From contig JAUIEM010000031.1 in the NCBI GenBank assembly GCA_030428695.1, positions 1 to 38,135 on the forward strand: a stretch of DNA of 38,135 nt. The letters are read 5' to 3'. This document shows, piece after piece, positions 1 to 38,135 of the stretch. The notes beneath the pieces were generated by a model that was given only the letters and a program-made list of their open reading frames with translations, did not search any database and had not been told where the DNA came from. Within the stretch, counting starts at the first letter, position 1. The number at the start of each line of letters is the position of its first letter. Source of the DNA: a bacterium. Its GTDB lineage: Bacteria; Planctomycetota; J058; JAJDCP01. Both the position numbers and the translations under genes were made by a program.

Positions 1-488
1 CCGCCGCGGGCGACCCGGAAGCCGGTCATCACCTCGTCGAAGATCAGCAGCGCACCGTTGGCCGCGGTGATTTCGCGCAGGCTTTCGAGGAAACCCGGCA
101 CGGGCGGGATGCAGCCCATATTGCCGGCGACCGGCTCCACGATCACGCAGGCGATGCTGTCCTTGTAGGTCTCGAACGCGTTGGCGACCGCTTCCGGATG
201 GTTGAACGGCACGGTCAGCGTGTTGGCCGCCACGGCGGCCGGAACGCCGGGTGAGTTCGGGATGCCCAGGGTGAGCAGGCCGGAACCGGCCTTCACCAGC
301 AGTGAGTCCGAGTGGCCATGGTAGCAGCCGGAGAATTTGAGAATCATGTCGCGGCCGGTGTAGCCCCGGGCCAGCCGGATGGCAGACATGGTTGCCTCGG
401 TGCCCGAGTTCACCATCCGCAGCTGTTCGATGGAAGGCACCATGTCGATCACCAGCTCGGCAAGGTCGATCTCGAGCGCCGTGGGCGC
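1..488 (-). CDS. hemL: Glutamate-1-semialdehyde 2,1-aminomutase, internal fragment (runs off the window)
   Basis: GSA aminomutase is a PLP enzyme that converts glutamate-1-semialdehyde to 5-aminolevulinate, the tetrapyrrole precursor. The minus frame reads, in order, [87 protein letters not shown] and [13 protein letters not shown]. These are diagnostic of HemL and appear in its usual order. The DEVMTGF aspartate is a PLP-contacting residue of the fold; the PLP lysine would lie beyond the left edge. The first 100 or so residues of a normal HemL are missing. Homology begins abruptly at [12 protein letters not shown] and the frame continues upstream, without a stop or a usual start, into an unrelated exported protein. 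By hand count this stretch (1-480) is about 66% G+C, against 78% for a sample line at 1021-1080. Identity is nearly certain; whether it is a working gene here is doubtful. Confidence 0.85.
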
Positions 489-2090
489 GTTGTCGTCGCT
501 GGGCACCGGGGCCTCCGGCGTCCCCGGCGGGGCGGCCCTCGGGATGATCCCCGGCGTCTCGAGCATCCCGGACTCGCCGGTGCCGGATCCCACCGAAAGC
601 TTCTGACCGACCAGCGGCAGCATCGCCGGGCTGCGGGAGTTGGCGAGCGCCGCGAAGCCGAGGGATGGCTCGACCGTGCCGCCCTCGAGCCCGGCGATGA
701 GATGGGTGACCAGGCGCGGGCTGCCGCCCCGCCGGGCGACGGCGCCGATCGCGAGCAGGGCGGTGCCGCGCAGCTCCTCGGCGGGGCCGGCGGAGAGCGC
801 GAGCAGGAAGTCCTCGACCGCGGGGCTCGCGTCGTCGAGCTGCCCCATCGCGGGCAGCACCGACAGCAGGCTGGCCGGGTGCGGGCGCGCCGCCGCGACC
901 TCGAGCAGGGCCTGGCCCGCCTCGCGGTGGCCGGCGGCGCCGAGGGCGGCGATCAGGAAGTCCTCGGCCTCGCTGCCCGGAACCTCGCGCAGGATCGGCG
1001 CGACGATGCGCAGCGCCTCGGACGGCGCGAGCCGCAGGCGCGCCGCCAGCCGTTCCAGCAGCTGCAGGCGCGCGTCCATCGGGCCCTGCAGGGTCTCCGG
1101 CAGGCGCGCGAGCAGCTCCTCGACGCGCGTGTCCCCGGCCAGGGCGCGGTCGGCGGCGAGGGGGTCGGGCGGCCGGGGGGCGAACAGCTCCGTTCGCGCC
1201 CGCTCCTCGAGGGGGGCGGGGAGGGCGCCCGTCGCGCGCTCGAGCAGGCCGAGGGACAGGGTCGTGCGGGCGTGGTAGACCTCGGCATCGAGGAGCCGCA
1301 CGGACAGGGAGAGCTCGGCCTCCAGGCTGTCGAGATGGCCGCGCGCGTCGTCGAAGCGGGCCTCGATGCGGTCGCGGTTGCTCGCCCGCAGGCGCGGGTG
1401 CTCCAGGGCGGTGAAGGCGCGGGTCTTGGTCAGGGTGAGGCTCTGCTCCTCGAGGCGGGCGCGGTACTGGCCGAGGTAGCGGCCGACGGGGCTCTGTTCC
1501 TCGGCCGTCCAGTCCGCGCCGCGGCCGGCCGGCACGGCGACCTGGCAGCTCGCCAGGATGTGGGCGAGGATGCCGTAGGCGGGCTCATCCCGGGCGCACG
1601 AGGCGGCCAGGCTGAGCAGCCTGCCGTCGGCTGCGAGCTGCAGCTCGGCTCCTCGCCGCAGCTGGGCGTCGAGGGCGGAGCCGGGCCGGGCGCGCAGCTC
1701 GGTCCCGGACATGCGCCACAGGGTCTCCCCCTCCAGCCAGGCGCGGACCCGGATCCCGTCCGGGTCGCTCGCGCGGACGGCGAGCAGCAGCTGGCCGTCG
1801 AAGGCGATGCCGAGGGAGTCGGTGACGCCGGTCTCCGGGTCGAAGAGCGCGCCGCGGACGCCGATCGCGCTGTCGAAGCGCAGGCGGTAGCGCAGGATCT
1901 CCCCCGGACGCAGCCGGTAGCCGCGGCGGGCGAGAGCGGGCGGGGACGGGGCGACGGCCGGGTCGGTCCGCGTCCCCGGCGGCGTGGGCCGGTCGCCGCC
2001 AGCGTCCGGCGGTGATTCCAACAGCAGCAGCAGGGCCCCCGCGGCGAGCAACCCCGCCAGCAGCAGGCCCGGGATACGCATCATCTGCAT
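489..2090 (-). CDS. Exported helical-repeat protein, possibly vitellogenin-N/HEAT-like; 3' end joined in frame to HemL
   Basis: The start at 2090 ([13 protein letters not shown]) has GGAGG a few bases upstream. The first 26 or so residues are a signal peptide or membrane anchor ([17 protein letters not shown]), followed by a Pro/Asp-rich linker. Next comes a beta-rich stretch of about 200 residues ([34 protein letters not shown]), and then a helical-repeat half ([47 protein letters not shown]). A beta barrel followed by an alpha-helical superhelix resembles the vitellogenin/lipid-transfer N-terminal architecture, with HEAT-like repeats as the alternative; this is a tentative fold-level guess. 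After a low-complexity tail ([13 protein letters not shown]) the frame passes into HemL sequence without a stop, so the true C-terminus is unknown. It lies 47 bases downstream of another exported protein and is probably co-transcribed with it. Confidence 0.6.
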
Positions 2091-2104
2091 CGCGGTTCCT
2101 CCGT

Positions 2105-2128
2105 GGCACCGCGTCGGGACGCGGTGCC
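2105..2128. repeat. Perfect inverted repeat between two minus-strand genes
   Basis: GGCACCGCGTC and GACGCGGTGCC form an 11-base perfect inverted repeat with a two-base centre. It lies 9 bases past the stop of the 2138-3646 gene and ends just before the GGAGG of the next gene. There is no T-run after it, so it is not a typical intrinsic terminator. In the minus-strand transcript it would be a very stable hairpin between two cistrons, able to limit translation or protect the upstream message. Confidence 0.55.
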
Positions 2129-2137
2129 GGTGTTGCG

Positions 2138-3646
2138 TCAGTCGCCGACGGGGAGCTCGAAGCGCCAGCTCTCGCGGAGCAGCGGCAGGGTCTCCTCGAA
2201 GACCTTGCCCTCGATCTTGTACAGCGGGCCTTCCTTGCCCTTCAGCTTCTCCCAGCTGAACTCGAGGGAGCTCGGGAAGTTGACGATCGGCGGGCCGACG
2301 TAGCTGAGCAGATACCAGTAGGGGGTGAGCTTCTGCAGCTCGACCAGGGCGTCCTCGGGCCCGTCGAGCGCCGCCTCCCACAGCACCGAAGGGTCGGTGA
2401 GGGCGCGCAGGGAGATCTCCGAGACGGCCGAGCCTTCCAGGGCGAAGAGCTGGTTGTCGTGCTCGTAGCTCAGGTAGCTCTTGGCGTGCAGCTTGCACTG
2501 CGCGTCGAACAGGTCGGCGTTGAGGTCGAAGGTCCACAGCCCGACCTTCAGCTCCATCAGGAACTCGGGGATGTACTCCTTGGCCTTCTCCTCCAGGCCG
2601 AGCGCCTGCAGCAGGGTGCGCACCCGCACGAGCACCTGGGCGTGGCCCTGCACCCGGGCGAGGGCGTACAGCCCCTCGACCGTGTAGTCGCCGGCCTGGC
2701 GGGTCAGGGTGTCGACCTGCACGCCGGTGACGGCGAAGCTGACCTGCGGGTCCGAGACGCGGGCGGTCGCGAGCACGCGGGCCTTCGCGCCGAGGTAGGC
2801 CGAGGCGGTCACCTTGACCTTGAGCGGCACGAAGAGCACGGTCAGATGGTCATCGATCAGGGTGTCGGACTTGTGCCAGCCGCGATCGAGCTGCTGCGAG
2901 AGGGTGGTGCGGGCCGACCACTGCTCGGCGTACAGGCTGGTGCCGAGGAAGTCGACGCGGGCGCCGGCGCGCACCTGGTCGCCGGTGGCCTGGGCCGTCA
3001 GCTCGGCCGAAGCGACCGTGCCCTGCCGGCCGAGCACCAGGGCGTCGGCCTGGAAGCTCGCCTTGTAGGAGAGGGAGCCGACCTCGACCGAGGTCTCTTC
3101 GCGCACGCCGACGGCCATGCCGATGTAGCGGGCGGAGCCCAGCTCCTGGCTGAAGCTCGCGGTGTAGGGCTTGTGCAGGGGGCTGGTCGGCAGCCCGGGG
3201 CGCGCGCCCTGGGCCGGGAGCAGGCTGTCGAGGTCGGGCAGCTCGCTCGGCAGCGTCTCCGGCAGGGGCAGGGCGCGCAGCGTCGAGGCGCGGACCCGCG
3301 CGGCCTCGGCGCCGGCCTCGGTGGCGTCGACGGCGTCGGTGTCGAGGAGGTGGGCCGTCAGCGACCCGTCCGGGGCGATCCGCTCCGCGGCGTGGGCGGT
3401 GTTCGTGTAGCCCTCGACCAGGGTGCGGTAGGTCGCCGACTCGATGCGGCCGGCGTGCTCGAGCTCGATCGTGGCGTCGGGTCCGACCTCGACGCCGCCG
3501 AGCGTCAACGCGATTTCTCCGCCTTCGGCGTCGCTTCCGCCGAACAGGCCGAACAGCCCGTCCAGGAATCCGGCCTGGGCGGGTGTGGCGCAGAGGAGCG
3601 CGAGCGCGATCCACAGTCCTGCAACACAGGGCGTTTTTTGTCTCAT
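2138..3646 (-). CDS. Secreted protein of unknown function, 502 residues
   Basis: The ATG at 3646 is chosen over an in-frame start 60 bases upstream because it is preceded by an AGAGAG ribosome-binding site and begins a clean signal peptide ([19 protein letters not shown], ending near TPAQA-GF). The mature protein begins with a Gly/Phe-rich segment ([13 protein letters not shown]). It continues as a beta-rich body with repeated alternating strands ([58 protein letters not shown]). There is no lipobox, no membrane segment after the signal and no catalytic motif I recognise. It is first in a minus-strand pair with the exported helical-repeat protein, and divergent from the 898-residue gene across a 222-base region. 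Export is well supported; the function is unknown, and a structural or lipid-binding partner of its neighbour is only a guess. Confidence 0.75.
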
Positions 3647-3690
3647 GATCGTCTCTCTGTGTAATGGGATGCTTACGTTTTTCTTCCGCA

Positions 3691-3736
3691 AACCTTTGGT
3701 GCACAATGATAAGCGTCATTGTGAATCCGAAAGGTT
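3691..3736. promoter_or_regulatory. Nested dyad in the divergent promoter region
   Basis: The inner arms CACAATGA (3702-3709) and TCATTGTG (3716-3723) are perfect 8-base complements around TAAGCG. The outer arms AACCTTT (3691-3697) and AAAGGTT (3730-3736) add a second, nearly concentric 7-base pairing. The stretch is far more A+T-rich than its surroundings and lies between the start at 3646 (minus) and that at 3869 (plus). It looks like an operator for a dimeric regulator, or a cruciform or RNA hairpin in the leader of either gene. No promoter boxes can be placed with confidence. Confidence 0.5.
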
Positions 3737-3868
3737 GCGTATAGATGGGGCGATCGGGAAGGCCCGTCAAGGTCTGGGTGAAAAAATTGGCGGAAGCGAG
3801 GGGGCGCAAAGAAAGTGTGAGCCCTGTTCCTCCCCCAGGAGAAGGAGACACCCACGGGAGGAGCCAGG

Positions 3869-6565
3869 ATGTCGAACGAAGTCGTCATGGAGCGGTCCAG
3901 GGCCCGCGTCACGAGCCGGGACTTCAACGTCGTGATCGTCAAGGGGGCCTCGACCCTGCGGGTCGAGGTCTTCACCATGCACCAGCCGCCGCGCTCGCGC
4001 CTGCGGCCGATGCGTGTCGAGCTGCATCAGGCGCTGGTCGAGGCGTGGAACGACAACTTCTACACCAGCGCGCACACCGTGGCGGCCGATGCCGGCATCG
4101 AGGCCGGGGCCGAGCTGACCCTGCCGGCCGGACGCTACCGGCTGGCGGTGGTCCTGCCCTGGTACGAGGAGGTCGTGCGCGAGGGGGCGGAGATGCTGAC
4201 GCTCGACCCGGGACAGACCCGGGTCGTCGACATCGAGCTCCGCAAGCTGCGCGCGGTGAAGCTCAAGACGGAGGGTCGTGTCGAGACGGTGGCCCTCGAC
4301 CACGGGTACTGCAGGGCGAGCCCGGACGGCCCGGGGAGCTCCCGCTACTCGATCGAGCTGATCGCCTTCGACCGCGGCGCCCGCTGGCCGCGCCGCGAGC
4401 ATCTGGCCTGGCTCCAGGCCCTGAAGGACCAGCTCCGCCGCGACCACGCACGCCTCGAGCACCTGAAGGCGGGCAAGCCGATGCAGAAGTGGCGGGAGCG
4501 CTTCGCCGAGCGCCCGATCACGGCGGCCCGTGACTGGCAGCAGGGCATCACCCTGATCCAGGGCAGCGCCTCGGTCGAGGGCAAGATCGAGGCGAACCAG
4601 AAGCTCTCGGAGAACCGCGCCGTGGGGGTCGCCCGCGCCCTCGACATCCTCGATGTGCGGAGCCGCACGGAGCTCGTCGATCCCGCCGCGGGGGGTCCGA
4701 CCCGCTACGACCTCGCGCGCAGCGACGGCAAGGGCGAGCAGCCGAGGCCGATCGACGGCGAGCCGCTCCTCCCCTCGATGGTGAAGTCCTTCCCCGAGTT
4801 CCGCCGGGTCATCGTCCACGCGACCTCATCGGATCTTCCCTTCTCCGGGCACTACCCGGAGCCCGAGCTCGAGGTCCGCGTGCGGCGGTGGTTCCCGACG
4901 ATCCTGGACATCCCGAGCCCCTTCGACGCGGACTTCGACGCGCGCATGGACAAGCTCGAGGCCACCGACCTGCTCTCGAACGAGAGCGTGCTCTTCAGCG
5001 GCACCGCCGCGGAGCTCACCAACCTGCGCCTGAAGCACGGCGGCGCGTTCACCCAGATGCTGAGCGTGCGGGTGGAGGTCACCAACCTGCTCGACCTGCC
5101 GCGGGACGTCCAGTTCGACCTCGAGCGCCTCGACTTCGCCTCCACAGGGGAGATCGAGGCGGAAGATCTGCGCGCGTCGGTCCAGCGCTTCGACCGCAAG
5201 TTCCGCGCGACCGTCGACGGCGGCATCGCCTTCACCGAGATCGTGCTGCAGCTCTTCGACTGGGGGAAGGGGGAGCTGCGCATCGACGCCTCCTTCAGCA
5301 GCTCCTCGGACGGCTACGCCCACCACTCCCTGTTCCGCGGCCTGCACGTCGGCTTCGAGGTGCCGCGGCCGCAGCTGCGCTGGGTGCTCGACCCGCCCCA
5401 GCAGACGAACCTGCACATCGAAGACGGGCGCTGGCGGATGGAGCACAACCGCGTGGTCACCGGCTACCTGACCCTCGACGAGGGGGCCCTCGCGTTGAGC
5501 CCGGACAAGATCTACCTGCACACCCTGCGGGCCATCGACCGCAAGGGCGTCGAGGAGGACGGGGTGTACTACGCCAACTCCTCCTTCGGCCAGGGCCAGA
5601 CCCTCGAGGAGCAGAAGCGCTTCGAGCGCATCGAGCGGGTCTGTCTACGGCGCTACTTCCGCTTCGTGGCCGACGGCAACGCCGGCACCTACGAACTGCG
5701 CGGAGGGGTCGCCAACGTCGATGACACCAAGTCGGCGCCGGTCCTCGGCCAGCTGATCGATGTGGTCGACGGCGGCCCCGCCAGCCCTCTCGGTCTGATC
5801 GCCTACAGCAACGAGAAGGGGCGCATGCAACGCATGTGGGAGACCGTCGACAAGGCCACCTCCGGCCAGGGCGACGACGGCATGCCGAACTGGGTGTTCC
5901 TCGTGAAGGCCCTCCTCCCCGAGCCCTTCGACCTGCTCGACCAGGTGATCTTCTTCATCGGCGGGCTCAAGACCGTGTGGGCGAACTTCGAGCGCAGCGA
6001 CATCTACGTGACCAGCCTCTTCCAGGGGGTCGCCCAGGCGACGACCGACATCCTCGCGCTCGGCCTCTGGAGGTTCGGCAACGAGAAGGCCCGGGAGGTG
6101 ATCTGGAAGCGCCGCCAGGGGCGCGAGTACGCGCGCTGGGACGGGCTGCAGCCGGTGGTCGGCGACCGCGAGAAGCAGACCACCTGGCTGAAGCGGATGA
6201 TCGAGATGGAGCAGCGCGGCTGGGACTACGCGACCCAGTGGGACAACTACCGCTGGGAGAAGCAGACGCAGGCGCAGTGGCAGCACGGCGCCTGGCCGAA
6301 GATGATCGAGAAGCTGAAGGCGCAGGCGAAGAAGTGGAAGAAGACGGACGTGCACGATGCCCCCGCGCCGCCCACCATCAGCCGCGAGGAGCTGATGGGG
6401 AAGGTCTGGGCGTCGCTCCAGAAGGGCGCGGGCTTCGAGCACCTCAAGTCGCGCTCCCTGCGACGGTACGAACCGACCCAGACCTTCGACCCGCTGTCCG
6501 CGCGCGTGCCGGACAGCCACGCCTACCCGGAGCGGCCCGCGTTCTACAAGGGGTACGGCCTGTAG
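3869..6565 (+). CDS. 898-residue protein with an OmpA-like segment, no signal peptide
   Basis: The ATG at 3869 follows GGGAGGAGCCAGG. No signal peptide or lipobox is seen, so the protein starts in the cytoplasm unless exported by another route. Residues 15-125 form a beta-rich head (RDFNVVIVKGASTLRVEVF, LPAGRYRLAVVLPWYEE). Residues 215-320 resemble an OmpA C-terminal-like domain: ITLIQGSASVEGKIEANQKL then SENRAVGVARAL, matching the family pattern G-x-A-x-x-x-G, N-x-x-LS-x-x-RA. The LS-x-x-R arginine (R250) is kept, but Asp of the usual G-H-T-D is Ser here, so peptidoglycan binding is uncertain. The middle is beta-rich. The C-terminal 250 residues are helical, Trp- and Lys-rich (WDYATQWDNYRWEKQTQAQW), with a hydrophobic stretch near 690-705. 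OmpA-like segments without signals occur in cargo of contractile injection and type VI systems, but no such machinery is seen here. Function unknown. Confidence 0.75.
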   Translation: MSNEVVMERSRARVTSRDFNVVIVKGASTLRVEVFTMHQPPRSRLRPMRVELHQALVEAWNDNFYTSAHTVAADAGIEAGAELTLPAGRYRLAVVLPWYEEVVREGAEMLTLDPGQTRVVDIELRKLRAVKLKTEGRVETVALDHGYCRASPDGPGSSRYSIELIAFDRGARWPRREHLAWLQALKDQLRRDHARLEHLKAGKPMQKWRERFAERPITAARDWQQGITLIQGSASVEGKIEANQKLSENRAVGVARALDILDVRSRTELVDPAAGGPTRYDLARSDGKGEQPRPIDGEPLLPSMVKSFPEFRRVIVHATSSDLPFSGHYPEPELEVRVRRWFPTILDIPSPFDADFDARMDKLEATDLLSNESVLFSGTAAELTNLRLKHGGAFTQMLSVRVEVTNLLDLPRDVQFDLERLDFASTGEIEAEDLRASVQRFDRKFRATVDGGIAFTEIVLQLFDWGKGELRIDASFSSSSDGYAHHSLFRGLHVGFEVPRPQLRWVLDPPQQTNLHIEDGRWRMEHNRVVTGYLTLDEGALALSPDKIYLHTLRAIDRKGVEEDGVYYANSSFGQGQTLEEQKRFERIERVCLRRYFRFVADGNAGTYELRGGVANVDDTKSAPVLGQLIDVVDGGPASPLGLIAYSNEKGRMQRMWETVDKATSGQGDDGMPNWVFLVKALLPEPFDLLDQVIFFIGGLKTVWANFERSDIYVTSLFQGVAQATTDILALGLWRFGNEKAREVIWKRRQGREYARWDGLQPVVGDREKQTTWLKRMIEMEQRGWDYATQWDNYRWEKQTQAQWQHGAWPKMIEKLKAQAKKWKKTDVHDAPAPPTISREELMGKVWASLQKGAGFEHLKSRSLRRYEPTQTFDPLSARVPDSHAYPERPAFYKGYGL

Positions 6566-6867
6566 ACGACTCCCCGTAGGCAGCCGCGACGTCCGCAACC
6601 CTGGGCGTCGACGCCGCGCATCTCGCGCCGGCCGGGGAGGACGCCAGCAGCCGGCCCTGACATGCCAGGCATCGTGCCGAGCCGGGCGTGAGGAGGGCTT
6701 CCGCCGCCTCGCCGTCGGCCTTCCCCGGCTGCTGTTCCGCAGCGACCTGGAGGGCGGGCGCCTCGAGCTGCTCAGCCTGGTCCCGGGCCAGGGCCTGTCG
6801 ACCGCGACCAAGCGCCTGTCCCGCGGCTGAGCGGGCGTTTCATTGCAGCCCTGCGCCGCCCCTACGG
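6566..6867. other. 302-base gap between convergent genes; possible coding remnant
   Basis: This gap separates the ends of the 898-residue gene and the kinase gene. The plus frame ending in TGA at 6828-6830 reads smoothly for its last 45 or so codons (FRRLAVGLPRLLFRSDLEGG, then RLELLSLVPGQGLSTATKRL). I could find no start with a ribosome-binding site for it. It may be the tail of a decayed gene or a chance open frame in G+C-rich DNA. No convincing terminator with a T-run was found. Confidence 0.3.
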
Positions 6868-9800
6868 TCAGCCGCCCGGGGGCAGGCCGAGGGTCGCGAC
6901 GCGGTAGAGCGCGCTCAGCCCGACCTCGGCGCAGGCCGTCTCGAGCATCGGGGCCGCGGCCGGGAAGTGCTCGACCAGGCGGGCCAGGGTCGCGCGGGCG
7001 GAGCGCTCGAGCTGCGGGCGCTCGCCGGCGTCGCAGCCGTCGAGGGCGGCCTCGAGCGCGGCGACGTAGGCCCGCACACGTCGCTCGACGTCGGCGCCGG
7101 CGGTCAGCGCGGCGCGCGCGGCGGCGGCGTGGTCTTCGAGCGCGAGCTCGGCGGGGGGCAGCCGGGGGAGCCAGGCGGCGGCGCGCGCGAAGTCGCGCAG
7201 GTCGACCGCGAGGCGGAAGGCCTCGAGCGCCGCCCGGGGTCCGTCCACCGGCGCTCCGTCCCGGATCGCGCGACGCAGCCGCCAGTCGCGGTCGCGCGCG
7301 GCGCTGCGCAGGAGGCCGGCCCGGGCCTGGGGGGCGAGCTCGGCGGCCCGCAGCAGGGGGCTGTGCGGGTCGTCGCCGAGGCTCCGGGCGCAGAGCGCCT
7401 CGACCTCGTGGAGCAGGGGGGCGTAGGCCTCCGCGTAGGCCGCCGGCAGGGCGGCGAAGCCGCGGGCGAGCTCCGGCCGCAGGCGTGCGACCGCCGCGGT
7501 GTCGGCGGTCAGCAGATGGCGGTGCAGGGTCAGTACGACGAGCTCGAAGGCCGCGTAGGGAGGGCCGGCGGAGGCGACCACGCGCAGGCTGTCGAGGCTC
7601 GCCGCGAGCGGCTCCGGGGCCTCGAGCTGCAGGTGGAGGAAGGCCCGGGTGCGGTGCACCTCGAAGCGCGCCGCGGGGCTGCTGGCGGGGAGCCGCTGGA
7701 GCGCTGCCTCCGCGCGGTCCTGGAAGCGCCGCGCGGCGCCGAGGAAGTTGCCGGCGAAGAGCTCGAAGGCCAGCCGTGACCAGCGCCGGGCGAGGGGCTC
7801 GCCGACCTCCGCGTCGGCGGGCTGCTCGAGGTCCGCGAGCCGCGGCAGCTCGGCGCTGAGCAGCGCGAGGAAGGCGTCGCCCGTGGACGCGCGCAGCGCC
7901 TCGGCGAGGGCGCCGAGCCAGTAGAAGCGGGCGCGCGCGCTGGCCGGGCGGTGCTCGAGCCAGCGGCTGGTCTCGCGGCGGGCGAGCGCGGTCAGCGCGG
8001 CCCGTTCCTCCTTCGGCAGCTCCGCGGCGAGGTGGTCCGCCAGGCCACTGCACAGCTCCTCGGCGCGCGCGTCGCGGAAGTCGCCGGCCTGATGCACGCT
8101 GAGCACCTGCCACAGCAGGCGCCGGTCGGCGGCCGCCTGGGCGCGGTCGCCGAGGCGCTCGGCGAGCGCGGCGAGCTGCCGGACGCACTGCTCGAGGACC
8201 TGGCGCACCGCGGGCTCGGGGTCGTGGCGTAGGAAGCCCTCGGCCCGCTGCAGCAGCTCGATGAGCGGTCGGCGCGCCTCCTCTGGCCGCGCTCGGGCGA
8301 GGAGCTCCGTGTCGAGCCGGGCGATGTCGAGCTCGGCCAGGGCCAGCCGCGACCAGCGCTGCCGGGGCAGCTCGCGCGCGAGCAGACGGCGGGCCGCCGC
8401 GAGCTCCGCGCGGGCTGCCTCGAGCGCGCCGACCTCGGCGAGGCCCGCGCCGAGGTCGGTGACGAGATCGATGCGCAGGAGCCCCTCGTCGGGCAGCCCC
8501 TCGGCCGCGATCGCGACCGCCCGCCGCTGCCTCTGGAGCGCCTCGGGAGAGGGCCCGTCGAGCTGCGCGCGCAGCGCGAGCGCGAGGGCGAGGTTGCGGA
8601 GGTCGTCCCGGCTTCCCCGGCTCTGGAGCGGCTCGAGCTCGCCCAGGGCGCGGTCGACCCGCGCGCTCGCCTCGCTGCCGCGGTCGAGCTCGTGCAGGAA
8701 CTGCGCCCCGAGCAGCTGGCACTGCGCGGTCAGGGAGCGGGCGAGCGCGCGGAAGTCCTCGCGCGCGAAGCGTCCGCGCTCCAGCATCACCTGTGCGGAG
8801 TCGAGATGGAGCAGGGCCCGCTCCGCGTCGAGGTCGAGGATGCCGACACAGCCGCCGAGGATCAGCTGCACCTGGGCCCCGATCAGGCGAGGCTCCGCGC
8901 GCCTGCGCTCCGCGTCGAGCATGCGCTGGCAGCCCGCGCTCACGGCCCGGAGCAGGCGGCGGTCCTCGGCGTCGAGGGAGCGGCGCCGGTTGAACATCCC
9001 CTGCAGCTGGGTCATGAAGTTCGCGAGCACGGCGTAGGCGGTCTGCCGGCTCTCCTCCGCCTCGCCGAGCGCCATCCGCAGCTCGACGCTGACCTGCTCG
9101 GCGTCGGCCCGCGCCGATGTCGCCCGGCGGCGCTCCTCGGCTTCGGCCTCGCGGGCCGCATCGACCGACCAGAGGGCGGCGACGAGGACCAGGGACACCA
9201 GGCCGAGGGCCCCGGCGACCGCGACGAGCCGCGCGCCGTGGCGCCGGCCCCAGCGGGCCAGCCGCTCCGGCGCCGTCTCCGGCCGCGAGGGCAGCGGCCG
9301 GTCTTCGAGGAAGGCCTGCAGGTCGGCGGCGAGCGCGGCCGTGTCCGGATAGCGCCGCTCCGGGTCGAGGGCCAGGCCGCGCGCGCAGATCTCCTCGAGC
9401 GCGCGCGGCAAGCGCGCGTCGTGGCGCCGCAGGGGCAGCGCGGGGAGCGCGGCGTCGTCGGGCTGCGGGCGCTCCGCGCACAGCGCGTAGTAGAGCGTCG
9501 CGCACAGCCCGAAGACGTCGCTGCGGGCGTCGACCGCCGCGCGCTCGCCGCGGGCCTGCTCCGGGGCCATGAAGCCGGGGGTGCCGAGCACGGTCCCGTC
9601 GCGGGTCTGCGTCCCGGACGGCTCGAGCAGCCCCTCGGATGTCGCCTCGAGCGCGCGGACCAGGCCCCAGTCGAGCACCTGCACCTCGCCGAAGCGGCCG
9701 AGCATGATGTTCTGCGGCTTGAGGTCGCGGTGCAGCACTCCGCCTTCGTGGGCGTAGCCGACCGCCCGCGCCACCTCGAGCAGGATCTGCACGACCCGCC

Positions 9801-10296
9801 GCACCGGCAGGGCCGGCTCCGCTCCCTGGCGTCCCGCGCGCAGGCGCTCGGAGAGCGTGCGGCCGGCGATCAGCTTCATCGTGAAGTAGAGCGGGCCGTC
9901 GTCGAGCTGTCCGAGCTCGTACACCGGCACGATGCCCGGATGCTGCAGCCGCGCAGTCGCCCGCGCCTCCTCGCGGAAGCGCTGCAGCGCGCGGGAGGAG
10001 CGGCGCTCGGCGCGGACGACTTTGAGCGCGACCTCGCGGCCGAGGTGGCGGTCGTGCGCGCGGTAGACTTCCCCCATCCCGCCCCGCCCGAGCAGCTCGC
10101 GCAGCTCGTAGCGCTCGGACGGCGCGGCGGCGTGCACAGCGGTGATGTCGAGCTCGACGTCTTCCTGCAGGGCCGCCCCGTGCAGGAACGCGCGCCGGGC
10201 GCCGCGCAGGAGTCGGGCGTCCTCCTCCTCCCCCGCGCCGAGCAGGGCGCCGTCCGACATCGGGTCGGTCGGATCGTCGTCCTCCGGATCGCTCAT
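6868..10296 (-). CDS. Membrane-anchored Ser/Thr protein kinase with large C-terminal helical domain
   Basis: A Hanks-type kinase of 1142 residues phosphorylates Ser/Thr on partner proteins. The visible landmarks are the Gly loop LLGRGGMGEVYRAHD (68-82), the ATP lysine in VALKVV (K92), the catalytic loop LHRDLKPQNIML (188-199), the metal-binding segment as DWG rather than DFG (209-211), and GTPGFMAPE (238-246). One membrane helix follows (about 357-376, VAVAGALGLVSLVLVAALW). The remaining 760 or so residues are Ala/Leu/Arg-rich helices, partly coiled coil just after the membrane (AREAEAEERRRATSARAD), and look TPR-like. The kinase domain is therefore cytoplasmic and the large domain is probably on the other side. 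The ATG at 10296 overlaps the TGA of the ECF sigma gene (ATGA), so the two are translationally coupled and probably act in one pathway. Coupled sigma-kinase pairs and VLDWG kinases are familiar in planctomycetes. Confidence 0.9.
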   Translation of the reverse strand: MSDPEDDDPTDPMSDGALLGAGEEEDARLLRGARRAFLHGAALQEDVELDITAVHAAAPSERYELRELLGRGGMGEVYRAHDRHLGREVALKVVRAERRSSRALQRFREEARATARLQHPGIVPVYELGQLDDGPLYFTMKLIAGRTLSERLRAGRQGAEPALPVRRVVQILLEVARAVGYAHEGGVLHRDLKPQNIMLGRFGEVQVLDWGLVRALEATSEGLLEPSGTQTRDGTVLGTPGFMAPEQARGERAAVDARSDVFGLCATLYYALCAERPQPDDAALPALPLRRHDARLPRALEEICARGLALDPERRYPDTAALAADLQAFLEDRPLPSRPETAPERLARWGRRHGARLVAVAGALGLVSLVLVAALWSVDAAREAEAEERRRATSARADAEQVSVELRMALGEAEESRQTAYAVLANFMTQLQGMFNRRRSLDAEDRRLLRAVSAGCQRMLDAERRRAEPRLIGAQVQLILGGCVGILDLDAERALLHLDSAQVMLERGRFAREDFRALARSLTAQCQLLGAQFLHELDRGSEASARVDRALGELEPLQSRGSRDDLRNLALALALRAQLDGPSPEALQRQRRAVAIAAEGLPDEGLLRIDLVTDLGAGLAEVGALEAARAELAAARRLLARELPRQRWSRLALAELDIARLDTELLARARPEEARRPLIELLQRAEGFLRHDPEPAVRQVLEQCVRQLAALAERLGDRAQAAADRRLLWQVLSVHQAGDFRDARAEELCSGLADHLAAELPKEERAALTALARRETSRWLEHRPASARARFYWLGALAEALRASTGDAFLALLSAELPRLADLEQPADAEVGEPLARRWSRLAFELFAGNFLGAARRFQDRAEAALQRLPASSPAARFEVHRTRAFLHLQLEAPEPLAASLDSLRVVASAGPPYAAFELVVLTLHRHLLTADTAAVARLRPELARGFAALPAAYAEAYAPLLHEVEALCARSLGDDPHSPLLRAAELAPQARAGLLRSAARDRDWRLRRAIRDGAPVDGPRAALEAFRLAVDLRDFARAAAWLPRLPPAELALEDHAAAARAALTAGADVERRVRAYVAALEAALDGCDAGERPQLERSARATLARLVEHFPAAAPMLETACAEVGLSALYRVATLGLPPGG

Positions 10297-11009
10297 CCGA
10301 ACAGCTCCTCGAGCTCGGTGGCGAGCTCGTCCGCGCTGCTGACCTGCTCGCGCAGCTCGACGCGCAGCAGGCGGCTGAAGTGCTTGCGCGCCCACACCAG
10401 CCCGTGGCGCACCTGGCCCTCGTCGAGCGCGAGGGCGGCGGCGAGCGCGGCATGGCTCGGGCGCTTCCCATCGCACAGCTCGTAGCGGGCGAGCAGCTCG
10501 GCCCGCGCGGGCCAGCCCTTGGCCGCGGCGAGGCGGCGCAGGCGCTCGAGGGCCGCGTCGACCACGGCCCGCGCCCAGGCCAGGTCGAACAGCGCGGCCG
10601 GGTCCTGGCAGGCGCGGTCGACCGGGTCGAAGCCGGCGTCGGCGAGGCGGTCGAGGGAGAACAGGCCGTCCGGGCGCCGTTTGCGGGCGTTGCGGGCGCG
10701 CTTCTGGTTGAGCAGGAAGTTCTTGAGCGAGGCGCGGACGAAGCTGCGGAAGCTGCCCTTGCTCTCCTGCACGTGGCGGAGGAAGTCGCGCTCGAGGAAG
10801 CCGAGGAAGTAGGCCTGGGTCAGGTCCTTGGCGTCGTCGGCGGTGTCGCTCCAGCCGTGGCGGATGAAGGTGTAGACCGGGCGCCAGTAGCGGCGGAACA
10901 GCCGATCCAGCCGCTCCTGCAGGGCGCTGTCCAGCTCCTGGCAGGCGCGGATCTGGCTCCACGGGGTGTCGGGAAAGGACGTGCTTCCGGTCTCGAGCGC
11001 ACCCGCCAT
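10293..11009 (-). CDS. ECF-type RNA polymerase sigma factor
   Basis: The start at 11009 (MAGALETGSTSFPDTPWSQ) is chosen over an in-frame GTG 18 bases upstream because GGAGG sits five bases before it. The protein has 238 residues. Region 2 is clear (LDRLFRRYWRPVYTFIRHGW, DDAKDLTQAYFLGFLERDFL, SFRSFVRASLKNFLLNQK). Region 4 is a helix-turn-helix (HAALAAALALDEGQVRHGLV, WARKHFSRLLRVEL). The opening TPWSQI and the DLTQAYF motif match the ECF group often found next to kinases in planctomycetes and acidobacteria. It directs RNA polymerase to a specific regulon. No anti-sigma factor is adjacent; control is probably through the coupled kinase, which shares four bases with its stop. The promoter region is shared with the divergent secreted-protein gene at 11178. 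Confidence 0.88.
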   Translation of the reverse strand: MAGALETGSTSFPDTPWSQIRACQELDSALQERLDRLFRRYWRPVYTFIRHGWSDTADDAKDLTQAYFLGFLERDFLRHVQESKGSFRSFVRASLKNFLLNQKRARNARKRRPDGLFSLDRLADAGFDPVDRACQDPAALFDLAWARAVVDAALERLRRLAAAKGWPARAELLARYELCDGKRPSHAALAAALALDEGQVRHGLVWARKHFSRLLRVELREQVSSADELATELEELFG

Positions 11010-11033
11010 CGCTGCCTCCGTCCCCACACCCTA

Positions 11034-11072
11034 CCACACCGCCGGTAGAGGGCCTCGCATCCCGCGGTGTGG
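11034..11072. promoter_or_regulatory. Inverted repeat in the sigma/secreted-protein divergent region
   Basis: CCACACCGC (11034-11042) and GCGGTGTGG (11064-11072) are perfect 9-base complements separated by 21 bases, so their centres are 30 bases (about three helical turns) apart. The short palindrome TTCCCGGAA follows at 11092-11100. Both lie in the 168-base region between the sigma start (11009, minus) and the secreted-protein start (11178, plus). They are candidates for autoregulation or for a shared operator; the G+C richness means chance cannot be excluded. Confidence 0.35.
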
Positions 11073-11177
11073 CCTGCCGGTCCGAAGAAACTTCCCGGAA
11101 AAAGTCGACGGGCCGGCGCGAAGCCGTGCTCAGGCCTGTGACGCGCTCGATGTCCGGGCGCACAGGAGGAAGCGAGA

Positions 11178-12200
11178 ATGACGTCCCCCCGATCGACCAT
11201 CGTGCTCTGCATGTGCCTGGCGGCGCCGCTCTTCGGTCAGCTCGTGGTGCAGAACCCGCAGCTCGACGTGAGCCAGACACTTCAGAACGTGCAGAACCCC
11301 GGCCTGCCGCAGCTGTCCGGCTCCTCGTCCCTGATCAACCCCCAGAGCCAGGCGCCGCAGCTGCTCGTCACCCAGGGGCTGCGCGCCTTCGGCACGCCGG
11401 GCAGCGCGCCGCTCCAGACGCGCCTGCGCGGCGGCGCGGTCCTGCCTGGGCAGACGCTGCGGAACCTCGCCCAGCCGCTGCAGACGCTGCAGGGCTTCGC
11501 GCAGCCCTCGGCGGGCGCGGCGCAGGCCCTTCTCGAAGTGCGGGAACAGCGGCTGGCGCAGGTCCTCGCGGAGGTCGACGCCGGCCTCGCGATGTTCACC
11601 GACCCGGACGGCCACACCGTCGCGCTCCTGCACGGTGCGGCGACGCCGGGGACGGTGCTGCGGGTCGAGCTCAGCCCGCAGGGCAGCGAGACGCGCATGG
11701 TGACCGGAGCCATCAGCGTCGCGACCTCGCTCCATATCGGCCGGCAGCAGCTCGCCCACTTCGCGGGCCAGGCGGACCTCCTGCTGCAGAACATCGACGG
11801 CGACAGCTCGTTCGCGGTGTTGCCGGTGCAGTCCAGCGACGCGCGCGGGGCGGTCCTCACTCAGGAGACCAGCCTGTCCAGCGCTGCGATCAGCCTGATC
11901 GACGCCGACCACGACCTGCAGGTCAGCCTCGCCGAGCTCGAGGCCGTCGGCTCCGCGCTCACGACAGTGATGTCGAACCATCCGGCCTTTCCCGGCGCGC
12001 TCCTGGAGATCGCCAGGACCGGGCTGCTCGCGGATACGCTGCACTCGCGCGTGAGCTCATTGCAGTCCCTCGGGCTGGCGACGCCGCCGACTTCGCTGGG
12101 CGTGCTCGGCGGTTCCAACATCTCGTCGCTCCCCACCAACACCTCGCTGCACGGCCTCGGGCTGTCCGCGCTGTCCGCGACGTCCTCCGCTCAGCCCTGA
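11178..12200 (+). CDS. Secreted protein with an EF-hand-like calcium loop
   Basis: The ATG at 11178 follows CAGGAGGAAGCGAGA, a strong ribosome-binding site. A signal peptide is visible (MTSPRSTIVLCMCLAAPLFG, cleavage near residue 20). Residues 20-115 are Gln/Leu/Asn-rich with repeated short segments (VVQNPQLDVSQTLQNVQNPG, LAQPLQTLQGFAQPSAG). The middle is beta-rich. Residues 242-253, DADHDLQVSLAE, fit the EF-hand loop: D242, D244, D246, Q248, S250 and E253 at positions 1, 3, 5, 7, 9 and 12. The loop sits in helical context (LIDADHDLQVSLAELEAVGS). The tail is Ser/Leu/Thr-rich (SNISSLPTNTSLHGLGLSAL). A single calcium loop in an exported protein suggests structural stabilisation outside the cytoplasm. 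Function unknown. It is divergent from the sigma gene and could be part of its regulon. Confidence 0.75.
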   Translation: MTSPRSTIVLCMCLAAPLFGQLVVQNPQLDVSQTLQNVQNPGLPQLSGSSSLINPQSQAPQLLVTQGLRAFGTPGSAPLQTRLRGGAVLPGQTLRNLAQPLQTLQGFAQPSAGAAQALLEVREQRLAQVLAEVDAGLAMFTDPDGHTVALLHGAATPGTVLRVELSPQGSETRMVTGAISVATSLHIGRQQLAHFAGQADLLLQNIDGDSSFAVLPVQSSDARGAVLTQETSLSSAAISLIDADHDLQVSLAELEAVGSALTTVMSNHPAFPGALLEIARTGLLADTLHSRVSSLQSLGLATPPTSLGVLGGSNISSLPTNTSLHGLGLSALSATSSAQP

Positions 12201-12320
12201 GCGGCCGCCTCGCCGCCCCGGCCGGAGGAGATTTTTCCGCCTTTCCCGCGTCGAACCGGATCTGGGAACCCGGGCTCTCCGTACTCCCGGTACAACCTAT
12301 CGATCCGGGAGACCGATCCC

Positions 12321-12971
12321 ATGCGAGAAACCCGCGTCCGCAAGGGCGAGCCGATCCGTCTGAGCACCGGCCGCAGCCACCGCGTCATCGTGCAGGGCCA
12401 GCCCGCGGCCCTGCGCCTGGTCGACAGCGTCAGCGGCGCCCCGCTGGCCGAGATCGCCTACCGCGTAGCGGGCAGCGCGCTCGAGGGACGCAGCGACGCC
12501 GAGGGCTGGATCCGCCGCCCCGACCTGCCGGCCGACGCGGCCGCGCGGCTCGAGATCCTGCCCGCGATCTGGGAGCTGCCCGAGGTCGGCGACGCGATCG
12601 CCGAGCCCCCGCTGCCCGACCGCGAGGTTCTCGTTCCCGCACCGGCGCCGCTGCCCGCGGTCGAGGATCTCCCCGCCGTGCTCGGCTGCAGCCTGCGCTG
12701 CAGCCCCGCGCTCGCCGGCCCTGGCGAGACGGTCGCGATCACCGTCGAGGTCGCGGGGCGCGGCAGCGTCCAGCAGCTGCGCCTGCACGACGAGGAGGGC
12801 GCGGTCCTGGCGGTGGTGCCGGTCCGCGAGGGGGCCGCCCGGTGGCAGGTTCCCGACACGGGCGACGACTGCGCCCCACGGCTGGTCTCCTTCGACTACG
12901 ACGCGGGCGACGGCTGGCAGCCCGCGGACAGCCTGCAGGGCTTCTGCGCCTACCTGGAGGAGAGCCGATGA
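12321..12971 (+). CDS. 216-residue beta-domain protein, partner of the downstream giant orphan
   Basis: The ATG at 12321 follows CCGGGAGACCGATCCC. There is no signal peptide. Residues 1-80 (SHRVIVQGQPAALRLVDSVS, GAPLAEIAYRVAGSALEGRS, DAEGWIRRPDLPA) follow the pattern G-x-PL-x-x-x-x-Y ... G-x-(S/T)DAEG. This pattern is known from carboxypeptidase-regulatory-like and related small beta sandwiches, including ones on T6SS and contractile-injection cargo. After a Pro-rich linker (LVPAPAPLPAVEDLPA), residues 118-210 form a second beta domain (ALAGPGETVAITVEVAGRG, LHDEEGAVLAVVPVREGAAR) with the look of a bacterial Ig-like fold. Its TGA overlaps the ATG of the next gene (ATGA), so the two are made together. 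A carrier or adaptor for the 1302-residue protein is a reasonable hypothesis, nothing more. Confidence 0.7.
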   Translation: MRETRVRKGEPIRLSTGRSHRVIVQGQPAALRLVDSVSGAPLAEIAYRVAGSALEGRSDAEGWIRRPDLPADAAARLEILPAIWELPEVGDAIAEPPLPDREVLVPAPAPLPAVEDLPAVLGCSLRCSPALAGPGETVAITVEVAGRGSVQQLRLHDEEGAVLAVVPVREGAARWQVPDTGDDCAPRLVSFDYDAGDGWQPADSLQGFCAYLEESR

Positions 12972-15900
12972 GCGACCCGACCCCCGTCAACCTGGCCGAC
13001 GACCACTACCAGGCCGTGCTGGCCAGGCTCGAGAAGACCCTGCGGGACAAACGCGTCCAGGACGAGGCCGGGGGGTTCGAGAAGCTCGTCGGGCTCTTGA
13101 AGACGGACTACGCCAACGAGAAGCGCAAGCTGGCGAAGGTGTTCGCGGAGGCCCAGGGCTCGACCGAGCTCAAGCCCTACGAGCGCTTCGACCCGATGCT
13201 GTACCTGCTGCGCGATCTGCTCGACGGGGTGCAGGACGGCTTCGGGCTGCGGCCGACCAAGCTGGGCAAGAAGGGGGGGCTGAAGCTCAGCAAGCTGTCG
13301 ACCGCCCTGGCGGCCTTCGCGACCGCGGTCTACAAGAAGGTCGAGCAGAAGGGGGAAGCGGATGCGAAGGAGAAGGAGACCGAGCGCCGCCTGACCCTCG
13401 ACATGGTCGAGCTCTTCTCCTCACACCTCTCCGGCTGGCTGCGGGCGCGCAACAAGGCCTACGAGCGCGCGGCGCCCGGCGCGAAGAACCAGCGGAAGAG
13501 AGACCGCCAGCAGCGCCGCACCGGCAAGGCGAAAAACAAGGCCGCGCTGATCGAGGCCGTGATCGACTTCATCGTCACCGGCCTGACCCTGCCGGGCCTG
13601 GTCGCCGCCGTGCAGATCGAGAAGGACAAGACCCGGCGGCAGGCCCACTGGGGCAAGGTCGCCCAGGCCGCGCTGAAGATGGTCACGGCCGTCTACCAGC
13701 TGGTCTCCTGCCTGTGCGGCAACTCCGCGCTGGTCGAGCAGCTGCTGGCCGGCCTGCGCAGACAGGACGAGGCCAACGCCCTCGCCGCGCTGCAGCGCAA
13801 GCGGCGGCTCTTGCCGCTGACGATGGCGGACAAGTCCGCGGAGGAGCGCCAGGCCGAGGACGCGCGGCTGCAGAAGGAGATCGCCGACTTCGACAAGCCC
13901 GCCACGGTCACCGCGCGGGAGCACGCCCAGAAGGGCTCCGCAGCCCAGGCCGGGAGCGCCGTCGGGGAGGTCCTGGCGGGGCTGGCGACGCTGGTCGAGA
14001 AGGTGATCGCCGCCCACGCGGCCTACCGACGCTGGCGGCCCGCCGATCCGTCCGGGGGCGGGGAGTGGGTGCTGAGCGGCTTCAAGGACAAGCTGAGCTG
14101 GACGGCCGTGATCGACAGCGCTCCGGGCAAGGCCGGGGTGTACACGGGGAAGCTGGTCGCCCGCGGCCTGGACGTCGTCGATCCGAAGAAGGCTCCCGCC
14201 AGCGGCTGCGCGGCCGAGGAGACCCTCGGCACGCTCGAGATCACGGTCGAGGACGGCGCGGCCCGCGCGAGCTTCACGCCTGCCCCCCGGAAACAGCCGC
14301 TGTTGCGGACGCCGTACCTGCTCGCGGCGCAGACCGGCGTCGCGCTGACCAGCCACTCGACGACCCGGCTGTCCGGCAGCTTCCAGCTCGCCAGCCCCAA
14401 GGGTCAGACGCTGTCCGTGGTGCTCGAGCGGCAGACCGGGGCGAGCCAGTGTCTCGAGTTCCTCACCCACGGCGTCGAGGTCTTCACCGCTCTGTTCGGG
14501 CTGATCCCCAAGGCCTACCGGGACGCGCTGCAGGGCAAGCTGGACGACCTGCTCGCGCCGCTCCTGCAGAAGATCAAGAACGCGTTGAAGTTCCTCAAGT
14601 ACGTCACCCTGCATCCGAGCAAGAGCAAGAAGGGCTATCTCCTCGAGCTCGGTTTGAACATCCCCGGCGGCGGGGTCGGAGGCCAGGCCTACAAGCTCAG
14701 CGCGACCTGGAACCTCAGCCGCATCGTCGACGCCTGGTTCTCGAACAAGGCGCCGAAGCCTCATGAGCCCTCGGCCTACGCCCCCTGCGCCGCCGCGGGC
14801 ACGATCCCGCTGCCGCGGGGCTTCTCGCTGTCGCTCGGCTGGGACCGGCTCGAGCTGGAGAAGGGTGACAAGGTCGGCGGCAAGGGCATCGAGGACAGCC
14901 TGCCCGCGGACATGCAGGCCCTGTTCAATCAGATGCTGTACGGCGCGGACACGCCTCCCGCGGCGAAGGACAAGCGCTGGGACATCGACATCCTGCCGCC
15001 GACGGTCGACCTGGGCGGGGGCGAGAAGCTGCCGAGCCTGAAGATGCCGCTGGTGCTCTACCTGACCAAGGTCGGCGACTACCATTGGAACAGCAAGCTG
15101 ACCGTCACCCTCGAGCTGAGCAGCATGCTGGTCCTGCAGCTCGTGCCGGGGGTGCGCCAGTGCCTGCTCGCCTGGGAGGTCGGCTACGCCGTCGGCACCC
15201 TGATCCGCCAGGGCATCCTGCTGATCCCCGGGGCGAAGGCGTGGAGCGACGGCATCAGCGAGAGCCTCGGCAACACCCTCTACGACACCCGGCACAAGCG
15301 CGCCTGGGTCTGCCAGGGCACCGACCTCTACAAGCTGCACGCCAAGCGCCTCTTGACGCGGCTGGAGCTGATGGTCCTCGACTACAAGTTCCTCAACTAC
15401 CACACCCACCACCACACCGAGCGCGTCGGCGTCTCGGCACGCCTGAACCGGCGTCGCTACGATGGCCTGGTCGAGGCCATCCGGGAGCAGATCGACCACC
15501 TGCTGGTAGCCCGGGACCGTCAGAGGTACGCGGACCGCCTGCCGAAGCTGCGGCCGCGCAGGAAGCCGAAGAAGGGCCAGGCGCCGGTGTTGCGCATCCA
15601 GCACTACCTCGAGGGCTACGTCTTGTTGTGGGCGCTCGGTCAGGCGGGCGAGGGCTGCGAGCTGATCCCGCTGTTGGACGAAGCGGCCGAGCGCGGCGAG
15701 CTGCCGCGGGCGCGGGTCCACATCCTCAAGGCCTGGATCAGCGGAAAAGCGGACAGCGCCTGGCTGAAGGCGCTCGAGCCGACCATGCAGCGGGATCGCG
15801 AGCACGTCCAGGCCCGCTTCAAGGGCCACCGCGGCCAGGAAGAGAACCTCGAGGGCGCGCTGGCGACCCTGGAGATCGAGCATCGGCACTGCCGGGACCT

Positions 15901-16876
15901 CGCGCGCTGGAACAAGGCCCTGAGCTTCGAGAAGATCGCGCAGGTGATGGGCTCGATCTGGAAGTTCGACGGCAAGACGAGACATGCCCGGGGTTTCTCC
16001 GTGCAAGCCGCCAACGACGGCGCCTTCTACGCGGTCGTCGCCTGGGACAAGGCCTACGACCGGCCGACCATCCGACTCGAGGCGAAGGCGGCGGCGGGCA
16101 CGGAATGGACCGTGATCCACCGCCACGTGCCCGGTGACGGGCGGCGCAGCATCGAGGGCTTCGGGTGGGGCAGCTCCTCGACCGGCTGGCAGGCGGCCCT
16201 GGTGCCGGTCGTCGCGGCCGCCGCGGATCACGTCGTCGACATCCGGGCCGTGGCCGACGACGAGCCCTTGCCGGCCAGGACGGTCCAGCTCGACCCGCAC
16301 AGCGGCGCGTTGGTCAAGCCGCGGCCCGGCTACCACGCCACCCTGGAGCACACCCGCCAGCGGGCCGCGTACGAGCAGTTCCAGCAGAAGCACGGGCCCG
16401 CCGTGCGCATCTGGGCGGTACACTACGGGGGCTGGACGGCCGCGCTGCGCCGCAACCTCGCGCAGGCGGAGGAGCTGTACAACGAGCTGCAGGACTTCTA
16501 CGTCGGCCGGCTCTCACGGTCGAAACAGGCTCGTAGCAGGGAGCTCTGCGCCGCGATCTTCCGCAGCGGAGCGCGGGCCTTGCGCCTGGCGGAGTTCCTC
16601 GCCGCAGGGGTGCCGCGCTCGCCGCTGGTGCAGCCCTCCTCCAAGCTGTGGCATCACGACCGCAGCGAGCCCTTCGATCAGGAGCGGCGCCGCGCCCGCT
16701 ACTTCCTCGAGCATCCCCTGCGCTACCCGCACAAGACGCACGAAGAGAAAGAGGCCGTGTATCGGGTGACGCCCGAGTCCCTGGGCTTCGACGCCGCGCA
16801 CCCTGCGTCGGACTGGAAGTACTACAGCCAGCAGCCGATCCCCGACATGCCGAGCTTCGTGCCGAGCCCGGAGTGA
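12968..16876 (+). CDS. Giant orphan protein, 1302 residues, no recognised domain
   Basis: The start at 12968 is fixed by the ATGA overlap with the preceding gene; the same frame stays open far upstream only because of base composition. There is no signal peptide. The N-terminal 350 residues are helical and Lys/Arg-rich (KLSKLSTALAAFATAVYKKV, NQRKRDRQQRRTGKAKNK), with a hydrophobic helix near 190-215 (IEAVIDFIVTGLTLPGLVAA). The middle is beta-rich (GFKDKLSWTAVIDSAPGKAG, GGGVGGQAYKLSATWNLSRI). A histidine cluster follows at residues 812-818 (HTHHHTE), then helices with Arg-rich patches and a Trp/Tyr-rich C-terminus (ASDWKYYSQQPIPDMPSFV). I find no nuclease, protease, kinase or transporter signature. 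Size, charge and coupling to a small beta-domain partner would fit secreted or injected cargo, a toxin, or a structural particle component; I cannot choose between them. It ends 24 bases from the convergent esterase gene. Confidence 0.75.
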   Translation: MSDPTPVNLADDHYQAVLARLEKTLRDKRVQDEAGGFEKLVGLLKTDYANEKRKLAKVFAEAQGSTELKPYERFDPMLYLLRDLLDGVQDGFGLRPTKLGKKGGLKLSKLSTALAAFATAVYKKVEQKGEADAKEKETERRLTLDMVELFSSHLSGWLRARNKAYERAAPGAKNQRKRDRQQRRTGKAKNKAALIEAVIDFIVTGLTLPGLVAAVQIEKDKTRRQAHWGKVAQAALKMVTAVYQLVSCLCGNSALVEQLLAGLRRQDEANALAALQRKRRLLPLTMADKSAEERQAEDARLQKEIADFDKPATVTAREHAQKGSAAQAGSAVGEVLAGLATLVEKVIAAHAAYRRWRPADPSGGGEWVLSGFKDKLSWTAVIDSAPGKAGVYTGKLVARGLDVVDPKKAPASGCAAEETLGTLEITVEDGAARASFTPAPRKQPLLRTPYLLAAQTGVALTSHSTTRLSGSFQLASPKGQTLSVVLERQTGASQCLEFLTHGVEVFTALFGLIPKAYRDALQGKLDDLLAPLLQKIKNALKFLKYVTLHPSKSKKGYLLELGLNIPGGGVGGQAYKLSATWNLSRIVDAWFSNKAPKPHEPSAYAPCAAAGTIPLPRGFSLSLGWDRLELEKGDKVGGKGIEDSLPADMQALFNQMLYGADTPPAAKDKRWDIDILPPTVDLGGGEKLPSLKMPLVLYLTKVGDYHWNSKLTVTLELSSMLVLQLVPGVRQCLLAWEVGYAVGTLIRQGILLIPGAKAWSDGISESLGNTLYDTRHKRAWVCQGTDLYKLHAKRLLTRLELMVLDYKFLNYHTHHHTERVGVSARLNRRRYDGLVEAIREQIDHLLVARDRQRYADRLPKLRPRRKPKKGQAPVLRIQHYLEGYVLLWALGQAGEGCELIPLLDEAAERGELPRARVHILKAWISGKADSAWLKALEPTMQRDREHVQARFKGHRGQEENLEGALATLEIEHRHCRDLARWNKALSFEKIAQVMGSIWKFDGKTRHARGFSVQAANDGAFYAVVAWDKAYDRPTIRLEAKAAAGTEWTVIHRHVPGDGRRSIEGFGWGSSSTGWQAALVPVVAAAADHVVDIRAVADDEPLPARTVQLDPHSGALVKPRPGYHATLEHTRQRAAYEQFQQKHGPAVRIWAVHYGGWTAALRRNLAQAEELYNELQDFYVGRLSRSKQARSRELCAAIFRSGARALRLAEFLAAGVPRSPLVQPSSKLWHHDRSEPFDQERRRARYFLEHPLRYPHKTHEEKEAVYRVTPESLGFDAAHPASDWKYYSQQPIPDMPSFVPSPE

Positions 16877-16900
16877 GGGGAGGCGGCTTTCTGCTGCGGC

Positions 16901-17806
16901 TCAGGGGGCGTGGTCGACGAAGAAGCGCGCGCCGAGGCTGACGGCGGGAAACACGACCGTGCCGTGCTCTTCCTCGGGGAACTCCCGGAACAGCACCGTC
17001 AGCCCCGCGCGCCCGGCGAGCCGCGCGGACAGCGCCCGGGCGTTCGTGACCATCCCGCGCGAGACCAGCAGCGCCGCGCGGGCGGCCGGTACGCCGGGGG
17101 CCGCCTCCTCCTCCCAGGTGCCGCAGGTCAGCAGCAGCCGAGGGCCGTCCTCGTCGGGAGGACTCGCGAGGAAGGCGTCCGCCCGCGTGAGGGTGGCGCG
17201 GTCGGCCCACCAGATCGACGGGCTCGACGCCAGGTAGGTCTGGAAGAGCCGCGGCCGCGAGAACAGCACGTCGAGGACGAACAGCCCGCCGAAGGAGTGG
17301 CCGAAGAGCGCTTGCCGCCGCGGATCGACGGCGTAGCGCCTGGCGATGGTCGGCATCAGCTCGAGCTCGATGAAGTCCATGAAGGCGGTGTTGCCGCCCG
17401 TCTCGAGCGCGGCGAAGGCGGGCGGGAGCGTGCGCAGGAAGTCCTCCGACGCCGGACCGACCAGGTCGAAGGCGCGCCGCCTGCGGAACACGGCCTCGTC
17501 TTCCTCGGGGTAGCCGATCCCGACCACGCAGATCCCCGGGACGGGGGGACGCAACGAGCGGCAGGCCTCGCGGACGAGGGGAAAGTAGCGGTGGGCGTCC
17601 GTGACGTAGAGCACCGGACAGCCCGGCTCCGGGATCGCGCCCTCTGGAGGCGCGACGAAGATGCGGTAGGTGCGCCCGGAGCGAGCGACCATGTCGAGCT
17701 GCTCGGTCCCCGGGAGGTCGACGCGCGCGTCCCGCGCACCGTCCTGGACGGTGGCGCAGGAGGGCAGGAGCAGGCACAGCGCCAGACCGAGCAACCTGCG
17801 CTTCAT
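16901..17806 (-). CDS. Lipoprotein alpha/beta-hydrolase esterase
   Basis: The start at 17806 (MKRRLLGLALCLLLPSC) overlaps the stop of the upstream permease (ATGA). A signal with lipobox L14-P15-S16-C17 marks it as a lipoprotein; Pro at -2 is slightly unusual. The 301-residue protein has the alpha/beta-hydrolase order: a first strand near CPVLYVTDAHRYFPLV, the nucleophile elbow FGHSFGGLF with Ser171, and a late His281 in EEEHGTVVF. This resembles the predicted-hydrolase group that includes siderophore esterases of the IroE/Fes kind and S-formylglutathione-type hydrolases. It probably cleaves ester bonds on a periplasmic or surface substrate. It is the last gene of the double ABC/FtsX operon, which suggests that the substrate is related to what the transporters move or extract. 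Confidence 0.82.
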   Translation of the reverse strand: MKRRLLGLALCLLLPSCATVQDGARDARVDLPGTEQLDMVARSGRTYRIFVAPPEGAIPEPGCPVLYVTDAHRYFPLVREACRSLRPPVPGICVVGIGYPEEDEAVFRRRRAFDLVGPASEDFLRTLPPAFAALETGGNTAFMDFIELELMPTIARRYAVDPRRQALFGHSFGGLFVLDVLFSRPRLFQTYLASSPSIWWADRATLTRADAFLASPPDEDGPRLLLTCGTWEEEAAPGVPAARAALLVSRGMVTNARALSARLAGRAGLTVLFREFPEEEHGTVVFPAVSLGARFFVDHAP

Positions 17807-20568
17807 GACCCGCCCCTGCCCCGCTGCAGGAGCGTCAGGGGCCGCGTCCGGGCGATGGAGAGCGCCGGCCAGAGCGCGGTCAGCCCGGACAGTCCGAGCG
17901 CGAACACCAGGCCGATGAGCACCGGTAGCACCGGCAGCGCCAGGGGCGGGTGCATGCCCCCGAAGAAGCTGATGTGCTGGGAGTAGCCCGCGCCGCACCA
18001 GCCGGCGAGGACGCCGAAGGCGACGCTGAACACGCAGGCGATCACGCCGATCAGCAGGCCCTCGGCGACGATCGCCCGGATCAGGCTGAAGCGGGTGAAG
18101 CCCAGGCCCCGCAGCACGCCCATCTCCCAGTAGCGGGCGCGCACCGAGGCGAGCATCACGTTCAACACGCCGAAGCAGGCGACGACCAGGGCGATCAGCG
18201 GCAGGACGCTGATCACCCAGAGCCAGCGCCCGGCGGTCTGCAGCGTCATCGCGCGGATCGCGTCGGCCGTGATGACGCGTGCGTAGGGGCTGCCGTCCGT
18301 CACGATGCCGGCCGTGGCCTCGCGCCCGAGGAGCGCGCCGTACAGCTTCGCGGCCTCCGCCTCGATGCGCAGGGGATCGGCGCCGTCGCTGAAGCCGAAC
18401 CAGACGTGCGAGGTCCGCGGCAGGTCGAAGTCCGCGGCGACGGCGGCGTAGCCGGCGAAGATCAGGGCCGCGGCCCGGTGGTTGCGCGTGCGGAAGGAGG
18501 TGTGCTTGGTCTGCCAGTGCCAGCCGGGCAGGCGGACGGCGCCGACGATCTCATAGTGGACCGGCTGATCCGGGGCCTCCGGGGGCACCATCGCGAAGGA
18601 GTCGCCGAGCTGCAGCCCCGCTTCCCGCAGGAAGTGGTCCGGCACCACGCAGGCCCGGCCTGCCGCGAGCCGCCGCGCGGCCTCCTCGGGGCTGCCTTCC
18701 ACCCAGTCGAAGGGCAGCAGCGGCCGCGCGCCGAGCAGCGCACGCGCGGGGTCGACGCCCGCGATCACGACGTTGTTCTGGCGGACGACGGAGGCGTTCT
18801 CGGCGCTGCCGGTGATGTCCTCGGCCAGCATCGGCTGCTCCACCACCACCGGCAGGGTCCGCGCGGGATCGACGCCGGGCAGCCGGCCGACCTCGGCGGC
18901 CTGCGCGGGGGGGACGCCATCGGGGCTGAAGTAGACGATCGCGTCCGGCACCCAGGCGCCGGGGACGAAGGCGCCGAGCATCGTGTGTCCCCAGACCTGG
19001 ACGGCGACGAACAGGCCCAGGCCCACCGTCATCGACAGCGCCGCGCCGACCGTCCGCCAGCGGTGGCTGCTGACCTGGCTGAACAGTAGCCGCGGCTGGA
19101 TACCGAGCAGCCGCGCCAGCAGCGGGCCGATGGCGCGGTCCGCGAGGCTGACCACGGCCGGCGCGAGCAGCAGCAGGCCGGCGCACATGCAGCCGTAGCC
19201 GACGGCCATCGCGAGGTAGATCCCCGCGTCGAAGTCCGGGGGAGCGAGGAAGGCGAGGACGGGGTTGACCGCCAGCAGGCCGAGCCCGAGCCCGGCGGCG
19301 CCACTCCAGGCGCGCCCGGGGCCGGAGGAGGCATCGCCGAAGTCCCCCGCCAACGCGTCGACCGGGCGGACCCGGACCGCGCGCCAGGCGGGCACGGTCG
19401 ACGCGAGCAGCGCCCCGCCGTAGGCCGCGACGGTCGCGAGCGTCAGGCTGTGGCCGCCCAGCGTCGCGCCGTGGCGCAGCAGGCCGCCCATCCCCTGCTC
19501 GAGCGCCTGGAGCGCGCCGTAGCCGAGCGCCAGCCCTCCGGCCAGGCCGATGCTGGCGAGGAACAGGCTCTCCAGCACGACGAGGCCGACGACCTGGCCC
19601 CGGGTGAAGCGCAGCGAGCGCAGGATCGCGAACTGGCGGATGCGCTCGCTGACCCCCATGTTCAGCGTGCAGAAGATCACGAGCAGCGACACCAGCATCG
19701 AGAGCGCGGTCGCCGCGTAGGACTGGAGCTTGATGTTCTCGGCCGAGGCGCTCTCGTCGAGGGCCTCCTCGATGTCGAAGGCCTCCTGGAACTGCAGCGG
19801 CGTCGCGAAGCCGCTCAGCCGCGGTCCCCAGGCGAAGCGGAAGGTGTTGACATCGACCTCGTCGGCGACCGCGACGCCGGCGAAGTTGATCACGACGGGC
19901 GAGCCGTGCAGTGACGCGGCAGCTTCCATGCGCACGAAGACGTCGCCAGCGCCGGGACAGAGGACCTTCAACGCGGTGTTGTCGTAGGCGACGACCACGT
20001 CCGGCGCGTCGAGCACGCCGACCACCCGCAGGAGCTGGCGGTGCCGGCCCTGCCCCGCGAGGAGCTCGCCGCCGACGTCGACGCCGAGCCGCGCCGCCGC
20101 GTTGTCGCTCAGCACCGCCTCGCTCGCGGCCTCGATCCACCGTCCGCGCAGGATGGAGAACGGCGCCTCGGCTACGTCGGTGGCGAGGATCATCGGGTCG
20201 GGCAGCGGGCGCTGCGGCCCGGAGGGCGCCGCCGGCTCGGGGACCCCGGGCCCGCGGGTCTTGACCGCGACCGGCGCCCGCTTCGCCCCCATCGGCTCGA
20301 CCGCGGTGACCGCGGGGTCGGAGCGCAGCGCGTCCAGGGCGTCGTCGGGGACGGCGATGGCGGTCGCGGAGGCGACCGCGGCCACCGACAGCTCGTAGCG
20401 GCCGAGGCCCCGCTCCGCGAAGTTGTCGAAGGTCTTGAGCAGCGCGTCGTAGCCGCTCGCCACCCACACCACCATGCACACGGAGCAGACCGTCGCCAGC
20501 GCGGCCAGGCCGTTGCGGACGGGGCGCGCGCGGAGGTAGGCCCAGGTCAGGCCGAGCACCTTGCCCAT
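17803..20568 (-). CDS. ABC transporter permease, FtsX/MacB type, double module
   Basis: The ATG at 20568 (MGKVLGLTWAYLRARPVRN) shares one base with the stop of its ATPase gene (TGATG). The 921 residues hold two FtsX modules: an N-terminal membrane helix, a periplasmic domain of about 230 residues, a helix bundle (TALSMLVSLLVIFCTLNMGV, ERIRQFAILRSLRFTRGQVV), then a second periplasmic domain and a second bundle (ARYWEMGVLRGLGFTRFSLI). ERIRQFAILRSLG-like and MGVLRGLGFT segments are hallmark FtsX coupling-helix motifs. Such type VII ABC permeases do not usually carry substrates through the membrane; they use ATP to do work in the periplasm, such as lipoprotein release, efflux through a partner or hydrolase activation. 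Its partner ATPase is the adjacent 20568-21314 gene. No MacA-like adaptor is seen nearby. Confidence 0.88.
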   Translation of the reverse strand: MGKVLGLTWAYLRARPVRNGLAALATVCSVCMVVWVASGYDALLKTFDNFAERGLGRYELSVAAVASATAIAVPDDALDALRSDPAVTAVEPMGAKRAPVAVKTRGPGVPEPAAPSGPQRPLPDPMILATDVAEAPFSILRGRWIEAASEAVLSDNAAARLGVDVGGELLAGQGRHRQLLRVVGVLDAPDVVVAYDNTALKVLCPGAGDVFVRMEAAASLHGSPVVINFAGVAVADEVDVNTFRFAWGPRLSGFATPLQFQEAFDIEEALDESASAENIKLQSYAATALSMLVSLLVIFCTLNMGVSERIRQFAILRSLRFTRGQVVGLVVLESLFLASIGLAGGLALGYGALQALEQGMGGLLRHGATLGGHSLTLATVAAYGGALLASTVPAWRAVRVRPVDALAGDFGDASSGPGRAWSGAAGLGLGLLAVNPVLAFLAPPDFDAGIYLAMAVGYGCMCAGLLLLAPAVVSLADRAIGPLLARLLGIQPRLLFSQVSSHRWRTVGAALSMTVGLGLFVAVQVWGHTMLGAFVPGAWVPDAIVYFSPDGVPPAQAAEVGRLPGVDPARTLPVVVEQPMLAEDITGSAENASVVRQNNVVIAGVDPARALLGARPLLPFDWVEGSPEEAARRLAAGRACVVPDHFLREAGLQLGDSFAMVPPEAPDQPVHYEIVGAVRLPGWHWQTKHTSFRTRNHRAAALIFAGYAAVAADFDLPRTSHVWFGFSDGADPLRIEAEAAKLYGALLGREATAGIVTDGSPYARVITADAIRAMTLQTAGRWLWVISVLPLIALVVACFGVLNVMLASVRARYWEMGVLRGLGFTRFSLIRAIVAEGLLIGVIACVFSVAFGVLAGWCGAGYSQHISFFGGMHPPLALPVLPVLIGLVFALGLSGLTALWPALSIARTRPLTLLQRGRGGS

Positions 20569-21314
20569 CAGGAGGTCTCCACGGGGAGGCGCAGCGCCTC
20601 CTGGTAGCGGTTCATGATGGTCTGCGGGTCCTGCGTGTCCCCGGTGGGGAAGTCGGTCAGCTCCGCGCCGTCGCGCAGGACGACGACCCGGTCTCCCCAC
20701 ATCGCCACCGACGGCTCGTGGGTGACGACGACGATGGTGCGCTTCTGCTCGGTACACAGCGCGCGCAAGAGCGCGCAGATCGACTGTCCGGAGACCGAGT
20801 CGAGGCTGCCGGTCGGCTCGTCGGCCAGCACGATCGAGGGGTCGGTGATCAGCGCCCGCGCGATCGCGACGCGCTGCTGCTCCCCGCCGGACAGGGCGTC
20901 GGGCCGATGCGCGCGGCGCTCCTTGAGGTCCAGCCGCTCGAGCAGGGCCTCGACCTTCGCGTCGACGTCCGGCACCTCGCAGGCCGGGAGGCGGATGTTG
21001 TCCTCGGCCGTCAGCACCGGGATCAGGTTGAAGGCCTGGAAGATCAGGCCGATGTGCCGCCCACGGAAGCGGGTCAGCCGCGCGTCGGAGAGCGCGGCGA
21101 GGTCTTGACCCGCGACCGCTACGCGGCCTTCGTCCAGGTCGGTCAGGCCCGCCATCGCGTGCAGCAGGGTGCTCTTGCCGGAGCCGGAGGCGCCCATGAT
21201 CACGACGAGCTCGCCGGCCTCGACCGTCAGGTTCACGCGCCGGAGCGCCTCGACGCAGGTGTCGCCGCGGTGGAAGCGCTTGACCGCGGACTCGACCTCA
21301 AGGGGAGGGGGCAT
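20568..21314 (-). CDS. ABC transporter ATP-binding protein, LolD/MacB-like
   Basis: A 248-residue stand-alone ATPase powers the downstream permease. The visible landmarks are Walker A GASGSGKST (41-49), the Q-loop FQAFNLIPVL (Q93), the signature LSGGEQQRVAIARAL (141-155), Walker B IVLADEPTGSLD (161-172) and the H-loop VVTHEP. The Q-loop FQAFNL and ADEPTGSLD are typical of the LolD/MacB/FtsE group. The start at 21314 (MPPPLEVESAVKRFHRGDT) lies 9 bases after the stop of the upstream permease. Its stop overlaps the next permease start, so ATPase and permease are made together. It is a paralogue of the ATPase at 24146-24922, with the same order of motifs. Confidence 0.93.
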   Translation of the reverse strand: MPPPLEVESAVKRFHRGDTCVEALRRVNLTVEAGELVVIMGASGSGKSTLLHAMAGLTDLDEGRVAVAGQDLAALSDARLTRFRGRHIGLIFQAFNLIPVLTAEDNIRLPACEVPDVDAKVEALLERLDLKERRAHRPDALSGGEQQRVAIARALITDPSIVLADEPTGSLDSVSGQSICALLRALCTEQKRTIVVVTHEPSVAMWGDRVVVLRDGAELTDFPTGDTQDPQTIMNRYQEALRLPVETS

Positions 21315-21323
21315 CGGTTGTCC

Positions 21324-24149
21324 TCACTGGGCCAGACGGCCGGCCTGGATGAATTGCAGGGGCTTCTTCCGCGCGACCAGCCACGCGGGCAGCAGCGCCG
21401 CCCCGACGCAGACCACCAGCCCGACCGCGAGGCCGATGCCGATGCCGGTCCAGGGGACGACCAGGTCGGGCGTGTGCCCGGCGAAGAAGAAGAACAGGCT
21501 CGACAGGCGCGTCCCCGCCCAGCCGAGGGAGACGCCGGCCACCACGCTGAGCAGGGCGGTCGCGACCCACAGCTGGAGGGACTCGCTGAGGACCAGCCGC
21601 ATCAGCTGCCCGCGGGTCATGCCGATCGAGCGCAGGATGCCGAACTGCCAGGAGCGCCCGCGGACCGAGGCGAGGATGGCGTTGCACACCGCCAGCGATG
21701 AGATCAGCAGCATCACCAGGGGCAGGATGGTGAACGACCAGATCGTGCGGCCGCCGTGCCCGGCGAGCCGGGTGCGGATCCCGTCGCGGTCGGTGATCGT
21801 GATCGCCAGGAGCTCCGCGGGGTCGACGCCCGCCTGCCGCGCCAGCGGCGCGATCCGGGGCAGGGCCTGCGTCAGGGCGAGCGGCTCGACCGCCGCCTCG
21901 AGGGCCGACGCGACCGCGCTACCGAACATCCCTCGAGCCCCGCCCGGTCCGGTCGGGGCGGGCGGTCTGGCGGTCGCCAGCGGGCCGTCGGGGGTCAGGT
22001 CGAACCAGAAGTGCTTGACGCGGTCGAGGGCGTAGTCGCGCGACGCCTGCTCGAAGTCGACCAGCAGCAGGGCGACGGCGCGGATCGCCCGCGAGCGCGC
22101 GCCGGACATCTTGGTCAGCCAGTTCCAGCCGGGCATCGAGGCGATCGCCGCGACGGTGTATTCGACCTCCTGGCCGTCGCCCGGCCGCACGACGCTGAAG
22201 CTGTCCCCGAGGGCGAGGCCGCAGTGGGTCGCGAAGTGGTCGGGGATGACGCACCGCCCCGGCTGCCGCAGCTCCTCGACCAGCCCCGCGCGGTCGCCGG
22301 CCTCGAGCTCGAGGTCGAAGAGCGGGTCGGAGCCGCCGAAGGCGCGCGCGGGGTCTACGCCCATCACCAGCACGTGCTGCATGTCGTCGTGGATGTGCGC
22401 GAAGCCCGGGCTCTCGAGGGTGGCCTGGCTCAGCCGCGGCTGCTCGGTGATCGTCGGCAGGAAGCGCGCGCCGTCGACGCCGGGGATCTCCGCGACGGCG
22501 TCGACCGCATCGAGGGTGACCCCGGCCGGCTCGAGGTGGACCTGCATGCGCGGGAGCACCTCGGTCGGCATGAAGGGCACGAGCATCGAGAAACCCCAGA
22601 CCAGGCTGGTGATGTACAGCGCCAGCCCCGCCGACAGGGCGGTGGTGGTGCCGACGCTGCGGCCGAGGTTGCGGCTGAGCTGTTGGCGCAGGAAGCGCCG
22701 GTCCAGCCGGAACAGACCCGCGGTCGCCGGTCCGAAGAGCCGTTCGCTCAGCTTGATCACGAGCGGCGTGAGGAACGCGAAGCCGAGGATCATCAGCAGC
22801 GAGCCGAACACCGGCGTGTAGAAGCCGACCCTGTCGCTGTGGAACAGGCCGAGCACCTCCCGGACCGGCTCATGGCGGCCGAGCATGACGATGGCCGGGT
22901 TGACGACGATCAGCGCGAGGCCCGCGACGGTCAGCCCGACGGGGATCTGGCGCGCGGGCTTCTGGCCGACCCCTCTGAGCAGGTCGATCGGCTTGCTGGT
23001 CGTCACCTGCCAGGTCGGGCCGAGCGCCGCGAGCAGGCTGCCGACCAGGGTGCAGCCGAGGGAGATGCCCAGGATCATCGGCGGCGGAACGAGACCGTCC
23101 ATCAGCTGCGGGGCGAGCAGGTTCGTGCCCGCACTGAGCAGGATGTTGCCGAGCAGCCAACCGACCAGGCCGAGGCTCAACGCCTCTCCGCAGACCAGGA
23201 CCACGGCCTGCGTCCGGGACAGGGCCAGAGCCCGCAGGACCGCGAACTGGCGCAGGCGGGCGCGGGCGCCGACGCTGACCGACAGGAAGATGACGAAGCC
23301 GACCACCAGGGTCCAGAGGAAGGTCGAGGAGGCGTTGAGCATCGCCCCCATCTCGCTCTCCTCGTTGCCGATGAAGTCCTGGGCGTCACCGACGGTGCTG
23401 CGCAGCTCGGCCGGCGGGTAGGCGCTGTAGCAGCGGTCCTCCCAGCGGTCGACGAAGGCCTGGACGTCCGCGCCGTCGCGCAGGGCGAAGCCGACGAGGT
23501 TCGGCTGCTCCGCGAGGGAGCCGAGCGCGGCGGCCTGGGACCGGTGCACCCAGATGTCCGCGTGGTGGGGCGGGGGCAGGATGGGAAGCCGGGGGCCGGT
23601 CCGCTCCGCCAGGCGCAGGATGCCGACCACGCGGAGCCGTAGCGGCGCGGCCGTCTGCGTCACCACCAGGCTGTCCCCGACCGCGAGCTTCGCGCTCGCG
23701 GCGAAGGTCGAGGAGACGACCGCCTCGGCGACGGTCGGGTCGGCGCCGAGCCAGGCGCCCGCCTCCAGCGGCTCGGAGGGCTGGGGCGCGTCGCTGCCGA
23801 TGACCCGCGTCCCGCCGAGCGGACCCCGCCCCGGGGGCAGCGGGGGGTGGACGACGCGGGCGTTGTAGACCGACACGGCGGCGTCGGCATCGGCGACCGC
23901 CTCGTCGGCCCGCATCGCGGCGACGAGCTCCTGGGGGAGGACCTTCCCCCCCATCGTCCGCGGCAGGATCAGCGCGTCGAAGCGTCCGAGCTGCTGCGAG
24001 TTCTCGAGCATCCGCTGGTGGGTGCTCGACAGGGACATCAGGTTGAAGCCGACCCCCGCGACGGCGATGGCGACGGCGAGGGTAGTGGTCAGCAGGCGCC
24101 CGCGTTGCCGGCGGGCCTGCGCGAGGATCAGCAGCAGGATCGGTTTCAT
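21324..24149 (-). CDS. ABC transporter permease, FtsX/MacB type, second paralogue
   Basis: The ATG at 24149 (MKPILLLILAQARRQRGRLL) overlaps the stop of its ATPase gene (ATGA). The 941 residues show the same double FtsX layout as the paralogue at 17803-20568. A first helix (TTTLAVAIAVAGVGFNLMSL) is followed by a periplasmic domain, a bundle with ARLRQFAVLRALALSRTQAV, a second periplasmic domain with GVDPARAFGGSDPLF, and a final bundle with RSWQFGILRSIGMTRGQLMR. Both permeases share the segment GVDPARA-(F/L)-x-x-x-x-P-L-x-x-F/L and the PDHF motif (CVIPDHF here, CVVPDHF in the paralogue), so they arose by duplication. They may form a heterodimer, or two transporters for related jobs. The role is probably mechanical work on an envelope lipoprotein or lipid. 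Confidence 0.88.
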   Translation of the reverse strand: MKPILLLILAQARRQRGRLLTTTLAVAIAVAGVGFNLMSLSSTHQRMLENSQQLGRFDALILPRTMGGKVLPQELVAAMRADEAVADADAAVSVYNARVVHPPLPPGRGPLGGTRVIGSDAPQPSEPLEAGAWLGADPTVAEAVVSSTFAASAKLAVGDSLVVTQTAAPLRLRVVGILRLAERTGPRLPILPPPHHADIWVHRSQAAALGSLAEQPNLVGFALRDGADVQAFVDRWEDRCYSAYPPAELRSTVGDAQDFIGNEESEMGAMLNASSTFLWTLVVGFVIFLSVSVGARARLRQFAVLRALALSRTQAVVLVCGEALSLGLVGWLLGNILLSAGTNLLAPQLMDGLVPPPMILGISLGCTLVGSLLAALGPTWQVTTSKPIDLLRGVGQKPARQIPVGLTVAGLALIVVNPAIVMLGRHEPVREVLGLFHSDRVGFYTPVFGSLLMILGFAFLTPLVIKLSERLFGPATAGLFRLDRRFLRQQLSRNLGRSVGTTTALSAGLALYITSLVWGFSMLVPFMPTEVLPRMQVHLEPAGVTLDAVDAVAEIPGVDGARFLPTITEQPRLSQATLESPGFAHIHDDMQHVLVMGVDPARAFGGSDPLFDLELEAGDRAGLVEELRQPGRCVIPDHFATHCGLALGDSFSVVRPGDGQEVEYTVAAIASMPGWNWLTKMSGARSRAIRAVALLLVDFEQASRDYALDRVKHFWFDLTPDGPLATARPPAPTGPGGARGMFGSAVASALEAAVEPLALTQALPRIAPLARQAGVDPAELLAITITDRDGIRTRLAGHGGRTIWSFTILPLVMLLISSLAVCNAILASVRGRSWQFGILRSIGMTRGQLMRLVLSESLQLWVATALLSVVAGVSLGWAGTRLSSLFFFFAGHTPDLVVPWTGIGIGLAVGLVVCVGAALLPAWLVARKKPLQFIQAGRLAQ

Positions 24150-24922
24150 GCGGGCTGACCCTCGGCTTCGCGCACCCGCAGCTGATCGAGGTAGTGCTGG
24201 CCGAGCTCGCCGACCGTGCCGAAGCGCTCCTTCGGCAGCTCTTCGATCAGCGCGCCGTCGCGCATGATCAGGATGCGATCGGCGAAGTGGGCCACGGCGG
24301 GGTTGTGCGTGACCATCAGCACCGTCGAGCCGTTCTCCCGGCAGGTGGAGGTCAGGAGCGCGCAGAGGCTGTGGCTGTTGCCGGTGTCGAGGTTGCCGGT
24401 CGGCTCGTCCGCGAGGAGCAGGGCCGGGCCGGTCACCAGGGCCCGCGCGATCGCGACCCGCTGTTGCTCCCCGCCGCTCATCGCGTCGGGCAGCCGGCCG
24501 CTGGCATCCTCGATGCCGAGGGCCGCGATCAGCGCCTCCGGCTCGCCCGCCTTCAGGGCGGTGCCGCCGAGCATCGCCGGCAGGACGATGTTCTCCCGGC
24601 CGCTCAGGTCGGGGATCAGGTTCGCTGCCTGGAAGACCAGCCCGATGTGCTGGCGGCGGAAGAGGGTTCGACGCGACTCGCTCAGCCCGAGCATGTCGAG
24701 GCCGTCGATGCTGATCGCGCCGTCGTCGGGGTCGGTCAGGCCGGCGATCAGGTGCAGCAGCGTGCTCTTTCCGCAGCCGCTCGGGCCCATGACGGCGACG
24801 AGCTCGCCGCGGGCGACCGTGAAGGAGACGTCCGTCACCGCCTGCACGGAGCTCCGGCCGTAGGGGAAGGACTTGGTCAGGGCGCTGACGCGCAGAAGGG
24901 GATCGACAGGTTCCGGGCTCAT
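24146..24922 (-). CDS. ABC transporter ATP-binding protein, first gene of the double ABC/FtsX operon
   Basis: The start at 24922 (MSPEPVDPLLRVSALTKSF) is preferred to an in-frame GTG 39 bases upstream because it leaves a normal N-terminus and a GGGAGA-like site upstream. The 258 residues contain Walker A GPSGCGKST (46-54), the Q-loop FQAANLIPDLSG (from F98), the signature MSGGEQQRVAIARAL (148-162), Walker B ALLLADEPTGNLD (167-179) and the H-loop MVTHNP. It is of the LolD/MacB group, and its stop overlaps the permease start at 24149. This is the promoter-proximal gene of the five-gene operon ending with the esterase. The 139 bases between it and the upstream pseudopilin gene carry a hairpin without a T-run, so read-through from the pseudopilin is possible. 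Confidence 0.92.
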   Translation of the reverse strand: MSPEPVDPLLRVSALTKSFPYGRSSVQAVTDVSFTVARGELVAVMGPSGCGKSTLLHLIAGLTDPDDGAISIDGLDMLGLSESRRTLFRRQHIGLVFQAANLIPDLSGRENIVLPAMLGGTALKAGEPEALIAALGIEDASGRLPDAMSGGEQQRVAIARALVTGPALLLADEPTGNLDTGNSHSLCALLTSTCRENGSTVLMVTHNPAVAHFADRILIMRDGALIEELPKERFGTVGELGQHYLDQLRVREAEGQPA

Positions 24923-25016
24923 CGTGGCTCTCGTCTCCCAGGCGTTGGTGGAAGCGCCCACGCAGGCGACGCTCGCGACCCGCTGTCGAAAGGGGCCGCG
25001 AGCGGCGACGCGCGCA

Positions 25017-25041
25017 CCGGACTCCGCATCGCGAAGTCCGG
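25017..25041 (-). terminator. Hairpin downstream of the major pseudopilin gene
   Basis: CCGGACT (25017-25023) and AGTCCGG (25035-25041) pair perfectly across an 11-base loop, 20 bases after the pseudopilin stop on the minus strand. No T-run follows, so it is at best a weak or factor-assisted terminator. It may instead stabilise the 3' end of an abundant pilin message while letting some transcription reach the ABC operon. Confidence 0.35.
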
Positions 25042-25061
25042 CCCCGCGCGGGCGCTCCGGA

Positions 25062-25994
25062 TCAGTTGCGGTTGGTGCGTGTCGCCCAGCTCTGTGCGAG
25101 GTGCGCGTTCTTGCCCGTCGGGTCGAGGATCGCGACCGGGTAGGGCGGGGTCGTGTCGGTCGGCGAGCCCGAGCGGGGCATCGCGATGACCAGCAGGTAG
25201 CGGTCGTAGTGGCCGTCGGTGACGATCGGGCTGATGGGGATCTCCTCGAGGCCGCCGAGCTGGTCGCCGATCAGCGTGCAGTCCTTGCCGATGCCGAAGA
25301 CGAAGAAGCGCTTGGTGTTGAGGGCGTTGTCCCGACCGGTGTCGCTCAGGGTGAAGCCGCTGCGGGGGAAGTCCGTGGTGTCCGCCAGGTCGACGCCGAA
25401 GTCCCGGTACAGGAGCATGCCGCTCTGGGGCGTGGTCGGGCTGACCATCGCGACGTAATCGCCCGCCGCGAGCTCGCGCTCTTCCTTCACGTAGTTCTCG
25501 TGGTTGAAGCTCGCGAACTTGTCGGTGTCGTTGTTGATGTCCATCACCGTGGTCAGGCCGGCCGCGGCGAGCATGTCGACGTCTGCCTGCGAGAGGACCT
25601 CGAGGATCAGGGCCTGACCGTAGCCGTCGGTGCAGTGGTCGTGGATGCCCTTGAAGTTCGCGCCGGTGTCGAGGACGCCGTCGTCGTCCGCGTCGGTCCC
25701 GAAGTACATGATCTCGGCGACGTCACCCGCGTCGAAGACACGGCTGGCGCCGGCGGTCACATCGGTGCTCAGGAGGGAGTCGACCCGGTTCGGGATGCTC
25801 CCGCTGTGCAGGGTGCTGTGGGTCTTGACCGCGGAGGTCGTCCGCTTGATGTTCGCGATGTTGAGCGATTCCTTGGCTTCTTGCTCCGAACCGGACAGGA
25901 GCTGAACCGCAAGGGCGCTGATGAACGCGATGATCGAGACGACCACCAGCAGCTCGATCAATGTAAAGCCTCGTTGGGCGATGGTCTTGTTCAT
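25062..25994 (-). CDS. Major-type pseudopilin/prepilin
   Basis: The ATG at 25994 (MNKTIAQRGFTLIELLVVVS) has AAGAGG upstream. It gives a short nine-residue leader ending in Gly, with FTLIE after the cut and a hydrophobic helix (LLVVVSIIAFISALAVQLL): a classic type III signal cut and methylated by a prepilin peptidase. At 310 residues it is longer than a normal GspG (about 140). The head includes GTDADDDGVLDTGANF, an Asp-rich loop of the calcium-binding kind; GspG pseudopilins bind calcium, though at a different site. No prepilin peptidase gene is in the window. The gene is divergent from the ten-gene secretion operon across 565 bases and probably supplies the main filament subunit, or a large subunit. 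The length and insertion leave open a type IV pilin-like role. Confidence 0.88.
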   Translation of the reverse strand: MNKTIAQRGFTLIELLVVVSIIAFISALAVQLLSGSEQEAKESLNIANIKRTTSAVKTHSTLHSGSIPNRVDSLLSTDVTAGASRVFDAGDVAEIMYFGTDADDDGVLDTGANFKGIHDHCTDGYGQALILEVLSQADVDMLAAAGLTTVMDINNDTDKFASFNHENYVKEERELAAGDYVAMVSPTTPQSGMLLYRDFGVDLADTTDFPRSGFTLSDTGRDNALNTKRFFVFGIGKDCTLIGDQLGGLEEIPISPIVTDGHYDRYLLVIAMPRSGSPTDTTPPYPVAILDPTGKNAHLAQSWATRTNRN

Positions 25995-26250
25995 TCTGAA
26001 GAACCTCTTGTCTTTCACAGTCCACAAAATCCCTGCGGACAAACCAGTAGCGTCTACCTTCCGGACGTCCCCCCGGTAGGTACTGTCTATCGAACTGCGT
26101 TACGCTGCCCCGACAACTCCCGTTGTTTGTTGAAGTCCTGGAGAGTCCCTCGTCAATCCCTTCTGGCTCGGAGGGATGGCATGCGACACTCGCTCTGGAA
26201 GATGATTTCCTGGAGCGATGTCGCGTTTCGTTGCGCAGGCAAAGCGCTCC

Positions 26251-26266
26251 ATCAACAACCGTGCCA
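26251..26266 (-). promoter_or_regulatory. Weak sigma-54-like promoter facing the pseudopilin gene
   Basis: Read on the minus strand, TGGCAC (26266-26261), five bases, then TTGAT (26255-26251). The -24 box is perfect, but the essential GC of the -12 box is GA here. It would give a leader of about 245 bases before the start at 25994. It is worth testing because the facing operon has a consensus site, but the mismatch is serious. Confidence 0.3.
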
Positions 26267-26426
26267 TCGTGTTCTGCAGATGAAGAGCGGTATCGTCGCG
26301 ATTGCGCGACAGGTGGTGAGGTGTTCATGGTGTTTCTTGCTATTAAAGTTTCTGCTTTTCAGTCGCGATGGATGTTCTGGACCTCTTCAAGTTCCGATCT
26401 TGTTGCTCTGTCAGGTCGAGCTGCTG

Positions 26427-26441
26427 ATCAGGAACTGATCG
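26427..26441. promoter_or_regulatory. Inverted repeat upstream of the sigma-54 promoter, candidate activator site
   Basis: GATCAG and CTGATC are perfect complements around GAA. The centre is about 70 bases before the -24 box and roughly 95 bases before the expected transcription start, where sigma-54 enhancer-binding proteins often bind. Enhancer sites are usually longer dyads, and only one copy was seen. Confidence 0.4.
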
Positions 26442-26502
26442 GGTGGTGGTTACTACGTATCCGGTGGCCACTGAGATCCCCCGGGGCAATGCCTGTCCCC
26501 GA

Positions 26503-26518
26503 TGGCACAACACTTGCA
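26503..26518 (+). promoter_or_regulatory. Consensus sigma-54 (-24/-12) promoter of the secretion operon
   Basis: TGGCAC (26503-26508), AACAC, TTGCA (26514-26518) matches the sigma-54 consensus at every conserved position, with GG and GC exactly ten bases apart. The expected start of transcription is near 26528, giving a leader of 20-30 bases to the pseudopilin start. Sigma-54 promoters need an ATP-using enhancer-binding protein, so the operon should be silent until a signal arrives. Pilin genes of several delta-proteobacteria are controlled this way. Confidence 0.75.
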
Positions 26519-26559
26519 AACACCCCGGCCCGCTCTGCAATTGCCCTGGTGTGCACCCC

Positions 26560-27249
26560 GTGTCGAATCTGCCCCGCGAGTTTCGAGCCTTCACGCTCCT
26601 CGAGATCCTGTTGACGGTCGTGATCCTCGCGACCGTGGCGGGGCTGGTCCTGATCAAGCTCGACGGCGTGAGCGCGACCGCCCAGGATCGGCTCTCCCGG
26701 AGTGATCTCGTGCACCTGCGCGCCGCTCTGCTCCGCTTCCACGACGACACGGGCTGGCTGCCGCGGCAGGGCCCCTTCGCCCTGAGCGCGGACGGGGGAG
26801 AGGTGGCCGAGCCCGCCGAAGGCGCGGACTGGTTCCGCTGTCCGGCCAACCTGGTGCAGCTGCTCGAGGAGCCCCGCGACGCGGCGGGAGACCCCGTGTT
26901 CCCCTGGAATCCCGACAGCCGCCGCGGGTGGCGCGGCCCCTATCTGCAGCGTGAGGCCTTCCGCCAGGTCGACCTCTCCTCAGGCCTCGGCGAGGACTCC
27001 TCCGGCTCGTTGTCCGGCGGAGACCTCGTCCCGCGCGTCATCTGCGTGCTGGATGCGCACCTCCGCCCCTGCCCGGCGAGCGGCCTGTTCAGAGCCTACA
27101 CCGCTGGCGGGGAGGCGCTGGCGGAGGCCGGCCGGCCGGTCTTCCTGTTCGCCTCCGACGACACGGCCTGGCTGCAATCGTGCGGGATCGACGGGGAGCT
27201 GAGCGTGGCGGAAGGAGCCGACGACCCCGTCCTGGAGCTCACGCCATGA
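26560..27249 (+). CDS. Pseudopilin (GspG/GspH-like), first gene of the secretion operon
   Basis: The start is not certain. I prefer GTG at 26560 (MSNLPREFRAFTLLEILLT), which gives a ten-residue leader and fits a transcript starting near 26528; GTG at 26551 is the alternative. Neither has a clear ribosome-binding site. The prepilin signal is REFRA|FTLLE with Glu at +5 and a hydrophobic helix (ILLTVVILATVAGLVLI). The residue before the cut is Ala, where Gly is near-universal; peptidases tolerate Ala, but processing may be slower. The head holds GWRGPYL, also found in the next gene, in the position of the PWGNPY-type motif of GspG. The protein would be cut by a prepilin peptidase not encoded here and added to a periplasmic pseudopilus. 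Its stop overlaps the next start (ATGA). Confidence 0.82.
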   Translation: MSNLPREFRAFTLLEILLTVVILATVAGLVLIKLDGVSATAQDRLSRSDLVHLRAALLRFHDDTGWLPRQGPFALSADGGEVAEPAEGADWFRCPANLVQLLEEPRDAAGDPVFPWNPDSRRGWRGPYLQREAFRQVDLSSGLGEDSSGSLSGGDLVPRVICVLDAHLRPCPASGLFRAYTAGGEALAEAGRPVFLFASDDTAWLQSCGIDGELSVAEGADDPVLELTP

Positions 27250-28106
27250 CCGCCCGCCCCGGCTTCACCCTGCTCGAGCTGCTGGTCGTCATCCTGCTGC
27301 TGTCGGCCCTGGCGCTCAGCCTGTCGAACTTCCTCGTCAGCACCGATGACCAGCTCCGCTACGACGACACGAAGAGCCGGCTCGAGGCGATCCGTCAGGC
27401 GACCCTCGGCACCGAGCGCGTCCTCGCCGGGCGGCCGGTGGTGTCGGGCTTCGTCGCCGACATCGGGCGGCTCCCCGACAGCGTCGATGAGCTGCTGGAA
27501 GCGCACGGCCTGCCCGCCTTCGCGTACGACCCCGCCACCGGCCTGGAGGCGGGCTGGCGCGGCCCCTACCTGCCCGGCCTGCCCGAGCTGACGACCGGGG
27601 AGCGGGCCTGGAACGACGGCTGGGGGCGGGCGTTCACCTTCGAGCGCCGGGCAGGGACGGCGGGCGACACCCTCGTCGTCTACAGCCCGGGCTCGCCGTC
27701 GGGCGATTCGACCTACGCCCGCCCGGTCCCCCGCCCGGATCATGCCCTGGTGCTGCCCGAAGACCACGCGCTGCGCGCCAGCACCGTGCGGGTCGCGCTG
27801 GTCAACCGCACGGCGGCGCCGCTCTCCTTCTCGGGTGGCCACGAGCTGGCCTGGGCGACGGCCGTCGACGGGGCGGTCGCCTGGCCCGCCGCCGCGCGCA
27901 GCCAGGCGCTGAGCCTGTCCCTGACGATCCCCGCGGGGGACGAGGCGTCGGTCGCCTTCAGCTTCAGCCCCCCGCTGGTGCTTCCCCAGGGCCTGCGCGC
28001 CTTCGCGATCTTCCCCGCCGGGAGCGCGACGCCGCTGTCTCCCCTCCACGTGCTGCCCGTGGTTCCCCGGACCAGCCTGCAGGATCAGCGCTGCGTGTGG
28101 AGGTGA
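27246..28106 (+). CDS. Pseudopilin with extended head domain
   Basis: The ATG at 27246 overlaps the previous stop. The leader is only six residues (MTARPG|FTLLELLVVILLL), with Gly before the cut and Glu at +5, followed by a standard helix. The first head part holds GWRGPYLPGLPEL and DGWGRAFTFERR, a GspG-like arrangement. About 110 more residues follow that look like a small beta sandwich (STVRVALVNRTAAPLSFSGG, SLSLTIPAGDEASVAFSFSP), ending in QDQRCVWR. The extra beta domain suggests a tip or minor pseudopilin that presents a binding surface. The total of 286 residues is long for GspH or GspI. It is the second gene of the operon, followed by a GGAGG site and the GspL-like gene. Confidence 0.83.
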   Translation: MTARPGFTLLELLVVILLLSALALSLSNFLVSTDDQLRYDDTKSRLEAIRQATLGTERVLAGRPVVSGFVADIGRLPDSVDELLEAHGLPAFAYDPATGLEAGWRGPYLPGLPELTTGERAWNDGWGRAFTFERRAGTAGDTLVVYSPGSPSGDSTYARPVPRPDHALVLPEDHALRASTVRVALVNRTAAPLSFSGGHELAWATAVDGAVAWPAAARSQALSLSLTIPAGDEASVAFSFSPPLVLPQGLRAFAIFPAGSATPLSPLHVLPVVPRTSLQDQRCVWR

Positions 28107-28111
28107 GCGCG

Positions 28112-29443
28112 ATGGCGAAGAGAGACCCGGCGCCGACCCTGGCCATCGCCCTGTCCGGAACTTCCTGCGAGGCGGCCCTGGTCTCACTCGACGGCGGCCC
28201 GACGGTGACGGCCGCGGCGACCGCCGAGACCTCGGTCGACGCCCTGAAGAAGGCCCTGGCGACCCTGGCCCGCAGCGCGTCGCTGCCGGCCGCCGCCGTC
28301 GTCGCCTCGGACCGGGTGCACGGGCTGTGTCTGGTGCTCCCCGAACAGGCGCTGGATGTGCAACGCTGGACGAAGCTCCTGCGCTGGGAGACCGAGCCGC
28401 TGCTGGCGTCCGTCCGGGAAGAGTCCGCGGGGGAGACCGCCGACGGCGAGCTGTGCTTCGGCTGGAGCGAGGGGAGCGGCGACGCCGGAAAGGGGCATCG
28501 CCTGGTCGCGGTCGTCACCCGCACCGACCTCGACGCGCTGACACGCAGCCTGCGCGAGAACGGCCTGCGCCTCGGCGCCCTGTACCCCCTGGTCGGCGCG
28601 GCGGCCGCGGCGTGGGGCGGCGCGGATGGCGCCCTCGCGGTCGCGGACGGGGACACGATCGACCTGACGCTGCTGCGCGAAGGGCGCGTCGTGCTCGCCC
28701 GGCGCACGCCCTGGGAGGGCCCGACCCGGGCGGGGCTGGAGGCGCGCCAGGCCGGCTTCACCGAGCTCGTCTGCGCGGGCAGCCAGCGGGAACGCCTGCT
28801 GCGGGAGTGCGCGCCGGACATCCACAGCGTGCCCGCCCCGGAGAGCCCCGTCGCGCCCGTGCTCCTCGGGCTGGCGCGGCACGAGGCGGGGGCGACCCGC
28901 CTGTCGCTGCCGAAGGTCCGCCTCGCCCGCCCGCGCACGTCCTGGCGCCCCAGGGCGGAGCAGCTGGTCGTCGCGCTCGGGCTGCTGCTGCTCTTGCTGT
29001 ACATCCCCTACCGCATCGACCTCGCCGACCAGCTGCGCGGCGTCGAGCCCGGGGCGCAGGCGAGCCCCGGGCAGGAGCAGAGCCGCCAGGAGCGCGCGCG
29101 GACCGAGCAGCTGCAACGGGAGATCGCGGCGCTGCAGCAGCGGCTCGGGCCCGTGGCCGACCTGCCGCGTCGCGCCCGCCTGGTGCGCCACGTCTTCGTC
29201 GCCCTGTCCGAGGCCCTGCGCAGCTCCAGGGTGCAGCTCGCCTCGGTGGAGGAGACCGACGACGCCGTGCGCATCGAGGGCGAGGGGGCGCGGGCCAGCG
29301 CCGTCCACCAGTTCGCCGCCGAGCTGCAGCGCCGCCTCGAGGGCTGGGAGCGGCGCGTGTCCACCCCCGCCCTCGAGCGCGACACCGAGCGCGGGATCTT
29401 CGCCTTCTCGCTGGAAATCAGGGCCGCGGGAGGGGCGCGGTGA
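28112..29443 (+). CDS. gspL: GspL-like inner-membrane platform protein (PilM+PilN fusion)
   Basis: The ATG at 28112 is preferred to GTG at 28097 because GGAGG lies eight bases before it. Of 443 residues, 1-280 have an actin/ASKHA-like look (PTLAIALSGTSCEAALVSLD, GADGALAVADGDTIDLTLLR), as in the cytoplasmic domain of GspL or PilM. A single membrane helix follows (about 282-300, VVALGLLLLLLYIPYRI). A coiled coil (ERARTEQLQREIAALQQRLG) and a ferredoxin-like periplasmic domain (SSRVQLASVEETDDAVRIEG) complete the PilN half. GspL links the ATPase GspE to GspM and the platform GspF; all of these partners are downstream. The stop overlaps the GspM-like start (GTGA). Confidence 0.82.
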   Translation: MAKRDPAPTLAIALSGTSCEAALVSLDGGPTVTAAATAETSVDALKKALATLARSASLPAAAVVASDRVHGLCLVLPEQALDVQRWTKLLRWETEPLLASVREESAGETADGELCFGWSEGSGDAGKGHRLVAVVTRTDLDALTRSLRENGLRLGALYPLVGAAAAAWGGADGALAVADGDTIDLTLLREGRVVLARRTPWEGPTRAGLEARQAGFTELVCAGSQRERLLRECAPDIHSVPAPESPVAPVLLGLARHEAGATRLSLPKVRLARPRTSWRPRAEQLVVALGLLLLLLYIPYRIDLADQLRGVEPGAQASPGQEQSRQERARTEQLQREIAALQQRLGPVADLPRRARLVRHVFVALSEALRSSRVQLASVEETDDAVRIEGEGARASAVHQFAAELQRRLEGWERRVSTPALERDTERGIFAFSLEIRAAGGAR

Positions 29444-29955
29444 ATCTCCCTCGGGCCGCCCAGCTCGGCATCATCTTTGGTCTGGCCATCGCGTCGGTCG
29501 TGCTCTTCGATGCCCTCCCCACGCGGCGCCGCATCGCGGCCCTGGCCTTCGAGGCGGAGGCGCTGCAGATGCGCGGAGCGGAGACGCCCGACCGTCCGTC
29601 GGGGCCGTCGACGGCGGCGCTCGAGGCCGAGCTGCGGGCTCTGCGGGACGCCCTCGAGGCGGCGCCCGGGGACGGCGAAGACCTCGGCGCGGTGTGCGCC
29701 CTGGCGGAACGGATGGGGCTGGAGATCGGGGGCAGCCGCCTCGTCGATGCGCCGACCTCGGCGCGTTGCAAGGAGCTGCAGGAGGCGGGTCTGACCCTGC
29801 ACGCGATGGAGCTCGAAGGGGCCTACCGCGCGTGGCTGGGCTTCGTCGACGGGCTGGCGCGCGCCGGCGCGCCCGCGGTGATCGTTCAATTCCAGGTGGA
29901 GCGCTCGACGGATGCCCGGGTCAAGGTTGCGATCGTCCTCGTCTCCCGCTCCTGA
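29440..29955 (+). CDS. GspM/PilO-like inner-membrane protein
   Basis: The GTG at 29440 overlaps the previous stop. The 171 residues show one N-terminal membrane helix (LGIIFGLAIASVVLFDALP), a short coiled coil (ALEAELRALRDALEAAPGDG) and a ferredoxin-like domain (LTLHAMELEGAYRAWLGFVD, VIVQFQVERSTDARVKVAIV). This is the layout of GspM and PilO, which pair with GspL or PilN. The position directly after the GspL gene supports the call; the sequence is too diverged to choose between the T2SS and T4P versions. About 120 bases follow before the PilT-like gene's assigned start. Confidence 0.75.
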   Translation: MNLPRAAQLGIIFGLAIASVVLFDALPTRRRIAALAFEAEALQMRGAETPDRPSGPSTAALEAELRALRDALEAAPGDGEDLGAVCALAERMGLEIGGSRLVDAPTSARCKELQEAGLTLHAMELEGAYRAWLGFVDGLARAGAPAVIVQFQVERSTDARVKVAIVLVSRS

Positions 29956-30075
29956 GGGCTGTATTCGGGCGACGAGCGACGCAGCCAGCGGCGACGAGGG
30001 CCAGCGAAAACGAGGATTTGTTCCCTGACAGCGCCTGAGGAAGACGTCCTGCCGGTCTGGTTCTCCCGGCTCCTG

Positions 30076-31086
30076 GTGCAGACCAGCGAGCGGGACGCGA
30101 CCGACCTGCATCTGGCGGAGGGAGAGCGCCCGCTGCTGCGCATCCGCACCGAGCTCCGTCCCCTCGACGCCGAGCCCATCGGCCGCGCCGCGCTGCGGAA
30201 GCTGGTGGAGACCCTCGTCAGCCCCGCGCAGCTCGACCAGCTCGAGGGGCGGAAGGCCGCCGACCTCGCGCTGAGCCACACCGGGCACCGCTTCCGCATC
30301 CACATCTTCTTCGCGACCGAGCGCCTGACCATCGCGATCCGGCGCCTGGAGCCCCGCATCCGCGGCTACGAGCAGCTCGGATTGCCCGAGCCGGTCGCCC
30401 GGCTGACCGAGGTGGAGGACGGGCTGCTCCTGGTCGTCGGGCCGACCGGGAGCGGCAAGACCACCACCCTCGCGGCGCTGCTCGACTCCATCAACCGCAC
30501 GATGGCGCGGCACATCCTGACGATCGAGGAGCCGATCGAGTACGTCATCGAGCCGCACCGGAGCCTCATCCGCCAGCGCGAGCTGTACAAGGATGTCCAC
30601 AGCTACGACCAGGCCGTCCGCGAGGCGCTGCGCGCCGACCCCGACGTGATCCTCGTCGGCGAGATGCGCGACCGCGAGACGATGCGCGCGGTGCTCGCCG
30701 CGGCAGAGACCGGGCATCTGGTCTTCTCCACCCTGCACTCCAGCGACGCCGTCGTCGCCATCGAGCGCTTCATCGGCGCCTTCGACCGCGGGGAGCAGGA
30801 CGGCGTGCGGGTCCAGCTCTCCCTGGTCCTGCGCGCGGTCGTCGCCCAGCGGCTGCTGCGCGGGGTCGACCGCCTGTGGCCCCTGGTCGAGGTGCTGCGC
30901 GTGACGCCCGCCGCGGCGAACCTGATCCGCGCGGGCAAGCCGAAGCAGATCCGCCAGGTGATGGAGTCGTCCGCCGCCCTCGGCATGCAGACCTTCGAGC
31001 AGGCGCGCAAGATCGGCATCGCGCAGGGCCGCTTCCGCGTCCCCCACGCCTTTCCCCCGGCGCGCGCCTGGGAAGGGAGGAGCTGA
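30076..31086 (+). CDS. PilT-like secretion/retraction ATPase
   Basis: Secretion ATPase of the PilT side of the family. The segments are: ATDLHLAEGERPLLRIRTEL (residues 8-27, the usual GASDLHL opening), Walker A GPTGSGKT (122-129), the Asp-box region TIEEPIEYVIEP, Walker B DVILVGEMRDRET (190-202), the His box TGHLVFSTLHS, and a C-terminus with NLIRAGKPKQIRQVMESSAA, LGMQTFEQA. The last part matches the PilT AIRNLIREGK and GMQT-x-(D/E)QA pattern, and the tetracysteine of GspE/PilB is absent. It therefore probably retracts or disassembles filaments. GTG at 30076 is the only standard start near the opening, but it leaves just ten residues before DLHL. The frame is open back to 29956, and a GAGGAAG at 30037 hints at a non-standard start upstream (CTG 30049), so the N-terminus may be longer. 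Confidence 0.87.
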   Translation: MQTSERDATDLHLAEGERPLLRIRTELRPLDAEPIGRAALRKLVETLVSPAQLDQLEGRKAADLALSHTGHRFRIHIFFATERLTIAIRRLEPRIRGYEQLGLPEPVARLTEVEDGLLLVVGPTGSGKTTTLAALLDSINRTMARHILTIEEPIEYVIEPHRSLIRQRELYKDVHSYDQAVREALRADPDVILVGEMRDRETMRAVLAAAETGHLVFSTLHSSDAVVAIERFIGAFDRGEQDGVRVQLSLVLRAVVAQRLLRGVDRLWPLVEVLRVTPAAANLIRAGKPKQIRQVMESSAALGMQTFEQARKIGIAQGRFRVPHAFPPARAWEGRS

Positions 31087-31089
31087 GGG

Positions 31090-32694
31090 ATGCAGCCGAA
31101 GGTGCTGGTGGAAGCGGCCGTCCAGCGCGGCCTGGTCGATCGCGAGACGGCGCGCGCGGCGGCGGCGGAAGCGGCCCGCCTGCGCCGCCCGCTGCTCGAG
31201 CACATCGCGCTGCGGCTGCGGCTGCCGGCGCGCGCCTTCGCCCACGCCCTCGCCGAGCTGCGCGGGCTGGCCTTCGTCGATGCGGAGGCCCTGCGCCCCG
31301 ACCCCGAGCTGCTCCAGCGGCTGCCCCGCATCCTCGTCCAGCGCAAGGGGATCCTCCCGCTCCGGGAGAGCGGCGAGGGCGTCGTGCTCGCCACCGCCGA
31401 CCCCGATGACATCACCACCCTCGACTCCGCCCGCCGCGCCCTGGGCCGGGCGGTCGTCGCCGCGGTCGCCGAGCCGCGGGCCCTCGACCTCGCCATCCGC
31501 CGCGCCCTGTCCGACACGGCCGCGGCGCAGCCCATCGATGGCGTCGGCCTGCTCGACCAGGTGATGTCCGAGGGCTACGCGTCCGCCGCTTCCGACATCC
31601 ACCTCGAGCCCGACGCGGACGGCTACCGGATCCGCATCCGCATCGACGGCCGCCTGCGCGACTTCTCCGCGGCGATCTCGACCGGTCTCGGCCAGGCGAC
31701 GATCTCGCGCATCAAGGTGCTGTCCGGGCTCGACATCGCGGAGAAGCGCGAGCCCCAGGACGGCGGCTTCCGCTATCCCCTGCGCGTCCTCGCCGACATC
31801 ACCCTCGACGTCCGCGTCGCGACCGCGCCGACCCGCTTCGGCGAGCGCGCGACCCTGCGCCTGCTCGGCGTCGCCGAGGTCCGCGAGCTCGACGCGATCG
31901 GCCTGCCGGCGGAGGACCTCGCGCGCGTCGAGACCTTCCTCGAGCGGCCGCGGGGCTTGTGCCTGCTGGCGGGGCCGACCGGCTGCGGCAAGACGACGAC
32001 CCTGTACGCCGCCCTGCGCCGGCTGGTCTCCACGCACCGCAACGTGCTGACGGTCGAGGATCCGATCGAGAGCATCGTCGTCGGCACCTCGCAGCTGCAG
32101 GTCGATGCCGCCGGCAAGCTGACCTTCGCCAAGGCGCTGCGCTCGCTGCTGCGGCACGACCCCGACGTGCTGATGGTCGGCGAGATCCGCGACGCCGAGA
32201 CCGCGGAGATCGCGCTGAAGGCGGCGCTGACCGGGCACGCGGTGCTGTCCTCGCTGCACACCAGCTCGACCGTGGGGGCGGTCACCCGCCTGCGCGACCT
32301 CGGCATGCAGAGCTACCTGGTCGCGGCCACCCTCGAGGTCGTGATCGCGCAGCGCCTGGTGCGCCGGCTGTGCGAGCGCTGCCGGGAGGCCGTCCCGGTC
32401 GACGCGCTCCTCGCCGGCACGCTGGAGCTCGACGCCGACGACGAGGCGCGCGTGTTCCGGGCCCGGGGCTGCGCCTGCTGTCTCGGCACGGGCTACCGGG
32501 GGCGGATGGGCATCTTCGAGCTGCTCCTCAGCGACCGCCCCTTCCAGGAGGCGGTGGCCCGGGGCGTCGCGGAGCCCGGGCTGCTCGACATCGCGCAGAA
32601 GAACGGGCTGCGGACCCTGCGCGAGCGGGCGATCGAGGCAGTGCTCGCCGGCGGCACCAGCGCGGAAGAGGCCTACACGGCCGCGGTGCTGTAG
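31090..32694 (+). CDS. gspE: GspE/PilB-like assembly ATPase
   Basis: A 534-residue hexameric ATPase drives pseudopilus growth. Residues 1-140 are the GspE/PilB N-terminal domain (LVDRETARAAAAEAARLRRP). The catalytic part has ASDIHLEPDADGYRIRIRID (167-186), Walker A GPTGCGKT (295-302), the Asp box VEDPIES, Walker B DVLMVGEIRDAET (359-371) and the His box TGHAVLSSLHTSS. The zinc tetracysteine is C428-x2-C431-x29-C461-x2-C464, exactly the GspE/PilB spacing and absent from the PilT-like gene just upstream. It works with GspL and GspF in the inner membrane. The start at 31090 lies four bases after the PilT-like stop and has GGGAGGAG upstream. Confidence 0.94.
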   Translation: MQPKVLVEAAVQRGLVDRETARAAAAEAARLRRPLLEHIALRLRLPARAFAHALAELRGLAFVDAEALRPDPELLQRLPRILVQRKGILPLRESGEGVVLATADPDDITTLDSARRALGRAVVAAVAEPRALDLAIRRALSDTAAAQPIDGVGLLDQVMSEGYASAASDIHLEPDADGYRIRIRIDGRLRDFSAAISTGLGQATISRIKVLSGLDIAEKREPQDGGFRYPLRVLADITLDVRVATAPTRFGERATLRLLGVAEVRELDAIGLPAEDLARVETFLERPRGLCLLAGPTGCGKTTTLYAALRRLVSTHRNVLTVEDPIESIVVGTSQLQVDAAGKLTFAKALRSLLRHDPDVLMVGEIRDAETAEIALKAALTGHAVLSSLHTSSTVGAVTRLRDLGMQSYLVAATLEVVIAQRLVRRLCERCREAVPVDALLAGTLELDADDEARVFRARGCACCLGTGYRGRMGIFELLLSDRPFQEAVARGVAEPGLLDIAQKNGLRTLRERAIEAVLAGGTSAEEAYTAAVL

Positions 32695-32709
32695 AGGGAG
32701 GGACGGCGG

Positions 32710-33921
32710 ATGCACTTCACCTACACCGCGCTGGACGAGTCGGGCGCCGAGCGCTCGGGGCGCCTCGAGGGGGCGACGCCGGAAGAGGTGGCCTCGGCGA
32801 TCCGCGGGCGGGGCCTGTTCCCCATCGAGATCAACGAGGTGGCGGCGACCCGGATGCCCCCGACCGGACGGCGCGGCTTCTATCTGCCCTTCGTCCGGCT
32901 GCGCGACCTCGCCTTCTTCTGCCGCCAGCTCGGGCTGATGCTGCGGGCCGGCCTGGGCTTGCACAGCTCCCTGCAGCTCCTGGCGCGCGGGGAGATCCAC
33001 CCGCGCCTCGCGCGCGCCTCGGAGCGGATGGCCGCGACGGTGATGCGCGGCACCTCCCTGTCCGAGGCGATCGCCGCGCAGGGCCGTCTGTTCCCGAGCA
33101 TGGCCGCCAGCCTGGTCGCCTCCGCCGAGGCGACGGGCGAGCTCGACGGCGCCTTCGCCAGCCTCGCCGCGCACTTCGACCGCCAGGCCGAGCTGCGGGC
33201 CCAGGTGATGTCCGCCCTGCTCTATCCGCTGGTCGTGCTGCTCGTCTCGATCGGGGTGATCGTGTTCCTGGTGGTGAAGGTCCTGCCGCGCTTCGCGGAG
33301 TTCCTGAGCAGCCGCGGGGCGGCGCTGCCCGCCGCGACCCGCTTCCTCCTCGAGCTCGGCGACTTCTTCCGCAGCCAGGGGGTGTTCCTCTTGCTGGGGG
33401 CCGCGAGCGTGGCCGCGCTGCTCTGGCTGGCCTGGGGACGGCCCCGCGGCCGGTCCGCCATCCAGCGCGTCCTGCTCTCCGTCCCCGTGGTCGCGGGGAT
33501 CCTGCGCACCGGCCTGCTGACGCGCACCTTCGACTGTCTGGCGACCCTGCTGAAGAGCGGGCTGCCGCTCGAGAGCTCGATGCGCGCCGCCGCCATGGCC
33601 TCGGGCAACGCGGTGTTCCGGACCGAGCTCGAGCGCGTGGCGGGACGGGTCCTCGAGGGCGGCGCGCTGGCGCCGTCGCTCGCCGATTCGCGGGTGTTTC
33701 CGAAGATCGCCGTGCAGGTGGTCGGGGTCGGCGAGGAGACCGGCGCCCTCGACGAGGTCATGCGCGAGCTCGCCCGGTTCTACGACGCCGTGCTGACCCG
33801 CCGGGTGCGCGTGCTGTCGACGCTGTTCGAGCCGGCGCTGCTGCTGTTCGTCGGCGGCATCGTCGCCTACGTCTACTACTCGTTCTTTCAGGCCGTCTTC
33901 TACCTGTCGGCCTACCATTGA
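32710..33921 (+). CDS. gspF: GspF/PilC-like platform protein
   Basis: The ATG at 32710 follows GAGGGAGGGACGGCGG. The 403 residues show the family's two repeated T2SF domains: LRDLAFFCRQLGLMLRAGLG then SAEATGELDGAFASLAAHFD, and LLTRTFDCLATLLKSGLPLE then VGVGEETGALDEVMRELARF. The G-E-x-T/S-G-x-L-D motif appears in both halves. Membrane segments follow each (VMSALLYPLVVLLVSIGVIV and LFEPALLLFVGGIVAYVYYS), with a third near FLLLGAASVAALLWLAW. The opening MHFTYTALDESGAERSGRL is the usual start of GspF. It forms the inner-membrane base on which the ATPases act. Confidence 0.95.
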   Translation: MHFTYTALDESGAERSGRLEGATPEEVASAIRGRGLFPIEINEVAATRMPPTGRRGFYLPFVRLRDLAFFCRQLGLMLRAGLGLHSSLQLLARGEIHPRLARASERMAATVMRGTSLSEAIAAQGRLFPSMAASLVASAEATGELDGAFASLAAHFDRQAELRAQVMSALLYPLVVLLVSIGVIVFLVVKVLPRFAEFLSSRGAALPAATRFLLELGDFFRSQGVFLLLGAASVAALLWLAWGRPRGRSAIQRVLLSVPVVAGILRTGLLTRTFDCLATLLKSGLPLESSMRAAAMASGNAVFRTELERVAGRVLEGGALAPSLADSRVFPKIAVQVVGVGEETGALDEVMRELARFYDAVLTRRVRVLSTLFEPALLLFVGGIVAYVYYSFFQAVFYLSAYH

Positions 33922-33932
33922 GAGGAAACCCC

Positions 33933-34313
33933 ATGCGCGCAGCACTCCTCGTGCTCCTCTGCTCGTCGGCCGCGGCGCTGGCCCAGGAAGCGGCGGACAG
34001 CCTCGATGTCTCGCAGCTTCCCGACCCGTTCCACGCCGAGCTCCAGCCCGACTCGCTGGCCGTGCCCGCCGTCACGCGCCCCGTGCCGAGCCCGACGCTG
34101 CCGCGCATCGAGCTGCTGGTCTACCTCGAGGTCGAGGGCAAGCCCCCGCTGGCGATCATCGACGTCGACGGCCAGCGCCAGGTGGTCGAGCCCGGCGACC
34201 GGGTCTGGGTCCAACGTCGAGGGGAGCCCTTCGAGCTCTTCGTCGAGGAGCTCGCCGAGGGACGGCTGGTCTTCTCCGCGCCCGGTCTGTTGCAACCACT
34301 GGAGATCCGCTGA
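33933..34313 (+). CDS. Small GspC/PilP-like periplasmic protein
   Basis: The 126-residue protein starts at 33933 with AGAGG upstream and carries a signal peptide (MRAALLVLLCSSAAALAQ). After a Pro-rich linker, residues 66-126 (RIELLVYLEVEGKPPLAIID, VDGQRQVVEPGDRVWVQ, FELFVEELAEGRLVFSAP) form a small beta domain like the HR domain of GspC or the core of PilP. Both bind the secretin N0 domain. A normal GspC has an N-terminal membrane anchor; here there is only a cleavable-looking signal and no lipobox, so the protein is probably free in the periplasm or held by others. Its stop overlaps the secretin start (TGATG), as in pilP-pilQ. Assignment rests on position and domain shape. Confidence 0.72.
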   Translation: MRAALLVLLCSSAAALAQEAADSLDVSQLPDPFHAELQPDSLAVPAVTRPVPSPTLPRIELLVYLEVEGKPPLAIIDVDGQRQVVEPGDRVWVQRRGEPFELFVEELAEGRLVFSAPGLLQPLEIR

Positions 34314-36052
34314 TGCGCCGCCTCCTCCTTCCTCTCGCGCTCCTGCTGTGGCTGGCGACGCTCGCCCCGGCGGACGACGTCATCCGCCGGCTCGAGGCCG
34401 ACCGGGCCACGGTCCACGAGGTGCTGCGCCTGTTCAGCGACCTGACCGGGCTGATCGTCGTCGCCAGCCCCCAGGCCGGGCAGACCGAGGTCACCCTGTC
34501 GCTGCGCAATGTCGATGCCGAGCTCGGGCTCGAGCTGTTGTGCAAGGCGGCCGGCCTGTGGCACCTGCGCACGCCCGCCGGGGTCCATCGCGTGTTGACC
34601 GCGCCCGAGTACCAGCGCGAGGTGGTGGTCGAGACCTCGGACACGATCCAGGTGTTCACGCTGCTGTACCCCCGCGCCGACGCGGTCGCGACGACCGTGC
34701 GCAACCTCTACGGCTCCCGCGTGCGGCTGTCGTACGGGCCGGAGGAGAACCTCTACGGGGTGTTCAACAGCAGCGGGGACAACAGCCTGCAGACGGGCAG
34801 CGGCGCGAACTTCCGCTCCTCGTCCTCGGGCAGCAGCTTCGGGCGCGGCGATGAGGAGTCGGGAGCCGAGCTGGCGGAGCGGGCGACGGCGGAGCAGCTC
34901 GCGGCGATGTCGGCGCGCGACGAGGCGCTGAGCGCCGAGGAGATCAGCGAGGCGCTCGGCAACGTGCTGCCGATCTACGTCACGATCGATCGCACCAACA
35001 ACCTGATCATCGTGCGCTGCAGCGAGCCCAAGGTGATGGCGAGCATCGAGCGGCTGATCATCGAGCTCGACCGGCCGACGCCCCAGGTCCTGCTGGAGGT
35101 CAAGATCCTCGAGCTCAGCCTCGACGACAACATGAGCTCGGTCTTCGACCTCGACCTGATCGATGGCACCACGCAGGCCGGTCCCCCGACCTCGCAGCCG
35201 CGCAACCCCCTGCTCACCTCCTCCGGGACCGGCTACGAGACCGCTCTGGGGCTCGGCAACTTCCCGCTGCAGGGCGGCACACTCATCTACCAGTTCATGG
35301 ACGAGCACATCCGCGCCCGCATGCAGCTGCTCAAGGGAACCGGCCGCATCCGCTCCCTGGCGACTCCCCTGCTGCTGTGCGCGAACGAGCAGCCGTCGCG
35401 CCTGTTCGTCGGCGAGGAGCGGCCGCTGGTGAGGAACTTCGACGTGCTGACCACGACGACCGAGGGGGTGACCACCGACCGCATCGTGCCCGAGGTCGAC
35501 CTGCGGGACATCGGCAACACCCTGCGCATCTTCCCGAGCATCAACGCCGACCGCACCGTCGCCCTGCGCATCATCCAGGACGTGTCCTCCGTCAACATCG
35601 GCGGGGCCAGCCTGCCGATCCCGACCTCGGGCGGGGATGTCCAGGAGGTGCGGGTCGACACGGTGACCACCGCCAACATAGAGGGCACCGTGATCGGCCG
35701 CGACGGGCTGACCCTGGCCGTGGGCGGGCTGATCCGCAAGGAGGTCTCGCAGGTCGAGGAGGGCCTCCCGCTGCTGATGGACATCCCGGTGATCGGCTTC
35801 CTCTTCCGCGAGACCGAGGTCCGCGAGGTGCAGCGCGAGCTGGTGCTGTTGATCACCCCGCGCATCATCACGACCCCCGCCGAGGGGGAGGCGACCACGC
35901 GGGCGCGCCTCCAGGCGCTGTCCCTGCATCCCTACACCTGGCGCGGGGAGGACGGTGTCGCCCCCTTCGACCGCGCCGACCTCGACGAGAGCCCCGACCT
36001 GCTCCCCCTGCTCGAAGAGTTCCTCCACCCGATCCCGGAGCCGCTGCCGTGA
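34313..36052 (+). CDS. gspD: Secretin (GspD/PilQ-like) outer-membrane channel
   Basis: The 579 residues start with a signal peptide (MRRLLLPLALLLWLATLAPA). An STN/N0-like domain follows (VHEVLRLFSDLTGLIVVASP, VTLSLRNVDAELGLELLCKA), then N1-type segments (VIRR and VFTLLYPRADAVATTVRNLY; VTIDRTNNLIIVRCSEPKVM), with a Ser/Gly-rich insert between (SGANFRSSSSGSSFGRGDE). The secretin core runs from about PQVLLEVKILELSLDD to DIGNTLRIFPSI, EGLPLLMDIPVIGFLFRE and RELVLLITPRII, all family hallmarks. It forms the outer-membrane gate. A C-terminal extension of about 55 residues after the core may be the pilotin-binding region; the next gene encodes a lipoprotein. The stop overlaps that gene's GTG. Confidence 0.94.
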   Translation: MRRLLLPLALLLWLATLAPADDVIRRLEADRATVHEVLRLFSDLTGLIVVASPQAGQTEVTLSLRNVDAELGLELLCKAAGLWHLRTPAGVHRVLTAPEYQREVVVETSDTIQVFTLLYPRADAVATTVRNLYGSRVRLSYGPEENLYGVFNSSGDNSLQTGSGANFRSSSSGSSFGRGDEESGAELAERATAEQLAAMSARDEALSAEEISEALGNVLPIYVTIDRTNNLIIVRCSEPKVMASIERLIIELDRPTPQVLLEVKILELSLDDNMSSVFDLDLIDGTTQAGPPTSQPRNPLLTSSGTGYETALGLGNFPLQGGTLIYQFMDEHIRARMQLLKGTGRIRSLATPLLLCANEQPSRLFVGEERPLVRNFDVLTTTTEGVTTDRIVPEVDLRDIGNTLRIFPSINADRTVALRIIQDVSSVNIGGASLPIPTSGGDVQEVRVDTVTTANIEGTVIGRDGLTLAVGGLIRKEVSQVEEGLPLLMDIPVIGFLFRETEVREVQRELVLLITPRIITTPAEGEATTRARLQALSLHPYTWRGEDGVAPFDRADLDESPDLLPLLEEFLHPIPEPLP

Positions 36053-37275
36053 ACCTCCCCCGCGTCCTCGTCACCCTCGGCCTCTCCTGCCTGGTCGGCT
36101 GCACCGCCGTCACCCGGGAGCCGACCGCGTTCGCGCGGCCTCCGCTGCTCCTGCCCGCCCCGTCGACGGTCGAGGCCTTCCAGCTGCGGCTGCTGCACCA
36201 CCACCAGGCCGGACGCAGGGAGTGCGTGCGGGCGCTGATCCGGGACTTCCCCGAGCCCGCCTTCGCCCTCTTCCTCGCCTCCACCGACCCCGGCACCCGG
36301 GCGGCCCTCGCCGAGCTGTGGCCGGACGGGCGGGAGCGGGGGGCGCTGCAGGCGAGCCTCGCGGCCGCGTCCCGCCAGCCCGAGCGGCATCGCCTGGCCC
36401 GCACCCGGCTCGAGGCGGGGGAGCTCGAGGAGGCGCTCGCCGTGTTCTTCGCGGTCGGCGATCCCGTCTTCGCCAACGAGGCCCGCCTGCGCGCCGGCTC
36501 GCCGCTGACGGAGGCGGCCCTGCGGCTGCAGCGCGCGCGGCTGCTCAGCCAGGCGGCGGAGGCGGGGCGGGTGCCCCTGCTCGAGGCCCTGCGCGGCGCG
36601 GTGGAGGCCCGGGCCATCGGCGCCCTGGCCACCTGCGTCACGTCACTCACCTCCTTCGCCGTCGCCGCGGACAGCCCGCAGGACTACCTCGCGGCCGCCC
36701 GCCTGGCCCTGCAGTGCGACGAGACGCTGCTCGCGATGCAGGGCGCGTACCGGGCCGAGGGCGTCGAGGGAAGCGAGCCGGCGCGCGTGCTGATCCAGTG
36801 CCAGCTGGTCGGCGGAAACCCCGCCGCCGCGCTGGCGAGCGCCGCCGCGGCGGCGGAGAGCGCGCGGTCGGACGCCGAGCGCGCCGCCTTCCTGGCCCTC
36901 GAGGCCGACGCCCTGTTCCGGCTCGGGCACCACGAGGCCGCGGGCAGGATCTACCGCCAGGCCGCCCAGTGCTGCGCCGCCGCCGGGGACCCCGCGGGCG
37001 AGCTGCGCGCGGGCCTCAACGCGGCGATGGCGGCGCTGCGCCTCGGGGAGATCGCGACCGCCCAGGCGGAGCTGGAGGAGCTCGAAGGTGCGCCGTCGCT
37101 GCCCCAGGAGCTGCACCTGTACGCGCAGGTCCTGCGCGCGCTGGCCGGCTGGACCCCCGAGGAGGGCGCCGCCTCGGCCCGCGCGGTCGCGTCCGCCGTC
37201 GAGCTGGCCGCCTCCCTCGGCCTGTACGCCTTCGTCGAGCGCTGGGAGCACCTCGAGGGCCGGCTGCGGCGGTGA
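36049..37275 (+). CDS. TPR-like outer-membrane lipoprotein, last gene of the secretion operon
   Basis: The GTG at 36049 overlaps the secretin stop (GTGA). The signal ends in a perfect lipobox, L15-V16-G17-C18 (MNLPRVLVTLGLSCLVGC). The remaining 390 residues are helical pairs rich in Ala, Leu and Glu (LARTRLEAGELEEALAVFFA, ARVLIQCQLVGGNPAAALAS, ALEADALFRLGHHEAAGRIY, RAGLNAAMAALRLGEIATAQ), which read as degenerate TPRs. Outer-membrane lipoproteins of TPR type (PilF/PilW) serve as pilotins for secretins of type IV pili, so a pilotin-like role is a good guess from position and architecture; the sequence is not closely like any I know. It lacks Sel1 or peptidase motifs. After its stop there are 200 bases before the next gene. 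Confidence 0.78.
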   Translation: MNLPRVLVTLGLSCLVGCTAVTREPTAFARPPLLLPAPSTVEAFQLRLLHHHQAGRRECVRALIRDFPEPAFALFLASTDPGTRAALAELWPDGRERGALQASLAAASRQPERHRLARTRLEAGELEEALAVFFAVGDPVFANEARLRAGSPLTEAALRLQRARLLSQAAEAGRVPLLEALRGAVEARAIGALATCVTSLTSFAVAADSPQDYLAAARLALQCDETLLAMQGAYRAEGVEGSEPARVLIQCQLVGGNPAAALASAAAAAESARSDAERAAFLALEADALFRLGHHEAAGRIYRQAAQCCAAAGDPAGELRAGLNAAMAALRLGEIATAQAELEELEGAPSLPQELHLYAQVLRALAGWTPEEGAASARAVASAVELAASLGLYAFVERWEHLEGRLRR

Positions 37276-37416
37276 GCGCCTGCATCCGGGCTCTGGATTG
37301 GCATCCGACCGGGCAGGCCCTCTGCGGCGACCGCACGAAGCGAGGCTCTTGCCGGGCGAGAAGGCCGGACGCGCGGTGTGCAGTCCCCCGGAGGATGAGG
37401 CCGTCGCCGACGCCGC

Positions 37417-37446
37417 TTGCCGAGCTCCCCGGAGGGCTGGTACAGT
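37417..37446 (+). promoter_or_regulatory. Possible sigma-70-type promoter of the repetitive surface protein
   Basis: TTGCCG (37417-37422) and TACAGT (37441-37446) are 18 bases apart and match the -35 and -10 consensus at four of six positions each. Transcription would start near 37453, about 23 bases before the ATG. The match is modest and should be treated as a candidate only. Confidence 0.3.
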
Positions 37447-37475
37447 CGACGTGCATCCTCATCCAGGAGACCGGC

Positions 37476-38135
37476 ATGCGCGCCGCCCCTCTGTTCCTGC
37501 TCTGCACCTCGCTCTGCTTCGCCCAGAACGTCACCGTCGGGGACTTCGGAGGTGCGGGAAACAGCACCAACGGCTCCTTCGTCGCCGGGGTCTGGACCCC
37601 GACCGCGGACTCCAACCTCGACTTCGCCGACCTGCAGCTCGCCCTCGACACTGCCGACGTGACGATCACGACCCAGGGCGCGGGCACGCTGGTCATCGAG
37701 CCGGTGTTCAGCTTCCTGCTCGCGACGCCGCGCAGCCTGACCCTGATCGGGGACAGCGTCGAGGTCGGAGGCGTCAACGATGCCGGCGGCTCGCTGGCCC
37801 TGACCCTGGACATCCAATCCGCGGGCGGCGTGACGAGCAGCGCGGCGGGGATCGACCTCGCCGGCGGCTCCCTCCTCTCCAGCGGCACGACCTTCACCCT
37901 CGGGTCGGGATCCCTGCAAACGCGCGGGGGCGCATTCGTGCTCGACCACACCGGCAGCGTCGTGATCGGGGCGGGCGGGATCGACACCGACGGCGGGGAC
38001 TTCAGCTCCGCGGGGCCGGGGAGCTTCCTCGCGCAGGACAACGGGATCGACACCGACGGCGGGGCGGCGCTCATCGACCACGACGGCGATGTCGAGCTGG
38101 TCGACGGCGCCCTGGAAACCACCGGCGGCACGGCG
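37476..38135 (+). CDS. Secreted repetitive beta-helix/FHA-like protein, N-terminal part
   Basis: The ATG at 37476 has AGGAGA five bases upstream. The signal peptide is MRAAPLFLLCTSLCFAQ, and the frame is open to the right edge (220 codons). The mature part is Gly/Asp/Ser/Thr-rich with short strands separated by Gly turns (TITTQGAGTLVIEPVFSFLL, GIDLAGGSLLSSGTTFTLGS, GGIDTDGGDFSSAGPGSFLA, NGIDTDGGAALIDHDGDVEL). This is a stacked right-handed beta-helix pattern, as in filamentous haemagglutinin-like adhesins and planctomycete giant surface proteins. GGIDTDGG/NGIDTDGG recurs with a 22-residue period. It is probably a large surface or secreted protein, and its place just after the secretion operon makes it a candidate client. 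The end and any anchor or autotransporter domain are outside the window. Confidence 0.8.
   Translation, partial: MRAAPLFLLCTSLCFAQNVTVGDFGGAGNSTNGSFVAGVWTPTADSNLDFADLQLALDTADVTITTQGAGTLVIEPVFSFLLATPRSLTLIGDSVEVGGVNDAGGSLALTLDIQSAGGVTSSAAGIDLAGGSLLSSGTTFTLGSGSLQTRGGAFVLDHTGSVVIGAGGIDTDGGDFSSAGPGSFLAQDNGIDTDGGAALIDHDGDVELVDGALETTGGTA
37976..38064 (+). repeat. Direct repeat of 23 bases with 66-base period in the surface-protein gene
   Basis: Positions 37976-37998 and 38042-38064 are identical over 23 bases and lie exactly 66 bases (22 codons) apart. They encode GIDTDGG in the same frame. Neighbouring segments show looser versions (GIDLAGG), so this is a recently duplicated coil of a repetitive beta-helix; more copies may follow beyond the edge. 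Confidence 0.7.

Follow-up and report, generated by a model that had tools for sequence, protein, structure and literature searches.

The secretion-like operon of the window

The window, meaning the entire stretch of 38,135 nucleotides analysed here, contains a secretion-like operon in which a PilT-family ATPase gene directly adjoins a GspE/PilB-family one, at the positions given by the initial annotation. That annotation had also described a PilM-N-O-P-Q-like order, which stands insofar as a fused PilM-PilN, an O-like protein, a P-like protein and a secretin are present; the actual order is PilMN-O-PilT-GspE-GspF-P-secretin. Three prepilins are also part of the set, two encoded on the plus strand and one on the minus strand. 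The features are as follows, with the evidence in parentheses.

25065..25994, minus strand: large prepilin of "pilA" type, divergent from the operon, with a class III signal peptide carrying Glu5 (motif RGFTLIELLVVV)
26443..27249, plus strand: prepilin of "pilG" type, GspG-like at the N-terminus only; start uncertain (TIGR01710, 29 bits against a cut-off of 88.85; syntenic homologues)
27246..28106, plus strand: prepilin of "pilH" type, whose inferred ATG at 27246 overlaps the pilG stop (TIGR02532 and N_methyl above cut-off; homologues)
28112..29443, plus strand: fused PilM-PilN of GspL-like architecture, inferred ATG at 28112 (AlphaFold2 model, Foldseek, homologues)
29440..29955, plus strand: PilO/GspM-like protein (syntenic homologues)
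30025..31086, plus strand: PilT-family ATPase; start uncertain, CTG at 30025 or GTG at 30076 (TIGR01420 above cut-off; clade of operon PilTs; motifs)
31090..32694, plus strand: extension ATPase of the GspE/PilB family, containing an MshEN domain and the tetracysteine (one clade with those of other operons)
32710..33921, plus strand: GspF/PilC-family platform protein (TIGR02120, 279.6 bits against a cut-off of 424; clade with support 98)
33933..34313, plus strand: PilP/GspC-HR-like periplasmic protein, inferred ATG at 33933 (homologues at the same place)
34313..36052, plus strand: secretin (Pfam Secretin above cut-off; clade with support 99)
36049..37275, plus strand: TPR-like lipoprotein overlapping the secretin stop (LVGC lipobox signal, by eye; weak TPR_8 match, E 0.053)

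The pilA-type prepilin aligns with the prepilin that comes first in gammaproteobacterial and planctomycete operons, and its predicted structure has a pLDDT of 37. The TPR-like lipoprotein is a possible pilotin. Judged by eye, lipoprotein-like open reading frames also follow the secretin in loci L002, L004 and L152, and other genes do so in L003, L153 and L155.

The open frame of the first ATPase (29956-31086) scores 343.4 bits to the NCBIfam model TIGR01420 (pilT_fam; cut-off 319.1), and its nine top-scoring solved structures are all PilT or PilU. As originally described, it has no tetracysteine and has a PilT-type C-terminus, with AAANLIRAGKPKQI where the AIRNLIRE region would be. The start proposed at 30076 is probably too far downstream, because a PilT N-terminus is encoded in frame before it and an in-frame CTG at 30025 lies eight bases downstream of GAGGA.

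The second ATPase combines an MshEN domain with a T2SSE domain, and its tetracysteine is exactly as first reported (C428-x2-C431-x29-C461-x2-C464). However, this zinc motif is a poor mark of GspE. The pattern C-x2-C-x(20-45)-C-x2-C occurs in 9/9 T2SS GspEs and in 37/41 GspEs of window-type systems, but also in 31 of 37 PilBs labelled as T4P, and we therefore rejected it as proof of GspE. For none of the NCBIfam models that it matches does the protein reach the cut-off, and GspE (432.9 bits) and PilB (428.1) score alike.

In an AlphaFold2 model (mean pLDDT 57), the PilM-PilN protein is predicted to have an actin-like domain, a helix of transmembrane length, a coiled coil and a ferredoxin-like end; such a fusion is the layout of GspL. 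For the actin-like domain, Foldseek ranks PilM first (5eoy, 1.9e-11), above GspL (4pht, 3.3e-7). In VIA-align, however, FtsA ranks beside PilM (13.9 and 13.7), so the fold alone does not decide between PilM and GspL. No family match was found for the O-like protein in NCBIfam/Pfam-type profile searches, or for the P-like protein in profile searches. Among syntenic homologues of the O-like protein, one matches T2SSM (E 0.005) and another PilO (E 0.036), both below cut-off.

Distribution of the operon and inheritance of its PilT

The same gene order recurs in many genomes and across phyla. With PilT included, the operon occurs in Planctomycetota, Gammaproteobacteria, one genome of the Nitrospirota phylum and one of the Kiritimatiellae phylum (L325); the carrier genomes include MAGs. 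Among 40 informative loci, PilT lies before GspE in 22, just after the secretin in nine, and at neither place in nine, three of which have only about 0.8 kb (L139), 1.3 kb (L310) and 0.1 kb (L315) of readable sequence past the secretin. In three of the genomes with PilT at neither place (G045, G026 and G460), none of the PilT matches at E <= 1e-90 belongs to the operon clade. The machine can therefore dispense with PilT. Three candidate members (L157, L158 and L335) were rejected as not belonging to the window-type system, and no relatives were found in the viral contigs scanned.

Among the eight Pseudomonadota carriers searched, seven have a GspE above the T2SS cut-off and all eight have a PilQ above the T4P cut-off, and the window-type set is therefore an extra machine in these carriers. 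No conserved cargo gene was seen in the operon flanks that were read.

Locus counts are based on the secretin profile, which was cleaner than the PilMN profile. An MshEN-like insert in the latter attracts many weak matches, and we ignored those confined to positions ~118-200; the insert probably also filled the candidate list, so that only two proteins were matched in the protein database. The PilT and secretin match lists have 12 entries in common, paired by longest contig. Outside the 40 informative loci, owing to a contig end before the junction or a missing part, are L140 (the other half of L276), L144, L145, L147, L151, L301, L305-L307, L309, L314, L316, L317, L320-L324, L336 and L337. 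We also left out L156, whose contig is shared with L001, and GspE fragments below 300 residues, including that of L001.

The PilTs located before GspE form one clade (21 rows and one orphan, support 100/100). Outside it fall PilT-family rows from T4P loci and the tandem PilT/PilU of the carrier genomes. The PilT of L007 groups with the operon PilTs and is surrounded by unrelated genes at a contig end. PilT distances track those of GspE (r 0.84) and GspF (r 0.88) across 27 loci, and none of 2000 permutations reached values as high; in the 18 loci without the after-secretin group, the correlations are 0.85 and 0.89. This test used 27 of the 31 PilT-bearing loci (omitting L001, L143, L146 and L311, which were incomplete or absent from the input). 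The PilT trees omit the cut PilT of L311, and the careful PilT tree also omits three near-copies; L298 in one PilT tree is a second copy of L150. The PilTs located after the secretin are sister to the rest in a quick tree (support 99) and not in the careful one, which may point to a separate acquisition. In a mutually rooted ATPase tree, from which 12 rows were dropped for lack of the Walker A pattern used, the operon PilTs do not form one clade, two rows branching before the other 13 with support 83. Taken together, synteny, the clade and co-divergence indicate that PilT is not a stray gene in a secretion-like operon, but a conserved and co-inherited part of the machine.

The Walker A and B motifs and the Asp and His boxes are kept in the operon-PilT clade, and the C-terminus resembles AIRNLIRE without being conserved letter for letter. 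With its catalytic motifs intact and a retraction-type C-terminus, the operon PilT would, by homology, drive retraction. It might instead be an assembly helper or regulator that joins the GspE-like ATPase in mixed hexamers, an idea taken up in PMC6711533, or that otherwise tunes it, the filament not being actively retracted. Such a role would suit the nine loci that lack PilT at both usual places and keep the rest, as well as the long branch of the window PilT (1.31 and 1.18 in two trees) and its motif AAANLIRA in place of AIRNLIRE. However, conservation of the ATPase motifs and of the general PilT C-terminus across the clade argues against it, and we regard the helper role as distinctly unlikely.

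Relationship to known secretin machines

In trees of GspE, GspF and the secretin, the window-type rows separate from reference rows of T2SS, T4P and MSHA-like systems. The window-type clade has 18 rows in the GspE tree (support 100), 16 in the GspF tree (98) and 15 in the secretin tree (99), the last with T2SS and MSHA-like references and without PilQ. An extended GspE tree gave 41 rows (support 99), omitting six loci that were long-branched in the first tree and the adjoining L237 and L250. In an extended secretin tree with 13 of the later loci, and with longer reference secretins trimmed to their last 520 residues, the clade has 28 rows (support 99), and eight PilQ, five MSHA-like and the T2SS rows lie on the other side. 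In the GspE and GspF trees, the T2SS references comprised nine carrier-genome loci above the T2SS cut-off and Escherichia coli K-12. Neither a firm grouping of PilT with accessory ATPases specific to T2SS nor a placement of the rest of the operon within ordinary T4P was observed. It is important to consider that these trees are unrooted and that the T2SS and T4P references do not form single clades in them; descent from within T4P is therefore compatible with them. The suggestion of a machine between T2SS and T4P is not supported in the sense of a phylogenetic intermediate, given these unrooted trees and the only rooted one, that of the ATPases, which places the window-type clade near the base with modest supports (81-96).

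A divergent branch of T2SS that kept or regained PilT, and that secretes protein by an actively retracted pseudopilus, would account for several likenesses. These are the secretin, the tetracysteine-bearing GspE-family ATPase whose N-domain is of MshEN type, GspF, the GspL layout of the PilM-PilN fusion with its M-like and C-like partners, and the GspG-like prepilin N-termini. The top NCBIfam scores in the window, and likewise in L003, are to GspD, GspF and GspE, and window-type secretins are often named GspD or PulD in public databases. However, the window misses the T2SS equivalog cut-offs by wide margins (GspD 156/351, GspE 433/630 and GspF 280/424 bits), its rows are set apart from T2SS in the trees, and profile searches of the window and L003 operons found no GspH/I/J/K set above cut-off, which leaves room for such genes elsewhere in the genome. 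Moreover, Foldseek prefers PilM over GspL, and seven of the eight Pseudomonadota carriers own a canonical T2SS GspE besides. All three window prepilins have Glu5, which GspK lacks. While a T2SS has no retraction ATPase, 31 of the 40 informative loci have PilT at the operon. We therefore doubt this explanation strongly.

An ordinary type IVa pilus whose genes are merely gathered in one locus is very improbable. A dedicated PilT above its family cut-off, the PilM-like domain, the PilMNOPQ-like order, two ATPases, a platform and a secretin are shared with such pili, and the unrooted trees allow an origin within T4P. However, PilM and PilN are fused and the PilT, GspE and GspF genes stand between O and P in a single locus; the GspE, GspF, secretin and PilT trees separate the operon from T4P rows, PilQ included. 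The window also falls short of the T4aP cut-offs (PilB 428 of 676 bits, PilQ 110 of 284), its secretin has no AMIN match in a profile search, and the Pseudomonadota carriers have, in addition to their separate PilQ, further PilT-family genes elsewhere in the genome.

MSHA resembles the operon in being a single-locus filament system with secretin, ATPase and platform. We rejected this identity: the window secretin misses the MshL cut-off (110.5 of 250.2 bits, compared with 231, 245 and 277 for three MshL-like secretins from carriers), the MSHA-like loci L220, L221 and L229 of carrier genomes fall in other clades, and no PilT was found within these 10-11 kb loci. The Amuc_1098 family, to which the secretin of a verrucomicrobial filament system belongs, was rejected likewise (the window and its relatives score 32-62 bits, where the cut-off is 750). 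Finally, although the 13 planctomycete-phylum genomes searched have 4 to 13 PilT matches each at E <= 1e-90, a PilT gene landing by chance beside a secretion operon in one organism is ruled out for practical purposes by the same position in 22 loci, the single clade and co-divergence.

A putative retractile filament machine

The operon probably codes for a type IV filament (TFF) machine that can retract its filament, belongs to a separate clade and is neither T2SS nor T4aP. By homology, the GspE/PilB-like ATPase would polymerise the three large prepilins at the GspF-like platform, and the PilM-PilN fusion with the O-like and P-like proteins would connect this platform with the outer-membrane secretin. 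The PilT of the same operon would then depolymerise the filament, which could cycle out through the secretin and back. A retractile pilus or an uptake fibre seems likelier to us than classical secretion, since a canonical T2SS GspE is already present in seven of the eight Pseudomonadota carriers and the flanks that were read showed no conserved cargo gene.

A bolder form of this proposal, which we consider tentative and on the whole unlikely, is an undescribed, ancient, multi-phylum two-stroke pump built on a type IV filament. Here the large prepilins would form a short fibre that GspE extends into the secretin and PilT pulls back, and the return stroke would carry protein out or polymer in.

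According to the inference of Denise et al. 2019 (PMC6668835), PilB and PilT stem from an early duplication and PilT has often been lost, e.g., in T2SS. In the literature searched, where coverage was partial and extended to titles and the openings of abstracts, we found no operon of this kind described with a PilT. Beeby (PMC6711533) remarks that it would be useful to discover further independent systems resembling T2SS. With its dedicated PilT and its PilT-less relatives, the T2SS-like machine described here would make the role of retraction in a secretin machine testable. In addition, some genes of Planctomycetota that are labelled GspD, GspE or GspF may belong to another machine.

The two ATPases and the layout of the operon

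Both ATPases described in the initial annotation are present in the window. On the plus strand, the operon that contains them runs in the order two prepilins, a PilM-PilN-like fusion, an O-like gene, PilT, GspE, GspF, a P-like gene, the secretin and a TPR-like lipoprotein. Features at or beside it are:

17803-24961, minus strand: two MacB-like permease genes, each paired with an ABC ATPase gene (by eye), upstream of the operon and divergent to it
25065-25994, minus strand: third prepilin, divergent
29956-31086, plus strand: open frame of the PilT-family ATPase, over the NCBIfam pilT_fam cut-off
31090-32694, plus strand: GspE/PilB-family ATPase, with MshEN and T2SSE domains
37477-38135, plus strand: start of a probable secreted protein (signal peptide, short IDTDGG-like repeats; by eye), just 3' of the operon and running off the window's end

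The first ATPase scores 343.4 against the pilT_fam cut-off of 319.1, and the nine best-scoring solved structures that match it are PilT or PilU. Operon PilT retains Walker A, Asp box, Walker B and His box, and its C-terminus is AIRNLIRE-like; one account of known PilTs (PMC4471445) describes AIRNLIRE as critical for retraction. This gene had been located correctly, but its start is probably not at 30076: the PilT N-terminus lies in frame upstream, and an in-frame CTG at 30025, preceded by GAGGA, is the likelier start judging from the sequence.

The second ATPase carries the claimed zinc motif, C-x2-C-x29-C-x2-C, exactly. However, this is a poor mark of GspE over PilB: a tetracysteine (spacings 23-34) occurs in 31 of 37 T4P-labelled PilBs as well as in 9/9 T2SS GspEs and 37/41 GspEs of this system, so the motif does not decide identity. 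The protein gives a near tie between GspE (432.9) and PilB (428.1), below the NCBIfam cut-offs of both. Across the sets scanned (the window; locus L003; secretins and others of loci L319, L325, L326, L330 and L339), only PilT and a generic prepilin N-terminal domain passed NCBIfam cut-offs.

The proposed PilM-N-O-P-Q-like order is correct as to the genes themselves, i.e., a fused PilM-PilN, O-like and P-like genes and a secretin. However, GspL likewise has the layout of a fused M-N protein, so the operon also fits the GspL-M-C-D arrangement of T2SS. In a structure of the fusion predicted from five sequences (mean pLDDT 57), an actin-like domain (approximately 10-275) would be followed by a helix of transmembrane length, a coiled coil and a ferredoxin-like end. 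For the actin-like domain, Foldseek ranks Pseudomonas PilM best (1.9e-11) and GspL lower (3.3e-7), while VIA-align gives FtsA 13.9, PilM 13.7 and EpsL 11.0.

Some domains vary among loci. The PilM-like part of fusions from Pseudomonadota and the Nitrospira phylum has an insert similar to the MshEN N-terminal segment (PilMN alignment columns ~120-225 in L002-L005; L319:7443-9221), which matches NF053729 weakly, below cut-off, in L003 and L319; the window fusion has no such insert. Secretins at L003:14503-16761 and L005:14655-16934 have a C-terminal DUF3438 match, as in conjugation-system proteins, and that of L005 additionally matches TraK_C; a domain scan of the window secretin gave no match to either.

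Relationship to T2SS and T4P

The relationship to reference systems was addressed with unrooted single-gene trees, in which T2SS is represented by E. coli K-12 and by loci that pass the T2SS cut-off. GspE (18 rows, SH-aLRT 100), GspF (16 rows, 98) and, in a tree without PilQ rows, the secretin (15 rows, 99) of this system each form one clade. T2SS and MSHA-like rows fall outside all three, as do multi-phylum T4P rows for GspE and GspF. Adding later loci enlarges the GspE clade to 41 rows, with support of 99. A second secretin tree includes eight PilQs that pass the T4P cut-off, taken from Pseudomonadota carriers of the operon. Here a branch with support of 99 separates 28 secretins of this system from the rest, and the PilQs form a separate clade (100).

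Neither the T2SS nor the T4P reference rows group as a single clade in the trees of GspE and GspF, so this system may have originated from within T4P, an origin that Denise et al. (PMC6668835) infer for T2SS. In an ATPase tree whose PilT and GspE sides root each other, operon GspEs (17 rows, 94) branch near the base of their side, and operon PilTs also branch near the base, as 2 rows and then 13 rows rather than one clade. By this branching the machine would be old, but the support values are modest and the placement may be an artefact of long branches.

PilT as a member of the operon

Among 40 informative loci, i.e., those with a readable stretch before GspE, PilT directly precedes GspE in 22 (the window, L001-L005, L141-L143, L146, L149, L150, L152-L154, L276, L304, L308, L311, L313, L319 and L325). 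In nine others (L338-L346), all from the phylum of a Kiritimatiellae genome, PilT lies just after the secretin, within ~0.7 kb. It is at neither place in the remaining nine (L139, L148, L155, L302, L303, L310, L312, L315 and L318), of which L139, L310 and L315 have little readable sequence beyond the secretin.

In a careful tree (75 rows, omitting the cut PilT of L311), 21 first-position PilTs and an orphan PilT form one group (bootstrap 100, SH-aLRT 100). The orphan (L007:9980-11086) is on a planctomycete contig among neighbour genes that appear unrelated by eye. After-secretin PilTs form their own group, joined to the first-position group (99) only in a quick tree; they may be the first-position PilT relocated, or an independent acquisition. 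Tandem PilT-family genes of carrier genomes, which we take for PilT and PilU, branch outside the operon-PilT group. So do all matches at E <= 1e-90 in the PilT-less genomes G045 (5), G026 (9) and G460 (3), whose GspEs nest among PilT-bearing systems, which fits PilT loss.

Tree distances over 27 loci correlate between PilT and GspE (r 0.84) and between PilT and GspF (r 0.88), and 0 of 2000 permutations reached these values. Without the after-secretin group (18 loci) the correlations are 0.85 and 0.89; that of GspE with GspF is 0.97.

Two further arrangements were observed. L317/L362 (genome G417) has a secretin, P-like gene and GspF of this type, with no GspE or PilT match in its 20 kb region. 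The predicted proteins P0002, P0003 and P0005 (580-657 residues) each carry a head-to-tail tandem of PilT-type ATPase units, two per chain, in which the N-terminal end of the first unit is short.

Distribution and possible function

We searched for relatives with the window PilT and P0004, its best full-length relative. The five best of the 80 loci kept (L001-L005) are from Pseudomonadota MAGs; L002-L005 have the complete operon with its gene order unchanged, and L001 is a 3.5-kb contig with the stretch MN-O-PilT-GspE. Further loci were found with a PilMN profile, then a secretin profile. The secretin was matched at E <= 1e-70 in 24/294 genomes from the phylum of a Planctomycetota MAG, 14/194 from that of a Kiritimatiellae genome and 1/148 from that of a Nitrospira genome. 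It was also matched in 7/274 genomes from the class to which L003's genome belongs; this class should be Gammaproteobacteria, since it includes L004's Ectothiorhodospiraceae genome. One of 15 further genomes of mixed phyla had a match at E <= 1e-40 (region L335); we rejected it because its GspE falls outside the clade.

Of 7995 candidates scored in a protein database, 513 had a secretin-profile match at E <= 1e-40. The best 120 of these include twelve Planctomycetota names and one each from Verrucomicrobia, Brocadiae, Manganitrophus and Pseudomonadales, and their product names, where given, are often GspD or PulD. Besides the window, twelve further database relatives probably have PilT and secretin on one contig, as twelve values for the longest contig recur in both the secretin and the PilT match lists. 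The window's closest relative among the matches listed is on a 198,300-base contig (identity 55% for PilT, 57% for the secretin). The window itself is probably planctomycetal.

Among eight Pseudomonadota carriers checked (G001-G005, G419, G547 and G460), a GspE over the T2SS cut-off is also present in seven (the exception is G460), and all eight have a PilQ over the T4P cut-off and PilT-family genes elsewhere in the genome. The operon is therefore an extra machine in these organisms.

The gene set is complete for a type IV filament apart from a prepilin peptidase, an enzyme that is often shared. On the simplest reading of the genes, the filament would extend and retract through the secretin, and it may act as a pilus, as a fibre for uptake or as a piston for secretion. 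Three observations incline us towards a retractile fibre: Pseudomonadota carriers usually have a canonical T2SS as well, the prepilins are large, at 234-447 residues in L002-L005, and no common, conserved cargo gene was seen in the operon flanks read.

We found no description of an operon of this kind in the literature searched. Denise et al. report that PilT was lost in T2SS and leave 884 systems as 'generic' (PMC6668835); the operons described here may be among these. We file the operon as a new variant within the type IV filament superfamily, neither T2SS nor T4aP.
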